NCBI GenBank assembly: GCA_024228355.1
Contig: JAAETN010000380.1
Location: 1 to 42,120 of the forward strand
Direction: 5' to 3'
Origin: Maribacter sp.
GTDB taxonomy: Bacteria > Bacteroidota > Bacteroidia > Flavobacteriales > Flavobacteriaceae
DNA length: 42,120 bases
Shown: positions 1 to 42,120 of the stretch, piece by piece
Numbering within the stretch: the first letter of the stretch is position 1
How the letters are laid out: every line of letters starts with the position of its first letter
Program-made: the position numbers and the translations under genes
Notes under the pieces: generated by a model
What the model was told of the DNA's origin: nothing
Database searches by the model: none
What the model saw: the letters and a program-made list of their open reading frames with translations, nothing else

Positions 1-570
1 GATACCCAGCTCGAAGAGGCTTTTGAGCGTATTTGGAAGTTAAAGGAAAAAGCCTTTAAAGTCAAAGTCGAAATCCCTGAGGAACTAATAAACCCTGATG
101 TTTTAAACGAGCAAATCGCAAGAAACTGTATCACCCTTTGCAATGGGGATAAAAGAGAAATAGCGGCCTTTAGGAAGAAGGGATTCTTAAGTATTTCAAA
201 TATACAATATGCTGATAATCATTTTATTAATTTACTTAAAGAGAATTTAAACTTTAAGTGTTTATCTCTTTCATCAGACACTTTTAAAAGTGAAGGAAAT
301 ATACTGCTTTCGCTTTTCCCACCGCAAGTCAAACCGAATGATAATTTTGGATTTACAGCGTCTGAAATTCAGATGATAAACAAACTGATCAATTCTAATA
401 ATGTGGTGCTTTATCATTTTGGCAATCCGTATGCGCTGAGGATTTTTGATTACAAAAATGCAAGTGCGATTGTTTTGGCTTATCAAGAGTTTGAAGTCTT
501 CCAAAAAGTTGCTGTAGATCATTTTCTTGGAAGGATTGATGCCAATGGTAAATTGCCCGTTCTTTTATAA
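1..570 (+). CDS. Glycoside hydrolase family 3 protein, C-terminal part (5' end outside window)
   Basis: An open frame runs from the first base to a TAA at 568-570 and gives 189 residues with no start, so the gene is cut by the window edge. The residues resemble the end of the GH3 C-terminal domain: an early stretch reading IARNCITLCNGD, then LYHFGNPYAL, and a final FLGRIDANGKLPVLL, which matches the 'GK-LPV' ending of this family. Catalytic Asp and His residues would lie in the missing N-terminal barrel. With anmK nearby (3432-4508), a beta-N-acetylglucosaminidase (NagZ-like) acting on peptidoglycan fragments is the best inference. Other GH3 specificities are possible. No beta-lactamase-like domain follows GH3_C, unlike the fused long NagZ proteins of some Bacteroidota. 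Confidence 0.8.
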   Translation, partial: DTQLEEAFERIWKLKEKAFKVKVEIPEELINPDVLNEQIARNCITLCNGDKREIAAFRKKGFLSISNIQYADNHFINLLKENLNFKCLSLSSDTFKSEGNILLSLFPPQVKPNDNFGFTASEIQMINKLINSNNVVLYHFGNPYALRIFDYKNASAIVLAYQEFEVFQKVAVDHFLGRIDANGKLPVLL

Positions 571-630
571 GCTAACAAGACAGTTTTGGTTTAAGTTTTT
601 TATATAGAATTAAGTTGAACCCAAAATAAA

Positions 631-660
631 AGCCCCATATGCTGAGAAACATATGGGGCT
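631..660. terminator. Bidirectional intrinsic terminator
   Basis: An 11-bp perfect inverted repeat (arms 631-641 and 650-660, AGCCCCATATG/CATATGGGGCT) encloses an 8-nt loop. It lies between the convergent ends of the GH3 gene (570) and the DUF1080 gene (685). The bases before it on the plus strand are A-rich, so a minus-strand transcript ends in a T-rich tail. On the plus strand it is followed by a pyrimidine-rich stretch. It can therefore serve both genes. Confidence 0.8.
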
Positions 661-684
661 ACTTTCTTTATTAAGTCAAACTCC

Positions 685-1449
685 TTAAAGTTCCTTTATC
701 TTAATATTCCTAAACCAAACATCATCGCCATGATCCTGAAGTCCAATATATCCTTTAGCAGGTACATCTGCCCAATCGGGATTTAAAGCAGGGAATTTAC
801 TTCCAGCCACCAATTCGTTCCATTCTGGAGTCCAAAGATGATACTCAACAACATTCTCACCGTTTTGGTTATGAACAACAGTGCCTTTATACACTGTAAG
901 CTCTATCTTGTTCCACTCGCCTGCAGGTTTGGCATTTTGTGGTTTTGCTGGTATCAAATCATACAAAGACCCAGCCTGACGATTTCCATCTTTACCTAAT
1001 TTAGCATCAGGATGTCTCTCGTTATCCAAAATTTGCATTTCAGGTGCGGTTTTCCAGATATAATCCAATTTTTCTTCTCCTAAATACAAAATACCGGAAT
1101 TACCACCCTCAGAAACTTTCCATTCCAAGCTCAAGGTAAAATTCTGGAATTGCTTATCAAAAATAATATCCCCTCCATCTTTGGCTCCTGCTTCCCCCCT
1201 ACCTGATCCAATCATATGTAATGTTCCATCAACAATTTCCCATGCTGCTGGAAAATGCTCTTTTTTGTAGCCTCTCCATCCTTTCGATGTTGTGCCATCA
1301 AAAAGCATCATCCAACCATCTGCCTTTTCAGCAGCGGTAAGTCCGTTCAATGGTGCTTCTTCTTTTTGAACAGCTTTTTTCACCTTGCAGCTATTTAGTA
1401 CTGGCAACATTATCATACTAAATATAAAAATTAAACTAATTTTTCTCAT
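685..1449 (-). CDS. DUF1080 (3-keto-disaccharide hydrolase-like) lipoprotein
   Basis: The 254-residue protein starts with a lipoprotein signal peptide: a short basic start, a hydrophobic core and a lipobox LNSC ending at Cys21. It is therefore predicted to be anchored in the cell envelope. Residues about 45-252 match the DUF1080 / concanavalin-like family, with DGWMMLFDG near the start, EWKVSEGGNSGILY in the middle and GYIGLQDHGDDVWFRNIKI at the end. Members are described as hydrolases of 3-keto-glycosides. The gene follows a Gfo/Idh/MocA oxidoreductase on the same strand with a 101-bp gap that holds a strong hairpin. That pairing fits a two-step scheme in which the sugar is oxidised at C3 and the keto-glycoside is then cleaved. 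The substrate is unknown. Confidence 0.85.
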   Translation of the reverse strand: MRKISLIFIFSMIMLPVLNSCKVKKAVQKEEAPLNGLTAAEKADGWMMLFDGTTSKGWRGYKKEHFPAAWEIVDGTLHMIGSGRGEAGAKDGGDIIFDKQFQNFTLSLEWKVSEGGNSGILYLGEEKLDYIWKTAPEMQILDNERHPDAKLGKDGNRQAGSLYDLIPAKPQNAKPAGEWNKIELTVYKGTVVHNQNGENVVEYHLWTPEWNELVAGSKFPALNPDWADVPAKGYIGLQDHGDDVWFRNIKIKEL

Positions 1450-1475
1450 CTGTTTGTTCTTTTTTGATTCTTATA

Positions 1476-1506
1476 AGTAGAACCGGCTTAAAAAGCCAGT
1501 TCTACT
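1476..1506 (-). other. Strong intercistronic stem-loop
   Basis: A 14-bp stem (arms 1476-1489 and 1493-1506) with a 3-nt loop sits between the Gfo/Idh/MocA gene and the DUF1080 gene. The single mismatch (C1484/A1498) becomes a G-U pair in minus-strand RNA, so the hairpin is fully paired in the transcript of this gene pair. No U-run follows in that direction, so a simple intrinsic terminator is unlikely. It may stabilise or process the mRNA, or uncouple expression of the two genes. Confidence 0.6.
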
Positions 1507-1550
1507 CGTTTTTATTATTGGTTAAACAATTAAATTCTCTAGTCAATGAC

Positions 1551-3062
1551 CTATACAGGCATATCTGGTAATGACCAACCATCTCTATATGTATGCTTGA
1601 TCAATTCCTGTGAATATGCAATTGCATTCATTGGCTCTGTCCAATCCTTGTTGAATGTTGGGTGTCCATCATGAATCTTGAATCCGTCCCTAATTACAGT
1701 CCTAATTTCCTCATTAGCACTAATATTAGTGAATTTCATATTCTCACCGTCCCATTCAAGTATTTTATTCAAGGCCTGTAAGCGAACAGCAAGTACGCCC
1801 ATGACAACCATTTCATTAAATGGTCCGGCTTCATCAAAATCTGAAGTACATGGTTTCCTATTTTCGGCACTTTCTTTACAAGCACGTACCCAATCCATTT
1901 CATGGGCTCCCTTATTCCAGGCAAGTCCTAATTCATCCTCTACTCTTCGCTCTGTTTTTGCAGCTGATATTTTTTTGCCTGACATCAATTCAGGTTCTAC
2001 ACCATAGCAACCCACATGAAGAATATCCTTAGTTCCATAAAAGAAGGTTCCACCGCCTGCTTTATTCGGATTCTTACCTGCTGGCCAATTATCAGGCAAT
2101 TCTGGCTTAATACCGCCATCATACCAATGTACATCGACTTCAGGCAATTTCATTTTACCTTGTCTGCCTCTTGCCGGGAACGTTAGTTTAGCAGACTGGG
2201 AAACCGGAGCACAATCATTCAATAATAATGACGAGCTTGCCTGTGCCTTGGTAGGATACCCTAGTTTTAATCCTTCAAAAACAGGATGTAATATGTGGCA
2301 GGCCATATCGCCCAGCGCACCAGTACCATAATCCCACCATCCTCTCCAGTTCCATGGATGGTACACCTCATTGAAAGGTTTCATTTTAGCTGGCCCGGTA
2401 AACAGATCCCAATTCAGGGTATCGGGTACCCAATCCCCTCTTTCAGGGCTGTTTAATCCTTGTGGCCATATTGGTCGATCCGTAAAGGATTCCACTTTCT
2501 TTACATCTCCTATTGCGCCACTCCAAAGAATTTCACATGTTTTGGCGACACCTTCTCCTGAGGCGCCTTGGTTACCCATCTGGGTCGCTACCTTATGCTT
2601 CTTGGCCAATTTTGTCATCAATCTTGACTCATAAACCGAATGGGTCAATGGTTTTTGAAGATAAACATGTTTTCCCATTGTCATAGCATTGGCGGCGATA
2701 ATGGCATGTGTATGATCAGCTGTAGCCACGACGATGCCATCTATTTCATCACCCATTTCATCAAACATCTTACGCCAATCCCAATATTTTTTAGCATTTG
2801 GATATCTGTCAAAAGCACCTTTGGCATACTTCCAATCAACATCACAAAGACCTACAATATTTTGCGATTCCAAATTCTTTAAATTGGCAAGCCCCATGCC
2901 CCCAACACCTATTCCGGCAATATTCAATTTATCGCTTGGTGCTACATGCCCCAAACCACTGACGGCATACGACGGCACGATAGTAAACGCTGCGGAAGCG
3001 GCCAAAGTTCTGCCCACAAAATCACGGCGGGTCAAAGTGTTCTCTTTTTTAGTCTTACTCAT
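1551..3062 (-). CDS. Tat-exported Gfo/Idh/MocA family oxidoreductase
   Basis: The 503-residue protein has an N-terminal twin-arginine signal (TRRDFVGRT, Arg12-Arg13, then an alanine-rich hydrophobic segment ending near SYAVSG). It is thus predicted to be exported folded with its cofactor. A Rossmann glycine motif GIGVGGMG near residues 50-57 binds NAD(P). YLQKPLTHSV corresponds to the family's EKP catalytic-lysine motif, here with Gln in place of Glu. A C-terminal Gfo/Idh/MocA dimerisation domain follows, containing tryptophan-rich HPWNWRGWWDYGTGALGD. Secreted members often pair with DUF1080 proteins in sugar or glycoside oxidation, and a DUF1080 gene lies immediately downstream. The exact sugar substrate cannot be read from the sequence. 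Confidence 0.88.
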   Translation of the reverse strand: MSKTKKENTLTRRDFVGRTLAASAAFTIVPSYAVSGLGHVAPSDKLNIAGIGVGGMGLANLKNLESQNIVGLCDVDWKYAKGAFDRYPNAKKYWDWRKMFDEMGDEIDGIVVATADHTHAIIAANAMTMGKHVYLQKPLTHSVYESRLMTKLAKKHKVATQMGNQGASGEGVAKTCEILWSGAIGDVKKVESFTDRPIWPQGLNSPERGDWVPDTLNWDLFTGPAKMKPFNEVYHPWNWRGWWDYGTGALGDMACHILHPVFEGLKLGYPTKAQASSSLLLNDCAPVSQSAKLTFPARGRQGKMKLPEVDVHWYDGGIKPELPDNWPAGKNPNKAGGGTFFYGTKDILHVGCYGVEPELMSGKKISAAKTERRVEDELGLAWNKGAHEMDWVRACKESAENRKPCTSDFDEAGPFNEMVVMGVLAVRLQALNKILEWDGENMKFTNISANEEIRTVIRDGFKIHDGHPTFNKDWTEPMNAIAYSQELIKHTYRDGWSLPDMPV

Positions 3063-3431
3063 ATTGCATTACTTTATAATCAGTTAATAATATAGTTAAT
3101 CAAATTTTCCAGTGATCAAGAACCCTTCATAATAGTTACGTACGATTCCTAACTAAATTTATGGAATTTAAATGTTTAAGATAGGTCGATTTTACCACTT
3201 GAAAAAACAATTACTAAAATTACACATTTTTGTTAAAAATTAATAGTATAAATTTGTCAAAACTTAATAATATAAAACCTTTGGAATTTAGCATCATCGA
3301 TTGGATTTATTTGGACTAAGTCAATATGTAAAAAGGTATTTGAATATAAGTAATCACATTATTTTCATTGAAAAAGTATCTATTTAACTTTCATCATTAT
3401 TATTGACCCACCTCGAATTCCACATTTGGCA
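3063..3431. other. Intergenic region between divergent genes
   Basis: This AT-rich 369-bp stretch separates the oxidoreductase (minus) from anmK (plus). I see no open frame of note and no strong hairpin. A possible plus-strand promoter for anmK is TAAATTTG at 3249-3256, which matches TAnnTTTG, with TTTG at 3229-3232 upstream. Their 16-bp spacing is shorter than the usual 17-23, so it is only a weak candidate, and it would leave a long leader of about 170 nt. No matching motif was found for the minus-strand gene. Confidence 0.35.
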
Positions 3432-4508
3432 ATGAAAACATATAAGGTTATAGGATTAATGTCTGGCACTTCATTGGATGGGCTGGATTTAGCTTATTGC
3501 CATATTTCCAAGTCGTTGGACCAATGGGAATATACTATAGAACAGACCAAAAGCGTTGATTACACTATAGAGATGAAAGGAAAATTGAAGAACTCAATTT
3601 TCCTTTCTGCCAATGAGCTATTGAAATTCAACAATACGTATGGCCAATGGTTGGGAGAGCAAGTAAGAGCTTTCATTAAAGAATATGATTTGCTTGTTGA
3701 TTTTATTGCCAGTCACGGGCATACCACGCATCATCAGCCAGAAAACGGACTCACTTACCAAATAGGTTCTGGACAGCATTTGGCCAATGAAAGCGGATGT
3801 AAAATAGTATGCGATTTTCGTACGAATGATGTAGCCTTGGGTGGGCAAGGAGCGCCTCTTGTTCCTATTGGAGATCGATTGTTTTTTGGCAATTACGACT
3901 TCTGCTTAAATCTTGGTGGTATCAGTAATGTTTCATTTGAAAAAAATGGTGAGCGTATTGCCTATGACATAGGCCTGGCGAATATGATATTGAACCACAT
4001 TACCCAAAAAATTGATTTACGATATGACAAAGGGGGTGAATTGGCTAGAAGCGGAACAACAAATCCAACTATGCTAGAGCGATTGAATACATTGGAATAC
4101 TATAAACTACCTTTCCCAAAATCGACTGGTTATGAGTGGTTCACTCAAAAAGTAGTCCCTATAATTGAAACTACCGAAGATTCCATTGAAAATTTACTTC
4201 ATACTTCTATCCATCATTTATGTGAACAAATTGCCATCCAGGTAAGGCTCAATACGGCTAAGACAAAGTCAAATTTATTAGTGACTGGAGGAGGTGCAAT
4301 GAATGATTTCCTTATAAGAACTTTAAAAGAGAAACTAGGATCGTACATTGAGGTTGTCGTACCATCTAAAGAGCTTGTTGAAAACAAAGAGGCCTTGGTA
4401 TTTGCATTGATGGGGGTATTGAGAATAGAGGAAGAAATCAATGTTCTAAGTACTGTCACAGGTGCTAAACGGGATTCTTCGAGTGGGGTGGTATTTATTC
4501 CAAATTAA
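3432..4508 (+). CDS. anmK: Anhydro-N-acetylmuramic acid kinase
   Basis: AnmK phosphorylates and opens 1,6-anhydro-N-acetylmuramic acid released during wall turnover, giving MurNAc-6-phosphate for recycling in the cytoplasm. The 358-residue product is close to the usual family length. Visible motifs are GLMSGTSLDGLDLA near the start, GHTTHHQP, the nucleotide-binding NLGGISNVSF, AYDIGLAN and the C-terminal GGGAMNDFL of the hexokinase-like fold. I chose the ATG at 3432; an in-frame TTG six bases upstream would add two residues but is less likely. The GH3 gene upstream may provide the preceding hydrolysis step. The gene ends 19 bp before the convergent exonuclease gene. Confidence 0.92.
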   Translation: MKTYKVIGLMSGTSLDGLDLAYCHISKSLDQWEYTIEQTKSVDYTIEMKGKLKNSIFLSANELLKFNNTYGQWLGEQVRAFIKEYDLLVDFIASHGHTTHHQPENGLTYQIGSGQHLANESGCKIVCDFRTNDVALGGQGAPLVPIGDRLFFGNYDFCLNLGGISNVSFEKNGERIAYDIGLANMILNHITQKIDLRYDKGGELARSGTTNPTMLERLNTLEYYKLPFPKSTGYEWFTQKVVPIIETTEDSIENLLHTSIHHLCEQIAIQVRLNTAKTKSNLLVTGGGAMNDFLIRTLKEKLGSYIEVVVPSKELVENKEALVFALMGVLRIEEEINVLSTVTGAKRDSSSGVVFIPN

Positions 4509-4527
4509 ATTTATCATTTCAAGAAAT

Positions 4528-5196
4528 CTATAACAATCCCCTCCTATCCGAATTAAAAAAGAGGTCATTCAATTTTAGATTTCTTGAATTTTTCAAATTC
4601 GAAACTATTTTTAGAAATATCAGCCCTGTTAGAAAAGCATCACCGGAAGCTGTATGGCGGTCATGCTTTTTAAGATTAAAGGTATCGCTTAACCGATCAA
4701 GGGAATAATGTTTTTCCTTACTTTCACAAAGATTGGTCTTCTTGAATAAGATACCGGTATCAAGCACTTTGTTTTTAAGTTTAGGTAGGCACATTCTAGA
4801 TAGAACCCCATTGATCATACTTACATCAAAAGCTGCATGGTGAGCAACCAAAATAGCATCCCTTATGTAGTTTAAAAATGCAATTATCGCTTCTTCCTCA
4901 GTTGCCTTGAGAATTCCCCCTTCCTTTAATATACCATGAATCTCAACGGTCTCAGCTTTGAAAATATCTTGTTTAATATATAGTTCCAAACTATCACCAA
5001 CATCCATTTTACCATTGTTAATGGCTATAGCACCTATTGATAGAATTCGATCATCAATGATATCAAGGCCAGTGGTTTCCGTATCGAAAACAACAAATCT
5101 TGCAGTGGAAATTTCATTTTGATGCTTTGTCGCGAAATGGCCAATATAACTATTCCAATAATCAGGGAAGTTTCTTTTGAATAACCTATTGAACAT
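4528..5196 (-). CDS. DnaQ-like 3'-5' exonuclease (DEDDh family)
   Basis: The 222-residue protein carries the exonuclease signatures of the DNA polymerase III epsilon family. ExoI is FDTETTGLD (Asp38, Glu40), ExoII is AHHAAFDVSM, and ExoIII is HDRHTASGDAFLTG with the general-base His and the final metal-binding Asp. About 30 residues precede the fold. No second domain is present, so it is a free-standing nuclease rather than a full replicative subunit. It begins one base after the stop of the CNB-CBS-DUF294 gene and is surely co-transcribed with it. This same pair is found next to acetate symporter/acs loci in proteobacteria, so a signalling or nucleotide-processing role linked to carboxylate metabolism is possible. 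The true substrate is unknown. Confidence 0.88.
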   Translation of the reverse strand: MFNRLFKRNFPDYWNSYIGHFATKHQNEISTARFVVFDTETTGLDIIDDRILSIGAIAINNGKMDVGDSLELYIKQDIFKAETVEIHGILKEGGILKATEEEAIIAFLNYIRDAILVAHHAAFDVSMINGVLSRMCLPKLKNKVLDTGILFKKTNLCESKEKHYSLDRLSDTFNLKKHDRHTASGDAFLTGLIFLKIVSNLKNSRNLKLNDLFFNSDRRGLL

Positions 5197-5197
5197 A

Positions 5198-7105
5198 TTA
5201 CAACATTTGAGAAAGTGTAAAGCGCACTTTTATGAGCTCCTGGATATCGCGAATTGGCCCAAAGCACCCTTTTAATTTTAATCGGTCAGATTTATTCAAG
5301 GATTTAAGATCAATGAATCGGCCTGAATCTTTATGTTTTAATCCTTGTACCGTTCGAAAACGGAGCAATATCTTAAACGCATCAATACAGGCTGTGTACA
5401 ATTCCTTGTTTTGCGGCTCAACATCAATCAACTTTTCAAATCTCAGAATGGTATTATTGTATTCCTTGATATTGTAGGAAAGTACCAACAGACGTGCCGC
5501 GTCAACCAACGGCATTATTGCCTTGGATTTGATATCGAACAAATCTTTATGTTCACCATCATTTTCCACTAAAAACTGCCTGAAAAAACCCAATGGTGGC
5601 GGATTCTTAATGGCATTCAGCGCTAAAAAATTCAAGAAAATACCATAACTATCAATAGATTTAAAAATGCTATCAGACATATCATCAACCAATTGCTTAT
5701 TCCCATAGCACCTTTCATAATCGAAAAAAATGGCAGACAACATAATCTTATCCTCATCGGGATGGGTAATCCAATCGTTAAACTGGTTCTTCCATTCACT
5801 TAAGGACAAGCACCAATTGGAATTGCTTGCCATCATATCAGCGGGACAATATTCAAAACCAACTGTATTGAGTTTTTTCGTTATCAATGATGCTAATTTC
5901 AAAAAATAAGCTTTAGTATCTTCATATTGAGAGTTGGGTACATCCTCAAAAACCAATGCGCTATCTTGATCTGTTAGTAACAATTGTTCTCCTCTGCCCT
6001 GACTACCCAATACCATCCATGCAAAAGTAGTTGGTAGTGGATTCTTTATTTCTTCTATGGAAAGATCAATGGCCCTCTTACAAATTGAATCATTAATAGC
6101 GGATATAATCTTGGATACAAAAAATACAGGAATATGCTGTTTTAAATAACGTTCCATTAGCCCCTGTGCCTGTAGTCTAATGTCAAATAATTTTTTCGCG
6201 GATTTCGCTCTTTTTACTTCTTTTATTAAAAAGGAGGGATTATTGGTGCTCGATACTACAATATCATGCTCAGACAGTACCCCAACAAGTTCAGTCTGCG
6301 GTGTCCCACCCTTTGTGATGCATAAATGTGTGATCCTATCCCGTAGCATTACAATTTGCGCTTCCGCGACTGATGTATTCTCAGGAATACAAATAACAGG
6401 GGAGCTCATTATTTGGTTAACCTTTACATCTATTTGGAAAACACCAGTGGCTATTTTGGTTCGTAAATCCTTATCAGTAATAATACCGACAGGCTTCTTA
6501 TTACTGGTTATGACTATTGATCCTACTCTATTGGCAGTCATAATTTTAGCGGCGGCATCAACAGAAGTGTCCTCGGTACATATAATAGGCCGTTTTACTG
6601 CCTCGATGGATTGTAAGTGGATTAGGTCGCCATTACTGTCATGGAATTCGCCTTCTTGGGAATATAATCGTCCATTACTTGTATCAGAATAAGGACTAAG
6701 GGTATTCGTTGCAAAACTTGCCAATAAGAATTTATTCGCATCGGTATTTGAGGTGATTAATTCCTCCAATAAATTAGAGGATACTGAATAGACGATACTC
6801 TCCTCAATTGCCTTTGCGTTTAATTGATAGTTGCTTTTTCTTATCAATGCCCTTAACCCGAATATGTCACCTTCATCACATTTATCAACCAAAATTGCAT
6901 CTCGAAAAATACCAACCGCGCCATCCTTCACCACGTAAAATGAATCATGTAATTCTTCATTCGCAGTAAAAACTGAACTACCTTTTTCGTAATACCCTAC
7001 CTTAACCTGCTCACAAATAGTCATTAGTTGATTTCGTTCAAGTGAACCAAATGGAGGAAAATCCTTTAGGAAATCATAAATGCGTTCAGCAATGGTATTC
7101 TTCAT
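5198..7105 (-). CDS. Cyclic-nucleotide-binding / CBS-pair / DUF294 nucleotidyltransferase-like protein
   Basis: The 635-residue protein reads in order as follows. A cNMP-binding-like beta barrel spans about residues 18-130. Two CBS domains, which bind adenosine nucleotides, span about 170-290. A DUF294 nucleotidyltransferase-like domain spans about 310-460 with the signature GSQGRGEQLLLTDQDSALV (367-385), including the GS...DxD metal-binding pattern also seen in GlnD. A DUF294_C helical domain runs to the end. The architecture suggests a soluble sensor that modifies a partner in response to nucleotide levels; the target is unknown. The exonuclease gene follows after one base. The region upstream (7106-7259) is shared with the divergent zinc-finger/HTH gene. 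Confidence 0.87.
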   Translation of the reverse strand: MKNTIAERIYDFLKDFPPFGSLERNQLMTICEQVKVGYYEKGSSVFTANEELHDSFYVVKDGAVGIFRDAILVDKCDEGDIFGLRALIRKSNYQLNAKAIEESIVYSVSSNLLEELITSNTDANKFLLASFATNTLSPYSDTSNGRLYSQEGEFHDSNGDLIHLQSIEAVKRPIICTEDTSVDAAAKIMTANRVGSIVITSNKKPVGIITDKDLRTKIATGVFQIDVKVNQIMSSPVICIPENTSVAEAQIVMLRDRITHLCITKGGTPQTELVGVLSEHDIVVSSTNNPSFLIKEVKRAKSAKKLFDIRLQAQGLMERYLKQHIPVFFVSKIISAINDSICKRAIDLSIEEIKNPLPTTFAWMVLGSQGRGEQLLLTDQDSALVFEDVPNSQYEDTKAYFLKLASLITKKLNTVGFEYCPADMMASNSNWCLSLSEWKNQFNDWITHPDEDKIMLSAIFFDYERCYGNKQLVDDMSDSIFKSIDSYGIFLNFLALNAIKNPPPLGFFRQFLVENDGEHKDLFDIKSKAIMPLVDAARLLVLSYNIKEYNNTILRFEKLIDVEPQNKELYTACIDAFKILLRFRTVQGLKHKDSGRFIDLKSLNKSDRLKLKGCFGPIRDIQELIKVRFTLSQML

Positions 7106-7248
7106 ACTGTAAAATTAAATATTGTAGGTAATCAAAACCTGAATACTGTTATTTAATTTATAAATATTTAGTCTTGAAGGCTATTAGATTCAAAGAACAA
7201 CTTTCAATACCAATAATACATATAATATACCCCTAAATCTATTCAGAA

Positions 7249-7289
7249 TTGATATTTAGTTGCTAATTTACTATATTTATGCTAATTTA
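7249..7289 (+). promoter_or_regulatory. Candidate promoter with overlapping direct repeats
   Basis: TTG at 7249-7251 and TATATTTA at 7272-7279 are 20 bp apart. This fits the Bacteroidota TTG-N(17-23)-TAnnTTTG pattern with one mismatch. Transcription would start near 7286, about 10 bases before the ATG at 7296. The 10-bp direct repeat TGCTAATTTA (7261-7270 and 7280-7289, 19 bp apart) brackets the -7 element, which is a typical operator position. ACTATATTTA (7270-7279) occurs again at 7715-7724, after this gene and upstream of the porin. Confidence 0.45.
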
Positions 7290-7295
7290 ATATAT

Positions 7296-7715
7296 ATGAA
7301 AATAAAGTCTTGCCCCAATTGTGGTTCGGAGTATTATATTAAAAGTGGTATTGTTGACCATAGACAACGCTATAAATGTAAGGATTGCAACTATTTTTTC
7401 TCAGTCAATAAGATTGGGAAGATGATCGACCGTTATTACGTCAATAAAGCTCTACAGCTATATTTGGAGGGATTGTCCTATCGTGAAATTGAACGGATCC
7501 TGGGCATATCCCATGTTAGTATCATGAACTGGGTAAAGAAATACAATATCAGAAGACCCTATAACCCGGATTATCATCCTACATACAAGATTTTCAATGC
7601 AAATGAACTCTCTTCTTACTTCCAGGATATCAAGAACCTCTCGGGTGCCGGCGTAATTGTAACTGAGCTTGGAGATAAATTTATGCTAATAAAATGGGAA
7701 CGTTTTAGAGATTAA
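7296..7715 (+). CDS. InsA-like zinc-finger / helix-turn-helix protein, probable regulator
   Basis: From the ATG at 7296 the product has 139 residues; an upstream in-frame TTG at 7260 is rejected because it overlaps the promoter-like repeats. A four-cysteine zinc ribbon (Cys6, Cys9, Cys28, Cys31: CPNCG...YKCKDC) is followed by a helix-turn-helix at about residues 45-80 (LSYREIERILGISHVSIMNW). This arrangement resembles InsA of IS1. A C-terminal 50 residues of unknown fold end in GDKFMLIKWERF. No DDE transposase partner and no terminal inverted repeats are present, so it is not a working insertion sequence. Its position between the nucleotidyltransferase gene and the porin/symporter genes suggests a domesticated DNA-binding regulator of this locus (inference). 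Confidence 0.7.
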   Translation: MKIKSCPNCGSEYYIKSGIVDHRQRYKCKDCNYFFSVNKIGKMIDRYYVNKALQLYLEGLSYREIERILGISHVSIMNWVKKYNIRRPYNPDYHPTYKIFNANELSSYFQDIKNLSGAGVIVTELGDKFMLIKWERFRD

Positions 7716-7738
7716 CTATATTTAATTTACGAATATAT
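7715..7738 (+). promoter_or_regulatory. Second copy of the AT-rich repeat motif upstream of the porin
   Basis: ACTATATTTA (7715-7724) is identical to 7270-7279. It is followed within a few bases by TAATTTA and an ATATATAT run, the same elements in the same order as upstream of the zinc-finger/HTH gene. It could be a shared operator controlling the porin operon. AT-rich sequence makes chance matches fairly likely. Confidence 0.3.
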
Positions 7739-7824
7739 ATATTGTTCTTTCACCGACAGAATCTTTTAAAGATCTTTGTAAAGCACACAAAACCAAGTTT
7801 TTACAAACTTAAGTCCATAAATTC

Positions 7825-9045
7825 ATGAAGAGACTATTAACGCTGCTGTTCGGTGTTTTTTGCTCCTTTCAGCTTATGTATTCACAAGGGTCACCAGATT
7901 ATAACGGTGGTTTTAAAGCGAATTTCGATGAAAGTGGCGATAAGTACCTTCGAATAATTTCATGGGCCCAGGTTCAGGGTATATACAATGGTGAAGTACC
8001 TGATGATGTGAGCAATACCAGTTTTAATCTGCGCCGGGCAAGAATGCTAATGTTCTCACAAATCAATAAAAAATTCATGATTTTGACCCACTTTGGACTC
8101 AATAGTCTTAATAGTGCGACACTTTCACCAGTTGGTAAAGGAGAAGGATCACAATTATTCTTTCATGGAGTGTGGGCACAGTATAATGTTAGTAAAGACC
8201 ATGTTGTTGGTGGTGGGCTGCATTATTATAATGGAATTTCAAGATTGAATAATCAAAGTACATTGAACTTCATGACTTTGGACAATAATAGACAATCATG
8301 GTCTACGCTTGGTCTGTCAGATCAGTTTGCCAGGCATCTGGGTATTTTCGCAAAAGGTAATTTTGGAAGACTTCAATACCGTATAGCGATCAATGACGCG
8401 ATAACAAATAGTCTGGACACAAGAACACCGGAAAATGGTGGCCCTGCAGTCTATGCCGGTAAGCGTTTATTAGGTTCCAAAGAAGCTGGAAAAGCGTATG
8501 CGGGTTACTTTGACTTCAACTTTTTGAATCAAGAATCCAATTTCTTACCATACAAGAATGGCACTTGCTTAGGAGGTGAAAGGATATTCAATGTCGGGGC
8601 TGGTTTCTTTCTTCATCCAGCTGGATCTGTTATCGCAGATGCCACCGGGAACCTGGAGCAGCAAGATGTCAAAATTTTTGCGATCGACGTTTTTTACGAT
8701 ACTCCGCTTGGTTGGGATGGTAGCGCCTTAACGGCCTATGCCACATACCAGAGTAATGATTATGGCACCGATTATCTGTTCAGTGCATATGGAACAGGCA
8801 GTATGGTATATTCGCATATAGGATATGTATTCGCAGGTAATATAACGAAAACCAGGTTCCAACCGTACGTTTCATTTGCCTCAAATAGCTATGATGCTGT
8901 AAATGACAATAGAAATATACTAGGAATTGGTGCAAATGCATATCTTAGTGGGCATAACTCCAAATTGACCTTGGAGTATAAAAATCAAAAGTTTGGAGAT
9001 TCTGAGGTTGGAACCCTTACCCTCCAAGCAATGATTTATCTGTAA
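7825..9045 (+). CDS. Outer-membrane porin-like beta-barrel protein
   Basis: The 406-residue product opens with a signal peptide (MKRLLTLLFGVFCSFQ, cleavage near YSQ/GS). The rest has the alternating pattern and aromatic ends of an outer-membrane barrel, including FNLRRARMLMFSQINKKF, the RRAR-type motif of phosphate-selective porin O/P-like proteins. It ends in LTLQAMIYL, a typical C-terminal strand. The next gene starts 11 bases later and encodes DUF4212, followed by the large symporter subunit. I infer that this porin admits small carboxylates such as acetate or propionate to the periplasm for the symporter. The family assignment is moderate and the substrate is inferred from context only. 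Confidence 0.8.
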   Translation: MKRLLTLLFGVFCSFQLMYSQGSPDYNGGFKANFDESGDKYLRIISWAQVQGIYNGEVPDDVSNTSFNLRRARMLMFSQINKKFMILTHFGLNSLNSATLSPVGKGEGSQLFFHGVWAQYNVSKDHVVGGGLHYYNGISRLNNQSTLNFMTLDNNRQSWSTLGLSDQFARHLGIFAKGNFGRLQYRIAINDAITNSLDTRTPENGGPAVYAGKRLLGSKEAGKAYAGYFDFNFLNQESNFLPYKNGTCLGGERIFNVGAGFFLHPAGSVIADATGNLEQQDVKIFAIDVFYDTPLGWDGSALTAYATYQSNDYGTDYLFSAYGTGSMVYSHIGYVFAGNITKTRFQPYVSFASNSYDAVNDNRNILGIGANAYLSGHNSKLTLEYKNQKFGDSEVGTLTLQAMIYL

Positions 9046-9056
9046 CAACCAAATTT

Positions 9057-9317
9057 ATGAGTGAAAAACAAAAAAAAGCAACCGCTTACTGGAAAGAAAA
9101 CCTGAAGTATTTGATTATACTACTTTCAATCTGGTTTTTAGTATCCTACGGAGCGGGAATACTCTTCAGGGAAGCCCTTAACGAGATTCGCTTAGGTGGA
9201 TTTAAACTGGGATTCTGGTTTGCACAACAGGGATCAATTTATGTGTTCGTTATACTGATTTTCGTATACGTAAGATTGATGAACAAACTAGACAAAAAAT
9301 ACGGTTACGACGAGTAA
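9057..9317 (+). CDS. DUF4212 protein, small subunit of sodium/solute symporter
   Basis: The 86-residue membrane protein has two hydrophobic segments (about 17-37 and 56-76). Between them is GGFKLGFWFAQQGSIYVFV, the conserved core of DUF4212 (the 'putative solute:sodium symporter small subunit' family). Such genes almost always sit directly before a large SSS symporter gene, as here with a 30-base gap. It probably assembles with the 590-residue symporter in the inner membrane and modulates its activity. It parallels YjcH beside ActP in enterobacteria, though the families differ. Confidence 0.9.
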   Translation: MSEKQKKATAYWKENLKYLIILLSIWFLVSYGAGILFREALNEIRLGGFKLGFWFAQQGSIYVFVILIFVYVRLMNKLDKKYGYDE

Positions 9318-9347
9318 TCTAATAACTACCCAAAAGCGATAAGAATT

Positions 9348-11120
9348 ATGAGTGTTCAATTATGGACTTGGATTTTAGTTGGGATTACTTTCAGCCTTTA
9401 TTTTGGAATTGCAATTTGGGCAAGAGCAGGATCAACTAAGGAATTTTATGTTGCTGGCGGTGGTGTTTCCCCGTTGGCAAATGGAATGGCTACCGCAGCC
9501 GACTGGATGAGTGCTGCTTCATTTATTTCGATGGCGGGATTGATATCCTTTATGGGATATGATGGATCCGTTTTCTTAATGGGATGGACCGGTGGCTACG
9601 TACTACTGGCATTACTGCTAGCACCTTATTTAAGAAAATTTGGGAAGTTTACCGTACCGGATTTCATTGGTGACAGATACTATTCCAATACCGCAAGGAC
9701 TGTAGCCGTAATATGCGCTTTAATCGTATCATTTACCTATGTCGCAGGTCAGATGCGAGGGGTTGGAATCGTTTTTTCACAATTCTTACAGGTTGATATA
9801 ACCATTGGGGTTATCATAGGCATGAGCGTAGTCTTGGTTTTTGCCTTTTTAGGGGGAATGAAAGGAATTACATATACGCAAGTTGCGCAGTATTGTGTTT
9901 TGATCTTTGCTTTTATGGTACCGGCCTTCTTTATTTCAATGCAGATGACCGGAAATCCTATTCCACAAATTGGCATGGGCGGCAAACTTGAAGGCGGCAC
10001 ATTTCTTTTGGATAAGTTGGATACGCTCCACACCCAACTTGGTTTCAATGAATATACGAGTGGTACTAAGTCTACCTGGGATGTATTTGCAATTACACTT
10101 GCACTAATGGTGGGTACAGCTGGATTGCCACACGTTATTGTTAGGTTCTTTACCGTACCTAAAGTAAAAGATGCCCGTAAATCGGCAGGTTTGGCCTTAT
10201 TGTTCATCGCTATTCTATATACCACTGCCCCTGCAATTGCTGTTTTCGCCAGAACCAACTTAATCGAAACTGTAGATAACCAGTCATATACTGAAATTCC
10301 ACAATGGTTTAGAAACTGGGAAGATACAGGGTTGATTGCTTGGACAGATAAGAACAAAGATGGCAAGATTCAGTATGTGAATGGAGCTGCTTTGGACGGT
10401 AAACCTAAATATACTGAAGCTAGAGGTGCCAATGGTGAACGATTGGTTTCCAATGCGAATGCATCTTCCAATGAATTATATGTTGATAGGGACATCATGG
10501 TACTTGCAAATCCTGAAATTGCAAACCTACCCAATTGGGTAATCGCATTGGTAGCAGCAGGAGGTTTGGCAGCCGCTCTATCAACTGCGGCAGGATTACT
10601 ATTGGTAATCTCAACTTCGATTTCACATGATTTGATCAAAAAACAAATCAAACCAAACATATCTGAAAAAGGTGAGTTATTGGCTGCTCGTATCTCAATC
10701 TTAATAGCCATAATCATTGCTGGTTTATTCGGTATTTATCCACCTGGATTTGTCGCCGCAGTAGTTGCATTGGCATTTGGTCTTGCCGCTGCCTCATTCT
10801 TCCCTGCCATTATTTTGGGCATTTTTGATAAAAGAATGAATAGCAAAGGTGCAATCGCCGGCATGATCGTCGGTATAACATTAATGTTGTTCTACATGAT
10901 TCGTTATAAAACCGGATTAATTGGTGTTATGGACCCACGACCTGCCAGTGAATGGTGGTTTGGCACCTCACCGGAAGGATTTGGCACAGTAGCAATGATT
11001 ATAAATGTGATAGTTTCTGTTGTGGTTTCAAGAATGACCGAAGCCCCTCCTGAAAATGTACAGGAAATGGTCGAGAATATTAGAATACCCAGCGGAGCTG
11101 GCGAAGCTAGCAATCATTAA
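9348..11120 (+). CDS. Sodium:solute symporter (SSS family, large subunit; likely acetate/short-chain carboxylate)
   Basis: The 590-residue protein has about 13 membrane segments of the LeuT-fold SSS family, with FYVAGGGVSPLANGMATAADW and a conserved GLAAALSTAAGLL. It belongs to the large-subunit type (VC_2705-like) that pairs with DUF4212. A soluble insert of roughly 85 residues (about 315-400) lies between two membrane helices. It contains DKNKDGKIQYVN at 334-345, which looks like an EF-hand-type calcium loop except for Asn at position 12. Context (a kinase with an SSS domain and acs downstream) points to Na+-coupled uptake of acetate or propionate. A terminator follows at 11149-11180, so the sensor genes are a separate unit. 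Confidence 0.9.
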   Translation: MSVQLWTWILVGITFSLYFGIAIWARAGSTKEFYVAGGGVSPLANGMATAADWMSAASFISMAGLISFMGYDGSVFLMGWTGGYVLLALLLAPYLRKFGKFTVPDFIGDRYYSNTARTVAVICALIVSFTYVAGQMRGVGIVFSQFLQVDITIGVIIGMSVVLVFAFLGGMKGITYTQVAQYCVLIFAFMVPAFFISMQMTGNPIPQIGMGGKLEGGTFLLDKLDTLHTQLGFNEYTSGTKSTWDVFAITLALMVGTAGLPHVIVRFFTVPKVKDARKSAGLALLFIAILYTTAPAIAVFARTNLIETVDNQSYTEIPQWFRNWEDTGLIAWTDKNKDGKIQYVNGAALDGKPKYTEARGANGERLVSNANASSNELYVDRDIMVLANPEIANLPNWVIALVAAGGLAAALSTAAGLLLVISTSISHDLIKKQIKPNISEKGELLAARISILIAIIIAGLFGIYPPGFVAAVVALAFGLAAASFFPAIILGIFDKRMNSKGAIAGMIVGITLMLFYMIRYKTGLIGVMDPRPASEWWFGTSPEGFGTVAMIINVIVSVVVSRMTEAPPENVQEMVENIRIPSGAGEASNH

Positions 11121-11148
11121 GACAAGTTAGTTTTCATCATTGTTTACG

Positions 11149-11180
11149 GCAGTACTTCACTTTTGGGGTACTGCTTTTTT
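11149..11180 (+). terminator. Intrinsic terminator after the symporter gene
   Basis: Arms GCAGTAC (11149-11155) and GTACTGC (11168-11174) form a stem with a 12-nt loop and are followed at once by six T residues (11175-11180) and a T-rich tail. This is a standard intrinsic terminator. It closes the porin-DUF4212-symporter unit ahead of the kinase operon. Confidence 0.82.
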
Positions 11181-11208
11181 CTTATATTTATATTTCTAGC
11201 ATTTTGAA

Positions 11209-11403
11209 ATGAAAAAACGCCATGAGCAAAAATTGATAATCCTATCTATAGGCATGTTATTGATTTTGAATGTTCCTTTTTTGCTTGTCTTTAATACAGA
11301 TGGTTCAATATTTGGTATTCCTTTCTTTTATTTTGCGGTCTTCTCTATATGGTTGTTATCGATCATAATTTCTTATATCATTTTAAAAAGATACTATGAG
11401 TAA
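11209..11403 (+). CDS. Small two-helix membrane protein (DUF3311-like)
   Basis: The 64-residue protein has two membrane helices (about 10-28 and 36-58). It contains LNVPFLLVF and FGIPFFYFAVFSIWLLS, resembling the small DUF3311-type proteins that accompany SSS transporters. It ends in a basic KRYYE tail. The coding region overlaps the start of the SSS-kinase gene by 8 bases (11396-11403), so the two are translationally coupled. The likely role is as a partner of the kinase's transporter-like domain, just as DUF4212 partners the symporter (inference). Confidence 0.72.
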   Translation: MKKRHEQKLIILSIGMLLILNVPFLLVFNTDGSIFGIPFFYFAVFSIWLLSIIISYIILKRYYE

Positions 11404-14086
11404 TTATGGTTTACTGATTATCATTATAGTTTACTTGGCAATATTATTCTATATCGCGTTTATTGCCGAGAAGAATTCAAAAAGCAAATGGGTCAATAAT
11501 CCATATGTTTACACCCTATCACTTGCAGTATATTGTTCCGCTTGGACTTATTATGGTAGTGTGGGTATGGCCGCTAATTCGGGTGTTGGTTTTTTGCCTA
11601 TATACTTGGGACCCGCGATTGCAATTCCTTTATGGATAGTACTTCTACGCAAGATTATTCGAATTTCAAAGCAACATAAAATATCATCGATTGCTGATTT
11701 CATATCGTTACGTTATGGCAACAGCCGGTTTTTAGGTGCCTTGATCACTATTTTATGCTTTACGGCCATGGTTCCATATATCTCCCTACAACTAAAAGCT
11801 GTAGCCGAGACTTTTGGAATCATGGCCAACGAACCAAATAAATTCGGTATAAGTATTTTTGATGATTCTACTTTTTATATCGCCTTGATTCTGGCGATTT
11901 TTGCAACGTTTTTTGGTACCCAAGCAACAGATGCTTCGGAAAAGCACAAAGGAATCGTTGCCACTGTAGCTTTTGAATCAATTTTAAAACTGACCTTTTT
12001 TCTTATTATCGGAGCCTATGTCACTTATTACCTCTTTGATGGTACCGAGGATATTTATGAACAAATTTCAAATACCGCAAATTTTGAAAACCTATCAAAA
12101 CTACCTGATTTAGAAAGCGGTTTTAACTGGTTTTTCATAATGATGCTTTCATTTACAGCTATATTTTTATTGCCAAGGCAATTCCAGGTAGCAGTCATTG
12201 AAAATAGTAGGGAAAAACACCTGAAAAAAGCGATATGGCTTTTTCCCTTGTATTTATTTTTATTCAACATCTTCGTAATATTTATTGCTTGGGCAGGTAA
12301 GTTGACTTTTGATGAAACTGTTAATGCAGAATACTATACGTTGTTACTGCCATTGAATAGCGACAACACTTTTTTGGCGCTTCTTGTTTTCCTAGGAGGG
12401 TTTTCTGCTGTGATATCCATGGTGGTGGTCTCAACCTTGGCCCTTTCGAAAATGATCAGTAACAACCTTATTATTCCATATGGATTTTTAGATAAATTCG
12501 TTAAGGCAAAACCTGAGCAAAATGCCTCTTATATCAAGAATATAAGACGCATTTCCATTTTTACAATTATCATACTCGCATATGTCTTCTATATTAATTT
12601 TTCAATAGAATTGTCATTGTATTCCATTGGCCTAATATCATTTGTGATAATTGCACAATTGGCACCATCTTTCTTTATAGGTCTTTTTTGGAACCGTGGT
12701 TCATCACTGGCATCAATTACCGGAATTATAGTTGGATTAATACTTTCCACATATACACTAATACTACCATTTACAATCGAAGCCTTTACCGGATCAAGTG
12801 ATTTTACCGATTTCGGCTTGTTTGGAATTGCTATATTAAAACCTTATGGGCTTTTCGGAATAGATTTTTTATCTCCTCCCGCACACGCTTTTTTCTGGAG
12901 TATCTTGGTGAACACCTTTTGCTATGTGGTCATTTCCTTGGCCTTTAGAGGTCATTATAGGGAGCGAAATTATGCTGAAATGTTCGTGGATAGTAAGAAC
13001 TTTTCCTCTTTACAGGATAGTGCCCTTGTCTGGAAGGGGGAAGCCTATGTTGCCGATATTAAAAATGTATTGATCAAATTATTGGGCGAAGCGAGATCAC
13101 AGCACGCGTTAAACCTATTCTTTAAAAAATATGACCTCCCGAGTGACACTCAAATGGCAGATGCCAGATTGATTAATTTCTCGGAAAAGCTGTTGACAGG
13201 AAGTATAGGTAGTGCCTCCGCAAAAATCTTGATTGCAGGCGTGGTCAAAGAGCAGGAAATTAGTTTGCCTGAAGTATTGAAGATATTAGAAGAATCAAAG
13301 GATGCTATAAGTAGTAATAAAGTGCTACGGGAAAAATCTGCAGAACTTACCGACCTAACGTCGCAATTGAAACATGCCAATGAAGAACTGATAACGAAGG
13401 ACAAACAAAAAGATGAGTTTTTAGATACAATTGCCCATGAATTGAAAACACCAATAACTGGGATTAGGGCAGCATCTGAACTTCTGATAGACGAAGACGA
13501 TGATATGTCTACTGATACTAGGCAAACTTTCCTGAAGAATATCATGGGCGACTCTGATCGGCTGTCCAGGTTAATCAATGATATACTTGATTTCGAAAAG
13601 CTTTCAACAGGTAGACAACAACTAAACCTTAAAAAAAGAAACATTCAAAGGACCTTTAAAAAAGCTATTGGGAATATTCAACATATAGCGGCCAGTAAAG
13701 AAATCAAGATCGTGAACAACAACAGCTTCAATTTTGAGCTCCCATATGACGAGGATAGAATACTACAAGTACTTACTAATTTACTATCAAATTCAATCAA
13801 GTTCTGCGAACAAAAAAAAGGAGTAATTATACTTGATTATAAACTGGGCAATAATTGTGTCGAAATCTATGTGAAAGATAACGGTAGGGGCATTCCTGAC
13901 GAGGATATAAATTATATTTTTGATAAATTCTATCAATCAGAAAATCAAAATACCATAAAGCCCCAAGGTAGTGGACTAGGACTGGCAATAAGCAAACAAA
14001 TCATTGAAAAACATAAGGGTAAAATTTGGGTGGAAAAAGGCACCAAAGTAGGTTCAACCTTTGGTTTTAAACTACCTTTTAGTTAA
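11396..14086 (+). CDS. SSS-STAC sensor histidine kinase (CrbS/CbrA-like)
   Basis: The 896-residue protein begins with an SSS transporter-like domain of about 13 membrane helices (residues 1-520). A region at about 541-640 matches the STAC domain (VKEQEISLPEVLKILEES near its end), followed by a short coiled coil. The HisKA helix pair has phospho-acceptor His681 in DTIAHELKTP. HATPase_c follows with the N box (LLSNSIKFC), DNGRGIPDED, GSGLGLAI and GSTFGFKLP. No PAS domain is present between STAC and HisKA. The architecture matches CbrA/CrbS kinases, which sense or transport small metabolites; CrbS controls acs in Vibrio and Pseudomonas. Here acs, a symporter and a response regulator are neighbours, so acetate or propionate sensing is the best inference. 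Confidence 0.9.
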   Translation: MSNYGLLIIIIVYLAILFYIAFIAEKNSKSKWVNNPYVYTLSLAVYCSAWTYYGSVGMAANSGVGFLPIYLGPAIAIPLWIVLLRKIIRISKQHKISSIADFISLRYGNSRFLGALITILCFTAMVPYISLQLKAVAETFGIMANEPNKFGISIFDDSTFYIALILAIFATFFGTQATDASEKHKGIVATVAFESILKLTFFLIIGAYVTYYLFDGTEDIYEQISNTANFENLSKLPDLESGFNWFFIMMLSFTAIFLLPRQFQVAVIENSREKHLKKAIWLFPLYLFLFNIFVIFIAWAGKLTFDETVNAEYYTLLLPLNSDNTFLALLVFLGGFSAVISMVVVSTLALSKMISNNLIIPYGFLDKFVKAKPEQNASYIKNIRRISIFTIIILAYVFYINFSIELSLYSIGLISFVIIAQLAPSFFIGLFWNRGSSLASITGIIVGLILSTYTLILPFTIEAFTGSSDFTDFGLFGIAILKPYGLFGIDFLSPPAHAFFWSILVNTFCYVVISLAFRGHYRERNYAEMFVDSKNFSSLQDSALVWKGEAYVADIKNVLIKLLGEARSQHALNLFFKKYDLPSDTQMADARLINFSEKLLTGSIGSASAKILIAGVVKEQEISLPEVLKILEESKDAISSNKVLREKSAELTDLTSQLKHANEELITKDKQKDEFLDTIAHELKTPITGIRAASELLIDEDDDMSTDTRQTFLKNIMGDSDRLSRLINDILDFEKLSTGRQQLNLKKRNIQRTFKKAIGNIQHIAASKEIKIVNNNSFNFELPYDEDRILQVLTNLLSNSIKFCEQKKGVIILDYKLGNNCVEIYVKDNGRGIPDEDINYIFDKFYQSENQNTIKPQGSGLGLAISKQIIEKHKGKIWVEKGTKVGSTFGFKLPFS

Positions 14087-14105
14087 ATTGTAAGTACTAT
14101 TGACA

Positions 14106-14468
14106 ATGAAGAAAATATTGATCGTCGATGACGAACCGAATATTGTAATGACGTTGGAATATGCGTTTAAAAAACAGGATTTTGAAGTATTTATTGCTAG
14201 GGATGGAAGCGAGGCACTACATATTTTACAAAATAATGTGCCTGATGTTGTTTTATTGGATATTATGATGCCCAATGTAGATGGTTACCAAACATTAGAA
14301 CACATAAAGAAAAGTGAACTACTCAAGAACACCAAGGTGGTGTTCTTGACAGCTAAAAATAAAGTTTCAGATATTGAAAAAGGCTTAAAACTTGGAGCTG
14401 ATAGGTATTTAACCAAGCCGTTTTCAGTAAAAAAGATAGTTTCAGAAATACTTGGACTACTTAGTTAA
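14106..14468 (+). CDS. Single-domain response regulator (receiver only)
   Basis: The product of 120 residues is a bare receiver domain. The acidic pocket is Asp8-Asp9 (ILIVDDEPN), the phospho-acceptor is Asp52 (VVLLDIMMP), the switch Thr is in VVFLTAKNK and the conserved Lys is in LTKPFS. No DNA-binding or enzymatic output domain follows. I start at the ATG at 14106; an in-frame TTG six bases earlier is possible. It lies 19 bases after the kinase stop and is clearly its partner. Known CrbR partners have a LuxR-type output domain, so the output here must go through another protein or a protein-protein contact. Confidence 0.92.
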   Translation: MKKILIVDDEPNIVMTLEYAFKKQDFEVFIARDGSEALHILQNNVPDVVLLDIMMPNVDGYQTLEHIKKSELLKNTKVVFLTAKNKVSDIEKGLKLGADRYLTKPFSVKKIVSEILGLLS

Positions 14469-14518
14469 TCATTGGTTTTGTGTAACAACAACACCTATGT
14501 CTATTAAAAGTTGGTTAA

Positions 14519-14743
14519 ATGAAATTACGCCTAAAACCATTGGCATCGGATATCTTCATTTGTATATATGCCGTTGTTTCCCTTTATCTGCGTTTTAAAT
14601 ATGAGAGCGAAACTCCAATTAGTCCTTTGAACTCAATTGTCATGGGCATTTGTTTTGTAGTTATTCTTTGGGTACTTATTAAACTGAAGGTTCTTAATCC
14701 CAATTGGTTCGGGTTGTTCAATTCAAAAGAAAACAAGTCATGA
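14519..14743 (+). CDS. Small hypothetical membrane protein
   Basis: The 74-residue protein has two probable membrane helices (about 9-24 and 36-58) separated by a polar loop (KYESETPISPLNS), and ends in a polar tail with KENKS. I do not recognise a family. It lies 50 bases after the response regulator. Its stop TGA overlaps, as ATGA at 14740-14743, the former start codon of the decayed acyl-CoA synthetase remnant that follows, so it was once translationally coupled to that gene. The position in the operon suggests a role in the carboxylate uptake/activation locus, but no function can be assigned. Confidence 0.65.
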   Translation: MKLRLKPLASDIFICIYAVVSLYLRFKYESETPISPLNSIVMGICFVVILWVLIKLKVLNPNWFGLFNSKENKS

Positions 14744-15081
14744 GCTACCAAGAGTATTATAAAAAAAGCATAAATAACCATGAAAAAATCTGAATAAGAC
14801 AAACGCAAATCCTCGATTGGCATTAACAACTAATGCACATCCTTTCAAAAGAAGAAAATAATTATGAAAAGTGGTTCGTAGTTGGTAGATCGAATCTTGA
14901 TAACACATGACTAAATAAGCAAGTAAAAGATGGTTTCAAAAGACAGAATACGATCATTTATGATTAACTTTATAGTTGGTTTACTAAAGACAAGATCCGG
15001 ATAAATTCTACGTAAATACTACGTGAAAATGTCGGTCAATATGAATGCAAAAAAGGTATATCATTGGTAATCTCAAAATAA
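14740..15081 (+). pseudogene. Decayed N-terminal remnant of an AMP-forming propionyl/acetyl-CoA synthetase (prpE-like)
   Basis: Reading one frame from the ATG at 14740 gives 114 codons with stops at 14791, 14824, 14908, 14965, 15013 and 15079. Between the stops the residues still follow the N-terminus of PrpE-like synthetases: MSYQEYYKKSINNHEK, then ILDW, then ILSKEENNYEKWFVVG, then KDGF..QNTIIYD, then TKDKI and ENVGQYE. The first stop (TGA) falls where the family has Trp in 'FWxxQA', consistent with a TGG-to-TGA change. The frame is kept throughout most of the remnant, so decay is mainly by point mutation. The remaining four fifths of a normal ~630-residue enzyme are absent. Intact acs starts 64 bases downstream. 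The alignment is from memory of the family, not a search. Confidence 0.8.
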
Positions 15082-15145
15082 TCGATTAAAAATGGCAAAC
15101 GTATATAAAATATATAAAGTAGGAACCAATTAAAAAACAATTAGA

Positions 15146-17053
15146 ATGAGTAACTACCACATTAAGCATTTAGAAGAATACTTTCAGGTTTATAGAAAGG
15201 CAATACGAAATCCTGAGGGTTTTTGGGAAGAAATCGCAGAGGAACATTTTCTTTGGCGCAAAAAATGGGACAAGGTATTGGAATGGGATTTTACCAAACC
15301 CGAGGTAAAATGGTTTCAAGGTGCTAAATTGAACATTACCGAGAATTGTATTGACAGGCATTTGACAATCCGTAGAGATAAGACTGCAATTATTTTTGAA
15401 CCAAATGACCCAAATGAAGAGGCCCAGCATATTTCTTATGGGCAATTGCATGAAAAGGTCTGCAAAATGTCTAATGTTCTTAAGGAAAGTGGCATCAAAA
15501 AAGGAGATAGGGTCTGCATTTATCTTCCTATGATTCCGGAATTAGCCATATCGGTACTGGCATGTGCCCGAATCGGTGCAATTCATTCGGTCGTTTTCGC
15601 CGGTTTTTCTTCAAGTGCCCTTGCGACAAGAATAAATGATTCCGATTGTAAATTGGTTCTTACCTCGGATGGTTCATATCGCGGTAATAAAACCATTGAT
15701 TTAAAAGGTATTGTTGACACAGCTTTGGATTATTGTCCCGGTGTTGATACTGTACTGGTTGCTAAACGTATTAATAGCAGCATCAATATGAAAAAAGGTC
15801 GTGATAAGTGGTTGGCTCCACTTATGAAGGATGCCAGCCCTGACTGCCCCGCTGAAATCATGGATGCGGAAGATATGCTTTTCATTCTGTATACTTCGGG
15901 CTCAACGGGTAAACCAAAAGGCATGGTTCACACCTGTGGTGGGTATATGGTTTTTACCGCTTATACTTTTAAGAATATTTTCCAATATAAAAAGGATGAT
16001 GTGTATTGGTGTACTGCTGATATCGGCTGGATAACCGGACACTCCTATATTGTTTATGGCCCACTGGCAAATGGTGCGACCACTGTGATGTTCGAAGGGG
16101 TTCCTTCCTATCCCGATTTTGGTCGATTCTGGGATATCGTCCAAAAACATAAGGTGAACCAATTCTATACTGCTCCTACCGCTATTAGAGCTTTGGCTAA
16201 AGAGAAGTTGGAATTCGTTGAAAAATACGATTTATCATCCTTAAAGGTCTTGGGTACCGTGGGTGAACCCATTAATGAAGATGCTTGGCATTGGTATAAT
16301 TATAATGTGGGTAAAAATCGCAGTCCAGTTGTCGACACTTGGTGGCAAACAGAGACCGGTGGAATAATGATCTCGCCAATACCCTATGTTACACCTACAA
16401 TACCGACGTTTGCGACCCTACCATTCATTGGAGTACAGCCAGCATTGATGGATGAAAATGGACAGGAATTAAAGGGTAATCAGGTAGAGGGGCGACTCTG
16501 TATTAAGTTCCCATGGCCAGCGGTTGCCAGAACCATTTGGGGCAACCATGAACGCTATAGAGACACTTATTTTTCAGCGTATAAGAACATGTACTTTACA
16601 GGCGATGGTGCCAGTAGGGACGCTGTTGGGTATTACAGAATTACCGGTAGGGTTGATGATGTGATCATTGTTTCAGGTCATAATTTAGGTACGGCACCAA
16701 TCGAAGATTCGATTAACGAACACCCAGCTGTTGCCGAATCAGCGATAGTTGGTTTCCCGCATGATATAAAAGGAAATGCCCTGTATGGATATGTCATCCT
16801 TAAAGAAGCTGGAGAAGTGCGTGAAAAAGTCGATCTCCGTAAGGAAATCAATCAACAAATCACTGAACATATTGGGCCAATTGCCAAGTTGGATAAAATT
16901 CAATTCGTTCCTGGACTGCCTAAAACGAGAAGCGGAAAGATCATGCGACGAATTTTAAGGAAAATAGCAGGCAATGACGCTTCCGACCTTGGGGATATCA
17001 GTACCTTATTGAATCCTGAAGTTGTTGAGGAAATCAAGAAGAATGCCCTATAA
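15146..17053 (+). CDS. acs: Acetyl-CoA synthetase (AMP-forming)
   Basis: Acs activates acetate (and less well propionate) with ATP and CoA through an acyl-adenylate. The 635-residue length is typical. The N-terminus (MSNYHIKHLEEYFQVYRKA) carries the ACAS_N region. The phosphate-binding loop is YTSGSTGKPKGMVHT near residues 248-262, the WWQTETGG motif is in the middle, and YFTGDGA marks the adenylation core. The C-terminal PKTRSGKIMRR contains the catalytic Lys near residue 600, the usual target of regulatory acetylation. It is the last gene of the carboxylate locus and lies just after a dead paralogue of the PrpE type, so it may carry out both activations. A terminator follows at 17086-17119. 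Confidence 0.95.
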   Translation: MSNYHIKHLEEYFQVYRKAIRNPEGFWEEIAEEHFLWRKKWDKVLEWDFTKPEVKWFQGAKLNITENCIDRHLTIRRDKTAIIFEPNDPNEEAQHISYGQLHEKVCKMSNVLKESGIKKGDRVCIYLPMIPELAISVLACARIGAIHSVVFAGFSSSALATRINDSDCKLVLTSDGSYRGNKTIDLKGIVDTALDYCPGVDTVLVAKRINSSINMKKGRDKWLAPLMKDASPDCPAEIMDAEDMLFILYTSGSTGKPKGMVHTCGGYMVFTAYTFKNIFQYKKDDVYWCTADIGWITGHSYIVYGPLANGATTVMFEGVPSYPDFGRFWDIVQKHKVNQFYTAPTAIRALAKEKLEFVEKYDLSSLKVLGTVGEPINEDAWHWYNYNVGKNRSPVVDTWWQTETGGIMISPIPYVTPTIPTFATLPFIGVQPALMDENGQELKGNQVEGRLCIKFPWPAVARTIWGNHERYRDTYFSAYKNMYFTGDGASRDAVGYYRITGRVDDVIIVSGHNLGTAPIEDSINEHPAVAESAIVGFPHDIKGNALYGYVILKEAGEVREKVDLRKEINQQITEHIGPIAKLDKIQFVPGLPKTRSGKIMRRILRKIAGNDASDLGDISTLLNPEVVEEIKKNAL

Positions 17054-17085
17054 TTCAAATTAGTTCTAATAGTTTAAAACCTATG

Positions 17086-17119
17086 AAACCGTTTCTTAGT
17101 TAAATCTGAGAAACGGTTT
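17086..17119 (+). terminator. Intrinsic terminator after acs
   Basis: An 11-bp perfect stem (AAACCGTTTCT at 17086-17096 and AGAAACGGTTT at 17109-17119) with a 12-nt loop lies between the convergent ends of acs (17053) and the MFS gene (17137). It is followed by TCGTTTATA, a modest T-tract. It may work in both directions. Confidence 0.7.
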
Positions 17120-17136
17120 TCGTTTATACCATTACT

Positions 17137-18354
17137 CTAGGCAATAAGTTTTGATTGTTTTGAATCCTGTCTGTGCATAATTATAAAAACTCCAAGCGAA
17201 AGCAGTCCGCAAATAGCCAAACCAATGAACATGGGTAGAACTGTATCCTGAACAAAACTTCCTACATATGCTGCAATAGGAATTGACAGTAATGTTGAAA
17301 TAAAGCCGGTTATGGCTGCACCAATTCCCGCTATATGCCCAATAGGCTCCATGGCAATAGACCGAAGGTTACCCCAAACAAATCCCAAACAAAAGAATTG
17401 TACCGATAAAAACCCAATCAATACAATCAAACTTGGATTACTGGAATTCCAAAAAAGAACCAGATATAAAATTGCGAAACCGCTAAAAAAAGCAAGTGCC
17501 CTAAATGCCAGCTTTCGCATACCAAACTTTAATACCAATGTACCATTCAGGAAAGTGGCCAAACCAATTGATATAGCAAGACCTGCAAATATATACGGGA
17601 ATTCATCAACCAATCCATATTGATCTTCAAAAACATGTTGCGAGGCACTTAGATATACCAAAAACGAACCAGTAATAAGTCCTGAAACAACCGTAAATGC
17701 CAAAGTTTCCTTATACTTAACAAGCTCTTTCAACCCATCGATGAATACATGGCTTGAAAACGGAATCTTATATTCAGGATGCAAAGTTTCGGGCTGTCTT
17801 AGCCAAAACCAAATTCCAATAACCAACGCGAATAACAATTGGAGGTAGAAAATCGCTTCCCAACCAAAAACATCCATAATGGCCTTGCCAATGGCAGGGG
17901 CCACAACCGGAATCAAAATAAAAAATGCTGTGACAAAAGACATCACTTTTGCCATATAATCACCTTTATAGGTGTCTCGAATTATAGAGATAGAAATAGT
18001 CCTAGGGGCAGATAATCCAATCCCTTGAAGAATTCTGCCTATTATCATCAATTCCAATGAAGGGGCCAGGACACAAATTATACTTGCCAATGTAAAAACG
18101 ACAAAACCTGCATATACAACTGGTTTTCTGCCATAGCAATCAGACAAAGGGCCAAAAAATAATTGTCCGACACCCAACCCCAAGAATATCATTGTAATCA
18201 ATAATTGATTGTCGGTAGCATCTAAACTATTAATAGAAATACCAATTTTTGCAATAGCTGGCAACAGAGCATCAATCGCTAGGGCCACAATTGACATCAA
18301 TGCTGCCATAAGGGCTATAAATTCAAAATTGGGTTTTACGTTTTCTTTTTGCAT
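17137..18354 (-). CDS. MFS transporter, Bcr/CflA drug-resistance type
   Basis: The 405-residue protein has 12 predicted membrane helices. Between helices 2 and 3 is GPLSDCYGRKPVVYAG, the signature loop of the major facilitator superfamily, and the fourth helix region has RILQGIGLSAPRTISISIIRD, typical of the Bcr/CflA (DHA1) subfamily. It would act in the inner membrane as a proton-driven exporter of small molecules such as sulfonamides, bicyclomycin or cell metabolites. It stands alone between two carboxylate operons and faces acs. The CAAATGTA at 18359-18366 (TACATTTG on the minus strand) fits the flavobacterial -7 motif and would put the transcript start at or near the ATG; the upstream CAAA is 26 bp away, so this is a weak candidate. 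Confidence 0.9.
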   Translation of the reverse strand: MQKENVKPNFEFIALMAALMSIVALAIDALLPAIAKIGISINSLDATDNQLLITMIFLGLGVGQLFFGPLSDCYGRKPVVYAGFVVFTLASIICVLAPSLELMIIGRILQGIGLSAPRTISISIIRDTYKGDYMAKVMSFVTAFFILIPVVAPAIGKAIMDVFGWEAIFYLQLLFALVIGIWFWLRQPETLHPEYKIPFSSHVFIDGLKELVKYKETLAFTVVSGLITGSFLVYLSASQHVFEDQYGLVDEFPYIFAGLAISIGLATFLNGTLVLKFGMRKLAFRALAFFSGFAILYLVLFWNSSNPSLIVLIGFLSVQFFCLGFVWGNLRSIAMEPIGHIAGIGAAITGFISTLLSIPIAAYVGSFVQDTVLPMFIGLAICGLLSLGVFIIMHRQDSKQSKLIA

Positions 18355-18411
18355 TCGGCAAATGTAGCTATATCACTTTACTTCATTAGTACCAAAAAGT
18401 CTAAATTATTC

Positions 18412-18449
18412 AAAAAAAAGACCCCATGTTGCAAAGCATACATGAGGCC
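18412..18449 (-). terminator. Intrinsic terminator of the carboxylase operon
   Basis: On the minus strand a 10-bp stem with two G-U pairs (arms at 18440-18449 and 18420-18429, loop 10 nt) is followed by eight T residues (the A-run at 18412-18419 on the plus strand). It lies 24 bases past the stop of the carboxyltransferase gene and upstream of the MFS gene, so it isolates the two. Confidence 0.85.
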
Positions 18450-18472
18450 CTATCGAGTTAGCTATTTTTGGT

Positions 18473-20014
18473 TTACAGTGGAATATTACCATGTTTGCGA
18501 TCCGGTCGATTTACTTCCTTTCCTTCAAGCATGCTGAATGTTTTGATCAATTTGCGCCTGGTGTTTTCAGGTCGTATTACCTCATCAATGAATCCCCGGC
18601 GCGCGGCTCTGTAAGGGTGGGCGAATTTCTCTGCATATTCGGCTTCTTTTTCAGCTAACTTTGCAGTAGGATCATCAGCCTCCATGATCTCCCTTCTAAA
18701 GATAATCTCACTTGCACCTTTGGCTCCCATTACAGCAATTTCAGCGGATGGCCATGCATAATTGAAATCTGCACCAATATGTTTGGAGTTCATTACATCA
18801 TACGCACCGCCATAAGCCTTTCTTGTAATTAAGGTTACTCTGGGTACCGTTGCTTCACTTAACGCATACAACAATTTTGAGCCATGAACAATAATACCGT
18901 TCCATTCTTGATCCGTACCGGGTAAGAATCCCGGAACATCTACCAATACTAATAAAGGAATATTAAACGCATCACAGAAACGAGTGAAACGAGCAGCCTT
19001 TATTGAACTATTTACATCAAGTACACCAGCAAGGAACATAGGCTGGTTGGCGATTATACCAACACTTCTGCCGCCTAATCTTGAAAAGCCAACTATAATG
19101 TTCTCTGCATAATCCTTATGTATCTCAAAAAACGAATCCTCATCTATAATTCCCTTTATGACATCGTGCATATCATAAGGTTTATTAGAACTATCAGGGA
19201 CAATATCCTTTAGAACATCCCTAATTTCATCCTTTAATTCAAAAGGCAGGGTTTTAGCAACTTCCTTATTGTTTTGAGGCAGGTAACTCAGCAATTTTTT
19301 CAGATCCTCCATACACTCAATATCATTTGCCGATGTGCAATGGGCTACCCCTGATTTAGTGGCATGCGTATTGGCCCCACCCAATTCTTCTGAAGTAACT
19401 TCTTCATTGGTTACGGTTTTCACAACATTAGGGCCTGTTACGAACATATAACTTGATTGTTCCACCATTAAGGTAAAATCGGTCATAGCGGGAGAATATA
19501 CCGCACCCCCGGCACAAGGACCCATAATGGCCGACAATTGTGGAATTACACCTGAAGCCTGAACGTTTCTAAAGAAAATATCGGCATATCCCCCCAAAGA
19601 GCGTACACCTTCTTGAATACGAGCACCACCAGAATCATTTAATCCGATTATTGGGGCACCGACCTTAACAGCCAAATCCATTACTTTGCATATTTTTTCC
19701 GCATGGGTTTCTGATAAGGCACCTCCAAATACTGTGAAATCCTGGGCATATACATAAACCAATCGTCCATCAATGGTACCGTAACCAGTGACTACGCCAT
19801 CTCCGAAGTATTGCTTCTTTTCCATTCCAAAATCAGTGGAACGGTGCGTAACCAATACCCCCATCTCTTCAAAGGAAGCCTCATCCAACAAATATTTGAT
19901 CCGTTCCCTTGCTGTTAGTTTTTGTTTGGCATGCTGTTTATCTATTCGCCTTTTGCCCCCACCAATATGGGCCGAAGCTACTCTATCCTCTAACTTTTTC
20001 AATTTTGAATCCAT
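18473..20014 (-). CDS. pccB: Acyl-CoA carboxylase carboxyltransferase subunit (probable propionyl-CoA carboxylase beta)
   Basis: The 513-residue protein has the crotonase-like double carboxyltransferase fold: [17 protein letters not shown] at the start, the first oxyanion region [16 protein letters not shown], then [16 protein letters not shown], and in the second half [14 protein letters not shown] and [19 protein letters not shown]. It transfers CO2 from biotin to an acyl-CoA. It is the last gene of a three-gene operon with a biotin carrier and a biotin carboxylase, so it forms an ATP-dependent carboxylase. Proximity to methylmalonyl-CoA mutase and epimerase genes favours propionyl-CoA as substrate; methylcrotonyl-CoA or acetyl-CoA cannot be excluded by sequence alone. 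A similar paralogue lies at 31025-32584. Confidence 0.88.
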
Positions 20015-20017
20015 AAT

Positions 20018-21460
20018 CTATAAGGTTGGTATTCGTAAGACTTTTTGATCCTCTTTATATTTTTTCAATGCAATAATTGCGGCAATTTTGGCTTCTTCGT
20101 TTGTTTTAGCCTTTAATACTTCAGGCGAATAATAATTCTTTACGAAGTGAGTGTCAAAATTCCCTGTACGGAAAGCCTCATGCTCGAAAACAAATTTACC
20201 AAAAGGCAAAGTGGTCTGAACACCCTCAATATGGTAATCCCCAATGGCTTCTAGCATCATTTGGATCGCTTCATCCCTATTTTTGCCATACGTAATCAAT
20301 TTCGAAAGCATTGGGTCATAGTAGATGGGAACATCCATACCCTCTTCAAAACCATTATCAACCCGAACTCCTTCACCTGTGGGCAGCTCATAAGTTTCCA
20401 ATGTTCCTACACTGGGCAGGAAATCGTTCAATGGATCTTCGGCGTAAACCCGAAGTTCCAGGGCATGACCATTTATTTTCAAGTCTGCCTGCTTTATCTT
20501 CAATTTTTCGCCACGGGCCACACGAATCTGTAATTCCACCAAATCAACCCCAGAAATCAATTCACTCACTGGATGTTCTACTTGTAACCTTGTATTCATT
20601 TCCAAGAAATAGAATTTATGGTCAGCATCCATCAAGAACTCAACTGTTCCTGCACCCAAATAATCACATGCCTTTGCGACTTGTGTAGCTGCAATTCCCA
20701 TTTCTTCGCGGAGTTCAGGAGTTAAAACAGATGATGGTGCTTCTTCAACCACTTTTTGGTGACGTCGTTGTACGCTGCATTCACGTTCAAAAAAGTGTAA
20801 TATGTTTCCATGGCTATCTGCCATGACCTGAATCTCGATATGCCTTGGGGAAGTAACATATTTTTCTATAAAGACCGAACCATCGCCAAATGCGGACGTG
20901 GCCTCACTAATTGCACGGTTCATTTGTGATTCAAGGTCTTTCTCTTTCTCAACAATACGCATACCCTTACCTCCACCACCGGCAGATGCTTTAATTAGGA
21001 TTGGAAAGCCAATTTCTTTCGCTATTACCTTTGCTTTCTTAACATCGGTAATGGCCTCATCAATACCTGGCACCATGGGAATATTGTAACTCTTGACTGC
21101 ATCCTTTGCCGCCAATTTGCTCCCCATAACCCGTATCGCCTTAGATTTTGGACCAATGAATATAATCTTGTTTTTTTCGACCTCTTCAGCAAAATCAGCA
21201 TTTTCACTTAAGAAACCATAACCAGGATGAATACCGTCAACATTTAACCTTTTTGCAACTTCAATTATTTTTGAGCCTAAAAGATAGGATTGGTTCGACG
21301 GAGCCTCACCAATACAAACCGCTTCATCTGCAAATTTTACATGGGGCGCATTTCTATCTACCTTGGAGTATACCGCAACAGTTTTTATTCCCATTTTCTG
21401 GGCAGTTTTCATAACACGTATCGCTATTTCTCCCCTATTGGCTATTAATATTTTCTTCAT
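20018..21460 (-). CDS. accC: Biotin carboxylase subunit of acyl-CoA carboxylase
   Basis: This 480-residue enzyme uses ATP and bicarbonate to carboxylate the biotin of the carrier protein. It shows the N-terminal ILIANRGEIAIRV, the ATP-grasp glycine loop ASAGGGGKGMRIV, the catalytic segment EMNTRLQVEHPVSELI and a C-terminal biotin-carboxylase domain (ELRVYAEDP). The length fits a free-standing subunit without a fused carrier. I start at the ATG at 21460; the upstream TTG at 21475 would add five residues that overlap the preceding gene. It is three bases from the carboxyltransferase gene and seven bases after the carrier gene, so the three are one operon. Confidence 0.93.
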   Translation of the reverse strand: MKKILIANRGEIAIRVMKTAQKMGIKTVAVYSKVDRNAPHVKFADEAVCIGEAPSNQSYLLGSKIIEVAKRLNVDGIHPGYGFLSENADFAEEVEKNKIIFIGPKSKAIRVMGSKLAAKDAVKSYNIPMVPGIDEAITDVKKAKVIAKEIGFPILIKASAGGGGKGMRIVEKEKDLESQMNRAISEATSAFGDGSVFIEKYVTSPRHIEIQVMADSHGNILHFFERECSVQRRHQKVVEEAPSSVLTPELREEMGIAATQVAKACDYLGAGTVEFLMDADHKFYFLEMNTRLQVEHPVSELISGVDLVELQIRVARGEKLKIKQADLKINGHALELRVYAEDPLNDFLPSVGTLETYELPTGEGVRVDNGFEEGMDVPIYYDPMLSKLITYGKNRDEAIQMMLEAIGDYHIEGVQTTLPFGKFVFEHEAFRTGNFDTHFVKNYYSPEVLKAKTNEEAKIAAIIALKKYKEDQKVLRIPTL

Positions 21461-21467
21461 GGGTATA

Positions 21468-21953
21468 TTATTCAAATTCTATCAATAATTGTTTTTTCTC
21501 AACAGCATCACCTTGATTAACCGATATTGATTTAATGATACCGTCTCTTGGTGAGAAGATTACATTTTCCATCTTCATGGCTTCCAATATCAATAATGGA
21601 TCATCTTGATTGACCCCCTGGCCAACCCTAATATTAATTTCTAAAATAAGACCAGGCATAGGGGCGTGGATTGAACCAATATTTTTACTTGATCCCAAAG
21701 ACAATCCCATTTCCTTAATCAACAGATCCAACCCATCTGATATATCAACATCATAGATACTGTTGTTTACCTTCACGGAATATTTCTTTTGATTAAAATT
21801 TGAACCGACGATCTCGGTCAAAAATGGCTTGTTGTCCTGTAGGATGTGATACGTTTTTTCTGAAGTTGGCAACGCATCTATATTCACAATGTCCTCATTG
21901 GTTATTTTAAACGATAAACTATCGTTAACGGTAACCTTAAACTGTTTGTCCAT
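21468..21953 (-). CDS. Biotin carboxyl carrier protein of acyl-CoA carboxylase
   Basis: The 161-residue protein ends in a biotinyl domain with the acceptor Lys127 in EAMKMENV and the preceding API/APMPG turn (IHAPMPGLILE). The N-terminal 85 residues form a separate small domain (YSVKVNNSIYDVDI) similar to that found ahead of the biotin domain in acyl-CoA carboxylases, rather than the long Ala/Pro linker of AccB. It is the first gene of the operon with biotin carboxylase and carboxyltransferase, and supplies the mobile biotin arm between them. Confidence 0.9.
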   Translation of the reverse strand: MDKQFKVTVNDSLSFKITNEDIVNIDALPTSEKTYHILQDNKPFLTEIVGSNFNQKKYSVKVNNSIYDVDISDGLDLLIKEMGLSLGSSKNIGSIHAPMPGLILEINIRVGQGVNQDDPLLILEAMKMENVIFSPRDGIIKSISVNQGDAVEKKQLLIEFE

Positions 21954-22373
21954 ATATGGTGCAATTTTGAATTATTCACTTAGCTCTGCAATGCTGGAAT
22001 TCACTTCACAATTATTAACTCCCACATTAGTTATAGGTAGGTTTCCATATACCCATAAACATTCTTTCTCCCATTATAAAACCTAACAAGGATAAAGATA
22101 AAAAATACCAATAAACATGAAATATATCATGTTTTGATCGACTTGGCAAATGTGAAATTAGCTAGAACTAAAATCGTTATTATTCGATTAAGGCAAGCAT
22201 ATAAAACTTGTCTTGATACCTACTAAAAACGAAACACTATTGTGGTGCTCCAAGCAATATGACTACCTTTGTCAGGACCATTTAATACCATTGGATTGTT
22301 TGGATTTATATCAATTTACTATAGATTAACAAGGAATGGTTTCAATAATTTAAGTGTATTTTGATACTAATTA
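21954..22373. other. Intergenic region between divergent carboxylase operon and meaB
   Basis: This AT-rich region of 420 bp contains no plausible open frame. It holds a good promoter candidate for meaB (22240-22271). No matching CAAAnnTA motif was found for the minus-strand carboxylase operon. The 10-bp palindrome CCATATATGG at 21950-21959 covers the start codon of the carrier gene and is probably fortuitous. Confidence 0.4.
22240..22271 (+). promoter_or_regulatory. Candidate promoter of meaB
   Basis: TTG at 22240-22242 and TACCTTTG at 22264-22271 are 21 bp apart and match the Bacteroidota consensus TTG-N(17-23)-TAnnTTTG exactly. Transcription would start near 22278, leaving a leader of about 96 bases before the meaB ATG at 22374. 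Confidence 0.55.
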
Positions 22374-23396
22374 ATGAAAAACTACAAACCAAAAGACAGA
22401 TTATCTGCAAAAGAATACATTGATGGTATCTTAAACGGGGACCGTGTTATTCTTTCAAGAGGGATTACCATTGTAGAAAGCAAACTGGAAAGTGATAAAA
22501 TACTGGCCAAAGAGATCATCCAGGAGATATTACCTTTTTCCGGTAAATCTATAAGAATTGGAATAACAGGCGTTCCTGGAGTAGGTAAAAGCACCTTTAT
22601 TGAGGCATTTGGAAAGCATTTGATAACCAAAGGACATAAGGTGGGTATTTTGTCAATTGACCCTAGTAGTCAACGCTCAAAAGGTAGCATTCTTGGTGAT
22701 AAAACCCGAATGGAGGAATTGGCCAATTTGGAGGATGCCTACATACGCCCTTCGGCCACTGGTGACACTCTTGGTGGTGTGACCAATAAAACAGGTGAGA
22801 CCATGTTGCTTTGTGAAGCAGCCGGTTACGATGTGATTTTGATAGAAACCGTTGGTGTTGGACAATCTGAAACTGCAGTTCACGGGATGACTGATTTCTT
22901 CTTACTGTTAATGCTGTCAGGAGCTGGTGACGAACTTCAGGGAATTAAAAAAGGAATTATGGAGATGGCTGATATGGTAGTAATAAACAAGGCAGATGGT
23001 GATAATATTAAAAAGAGTGAAATGGCCCGGCGGCAGTATCAAAATGCCTTGCATATTTTTCCCCAATCAGATTCGGGCTGGAGTCCTGTGGTAACCACGG
23101 CATCAGCAATAAAAAATATTGGTATAGATACGGTTTGGAATGAAATCGAAAAATATAAAACCTTGGTTGAAAAAAATGGTTATTTCAATAAAAACCGAAA
23201 CAATCAACAAATAAAGTGGATGTATAATAATATTAATGAAGAATTAAAGCAGTTGTTCTACGGTTCAAAAAATATCGCCAAACACCTTTCAAATTTGGAA
23301 CAAGAAATTGTTACCTCAAAAATATCACCGGTAAAAGCTGCCCAATTAATAATTGAAGAGTTTAAGCAATCATTTAAGAACCCTGCACCAAATTAA
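22374..23396 (+). CDS. meaB: Methylmalonyl-CoA mutase-associated GTPase MeaB
   Basis: MeaB is a G3E-family GTPase that guards methylmalonyl-CoA mutase, gating B12 loading and release of damaged cofactor. The 340-residue product shows a Walker A loop GVPGVGKST (about residues 66-74), then SIDPSSQRSKGSILGDKTRM, RPSATGDTLGGVTNKT, the ETVGVGQSE switch region and the guanine-specificity motif NKADGDN. Length and motifs are those of MeaB. It points toward the mutase genes but on the opposite strand, its 3' end facing mutB with a 43-bp gap. A short inverted repeat (AACCCTG 23379-23385, CAGGGTT 23404-23410) may terminate it. Confidence 0.93.
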   Translation: MKNYKPKDRLSAKEYIDGILNGDRVILSRGITIVESKLESDKILAKEIIQEILPFSGKSIRIGITGVPGVGKSTFIEAFGKHLITKGHKVGILSIDPSSQRSKGSILGDKTRMEELANLEDAYIRPSATGDTLGGVTNKTGETMLLCEAAGYDVILIETVGVGQSETAVHGMTDFFLLLMLSGAGDELQGIKKGIMEMADMVVINKADGDNIKKSEMARRQYQNALHIFPQSDSGWSPVVTTASAIKNIGIDTVWNEIEKYKTLVEKNGYFNKNRNNQQIKWMYNNINEELKQLFYGSKNIAKHLSNLEQEIVTSKISPVKAAQLIIEEFKQSFKNPAPN

Positions 23397-23410
23397 CATG
23401 ATACAGGGTT
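23379..23410. terminator. Weak hairpin between meaB and mutB
   Basis: A 7-bp inverted repeat (AACCCTG/CAGGGTT, 18-nt loop) overlaps the meaB stop codon. It lies between the convergent 3' ends of meaB and mutB. T-runs on both sides are weak, so termination is uncertain. Confidence 0.35.
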
Positions 23411-23439
23411 TAATTCTAGTGAAACAATGCAATTAAGGG

Positions 23440-25572
23440 TTATGCCTGCTCTAAATATTTTTCCATAATCGTTATGGCGGATTTAGAAATGACCGTTCCA
23501 GGGCCAAAAATAGCGGCAACCTTTCTTTCCAACAAATAGTCATAATCCTGTTCTGGAATTACGCCACCTGCAAACACCATAATATCAGGTCTACCAAGTT
23601 TTTCCAATTCCCCGATCAATTGAGGAATCAGTGTCTTGTGACCCGCAGCCAAACTTGATGCACCTACAAAGTGAACATCATTTTCAATAGCCTGTTTTGC
23701 CACTTCTTCCGGTGTTTGGAAAAGAGAGCCCATATCAACATCAAAACCTAGATCGGCAAAACTGGAAGCTACTACTTTTGCTCCCCTATCGTGGCCGTCT
23801 TGACCCATTTTAGCAATCATTACCCGTGGACGACGACCTTCTGTCTCCGCAAATTTATCGGCTAATTTTTGTGCCTTCACAAATGTGCTATCGTTATCTA
23901 CTTCCTTACTGTACACGCCACTTATTAATTTGGTATCTGCTTTGTGACGTCCAAAATGAACTTCCAGAGCATCTGAAATTTCACCCAAAGTAGCAAAATT
24001 TTCGGCAGCTTCTACTGCTAATTCCAATAAATTGCCTTTACCGGTTTCGGCACATTTTGAAAGTGCTGAAATATTGGCGTCTACTACCACTTGATCTCTA
24101 TTGGCTCTTAGTTTTTTCAAACGCTCAATTTGTGAATCGCGTACAACCGTATTGTCAACTTCAAGAATCTCGATATTTGATTTTTCGTCGGTCTTAAATT
24201 TATTTACACCAACCAAAATATCCTGGCCTGAATCCAATCGTGCCTGCTTACGGGCAGAGGCTTCTTCAATTCTCATTTTTGGAACTCCTGTTTCAATGGC
24301 TTTTGCCATTCCACCAAGCTCTTCAACTTCTTCAATCAGCGCCCATGCCTTTTTAGCAATTTCCTGTGTTAAATATTCCACATAATACGAACCGGCCCAA
24401 GGATCAACCGCTCTAGTAATCTGTGTTTCATCTTGAATATAAATCTGTGTATTACGGGCAATCCTAGCAGAGAAGTCCGTTGGTAAGGCAATCGCCTCAT
24501 CCAGTGCATTGGTATGCAAGGATTGCGTTCCGCCCAAGCCGGCAGCCATAGCCTCGATGCAAGTACGTGCAACGTTGTTGAAAGGATCCTGCTCGCTTAG
24601 ACTCCATCCTGAAGTTTGGCTGTGCGTACGTAAAGCCATTGACTTTGGATTCTTAGGATTGAACTTCTTAATGATCTTTGCCCAAAGCATACGTGCAGCA
24701 CGCATTTTGGCAATTTCCATAAAGTGATTCATCCCCACAGCCCAGAAAAAAGACAATCTAGGTGCAAATTCATCAATCTTCAAACCAGACTTTAATCCTG
24801 TTCTAATATATTCCATACCATCGGCAAGGGTATAAGCCAACTCAATATCAGCTGTTGCACCTGCTTCTTGCATATGGTAGCCACTAATTGATATTGAATT
24901 GAATTTTGGCATGTTTTGGGTTGTATACTCAAAAATATCACCGATAATCTTCATTGATGGCAATGGTGGATAGATGTACGTATTACGCACCATAAATTCC
25001 TTTAAAATATCATTCTGGATTGTCCCACTCAAATGATCCAAAGAAACGCCTTGCTTTTTAGCTGCAGCAATATAAAATGCCATTATCGGAAGTACAGCAC
25101 CGTTCATGGTCATGGAAACAGACATTTTATCTAACGGAATCTGGTCAAATAAGATTTCCATATCCAAGATAGAATCTATGGCAACACCAGCCTTACCAAC
25201 ATCACCTGTCACACGTGGATGATCGGAATCGTAACCACGGTGCGTTGCTAAATCAAAAGCAACTGAAAGTCCCTTTTGACCGGCTGCCAAATTTCTACGA
25301 TAGAAGGCGTTTGACTCTTCGGCCGTTGAAAATCCTGCATATTGTCGAATTGTCCAAGGTCGTGTAACATACATTGTGCTGTACGGACCTCTTAAAAAAG
25401 GAGGTACCCCTGCCGCAAAATCCAAATGCTCTGCATCCTTTATATCCTCTTTCGAAAAATGTTTCTTTACTGGTATTCCTTCAGGCGTATTCCAAACATC
25501 TTTTTCTCCTGAAGCCGCAGCGTTTTTTGTTGCTGCTTTATTTAATGTTAAATCTGAAAAATCGGGTCTCAT
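23440..25572 (-). CDS. mutB: Methylmalonyl-CoA mutase large (catalytic) subunit
   Basis: This subunit (also named scpA) interconverts succinyl-CoA and (R)-methylmalonyl-CoA using adenosylcobalamin. The 710-residue length is typical. The TIM-barrel part has [43 protein letters not shown] and [11 protein letters not shown]. The C-terminal cobalamin domain has the lower-ligand motif DGHDRG (His near residue 593, in [16 protein letters not shown]) followed by [14 protein letters not shown]. It overlaps the small-subunit gene by ATGA (25569-25572), so translation is coupled. It is the last gene of the eight-gene run that begins at mce. Confidence 0.95.
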
Positions 25573-27386
25573 ACTTCTAAGGATTTTAATGTTTTCTGAA
25601 TTCTATTCTGAATGCTTGAAATCGTAGTAATAACATCTGATTTAATATTTACACAACCATCAAGACCAGCTTCTGTCAATTCATCAATTATGTTAGTTGG
25701 ATTACCTGCCAACAGCAACACTTTTTCACTATTCAAAGCTCTAAACCATTTTACATAGGCTATCGCACTTTCTTCATAATCTTGATCAGAACTACAGATT
25801 ACCACTACACTGGAGTCTGACTTAGCACTTTGCTCTGCAGCTTCCTGGGCAGATGAATAACTTTGTTCTTGTAGTACATTAAAACCACTAACACCAAGAA
25901 AATCATAGGCAAATGCCGCTCTGGCCTTTCTCATGGTCAAATTTCCAAAACTGGCCAATTCAACTACAGGTCGTTTGTTGGTTTTTTCCACAAATTCTTC
26001 AGTCGTTTTTCTAATGGCTTCTATTTCCAAGGAAGCTCTCCTTGGTCTTAAAACTTTGGTTTTACTTTTTTCACCTGCCGAAAGGATAGTTGAAGTGACG
26101 GTCTCCATTAAATTGGGATATTTATTTACACCAACCATCGGTAGCCTTCTTTGACTTATTAATTTAATTTTTTCCTGACGGATTTCAGCAATTTGTTGCT
26201 GGATCAATTCACTTTCAAATGATTTATAGAATCCCCCATTTTCTTCAACAGCCTTGAAAAGTTCTAATGCTTTTGTCACAATTTTAGCACTGACCTCCTC
26301 AATATAGTACGAACCATCTACAGGATTGGCAACCTTGCCAAGATAAGATTCTTCCTTTAGGATGGTTGAAATATTACCTGCAATTCTACTTGAAAAATCA
26401 GATGCATCATTGAATTCCCTATCATAAGCATCAATTAAAACACCATCAACATTACCCAAGATGGCTGACATGGCTTCAGTTGTCGCCCTTAATAGATTGG
26501 TATGCGGATCAGTGACCGATTTGCTCCAAATAGAAGTTTTAGCAATTATAGTATGTGAATGTTCAGTTATACCATACTTACTTGCTATTTCATTAAGTAA
26601 GCTATTAAAGGCTCTGAATTTACCTATTTCAACAAAATATTCTGAACCAACGGCCAATTTGAAATTGATCTTGTTAAAAATTACTTGCTCCGAAATACCC
26701 CTATCCTTTAATTTTTCGATTAAGAAAACCAATGAACTTAAAGTATAAGCAACTTCTTGAACTTGATTGGCACCCGAATCCAAATATTCACTTCCCGAAA
26801 TCGTAAGTACCTTGTAATTTGGATAATCTTCGGCTAATTTTATCACTTCAGCCGTTTGGTCAAATTGTTGCTCACCTATGTTACCTTCTGTAAGATAATC
26901 GGAAATCAATTCCGAATCAAAGTATCCTTTCAGATTTGCAGCAGCAATATTGTTCTCCTTTGCATATTCAAAAAAGTCAGAAGCAAATTCAACCACATTG
27001 GTCTTTATACTGAAAGAAACCACTAACTCATTTAGATCGATACCTTTTAAAAGTTTAGCTGCAGAAATTTTCTTGTCAACTGTAAAAAGTAATCCGTTGA
27101 TTCCTTCCCCGATAGCTTTTAAAGCTAATTGGTTAGCTTCCTCTTCAGAACCCACATCAATACTCCTATAGTTAATTAAGGAATGCGAGTTTTCACCTGT
27201 GTTCTTAATATAGTCCAGTTTGTCCTCAGCATTATAAAAAGGCAGAATTTTGATTTTGCTCAAGTTTTTCCAAACCAATTTTTTGTCAAAATCAGCACCT
27301 TTTAGATCAATGCCTACTTTTTCCATCCATTCCTGCTTAGTAACAGGTTTGAATTCAGAAAAAAGCGATTTGTTTGAATCGTTCAT
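25569..27386 (-). CDS. mutA: Methylmalonyl-CoA mutase small subunit (long form)
   Basis: The 605-residue protein is homologous to the catalytic subunit but lacks its key residues. It keeps a barrel-like region ([50 protein letters not shown]) and a C-terminal cobalamin-domain relic from about residue 480 that has no DxHxxG motif. Such subunits form heterodimers with MutB and do not bind B12. The start at MNDSNKSLF is followed by the conserved [21 protein letters not shown] second, shorter homologue of 463 residues is at 34512-35903. The upstream gap of 55 bases holds a dyad and a promoter-like motif (27423-27444). Confidence 0.93.
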
Positions 27387-27422
27387 AATATGTACTGTTA
27401 ATTGTAATATACCTATTTGCTC

Positions 27423-27444
27423 GTCATAAATTATGACAAAGTTA
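27423..27444 (-). promoter_or_regulatory. Candidate promoter with overlapping dyad before mutA
   Basis: On the minus strand TAACTTTG (27444-27437) fits the TAnnTTTG motif; its first three bases are the stop codon of the CoA-transferase gene. Directly downstream, a perfect dyad GTCATAA-A-TTATGAC (27423-27437) would cover the transcript start. No well-spaced -33 TTG was found, so this is a weak promoter candidate with an operator-like palindrome. Confidence 0.35.
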
Positions 27445-28731
27445 GTGAACCATTAAGCTACTACCGAACCTGTCAAAAATAGCTTTATCTAATTCCTCCC
27501 TATGATCCGGATGTGCTATATCCCTTAAAGATTGTGCCCTTTCTTTCAAGTTTCTACCAAACAACCTTGCGATACCATATTCAGTGGCCACATATCTGGC
27601 ATGTGCTCGAGTAGTTACGACGCCCGCACCTTGCTTTAACATCGGTACGATTTTGGAAACTCCTTTAGCCGTAGTTGAGGTTATTGCAATAATCGGTTTT
27701 CCTCCCGGTGATAATGCTGCACCTCGCATAAAGTCCATTTGACCTCCAACTCCAGAGAACATTCTTGTTCCAATTGAATCGGCACAAACTTGGCCGGTAA
27801 AATCAATTTCAATGGCAGAATTAATGGCTGTAACTTTAGGATTCTGGCGAATTACCGCTGTATCGTTAACATAGGCGATATCCTTCATTTCGATTTCGGG
27901 ATTGTCATCCATAAAATCATAAAGCCGTCTTGAACCCATGGCAAAACCGGATACAATTTTATAAGGATTCAATTTTTTCTGCGAACCTGTGACGATATCC
28001 TTTTCGACAAGGTCAACTATGCCTTCAGAGAACATTTCGGTATGAACTCCTAAATCCTTGTGGTTGTTCAAAAAGCTCAATACGGCATTTGGTATTCCAC
28101 CAATACCCATTTGAAGCGTAGCGCCATCTTCGATGATCTCTGCAATATTTTTTCCTATTAGTTCTTCCTCCTCAGTAGGTGCCGCCAGTTTCATTTCGTG
28201 AATTTCCTCAACTACTTCTACACAAGCATCAAAGTTTCTTAAATTTACCAAAGCATCACCAAAGGTTCTTGGCATTCGTTGATTGATTTGTGCAATCACC
28301 TTTTTACCTTTCTCTATAGCAGCGATTACAATATCTACTGATACACCCAAGGAACAAAATCCATGCTTATCTGGTGGGGATACATTCACAAGAACTACAT
28401 CAAGATTCATATATCCTTGACGGAATAGACTTGGGATATCACTCAAGAAAATAGGAATATAATCGGCCGTATTACCAACCATCCTTCTTATATTTCCTCC
28501 AATAAAGAAAGCATTTGTTTGAAAACTTTCCCTTACTTCAGGTGCGGTATATCCGCACTCCCCTTCTGTATGAAGATGCACAATTTCAACACCCCTTAAT
28601 TCAGGGGCTCTATCTACCATAGCCCTTACCAAGGTTTGTGGGGTTGCCGATCCTCCTTGGATTAACACCCTGTTTCCTGATTCTATAAGTTTAACAGCTT
28701 CTTCGGCTGTCATTAAATTCGGAATTTTCAT
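27442..28731 (-). CDS. Acetyl-CoA hydrolase/CoA-transferase family protein (probable propionyl-CoA:succinate CoA-transferase)
   Basis: The 429-residue protein belongs to the Ach1 / class I-like CoA-transferase family. It shows LIQGGSATPQTL near the start, VNVSPPDKHGFCSLG, the GIGGIPNAVL loop (209-218), HTEMFSEG (230-237) in the region where the catalytic glutamate is expected, and AFAMGSRRLYDF-like and GRNLKERA segments later. It moves CoA between acids or hydrolyses acyl-CoA. Its place between oadB and mutA, within genes that convert succinyl-CoA to propionyl-CoA, makes succinate/propionate the likely pair, as in ScpC-type cycles. Acetate or 4-hydroxybutyrate specificity is the main alternative. 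Confidence 0.85.
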   Translation of the reverse strand: MKIPNLMTAEEAVKLIESGNRVLIQGGSATPQTLVRAMVDRAPELRGVEIVHLHTEGECGYTAPEVRESFQTNAFFIGGNIRRMVGNTADYIPIFLSDIPSLFRQGYMNLDVVLVNVSPPDKHGFCSLGVSVDIVIAAIEKGKKVIAQINQRMPRTFGDALVNLRNFDACVEVVEEIHEMKLAAPTEEEELIGKNIAEIIEDGATLQMGIGGIPNAVLSFLNNHKDLGVHTEMFSEGIVDLVEKDIVTGSQKKLNPYKIVSGFAMGSRRLYDFMDDNPEIEMKDIAYVNDTAVIRQNPKVTAINSAIEIDFTGQVCADSIGTRMFSGVGGQMDFMRGAALSPGGKPIIAITSTTAKGVSKIVPMLKQGAGVVTTRAHARYVATEYGIARLFGRNLKERAQSLRDIAHPDHREELDKAIFDRFGSSLMVH

Positions 28732-28778
28732 TTTTCTTAAACTTTATAATTCAACATATCCATTTACTGGACGATTAT

Positions 28779-30101
28779 TTACCCTAAAAAACTCAATAAG
28801 ATACCCGCAGCAATCGCAGACCCAATTACACCAGAAACGTTCGGTGCCATGGCATGCATTAATAAATAATTATTAGGATCGGACTTTAGAGCTTCTGCAT
28901 GTACAACCCTTGCACTATCTGGAACCGCTGATACTCCGGATGCTCCAATCAATGGATTGATCTTATTATCCCCTTTAAGGAATAGGTTCATTAACTTGGC
29001 AAAAAGCAAACCGCCAATTGTAGCTATTACAAATGATATTGCTCCAAGACCAAATATCATCATAGAGTCTTTGGTAATAAAAATATCAGCCTGCGTTGAT
29101 GCTCCCACTGTTACACCTAGTAGAATCGTTACTATATCAATAAGTTTTGTACGTGCTGTATCTGCAAGCCTTTCTGTTCTTCCGGATTCCTTCAATAAAT
29201 TCCCAAAGAACAACATTCCCAATAACGGCAGGGCACTAGGCGATATGAATGTGGTTAATAACAATGCAACAATCGGAAAAATCATCTTTTCTTTTTGCGA
29301 AACGGCCCTTGGTGGTTTCATTCTGATTTTCCTGTCTTTCTTCGAAATCAATAATCGCATTATTGGAGGCTGAATAACAGGTACCAGCGCCATGTAGGAA
29401 TATGCTGCAATTGCAATGGGACCAATAAGGTTTTTGACCGTTGTACCGTCGGGTAGTATATTAATACCATTTGCAAGTTTAGAAGATAAAAATATCGCAG
29501 TGGGGCCATCTGCCCCCCCTATTATACCAATAGCACCTGCTTCTGGTAAAGCGAATCCCAGATAAAGGGCTCCTAAAAATGTGGCAAAAACACCTATTTG
29601 AGCTGCGGCACCTAATAACATCAGTTTTGGATTGGCTATTAGCGATGAGAAATCGGTCATGGCTCCAATACCTAAAAATATCAACGGTGGATAAACACCT
29701 TTTACTACTCCAAAATAAAGGTAATTCAAAACGGAACCAGTTTCGTAAATACCGGTTTGATTTCCTGCAACGAACGGAATGTTCCCTATAATTACACCAG
29801 CACCAATGGGAATTAATAATAGCGGTTCATAATCATATTTAATACCTAGATATATAAATATGATTCCTATTAGAATCATTAGTATATGCCCCCAGGTAGC
29901 ATTTGCAAAACCTGTATAATTGTAAAACTGCTGAATACCATGAAAAGCGTTATTATAAATCCCGTCTTCTTGATTATCAGCTTGTTCGGAAGATACTGAG
30001 GTAATGTTGTCCTTAGGATTGGTATCACTGTCAAAACCTAGAACAGGTCTAATAAAAATCAGCAGGGACAGAACACCGAATATTAATAGTATTTTCTTCA
30101 T
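28779..30101 (-). CDS. oadB: Sodium-pumping decarboxylase beta subunit (OadB/MmdB family)
   Basis: The 440-residue inner-membrane protein is the Na+ channel and decarboxylation subunit of biotin-dependent decarboxylases. It carries the family hallmark GGADGPTAIFLSSKLA with the essential Asp198, and PLIGASGVSAVPDSARVVH near the end. About ten membrane segments follow from residue 70. The first 70 residues are an unusual extension: a signal-like hydrophobic segment (3-21) followed by a polar, acidic periplasmic stretch. It is flanked by the biotin carrier and a CoA transferase, and belongs with MmdA and the OadG-like subunit, so carboxybiotin from methylmalonyl-CoA is the likely substrate. Confidence 0.92.
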   Translation of the reverse strand: MKKILLIFGVLSLLIFIRPVLGFDSDTNPKDNITSVSSEQADNQEDGIYNNAFHGIQQFYNYTGFANATWGHILMILIGIIFIYLGIKYDYEPLLLIPIGAGVIIGNIPFVAGNQTGIYETGSVLNYLYFGVVKGVYPPLIFLGIGAMTDFSSLIANPKLMLLGAAAQIGVFATFLGALYLGFALPEAGAIGIIGGADGPTAIFLSSKLANGINILPDGTTVKNLIGPIAIAAYSYMALVPVIQPPIMRLLISKKDRKIRMKPPRAVSQKEKMIFPIVALLLTTFISPSALPLLGMLFFGNLLKESGRTERLADTARTKLIDIVTILLGVTVGASTQADIFITKDSMMIFGLGAISFVIATIGGLLFAKLMNLFLKGDNKINPLIGASGVSAVPDSARVVHAEALKSDPNNYLLMHAMAPNVSGVIGSAIAAGILLSFLG

Positions 30102-30174
30102 TTTGTTTTTTTTGCGAGTTTAGCGCCTTATCATTCGAGAAGAATCAACATCAAAACGCACAACCGTTAAATTT

Positions 30175-30594
30175 CTATTCTAGTTCTATCATTATTTCGT
30201 TCTGCAATACTTGTTGACCAACGCTGACGTTTACGGCAGTAATCGTACCCGCTTTTTCTGACACGATATTGTTTTCCATTTTCATCGCTTCGAGCACCAG
30301 CAACCTGTCTCCTATCTTGATTACGTCTCCGACTTTTGCATCAAGCGACAAAACCACCCCTGGTATGGGAGCTACAATTTTTGTTTTTGATGAGCTTGGG
30401 TTTACTTTAAGTGGTTCTGCAGGTCTTTTTGACGCCGCACGAACCAAAGTGGGAGTTTTTGTTTTCTTGATTTCCTCCTTCATTTTCACGGAATAAGAGG
30501 TTCCATTTACTTCCAACTCAATCTTATTTCCTTCATGCGAAAGAATTTTAACATTGTAATTGTTATCTCGTATTTTGAATTTAAAATTTTTCAT
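30175..30594 (-). CDS. Biotin carrier (gamma) subunit of Na+-pumping decarboxylase
   Basis: The 139-residue protein has a C-terminal biotinyl domain with acceptor Lys105 in LEAMKMENN and the turn VAPIPGVV. A flexible Lys/Pro/Ala/Ser linker (about residues 40-72) precedes it, as in decarboxylase gamma subunits. It shuttles CO2 from the carboxyltransferase (MmdA) to OadB. It lies 73 bases before oadB and 65 bases after the OadG-like gene in transcription order. Confidence 0.9.
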   Translation of the reverse strand: MKNFKFKIRDNNYNVKILSHEGNKIELEVNGTSYSVKMKEEIKKTKTPTLVRAASKRPAEPLKVNPSSSKTKIVAPIPGVVLSLDAKVGDVIKIGDRLLVLEAMKMENNIVSEKAGTITAVNVSVGQQVLQNEIMIELE

Positions 30595-30659
30595 TATTCT
30601 TTCTTATTGTTTCTATTGACCAAGTCTTTTCTACTTTCTGACAATCTGATACGGATTGG

Positions 30660-31028
30660 TCAAAGTCTACGATGATGTGTGGCATATATTTTAGAACTCC
30701 AAGGCGAATATAATTTTCTAGCCTGTTTTATGGTCAATATGGCATTTTCATCATCATGCTGTTCATTTAGATATAAATGAATGGCTGATGAAATTACCGC
30801 TGCAATTTCACCCGTGAAATTTTCATCTGCACCGATGGGGATATCCTTTATCTTTTTATCCTTGCCTTTGGTTATTATCCGGTATATATATAACAAAACC
30901 GGTAGCCCAAACTTAAAGAACAGTGAAAGGGTCAGCAATGCACAAAATACAATGATCAGACCGGTCAATAAAATAACTAATCCTTCATTAACCTGATCTA
31001 TTTGTAAACTCATGTTCAATAGCATCAT
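30660..31028 (-). CDS. OadG-family small subunit of Na+-pumping decarboxylase
   Basis: The 122-residue protein has a single N-terminal membrane helix (about 17-41, [20 protein letters not shown]). A cytoplasmic tail follows with [15 protein letters not shown], the conserved helix of OadG/delta subunits. Its ATG overlaps the stop of the carboxyltransferase gene (ATGA at 31025-31028), implying coupled synthesis. The subunit is thought to hold the soluble transferase to the membrane-bound beta subunit. Alternative start codons lie within the first six residues. Confidence 0.85.
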
Positions 31029-32584
31029 AATGGTAGGTTTGAGTGTTTCTTAGGAGGGTTCACTTCTTTTTTATTGGAAAGTAATTCAAGGGCCCTAATA
31101 ATTCTGAAACGCGTATTTCGAGGCTCTATGACATCATCTATAAAACCATATTTGGCAGCAACATATGGGTTAGCAAATTTCGCTGTATACTCATCTTCTT
31201 TCTGCTCAATATATTTGGTTTTTTCCTCAGTATCCTCGATTTTTCTAATGTTACTCCCTTCGAGTACTTCAACGGCTCCCTTGGCACCCATCACTGCAAT
31301 TTCTGCTGTTGGCCAGGCATAATTCAAATCACCTCTTAACTGTTTACAGCTCATTACATCATGTGCGCCACCATATGATTTACGTAGTGTTATGGTAACT
31401 TTTGGCACCGTAGCTTCCCCATATGCAAATAATAATTTAGCGCCGTGAAGTATAATTCCGCCATATTCCTGTCCAGTCCCTGGCAAGAAACCTGGAACAT
31501 CAACCAAAGTAACTATCGGAATATTAAAGGCATCACAGAAGCGAACAAATCGAGCCGCTTTCCTTGAAGCCTCAATATCCAGAACCCCTGCATAATATTT
31601 AGGTTGATTGGCTACGATACCCACCGGACGACCATTAAATCTTGCGAAACCAACTGTGATGTTACGCGCATAATTCCTATGCACTTCAGTAAACTCCCCA
31701 TTATCAACAATTATTGAAATAACATCAACTATGTCATAGGGTTGATTGGGATTTTCAGGAATAATATCATTTAAGGCATCTTCTAACCTTTCAATCGGAT
31801 CATTACAAACAATAGCTGGCGGATCTTCCAAATTATTTGAAGGCAGGTAACTCATTAGCTTACGAATCAACAATATGTTTTCTTCATCGGTTTCCGCTAA
31901 GAAATGTGAAACTCCTGATTTTGTGGAATGAATCTTTGCACCACCTAATTCCTCGGCTGAAACAATTTCACCAGTTACCGTTTTCACCACTTTTGGTCCA
32001 GTTACGAACATATAACTGGTTTTATCTGTCATAATAGTAAAATCGGTTAAAGCGGGTGAATATACAGCCCCACCTGCACAAGGACCCAAAATGGATGAGA
32101 TTTGGGGAATTACCCCAGAGGCCATAATATTTCTTTGGAAAATTTCGGCATATCCCGCCAAAGATCTTACCCCTTCTTGGATACGGGCCCCTCCACTATC
32201 ATTAAGTCCAATTACAGGAACGCCAATTTTCATGGCCATGTCCATAATTTTACAAATCTTCAGGGCATAGGTTTCAGATAAGGATCCCCCAAATACCGTA
32301 AAATCCTGGGAGAACACATAAACAATTCTACCGTCAATAGTACCATGACCAGTAACCACACCATCGGAAAGAAACCTTTGTTTATCGAGTCCAAATGATT
32401 TTGATCTATGGATAACGAACATATCAAATTCCTCAAAACTGTCGTCGTCCAACAATAAATCTATTCGTTCACGAGCTGTTAATTTCCCCTTTGCATGTTG
32501 TGAATCTATACGTTTTTCACCACCACCCAATCTTGCTTTGGCCCTTTTCTCAATAAGCTCATTGATTTTTTCTTGATTTGCCAT
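31025..32584 (-). CDS. mmdA: Methylmalonyl-CoA decarboxylase/carboxyltransferase alpha subunit (MmdA-like)
   Basis: The 519-residue carboxyltransferase is a paralogue of the PccB-type protein at 18473-20014 and shares its motifs: [63 protein letters not shown] and [18 protein letters not shown]. Both end in NLPL/NIPL. Because it is followed by OadG-, biotin- and OadB-type genes rather than a biotin carboxylase, I read it as the alpha subunit of a Na+-translocating methylmalonyl-CoA decarboxylase. Annotation as propionyl-CoA carboxylase beta is the usual alternative. It starts 61 bases after mce. Confidence 0.88.
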
Positions 32585-32645
32585 TATGATCTGTTAGGTT
32601 ATCTTTTTTTAATTACCAATTCTATTTTTTCACTTTCTTTCTACA

Positions 32646-33053
32646 CTACTCCTTTTTTGAACAAAGTTCTGTGAGAACACCATTGGTTGATTTAGGATGA
32701 AGGAAACCAATATTTAATCCTTCAGCACCTTTTCGAGAAACTTTATCAATGAGTCTTACCCCACGTTCTTCTGCTTTCTTCAAAGCTTCATCTGTGTCTT
32801 TAACAGCAAAAGCCATGTGATGCATTCCTGGGCCTTTTTTGGCGATGAACTTGCCAATGGGTCCGTCAGGGGAAGTACTTTCCAGTAATTCAATTTTTGT
32901 TGAACCCACCAAAAAAAAGGCTGTTTTCACTTTTTGATCAACAACCTCTTCAATAGCGTAGCATTTTAATCCTAGAACCCCTTCATAGTACTTGATTGAT
33001 TCTTCCAAATTATCTACGGCTATACCAATATGTTCAATATGGGAAATGTTCAT
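32646..33053 (-). CDS. mce: Methylmalonyl-CoA epimerase
   Basis: This 135-residue member of the VOC (glyoxalase-like) fold interconverts (R)- and (S)-methylmalonyl-CoA and so links the mutase to the decarboxylase or carboxylase. Visible are the N-terminal HIEHIGIAVDNLEESIKYYE with a metal-ligand His, the internal GMHHMAFAVKD repeat with the second His, and GVLTELCSKKE with the final Glu ligand. Length and motifs are standard. It is the first gene of the eight-gene minus-strand run and so marks the probable operon promoter region, which holds a 16-bp dyad. Confidence 0.94.
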   Translation of the reverse strand: MNISHIEHIGIAVDNLEESIKYYEGVLGLKCYAIEEVVDQKVKTAFFLVGSTKIELLESTSPDGPIGKFIAKKGPGMHHMAFAVKDTDEALKKAEERGVRLIDKVSRKGAEGLNIGFLHPKSTNGVLTELCSKKE

Positions 33054-33571
33054 GATTATTAAGTTTATAAGTTATTTTAAAATATCCATATAGTATTCCA
33101 ATTTCTCTAATCCAAGAAATAAAAATGCAAAATTAATGGGTAATAGACCACAAATTTATGACAGATGTCATATAATTTTATAAAATTGAATTAGGATAGT
33201 TGGGTTTAAGTTATCTATCCTTCAATCCATAAATGATTTTAAACAAATACCACCTTTAGTTATCTTGGAATTATCTAAATAATCCTTCTAAAACAATTAG
33301 ATAAAAGAAGTCATATTTTATAACAATTTAGCTTTGGAATGTGGTATTTAAATATACTAAATACATATATAAAATCATATCATTGGAGGGCCAACTTTAA
33401 AATTCAAACAATCAACAAATAAAAAAATCAGCAGCTCCTTAAACATAATGAAAAGTCGAATTTCATCTGACACTATTAGAACCCAAGGTCTTGTCTAATG
33501 ACTTTCAAGAACATTGAACAAAAAAGTTAGGTTTCATACCAAATCATTATTTTTGAATCAAATTAAAAAGT
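33054..33571. other. Intergenic region between mce and udk
   Basis: These 518 bp are strongly AT-rich and carry no credible open frame. They hold the candidate mce promoter/dyad (33151-33172) and two other inverted repeats: GGATAG/CTATCC at 33194-33220 and TTATCTAA/TTAGATAA at 33271-33304. For udk, TATTTTTG at 33548-33555 and TAGCTTTG at 33329-33336 both fit TAnnTTTG, but neither has a well-placed -33 TTG. The first would give a leader of about ten bases. Confidence 0.35.
33151..33172 (-). promoter_or_regulatory. Candidate promoter and 16-bp dyad before mce
   Basis: On the minus strand TAAATTTG (33158-33151) fits TAnnTTTG. A perfect dyad TATGACA-GA-TGTCATA (33157-33172) lies just upstream, in the spacer between the -7 and -33 positions. 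The half-site ATGAC/GTCAT also forms the dyad before mutA (27423-27437), although in the opposite arrangement. It may be a regulator site; no clear -33 element is seen. Confidence 0.35.
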
Positions 33572-34180
33572 ATGCTAATAATAGGGATTGCTGGCGGAAC
33601 AGGTTGCGGCAAAACAACGGTTGTCAATCAAATAATCAATGAGTTACCTGCTGAGGAAGTCGGTGTTATTTCACAGGACTCGTATTATAACGACTTATCC
33701 CACTTAACACTTGTTGAAAGGAAAGAAACCAATTTTGATCATCCAAAATCCATTGATTTCAATTTATTGGAGAATCATTTGATAGAATTAAGATCAGGAA
33801 GATCAATTCAACAACCAGTCTACTCCTTTATTGAGTGTAACAGAACCAAAGACACGATAGAAACCCATGCAAGAAAGGTGATGATCGTTGAAGGAATTTT
33901 AATTATGACCAACCCAGTAATCCGTGATATGTTCGATATCAAAATTTACGTTCATGCCGATTCAGATGAACGGTTGATCCGGCGACTAAAAAGAGATGTA
34001 AATGAACGTGGATGGGACCTTGATGAAACCCTCATTAAATACCAAACAGTCCTAAAACCTATGCATGACCAGTTTATTGAACCTACTAAAGAATATGCCG
34101 ATATTATTATTCCAAACAACAAATACAACACGGTAGCTGTTGATATTGTACGCACTATCATCAATGAAAATTTGACCTAA
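33572..34180 (+). CDS. udk: Uridine kinase
   Basis: The 202-residue P-loop kinase phosphorylates uridine (and cytidine) in pyrimidine salvage. It has a Walker A loop GIAGGTGCGKTT (residues 5-16), SQDSYYNDLSHL with the base/substrate-binding region, NFDHPKSIDFNLL, and the lid-like RRLKRDVNERGWDL. Length matches the family. Its stop TAA is directly followed by the ATG of the FtsB-like gene, so the two are co-transcribed. It opens a three-gene unit with the division protein and an orphan mutase subunit. Confidence 0.92.
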   Translation: MLIIGIAGGTGCGKTTVVNQIINELPAEEVGVISQDSYYNDLSHLTLVERKETNFDHPKSIDFNLLENHLIELRSGRSIQQPVYSFIECNRTKDTIETHARKVMIVEGILIMTNPVIRDMFDIKIYVHADSDERLIRRLKRDVNERGWDLDETLIKYQTVLKPMHDQFIEPTKEYADIIIPNNKYNTVAVDIVRTIINENLT

Positions 34181-34519
34181 ATGACTATGGGATTAAAAGA
34201 TTTAAAAAAGAAAAAGTGGTTTGGGGTTTTGACGAATATCTATGTTTTGGTATTGACAGTTTTTGTGGTGTGGATGCTTTTTTTTGATACTAATTCACTT
34301 CTTATCCATAAAGAGCTTAAAAAGGAGATAAAAAACCTTGAAAAAACCCAGGATTTTTTGCGCAATGAAATCGAAAAGGATAAAAAGATAATTGAGAAAT
34401 TATCTGATACCAATGAACTGGAAAAATTCGCTCGTGAGCAATACTATCTTAAAAAGAAAAATGAAGAGATTTATTTGATAGAGTACGAGGACAGCTTAAA
34501 GAATGTAGTAGATGAGTAA
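34181..34519 (+). CDS. FtsB/DivIC-family septum formation initiator
   Basis: The 112-residue bitopic membrane protein has one transmembrane helix (about residues 16-35), a periplasmic coiled coil (about 40-80, rich in Lys/Glu/Leu heptads), and the family ending LEKFAREQYYLKKKNEEIYLI. Such proteins join FtsL and FtsQ in the divisome. The start follows the udk stop without a gap, and its 3' end overlaps the next gene by 8 bases. Confidence 0.9.
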   Translation: MTMGLKDLKKKKWFGVLTNIYVLVLTVFVVWMLFFDTNSLLIHKELKKEIKNLEKTQDFLRNEIEKDKKIIEKLSDTNELEKFAREQYYLKKKNEEIYLIEYEDSLKNVVDE

Positions 34520-35903
34520 AGGTGGCTTATTCGAAGAATTTGATGCTTTTTCCGCGAAGGCTTGGAAACAGCAAATTCAGTTTGACTTAAAAGGTGCCGA
34601 TTACAATAAAACTCTAGTTTGGGAATCCCCTGAAAGTATCCCTGTAAAACCCTTTTATCATGCTGATGATTTAAATGGAAAGCACATTGCGGAAATAGCT
34701 CCAATTACAAAATGGTCCATTGGTCAAAATATCTATGCTGGTGATGCCAAAAAAGCGAATGCTAAAGCCCTCGATATATTGGCTCGAGGAGCCGATAGTC
34801 TTAGTTTTATTATTCCCACAAGAGAAATTCAAATTGATGCTTTATTACAAAATATTGATTTAGGTAATACCCCCATTTATTTCGAAATGCAATTTTTGTC
34901 TTTTGAATACATCAAACAAATTAGGGATTACATTGGTAGTAAAAAGGCCTGCCTTTATTTGAACATAGATATCATTGGTAATTTAGCCAGTACAGGAAAT
35001 TGGTTTCAGAATATTGATAAAGACCATGAAACCCTTTCCACATTGTTGAATGAAGATTTAAATTCAAGTGCAATCAAAATTCTGGGTATTGATGTTTCTT
35101 TGTACCAAAATGCTGGAGCAAACCGGGTACAGCAACTGGCCTATGCCATGGCACATGTGAATGAATATTTGAATTTCATTAAAAACAATGCATCAAAACC
35201 ACCTAAAGAAATCGTTTTCAAAGTTGCAGTTGACACCAATTATTTCTTTGAAATCGCAAAACTAAGGGCCTTACGATTACTTTGGAATACCCTTACCATA
35301 AAATATGGCTTTGATACTAATTGCCATATCGTTGCGACTCCAACACATCGTAATAAAACTGTTTATGATCATAACATAAACCTGTTACGTACTACTACGG
35401 AATGTATGTCTGCTATTTTAGGAGGTGCCAATACGATTTATAATTTAGCTTACGATGGGATTTTTCATAAAGACAATGAATTTGCAGCACGCATTGCCCG
35501 CAACCAATTATTGATAATAAGGGAGGAAAGTTATTTTAAGCAAGTATATAATCCGTCTGATGGCTCTTATTATATCGAAAGATTAACGGAGCAAATGGCA
35601 GAAAAGGCTTTAGCCTTATTCAAGAATATCGAAACAGGTGGTGGATTTCTAAGGCAATTGAAGACACATAATATCCAGAAGAAAATCAAGGAAAGTGCCC
35701 AAAAAGAACAAAACCAATTCAACAAAAACGAAAAAATATTAGTTGGTAGCAATGACTATATCAATGATTTGGAAAGAATAAAAGATGATTTGGAACTGTA
35801 CCCATTTGTAAAAACCAAGGCACGAAAAACGCTGCTGGAACCGATAATTCCAAAACGCTTGGCTGAAGAATTGGAGAAAAAACGACTGCTATTAGAACAT
35901 TAA
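34512..35903 (+). CDS. Methylmalonyl-CoA mutase small-subunit homologue (short form, orphan)
   Basis: The 463-residue protein is clearly homologous to the 605-residue MutA at 25569-27386. Shared parts are FDLKGADYNKTLVW, YQNAGANRVQQLAYAM, RTTTECMSAILGGANTI and NPSDGSYYIERL. It stops just after the linker, so the C-terminal cobalamin-like domain is absent. I do not think it is broken, since the end KRLAEELEKKRLLLEH looks natural and the frame is clean. In several flavobacteria such a short subunit follows udk and an FtsB-like gene and precedes the large mutase gene (from memory). Here the large gene is absent from this site and parA follows after 263 bp. Confidence 0.88.
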   Translation: MSKGGLFEEFDAFSAKAWKQQIQFDLKGADYNKTLVWESPESIPVKPFYHADDLNGKHIAEIAPITKWSIGQNIYAGDAKKANAKALDILARGADSLSFIIPTREIQIDALLQNIDLGNTPIYFEMQFLSFEYIKQIRDYIGSKKACLYLNIDIIGNLASTGNWFQNIDKDHETLSTLLNEDLNSSAIKILGIDVSLYQNAGANRVQQLAYAMAHVNEYLNFIKNNASKPPKEIVFKVAVDTNYFFEIAKLRALRLLWNTLTIKYGFDTNCHIVATPTHRNKTVYDHNINLLRTTTECMSAILGGANTIYNLAYDGIFHKDNEFAARIARNQLLIIREESYFKQVYNPSDGSYYIERLTEQMAEKALALFKNIETGGGFLRQLKTHNIQKKIKESAQKEQNQFNKNEKILVGSNDYINDLERIKDDLELYPFVKTKARKTLLEPIIPKRLAEELEKKRLLLEH

Positions 35904-36166
35904 TCAGGAAACGACTATGCCACAAAGTCTATAACAAATACCAATTTCAAATTGTATTTTGAAAAATCCATACAACAAAACCCTACCTTACAATTACCAG
36001 GGGTTTAGCTTGATTGATTCGTTCAGAAAATAGACTCTAATTAGTTAAGCATTAAAACTTTAACTCAATTTAACGTCTAAGGCATTAGTTATTCACTTTG
36101 TGTTAACAAAATACATTTTTTAGCGCGATAAATAATCGTATTTTTAACCCCTAACTTACTTCGATT
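35904..36166. other. Gap before parA with no recognisable mutase remnant
   Basis: These 263 bp hold no coding frame that I can relate to a large mutase subunit. A weak hairpin AAACCC/GGGTTT (35978-36006) lies here without a T-run. An 8-bp palindrome TGTTAACA is near 36111-36118. No parS-like 16-mer was recognised. No clear promoter motif for parA was found. Confidence 0.35.
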
Positions 36167-36940
36167 ATGGGCAAGATAATTGCTATTGCAAATCAGAAAG
36201 GCGGTGTGGGTAAAACTACCACAACCGTGAACCTAGCTGCCTCGCTGGGTGTTCTTGAAAAAAAAATCCTTCTTATTGATGCCGATCCCCAGGCAAATGC
36301 GACTTCTGGATTGGGTATTGATGTTGAGCGTGTAGAAAAGGGAACGTACCAATTATTGGAGCATACCAAAAGTGCCAAGGAAACAATAATACCAACAGAT
36401 TCCCCGAATCTGGATTTAATTCCCTCACACATTGATCTAGTCGCTATTGAAATTGAATTAGTCGATAAGGATGAGCGAGAATATATGTTGAAAAAGGCGA
36501 TTACAGCGCTTAAAAACGACTACGACTATATTCTGATAGATTGTGCCCCTTCATTAGGACTGTTGACATTAAATGCGTTAACTGCGGCAGATTCGGTAAT
36601 TATTCCGATTCAATGTGAGTATTTCGCTTTAGAGGGACTAGGTAAGCTTTTGAATACCATAAAGAGTGTACAAAAAATCCATAATCCGGATTTGGATATT
36701 GAAGGGCTTTTATTGACTATGTTCGATTCAAGATTACGCCTTTCAAACCAAGTAGTGGAAGAAGTACGCAAACATTTCTCCGATATGGTATTCGACACTA
36801 TAATTCAACGAAATGTGCGACTGAGCGAGGCCCCAAGTTATGGAGAAAGTATAATTAAATATGACGCAAGTAGTAAGGGAGCGGCCAATTACCTGAATAT
36901 GGCGAACGAATTATTGAAAAAAAACAAGGAAACTGTATAG
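36167..36940 (+). CDS. parA: ParA (Soj) chromosome-partitioning ATPase
   Basis: The 257-residue Walker-type ATPase has the deviant Walker A KGGVGKTT (residues 11-18, with the signature Lys at position 11), Walker A' LLIDADPQANATSGLG, and a Walker B-like YDYILIDCAPSLG. It drives segregation of the origin region together with ParB bound to parS. It is immediately followed by parB (stop TAG then ATG), giving an operon with the usual Bacteroidota order. Confidence 0.95.
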   Translation: MGKIIAIANQKGGVGKTTTTVNLAASLGVLEKKILLIDADPQANATSGLGIDVERVEKGTYQLLEHTKSAKETIIPTDSPNLDLIPSHIDLVAIEIELVDKDEREYMLKKAITALKNDYDYILIDCAPSLGLLTLNALTAADSVIIPIQCEYFALEGLGKLLNTIKSVQKIHNPDLDIEGLLLTMFDSRLRLSNQVVEEVRKHFSDMVFDTIIQRNVRLSEAPSYGESIIKYDASSKGAANYLNMANELLKKNKETV

Positions 36941-37843
36941 ATGGCTAAAGCAACTAAAAAACAGGCGTTGGGCCGGGGTCTTTCTGCCTTATTGAAAGAT
37001 CCAGAAAATGATATCAAATCGGTATCGGATAAAAATGCCGATAAGGTTGTGGGTAATATAGTGGAGTTGGATGTTGATGCCATTGTAGTTAATCCATTTC
37101 AACCACGTTCCAATTTCAATGATGAAGCTTTACAGGAACTTGCCTCTTCAATTCGCGAACTTGGTGTTATTCAACCTATTACGGTTCGTAAATTAGACTT
37201 CAATAAATACCAACTCGTTTCAGGTGAAAGACGTTATAGGGCTTCCAAACTAATTGGGCTTGATACAATACCCGCATACATACGTATAGCCAATGACCAA
37301 GAATCTTTGGAAATGGCATTGGTAGAAAATATTCAGCGCCAAGACCTTGACCCTATTGAGATTGCACTTTCCTATCAAAGATTGATAGATGAGATTAAAC
37401 TAACTCAAGAAAAACTGAGTGAACGTGTTGGTAAAAAAAGGTCGACCATAACCAATTATATGCGGTTGTTGCGATTAGACCCCATAATCCAAACAGGCAT
37501 TCGCGATGGATTCATTAGTATGGGACATGGCAGAACCTTGGTGAATATTGAAAAGAAAGAAGATCAGATTTCGCTTTATGAAAGAATAATTGGTGAAAAT
37601 CTTTCTGTTCGGGAAACTGAACGAGCTGTGAAGGCTTACCATGAAGGTACAATAAGTTCCAAGAGTGTAAAAAAGAATCGCACTTCTCCCTCTTTTATCA
37701 AAAATGCTTCTGGTGAACTAACAAATCACCTTTCTGTCAAAGTCGCTGTCAATGCCTCAGCAAATGGTAAAGGCAAGATTACGATCCCATTCTATTCTGA
37801 GGAAGAATTCCAGCGTATAAAAAAATTAATCGTAGGTGAATAA
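36941..37843 (+). CDS. parB: ParB chromosome-partitioning protein
   Basis: The 300-residue CTPase/DNA-binding protein opens with KKQALGRGLSALL, typical of chromosomal ParB. It has the N-terminal CTP-binding region (NPFQPR, ELGVIQPI and SGERRYRA, with VENIQRQDLDPIEIA following) and a helix-turn-helix near LSERVGKKRSTITNYMRLLRL. The C-terminal dimerisation domain ends in EEFQRIKKLI. The stop overlaps the GTG start of the DUF5683 gene by 8 bases. Confidence 0.95.
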   Translation: MAKATKKQALGRGLSALLKDPENDIKSVSDKNADKVVGNIVELDVDAIVVNPFQPRSNFNDEALQELASSIRELGVIQPITVRKLDFNKYQLVSGERRYRASKLIGLDTIPAYIRIANDQESLEMALVENIQRQDLDPIEIALSYQRLIDEIKLTQEKLSERVGKKRSTITNYMRLLRLDPIIQTGIRDGFISMGHGRTLVNIEKKEDQISLYERIIGENLSVRETERAVKAYHEGTISSKSVKKNRTSPSFIKNASGELTNHLSVKVAVNASANGKGKITIPFYSEEEFQRIKKLIVGE

Positions 37844-38483
37844 ATCCCTCACAACATTCGTTTTTTCATTTCTTTTTATTTGGGCCTGTTCGGCTCAGAA
37901 CAAAGAGGTGCCGGAAAATGCAAAAGATTCCCTAAAAACAAACTTGAGACAAGAAGGGATTGTTGTCCAGGATACCATTTTCGAAAAAAGAAAGAAGATC
38001 AATCCATTGGCACCCAGCAAAGCAGCATTTTATTCTGCTGTTTTACCTGGCCTTGGGCAGATCTACAATAAACGGTATTGGAAGGTCCCCATTGTCTATG
38101 CCGTTATCGGTACTGGAGTTTACGCCTACACCTATAATGATGATCTTTACGACCGTTTCAGGACTGCTTTTAAAAGAAGGCAGGCAGGGTTTACAGATGA
38201 TGAGTTTTACGATATTAATGGGGATAATCCCATTGGCGCCGATCCAGATTTAGACACAGATGATTTAGAGCGACAGCAGGAGAATTATCAACGGGATCGC
38301 GATCTTGCCTTGGTTATTACCATAGCCATGTATGCCCTTAATATTATAGATGCCAATGTGGATGCACATCTTAAGCAATTCAATATAGATGAGGATTTAA
38401 GTATGGATTTTAAGCCATATTTAGATCTGAATCCGATAACCAATGATCCTAATTATGGGATTGCCTTTACTATTAAATTTTAA
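37836..38483 (+). CDS. DUF5683 domain-containing exported protein
   Basis: The 215-residue product starts at a GTG inside the parB end (overlap 37836-37843). It has a signal peptide with a hydrophobic core (FVFSFLFIWACSAQ), which could also be a lipobox ending at Cys18. The DUF5683 core includes SAVLPGLGQIYNKRYWKVPIVY and a later helix LALVITIAMYALNIIDANVDAHL. This domain is widespread and unassigned in Bacteroidota and is probably membrane-associated. It is in the same unit as parB and dapB. Confidence 0.85.
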   Translation: MNKSLTTFVFSFLFIWACSAQNKEVPENAKDSLKTNLRQEGIVVQDTIFEKRKKINPLAPSKAAFYSAVLPGLGQIYNKRYWKVPIVYAVIGTGVYAYTYNDDLYDRFRTAFKRRQAGFTDDEFYDINGDNPIGADPDLDTDDLERQQENYQRDRDLALVITIAMYALNIIDANVDAHLKQFNIDEDLSMDFKPYLDLNPITNDPNYGIAFTIKF

Positions 38484-38487
38484 CAGC

Positions 38488-39189
38488 ATGAATATAGGCT
38501 TGTTCGGATACGGAAAAATGGGTAGGATGATTGAGCAAGTTGCGTTGGAAAGAGGTCATGATATTGTGGCCAAAATAGATATTGACTCCATCGAAATTGA
38601 TTTTTCAGAAATGGATGTTGCCATTGATTTCAGTATGCCAACTGCTGCCTATGAAAATATTAAACAGTGTATTAAAAATAACGTCCCGATAATCTCAGGA
38701 ACAACCGGTTGGCTTGATGATTATGACAACGCTGTAACATATTGCAAAGAACAAAATGGTGCCTTTATTTATGCATCAAATTATAGTTTGGGAGTGAATA
38801 TTTTTTTTGAATTGAATGAATATCTAGCCAAGATGATGAAAAATATGGAGCAATATAAAGTGACCATGGAAGAAATACACCATACCCAAAAATTGGATGC
38901 CCCAAGCGGAACGGCCATTACCTTGGCAGAAGGTGTTATTGGAAATTCCAGATATAAGAATTGGAGCCTTGATCAATGTGGTGAAGATGATATTAGCATT
39001 ACATCGAAAAGATTGGATGCGGTTGCAGGAACCCATATTGTTGATTACGAAAGTAATGTGGACAGCATTGAAATAAAGCATACAGCCCATAATCGTGAAG
39101 GATTTGCCTTGGGAGCGGTTATCGCAGCAGAGTGGATTCGAGGAAAATCTGGGATTTTCTCAATGCGCGATGTGTTAAACCTTGGTTAA
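38488..39189 (+). CDS. dapB: 4-hydroxy-tetrahydrodipicolinate reductase
   Basis: DapB makes tetrahydrodipicolinate for lysine and meso-diaminopimelate synthesis, using NAD(P)H. The 233-residue product is short as in other Bacteroidota. It starts with the Rossmann motif NIGLFGYGKMGRM and has VAIDFSMPTA, SGTTGW, the catalytic EIHHTQKLDAPSGTA and a final RDVLNLG. I start at 38488 because the ATG gives the Rossmann fold directly; an upstream in-frame ATG at 38443 lies inside the DUF5683 gene and adds a non-homologous leader. Confidence 0.94.
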   Translation: MNIGLFGYGKMGRMIEQVALERGHDIVAKIDIDSIEIDFSEMDVAIDFSMPTAAYENIKQCIKNNVPIISGTTGWLDDYDNAVTYCKEQNGAFIYASNYSLGVNIFFELNEYLAKMMKNMEQYKVTMEEIHHTQKLDAPSGTAITLAEGVIGNSRYKNWSLDQCGEDDISITSKRLDAVAGTHIVDYESNVDSIEIKHTAHNREGFALGAVIAAEWIRGKSGIFSMRDVLNLG

Positions 39190-39287
39190 CGAATACAATA
39201 AATGAACTGTAAAAGCACTTAATTGCATAGTAATTGAACTTAAATTTAAAACGGTTCAACCATACTTTAATTAAATTATAAGATTAC

Positions 39288-40997
39288 ATGAACGGTACCC
39301 AGTGGATTATATTTATTTTGATTGTTCAGGTCATTCATTTTCTAGGGACTTGGAAATTATATGTAAAGGCGGGAAGAAAAGCATGGGAAGCGGCTGTACC
39401 CATTTATAATGCGATTGTCCTAATGCAAATAATAAATCGGCCAAAATGGTGGGTGATATTACTTTTCATCCCGATAATAAACTTGTTAATGTTCCCGGTC
39501 ATATGGGTTGAGACTATTCGAAGTTTTGGTAGAAATAGTCAAATGGAATCCTGGATCGTTGTGCTCACCTTAGGTTTTTACATTTTTTATGTGAATTATG
39601 CCTTGGATGTAAAATATGTTGAAGGCCGTAGTTTACATCCCAAAACCGCATTGGGAGAATGGGTAAGCTCTATAGTGTTTGCCGTAGTGGCTGCCACATT
39701 GGTACATACCTATTTTATTCAGCCCTATGTAATCCCTACCGGTTCTTTGGAAAAAACATTGCGTATTGGAGATTTTCTATTTGTGAGCAAATTTCATTAT
39801 GGAGCGCGGACACCAATGACAACAGTAGCTGCTCCTATGGTACATGATACTCTTCCATTAGTGGGAATACGATCATATTTGAATAATCCACAATTGCCGT
39901 ATTTTAGGCTCCCAGGCTTTAAAAAAATAAAAAGAAATGAGATAGTCGTCTTTAGTTGGCCAGCTGACACTGTTCGTATTTTCTTTAAAAAAGAAAAAGG
40001 TGTCAAAAAACCCATTGACAAAAAATCGAATTATGTAAAACGCTGTGTGGGCGTTCCCGGTGATTCCTTAGCTGTGCTTGACGGTTATGTTCAAATAAAT
40101 GGGCAACAAACAGTACTACCTGATAGGGCCTTACCGCAATATGATTTTGTGGCCTATGCCCAAAAAGGCGTCTCCTCAAGATTGTTGAAAGAACTGGGGG
40201 TTACTGATTTTAATAGAATCTATATTACATCCCAATTGAATCAAAATCAATTTGATCAAATCAGCAAGTACCTTCTGGGTAGCCGAAGAGGTGAATCTGG
40301 AAATATTGAACTGATTACCAATCATTTGGGAATACCAACAAAAGTCATCAGAAGTGCTGGTTTATCTTTAAAGGAACAAACTGATAGGCAACGAATGTTA
40401 ACAATAACTGATGACTTAGCCGATAAATTGAGAAGTAATGCAGCTATTGATTCGGTAATTAAAACTATCGAATCAAAAGGTGAAAAAGGATATAATATTT
40501 TTCCACAGGATAACTCATACGCATGGAACAATGACAACTTTGGACCAATTTACATTCCCGAAAAGGGTAAGACTGTTCCTTTGAACCTGGAAGTATTGCC
40601 AGTTTATAAAAAAATAATCAAGGATTATGAAGGAAACACGATTTCTGTCAATGGCAATCAGATAAGTGTAAATGGTGACATTACTGACGCCTACACTTTT
40701 AAACAAGATTACTATTGGATGATGGGCGACAATCGTGACCATTCTGAAGACAGCAGAACATGGGGGTTTGTACCTGAAAACCATATTGTTGGAACTCCTA
40801 TTTTTATTTGGATGAGTATAGACAATTTTAAGGATGGATGGCGCAATTGGAAAATACGATGGGATCGTGTATTCACAACAGTTCATGGTAATGGAGAACC
40901 TATTTCATATTTCAAATACTTCCTTATTGTTTTAGGTGGTTGGTTTGTTTTTGACTTTTTTAGAAAAAGAAGGAAAAAGACGGGAAGTTCAAAGTAG
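39288..40997 (+). CDS. lepB: Signal peptidase I (long Bacteroidota type)
   Basis: This inner-membrane peptidase removes signal peptides. The 569-residue protein is much longer than the ~320-residue E. coli enzyme. Several hydrophobic segments fill the first 140 residues. Catalytic Ser153 lies in VIPTGSLEKTL and general base Lys251 in VKRCVGVPGD. The C-terminal MMGDNRDHSEDSRTWGFVP box follows. About 200 extra residues separate the Lys motif from that box, an insertion typical of this phylum. A final hydrophobic helix (YFLIVLGGWFVFDFF) precedes a basic tail. Confidence 0.93.
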   Translation: MNGTQWIIFILIVQVIHFLGTWKLYVKAGRKAWEAAVPIYNAIVLMQIINRPKWWVILLFIPIINLLMFPVIWVETIRSFGRNSQMESWIVVLTLGFYIFYVNYALDVKYVEGRSLHPKTALGEWVSSIVFAVVAATLVHTYFIQPYVIPTGSLEKTLRIGDFLFVSKFHYGARTPMTTVAAPMVHDTLPLVGIRSYLNNPQLPYFRLPGFKKIKRNEIVVFSWPADTVRIFFKKEKGVKKPIDKKSNYVKRCVGVPGDSLAVLDGYVQINGQQTVLPDRALPQYDFVAYAQKGVSSRLLKELGVTDFNRIYITSQLNQNQFDQISKYLLGSRRGESGNIELITNHLGIPTKVIRSAGLSLKEQTDRQRMLTITDDLADKLRSNAAIDSVIKTIESKGEKGYNIFPQDNSYAWNNDNFGPIYIPEKGKTVPLNLEVLPVYKKIIKDYEGNTISVNGNQISVNGDITDAYTFKQDYYWMMGDNRDHSEDSRTWGFVPENHIVGTPIFIWMSIDNFKDGWRNWKIRWDRVFTTVHGNGEPISYFKYFLIVLGGWFVFDFFRKRRKKTGSSK

Positions 40998-41030
40998 TTG
41001 TTAGTACAAATAAAAATCAAATGTTTTAAA

Positions 41031-41666
41031 GTGAAACTACTGCTTCACCCAACATATTTTCCTAGTGTAATGACCTTTGCAAGCTTGGTTCAAAATGAAG
41101 TTATTTGGGAAATAGAGGATAACTACCAGAAACAAACCTATAGAAATCGTTGTTATATAAGCACTGACCAGGGGAAACATATCCTTAGTCTCCCGATTAA
41201 ACATGTGGGTGGTGATCAGGGAAGGCAAAAATACAAGTTTGTTCAACTTGAGAACGAATATCAATGGCAACGACAACATTGGCGTACCTTACAGACTGCT
41301 TATAGAACATCTCCCTTCTTCGAGTATTATGAGGATGAAATTGCTCCGCTATTTGAATTGAAATATAAGTATCTAATGGATTTTAATTTCAAAACCATTG
41401 AAGTTATCTGCGATTGTCTTCAAATTGAAATGCCCACATTACGAACACAGAATTATGAGATCGATGTACCTCGAAATATTTTGGACACCCGATTTTTGGT
41501 AAGATGCAAGAAGGAACAGGAATTTGAACAGCAAGAGTATGTTCAAGTGTTTGGGGATAGACATGGGTTTATAAAAAACACCAGCGTTTTGGATCTTTTG
41601 TTCAACGAAGGCACCAATACTTTGTCTTATTTGAAAAATATTAATCCAAGTTTTACCAATGCTTAG
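41031..41666 (+). CDS. WbqC family protein
   Basis: The 211-residue product begins VKLLLHPTYFPSV and continues with EDNYQKQTYRNRCYI, LPIKHVGG and WQRQHWRTLQTAYRTSPFFEYY, the conserved pattern of WbqC-like proteins found near O-antigen and surface-sugar genes. The biochemical role is unknown. I start at the GTG at 41031, where the homology begins, 33 bases after the lepB stop; the TTG at 40998 would add a leader lacking family likeness. The 3' end overlaps the next gene by 8 bases. Confidence 0.88.
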   Translation: MKLLLHPTYFPSVMTFASLVQNEVIWEIEDNYQKQTYRNRCYISTDQGKHILSLPIKHVGGDQGRQKYKFVQLENEYQWQRQHWRTLQTAYRTSPFFEYYEDEIAPLFELKYKYLMDFNFKTIEVICDCLQIEMPTLRTQNYEIDVPRNILDTRFLVRCKKEQEFEQQEYVQVFGDRHGFIKNTSVLDLLFNEGTNTLSYLKNINPSFTNA

Positions 41667-41982
41667 GATCTTCCTACATTATGGCATTCATTTCATTGTT
41701 CCCATATTCGTTGCATTTTACTTTTTCAAAGAGCACAGCATTAAAATAGCCATCATCTTACTTCTTGGGATACTTATCGATATCGACCATCTTTTGACTA
41801 TACCCATTTTCGATTCCAACCGTTGCAGTATTAATTTTCACCCATTACATAGCATTTGGGCGATTATTTGCTACACAATATTTTTGCTTTTCAAGAAAAC
41901 CCGAATCCTCGGACTTGCCCTTTTAATACATATTCTGGCAGATACTATGGATTGCCTATTGCTATTCCTTCAATCGGAATGA
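41659..41982 (+). CDS. DUF6122 family membrane protein
   Basis: The 107-residue protein has three to four hydrophobic helices with His/Asp-rich loops: LHYGIHFIVPIF at the start, GILIDIDHLL in the middle and INFHPLHSIW after it, then IHILADTMDCLL. The DIDH and FHPLHS motifs resemble membrane-bound metal-dependent hydrolases (DUF457/YdjM-like), but no activity is known. The gene starts inside the wbqC-like gene (41659-41666) and its end overlaps a convergent gene by 21 bases. Confidence 0.8.
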   Translation: MLRIFLHYGIHFIVPIFVAFYFFKEHSIKIAIILLLGILIDIDHLLTIPIFDSNRCSINFHPLHSIWAIICYTIFLLFKKTRILGLALLIHILADTMDCLLLFLQSE

Positions 41983-42120
41983 GGCCATTACAGGTTCATG
42001 GTCGGATAATCTTACATCAAAATTTTTATGGGATTTTATTTCCATCTCTGGATCTGTTAGGATAAAATCAATTCGAAACGGCAAGAATTTAAGATTATAC
42101 GTGCTACCAAGTCCAAAGCC
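41962..42120 (-). CDS. Endonuclease/exonuclease/phosphatase family protein, C-terminal part (5' end outside window)
   Basis: On the minus strand a frame from the window edge to a TAG at 41962-41964 encodes 52 residues. FLPFRIDFILTDPE is followed after about 14 residues by VRLSDHEPVMASFRLKE, which is the C-terminal motif of the EEP superfamily (SDHxPV, with the catalytic Asp-His pair). The rest lies beyond the window. It may be an envelope-associated nuclease or phosphatase like other flavobacterial EEP proteins, but specificity cannot be judged. Its end overlaps the DUF6122 gene by 21 bases tail to tail. Confidence 0.8.
   Translation of the reverse strand, partial: GFGLGSTYNLKFLPFRIDFILTDPEMEIKSHKNFDVRLSDHEPVMASFRLKE

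Follow-up and report, generated by a model that had tools for sequence, protein, structure and literature searches.

The window analysed here, 42,120 nucleotides of a Maribacter sp. contig, raises the question of why a flavobacterium, of a genus described as aerobic, carries the parts of a sodium-pumping methylmalonyl-CoA decarboxylase and a methylmalonyl-CoA mutase side by side, and under which conditions such a set would be used. Nine genes are concerned, the first eight being transcribed in the order Mce, MmdA, OadG, biotin carrier, OadB, CoA-transferase, MutA and MutB (33053 down to 23440):

32646..33053, minus strand: mce, methylmalonyl-CoA epimerase, 135 aa (TIGR03081 150 bits, cut-off 115)
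31025..32584, minus strand: mmdA, carboxyltransferase alpha subunit, 519 aa (TIGR01117 804 bits, under the cut-off of 998.8; PF01039 650 bits)
30660..31028, minus strand: oadG-type small membrane subunit, 122 aa (PF04277 34.3 bits, cut-off 27)
30175..30594, minus strand: biotin carrier (mmdC), 139 aa (PF00364 51 bits; AMKM motif, residue 103)
28779..30101, minus strand: oadB, carboxybiotin decarboxylase / Na+ pump, 440 aa (TIGR01109 461 bits, over cut-off)
27442..28731, minus strand: CoA-transferase, 4-hydroxybutyrate CoA-transferase type, 429 aa (best PDB matches 9vag, 2oas, 3eh7)
25569..27386, minus strand: mutA (putatively imported type), non-catalytic mutase subunit, 605 aa (TIGR00642 365 bits, cut-off 617; 6oxc_B match)
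23440..25572, minus strand: mutB (putatively imported type), catalytic mutase subunit, 710 aa (PRK09426 1297 bits, over cut-off)
22374..23396, plus strand: meaB, mutase-protecting GTPase, counted in the putatively imported block (PRK09435 473 bits, over cut-off)

The ORF coordinates agree with the original prediction of eight genes on a single strand with gaps of 73 bases or less and two ATGA overlaps, the spacing from mce to mutB being 61 nt, a 4-nt overlap, 65, 73, 47 and 55 nt and another 4-nt overlap. In a profile search all eight proteins exceeded Pfam cut-offs, and MutB (PRK09426), Mce (TIGR03081) and OadB (TIGR01109) exceeded those of NCBIfam; the biotin carrier passed no NCBIfam cut-off and OadG had no NCBIfam match at all. 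An assembly artefact can be dismissed, because G029, another genome of this genus that consists of one contig, has this locus as well. Nor is it due to chance, because the comparison of gene order that had been proposed as a check revealed a recurrent block, with all eight genes in order in 19 of the 80 named loci fetched. The core mce-mmdA-oadG-mmdC-oadB, with no MutA after it, was found in order in another form of the locus (38/80, many of them Bacteroidales), and the same functions are clustered in a second way, with other gene types, in one further genome (G206) and two Salinimicrobium loci. OadB is present in 36 of 395 Flavobacteriaceae genomes and the block occurs in 19 of the 203 sampled genera of the family, so that its presence is not peculiar to the window genome. 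Since an Rfam scan at gathering thresholds gave zero matches, no B12 riboswitch was seen; a tRNA search found none, and scans for sigma-70 promoters and terminators, whose models suit other phyla, returned nothing usable.

The families and the conserved sodium-site residues also bear out the idea of an operon-like unit that combines components of a Na+-pumping methylmalonyl-CoA decarboxylase with a mutase. Residues D198, S391 and N421 of OadB align with Asp203, Ser382 and Asn412 of StOAD, a related pump in which they were shown to be important for Na+ binding, and they are kept in 94/94 loci checked and, among those of at least 80% identity, in 44/44, counting the window and duplicates. Such a beta subunit, an AMKM biotin carrier and an OadG-type subunit are among the parts expected of a Na+-translocating decarboxylase, suggesting that the OadB complex may transport Na+. 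The name MmdA rests on gene context; the adjoining PccB scores nearly the same against TIGR01117 (797 bits) and is 60% identical to it. MutB has Y78, H233, K588, D592 and H594 at the positions that we take, from 1req, to be active-site residues and B12 ligand, as in an adenosylcobalamin mutase.

We think it likely that the nine genes form an imported module that ferments succinate to propionate and pumps Na+ when oxygen is low, switched on by a Crp/Fnr-type activator. MutAB would rearrange succinyl-CoA, Mce would epimerise the product, and MmdA, the biotin carrier, OadG and OadB would decarboxylate it as Na+ is pumped out. The CoA-transferase would then free propionate and pass CoA to a small acid, acetate and succinate being candidates. 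The score of MmdA below its curated cut-off is a point against this proposal.

It is at this last step that the earlier picture of a closed succinate-propionate cycle lacks support. The CoA-transferase is not a member of the YgfH/ScpC/Cat1 succinate type (TIGR03458 105 bits of 658.7; ScpC 81 of 500) and is of the 4-hydroxybutyrate CoA-transferase type, its best PDB matches spanning residues 6-421 or more, so that the closed cycle is unproven. It scores 299 bits against TIGR03948, below the cut-off of 674.8, and its motif HTEMFS holds E232, presumably the catalytic Glu; family membership does not fix the CoA acceptor. Just one other PF13336 protein is found in the genome, 58% identical to that of the block. 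Furthermore, the gene is not a constant member of the block: among 30 loci in which OadB and MutA are joined, 6 are without it, as is the block of G400, a genome of the same genus. Dispensability of the CoA-transferase would suit a module that acts as a redox or overflow valve with little energetic gain, in which making propionate gets rid of succinyl-CoA and regenerates CoA, Na+ pumping being of minor weight, as would the behavior of a Maribacter isolate that did not grow without oxygen and whose acid concentrations peaked after 4 days with oxygen (PMC10939381). The behavior of this isolate also counts against the low-oxygen fermentation proposed above. Nevertheless, the retention of the Na+-site residues in every OadB locus checked argues against such a valve, which we regard as distinctly unlikely.

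Compared with Bacteroides thetaiotaomicron, whose CoA-transferase BT3193 we take to be of the YgfH type, the window has a CoA-transferase of another type and a Crp/Fnr-type operator. Both have epimerase, decarboxylase, mutase and CoA-transferase for the route from succinyl-CoA to propionate (BT1685-BT1689, BT2090-2091, BT3193 in B. thetaiotaomicron); there (PMC8865466) the mutase and CoA-transferase locus numbers lie far from the decarboxylase genes, whereas the window has one unit with meaB. The enzyme class and carbon steps are also those of the methylmalonyl-CoA decarboxylase Na+ pumps of Propionigenium modestum and Veillonella (PMC8473912). Those organisms, however, are anaerobes, and the window has an adjoining ATP-dependent propionyl-CoA carboxylase and a CoA-transferase that is not of the succinate type.

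The block lies between accB and udk, next to what in relatives is the native flavobacterial locus udk-ftsB-mutA-mutB, the ancestral neighbour of this site. This locus has the same mutase function and in some genomes stands beside propionyl-CoA carboxylase, but pump, epimerase and CoA-transferase are absent from it, and it differs in a short mutA (about 460 aa) and in having mutB and meaB of separate types. As a comparison with the loci of relatives revealed, the window genome has lost native mutB and native-type meaB and retains native mutA:

34512..35903, plus strand: orphan native mutA (MutA2), 463 aa, its native mutB partner gone

Block-type and native-type meaB were mutually exclusive in the 16 genomes searched. 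Block MutB is 88-92% identical between four genomes of the genus and five of other genera; native MutB2 is 78-85% identical between four relatives and seven others, and G382, the sole genome in both comparisons, gives 90-92% for block MutB and 79-80% for native MutB2. The block, meaB and the eight genes together, was probably acquired horizontally. In the genus its point of entry would lie between the native carboxylase operon and udk-mutA-mutB, and it would have displaced native mutB and native-type meaB, in what looks like a stepwise replacement, from an intact native pair, through loss of mutB with mutA kept, to loss of both. Two block-free genomes were weakly placed inside the genus (support 70) in a tree of 12 neighbouring genes, and a tree with a single gain is compatible with the data and not rejected (AU p 0.277). 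Neither the membership of meaB in the block nor the displacement of native genes had been noticed in the earlier reading of this DNA.

MutA2 was considered as a truncated remnant, and this was rejected, as a short MutA is normal for the family and the gene is under purifying selection. Among the matches listed, 52-67% identical to MutA2, the open frames are of about 450-486 aa, which makes the short form the family norm. Between G000 and G029, both without native MutB, dN/dS is about 0.11, with dS near saturation, and three intact pairs gave 0.08, 0.10 and 0.15. The two orphans have ratios of MutA2 to neighbouring-gene branch length, calculated by hand from the tree, of 3.1 and 4.3, whereas those of seven paired branches span 1.5-4.1, and thus G029 falls just above the paired range. 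The gap yielded no remnant of MutB2, the MutB2 hits in it having E values of 0.54 or more.

Upstream of mce lies a promoter whose palindrome the earlier reading had overlooked:

33158..33171, unstranded: palindromic Crp/Fnr-type operator ATGACATCTGTCAT, kept upstream of mce and enriched genome-wide
33128..33135, minus strand: -7 box TAATTTTG, at a distance of 29 nt from the centre of the operator, with start of transcription predicted at about 33123

The FNR consensus is TGAY-N4-RTCA and the class II rule is a spacing of -41.5, and the operator is like the FNR regulons of other bacteria in this core and in this spacing. Among 38 upstream regions of mce genes at least 78% identical to that of the window, counting the duplicate pairs L006/L096 and L007/L124 and two Bacteroidales (L063, L064), the operator is exact in 19, within one mismatch in 35 and within two in all 38, against 1.1% and 9.2% of dinucleotide shuffles within one and two mismatches; without the duplicates and the Bacteroidales the counts are 17, 32 and 34 of 34. 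TAnnTTTG stands exactly 29 nt from the operator centre in 30/30 regions with a box in the searched range (38 examined), and in 28/34 after the same removal. As the -7 box is placed at -12 to -5 (PMC9723704), the 29 nt put the operator centre at a predicted -41.5, the geometry of a class II Crp/Fnr-dependent promoter. E. coli-type consensus patterns gave a modest excess in the mce regions, FNR in 29/38 against 54% of shuffles and CRP in 14/38 against 19%. Among 39 more distant mce genes the operator was exact in 0/39 and within one mismatch in 1/39; no site within two mismatches was found upstream of MutA2 (0/19), ParA (0/23) or AcsA (0/9). Sites within one mismatch were present in 3/35 MeaB and 8/24 Udk upstream regions; in some genomes the intergenic stretch before these two genes is also that of accB or mce.

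Genome-wide, 16 exact sites were found against 1 for a control pattern; within the window, 10 matches at up to two mismatches compare with 11.8 expected by chance, and the one exact match is at mce. The operator count of G382 was near its control (9 vs 6). In three genomes a box with at most one mismatch lies at 29 nt beside 9/14, 11/15 and 10/13 of the other exact sites (the counts for G000 omit its mce site and one at the extreme end of contig C675, to which no locus had been assigned; the mce site of G029 fell outside the regions covered). Counting both sides, 10, 13 and 11 box matches fall at 29 nt, against 0-2 at each other offset from 15 to 45. The exact sites neighbour genes for PEP carboxykinase, pyruvate phosphate dikinase, 2-oxoacid oxidoreductase, a NuoEF-like diaphorase adjoining a NiFe hydrogenase subunit, and an Fnr-like regulator with a Cu P-type ATPase. 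This operator evidence favours use of the module at low oxygen, where a Crp/Fnr-family activator at -41.5 would turn it on, rather than repress it, together with these fermentation-type and hydrogenase-linked genes.

The Fnr-like regulator, a protein of contig C69, may itself bind the mce operator. Its C9, C12 and C111 align with cysteines that we take to be those of the FNR cluster and the equivalent of C29 is absent, a departure from the FNR regulons of other bacteria; with three of the four cysteines, oxygen sensing is uncertain. The operator might instead be bound by a Crp-type regulator of carbon or nitrogen status, making the module a carbon-starvation unit, and the missing cysteine, as well as genes for a ribosome hibernation factor and a universal stress protein in the site set, speak in that direction. 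The set also holds hydrogenase-linked and sulfide quinone reductase genes, however, G029 has sites at periplasmic nitrate reductase and B12-dependent ribonucleotide reductase genes, and the regulator gene faces one for a copper P-type ATPase, a usual partner of cbb3 oxidase, so that a carbon-status role appears doubtful.

The original prediction allowed for Na+-powered propionate assimilation and overlooked an enzyme working in the direction opposite to the pump. An ATP-dependent propionyl-CoA carboxylase (18473-21953), found at the same place in block-free genomes, adjoins the block and is preceded by a relative of the operator:

18473..20014, minus strand: pccB, native propionyl-CoA carboxylase
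20018..21475, minus strand: accC, biotin carboxylase of the native propionyl-CoA carboxylase (TIGR00514 632 bits, cut-off 626.5)
21468..21953, minus strand: accB, biotin carrier of the native propionyl-CoA carboxylase (AMKM, residue 125)
22117..22130, unstranded: related site ATGATATATTTCAT, one mismatch, before accB, with TATCCTTG 29 nt off its centre

With this carboxylase in the same window, Na+-driven assimilation is superfluous. A module for the breakdown of propionate and of branched-chain and odd-chain compounds, in which a Na+ gradient would reverse OadB so that propionyl-CoA is carboxylated, ATP is saved and the TCA cycle receives succinyl-CoA from MutAB, is nonetheless conceivable: genes for the carboxylase, for AcsA, for a Na+/solute symporter and for MeaB lie close by, 11 of 36 OadB genomes have no PCC-type biotin carboxylase at a strict threshold (E<=1e-190), and reversal of such pumps was reportedly described by Dimroth and Hilpert in 1984. 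We hold it to be unlikely, given the carboxylase present here, the PCC-type biotin carboxylase in 25/36 OadB genomes (two genome lists compared by eye) and the operator, which groups the module with fermentation-type genes.

A carboxylase promoter without the operator, and hence opposite control, was considered and discarded, as the one-mismatch relative is present with the same spacing in several genomes. Among 17 accB upstream regions, counting the duplicate pair L006/L096, a site within one mismatch occurs in 9 (shuffles 0%) and within two in 16 (shuffles 12.9%), and an exact TAnnTTTG lies 29 nt from it in 7/17, the window having a one-letter variant. Because this site precedes the carboxylase operon, the control of block and carboxylase is not simply opposite, which argues against a simple on/off switch. 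Carboxylase and decarboxylase, in the same 15 kb with related operators at the same spacing, could even be a couple that interconverts ATP and a Na+ gradient through propionyl- and methylmalonyl-CoA as oxygen swings, with the orphan MutA, under purifying selection, able to take the place of the small subunit that pairs with the imported MutB; this we put forward as a most improbable speculation.

The reported behavior of sediment isolates also speaks for the proposed fermentation. Sediment Flavobacteriaceae were reported to ferment, and isolates of Lutibacter and Maribacter release propionate and succinate even with oxygen; the word "methylmalonyl" has 0 occurrences in the main text of that report (PMC10939381). 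A search of the open-access literature by title and abstract opening found no paper on the module in Flavobacteriaceae. The module occurs in both of these genera and is a concrete candidate, at the level of genes, for this propionate release; its operator is defined, other genes with the same operator are known, and the proposal is open to direct testing.

The open reading frames of the window confirmed the gene order, the gaps and the overlaps of the eight-gene unit as originally described, namely mce, mmdA, oadG, a biotin carrier gene (mmdC), oadB, a CoA-transferase gene, mutA and mutB. The original prediction was right about these genes, but had overlooked a full ATP-dependent propionyl-CoA carboxylase nearby. 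The features considered here are:

3426-17053: acetate-use neighbourhood, with a DUF294/CBS protein, a DnaQ-like exonuclease, a VC_2705-family Na+/solute symporter, a large histidine kinase (sensor) and acetate-CoA ligase
18473-21953: complete propionyl-CoA carboxylase (PccB, AccC, AccB), just beyond meaB
22374-23396: meaB, which with the eight-gene unit makes up the block
23440-33053, minus strand: eight-gene unit, with two 4-base overlaps
33158-33171: palindrome ATGACATCTGTCAT, upstream of mce
34512-35903: native (flavobacterial-type) mutA; no native mutB was found in the genome
36167-37843: ParA and ParB genes, often close to a replication origin, adjoining udk-mutA

All eight products had a Pfam match above the cut-off, with MmdA, MutA and the CoA-transferase scoring below their respective NCBIfam cut-offs. 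In MutB, the residues aligned with the active-site and B12-ligand positions of 1req are kept, and the biotin carrier has an AMKM motif. At the three positions that PMC7274780 links to Na+ binding in Salmonella oxaloacetate decarboxylase, the window OadB has the same residues, as do 94 of 94 OadB loci examined (window and duplicates included). The CoA-transferase resembled 4-hydroxybutyrate CoA-transferases across nearly its full length and scored far under the succinate CoA-transferase models YgfH and ScpC; thus, of the closed succinate-propionate cycle originally proposed, the gene set stands and closure is a possibility, not a finding. One further PF13336 protein of the genome is 58% identical to it. 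MmdA and PccB of the window are 60% identical and PccB reaches 797 bits on the MmdA model, so that gene context distinguishes the two. Since the carboxylase and acetate-CoA ligase occupy the same position in three block-free loci (L100, L102, L117), both are native. Elsewhere in the genome, an open frame of 1168 aa (contig C24; loci L002, L005) matches mutases, resembles fused IcmF and may be a further mutase system.

Of 395 Flavobacteriaceae genomes, 36 have OadB, spread over 19 of 203 genera; in 34 of them it has 82-100% identity to the window protein and in two (G206, G332) 71-72%. At a threshold of our choosing (E<=1e-190), 224 of the 395 genomes had a PCC-type biotin carboxylase; among the OadB-bearing genomes, 25 of 36 had one. 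The best 80 of a larger number of matches include Maribacter arenosus, M. polysiphoniae, Lutibacter, Confluentibacter, Winogradskyella, Formosa and Mangrovimonas. Among these 80 loci, 24 have the order OadB-CoA-transferase-MutA (19 with all eight genes in order), six have OadB-MutA without the CoA-transferase, 38 have the five-gene core (mce to oadB) without MutA after it (CoA-transferase following OadB in two, L018 and L029), and 12 are truncated or incomplete in some other way. Another mutase type and another CoA-transferase (57-58%) adjoin another decarboxylase core in G206 and in two loci of Salinimicrobium (L065, L066); there the same functions have been brought together a second time.

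The search of the window's genus covered twelve genomes, two of which (G398, G399; 68% complete) were little informative. G401 (83% complete) and G402 lack OadB and have adjacent native mutA-mutB, the window genome and G029 carry the block together with native mutA but without native mutB, and six (G222, G344, G395, G396, G397, G400) have the block without native mutA. In this genus the block lies exactly between accB and udk, which adjoin in eight block-free loci (L100, L102, L116/L117, L118, L128, L129, L130, L135); other block-free or native loci (L101, L103, L105) have udk-mutA without adjacent accB. The MeaB types tell the same replacement story: across 16 genomes, weak matches to fused mutases set aside, all nine block genomes have block-type MeaB (79-100%) with no native-type match, and all seven block-free genomes, here counting G206, have the native type alone (50-55%). 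Block MutB shows 88-92% identity when four genomes of the genus are compared with five of other genera, whereas native MutB2 of G401, G402, G185 and G320 is 78-85% identical to that of seven others; G382, which belongs to both sets, gives 90-92% and 79-80%. This contrast fits lateral spread of the block, and stronger constraint on block MutB is a possible alternative source of the higher identity. A tree of 12 neighbouring genes placed G401 and G402 inside the genus (support 70), which speaks against a single clean gain; a single-gain tree was not rejected (AU p 0.277). Purifying selection acts on the surviving native mutA at roughly the usual rate, so that the gene is probably still in use; it may serve the imported MutB or have another role. 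In G283 and G105, which also hold the block, native-type mutB matches over about three quarters and with low identity (L131 4454-6082, 68%; L134 8768-10363, 52%) and is perhaps decaying.

With one mismatch to ATGAYANNTRTCAT allowed, the operator before mce, a Crp/Fnr-type palindrome, is present in the upstream regions of 35 of the 38 mce genes that are at least 78% identical to the window's, 19 of the copies being exact; dinucleotide shuffles reach 1.1%. Leaving out duplicates and two Bacteroidales gives 32 of 34 (17 exact). Among 39 more distant mce genes none had the exact operator and one was within one mismatch. Class II activators sit at -41.5. In all 30 of the 38 regions with the box TAnnTTTG in the downstream stretch searched, the operator centre lies 29 nt before it; as the box is placed at -12 to -5 in Flavobacterium psychrophilum by PMC9723704, the predicted operator centre is -41.5. 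Genome-wide, exact sites outnumbered the reversed pattern (window genome 16 to 1; G029 16 to 0; G402 13 to 1; G222 14 to 1; G185 6 to 0; G283 9 to 1; G382 9 to 6). Beside the other sites, boxes with at most one mismatch peaked at 29 nt, with 10 matches beside 9 of 14 sites for the window genome, 13 matches beside 11 of 15 for G029 and 11 matches beside 10 of 13 for G402; every further offset between 15 and 45 gave 0-2.

The carboxylase promoter carries a related palindrome, ATGATAAATTTCAT or a close variant; of 17 regions upstream of accB, 9 have it with at most one mismatch and 16 with at most two (shuffles 0% and 12.9%). TAnnTTTG follows at the same 29 nt in seven (L117, L118, L100, L102, L128, L129, L135), and the window has TATCCTTG there, one letter off. 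This site counts against the simplest reading of control, and with its spacing suggests that the opposing enzymes, carboxylase and decarboxylase, may be under one common regulator or under sister regulators.

Genes beside operator sites include those for PEP carboxykinase, pyruvate phosphate dikinase, a 2-oxoacid oxidoreductase, a NuoEF-like diaphorase adjoining a NiFe hydrogenase subunit, sulfide quinone reductase, and a ribosome hibernation factor together with a universal stress protein. An Fnr-like regulator gene, opposite that of a copper P-type ATPase, also has a site beside it, and in G029 the neighbours extend to periplasmic nitrate reductase and B12-dependent ribonucleotide reductase. 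Window-genome sites without a clear link lie inside a gene (L143), before AsnA (L141), before a 157-aa frame (L148), by HlyD (L149), between RNase P and a CBS-type protein (L144), and, in one case, more than 400 nt from any frame (L150). The sulfide quinone reductase gene (contig C15; L136, L137) fits a selenoprotein-subtype model and has two exact operators 155 nt apart; paired sites recur at the related genes of G029 (L163) and G402 (L172). The Fnr-like regulator, keeping three of four FNR cluster cysteines, is a candidate binder of the operator.

With PEP to oxaloacetate conversion, pyruvate and 2-oxoacid handling and hydrogenase beside operators, these genes point to a predicted low-oxygen role, in which a reductive succinate branch would end in propionate and the decarboxylase would pump Na+. 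Propionate formation in Bacteroides thetaiotaomicron is attributed to the same steps, and PMC8865466 describes a BT3193 CoA-transferase mutant of this species making no propionate. Sediment Lutibacter and Maribacter isolates are described as producing acids including propionate and succinate with oxygen; without it, acetate, propionate, butyrate and succinate were found, with slow growth of Lutibacter and no growth of Maribacter in the cultures described (PMC10939381). The gene content, being of a known kind, is less surprising than originally held, and the regulation and history are more informative. The block is a real, conserved energy module, probably imported; its enzymatic kind is known, and its arrangement is new, as is its control, which can be tested.
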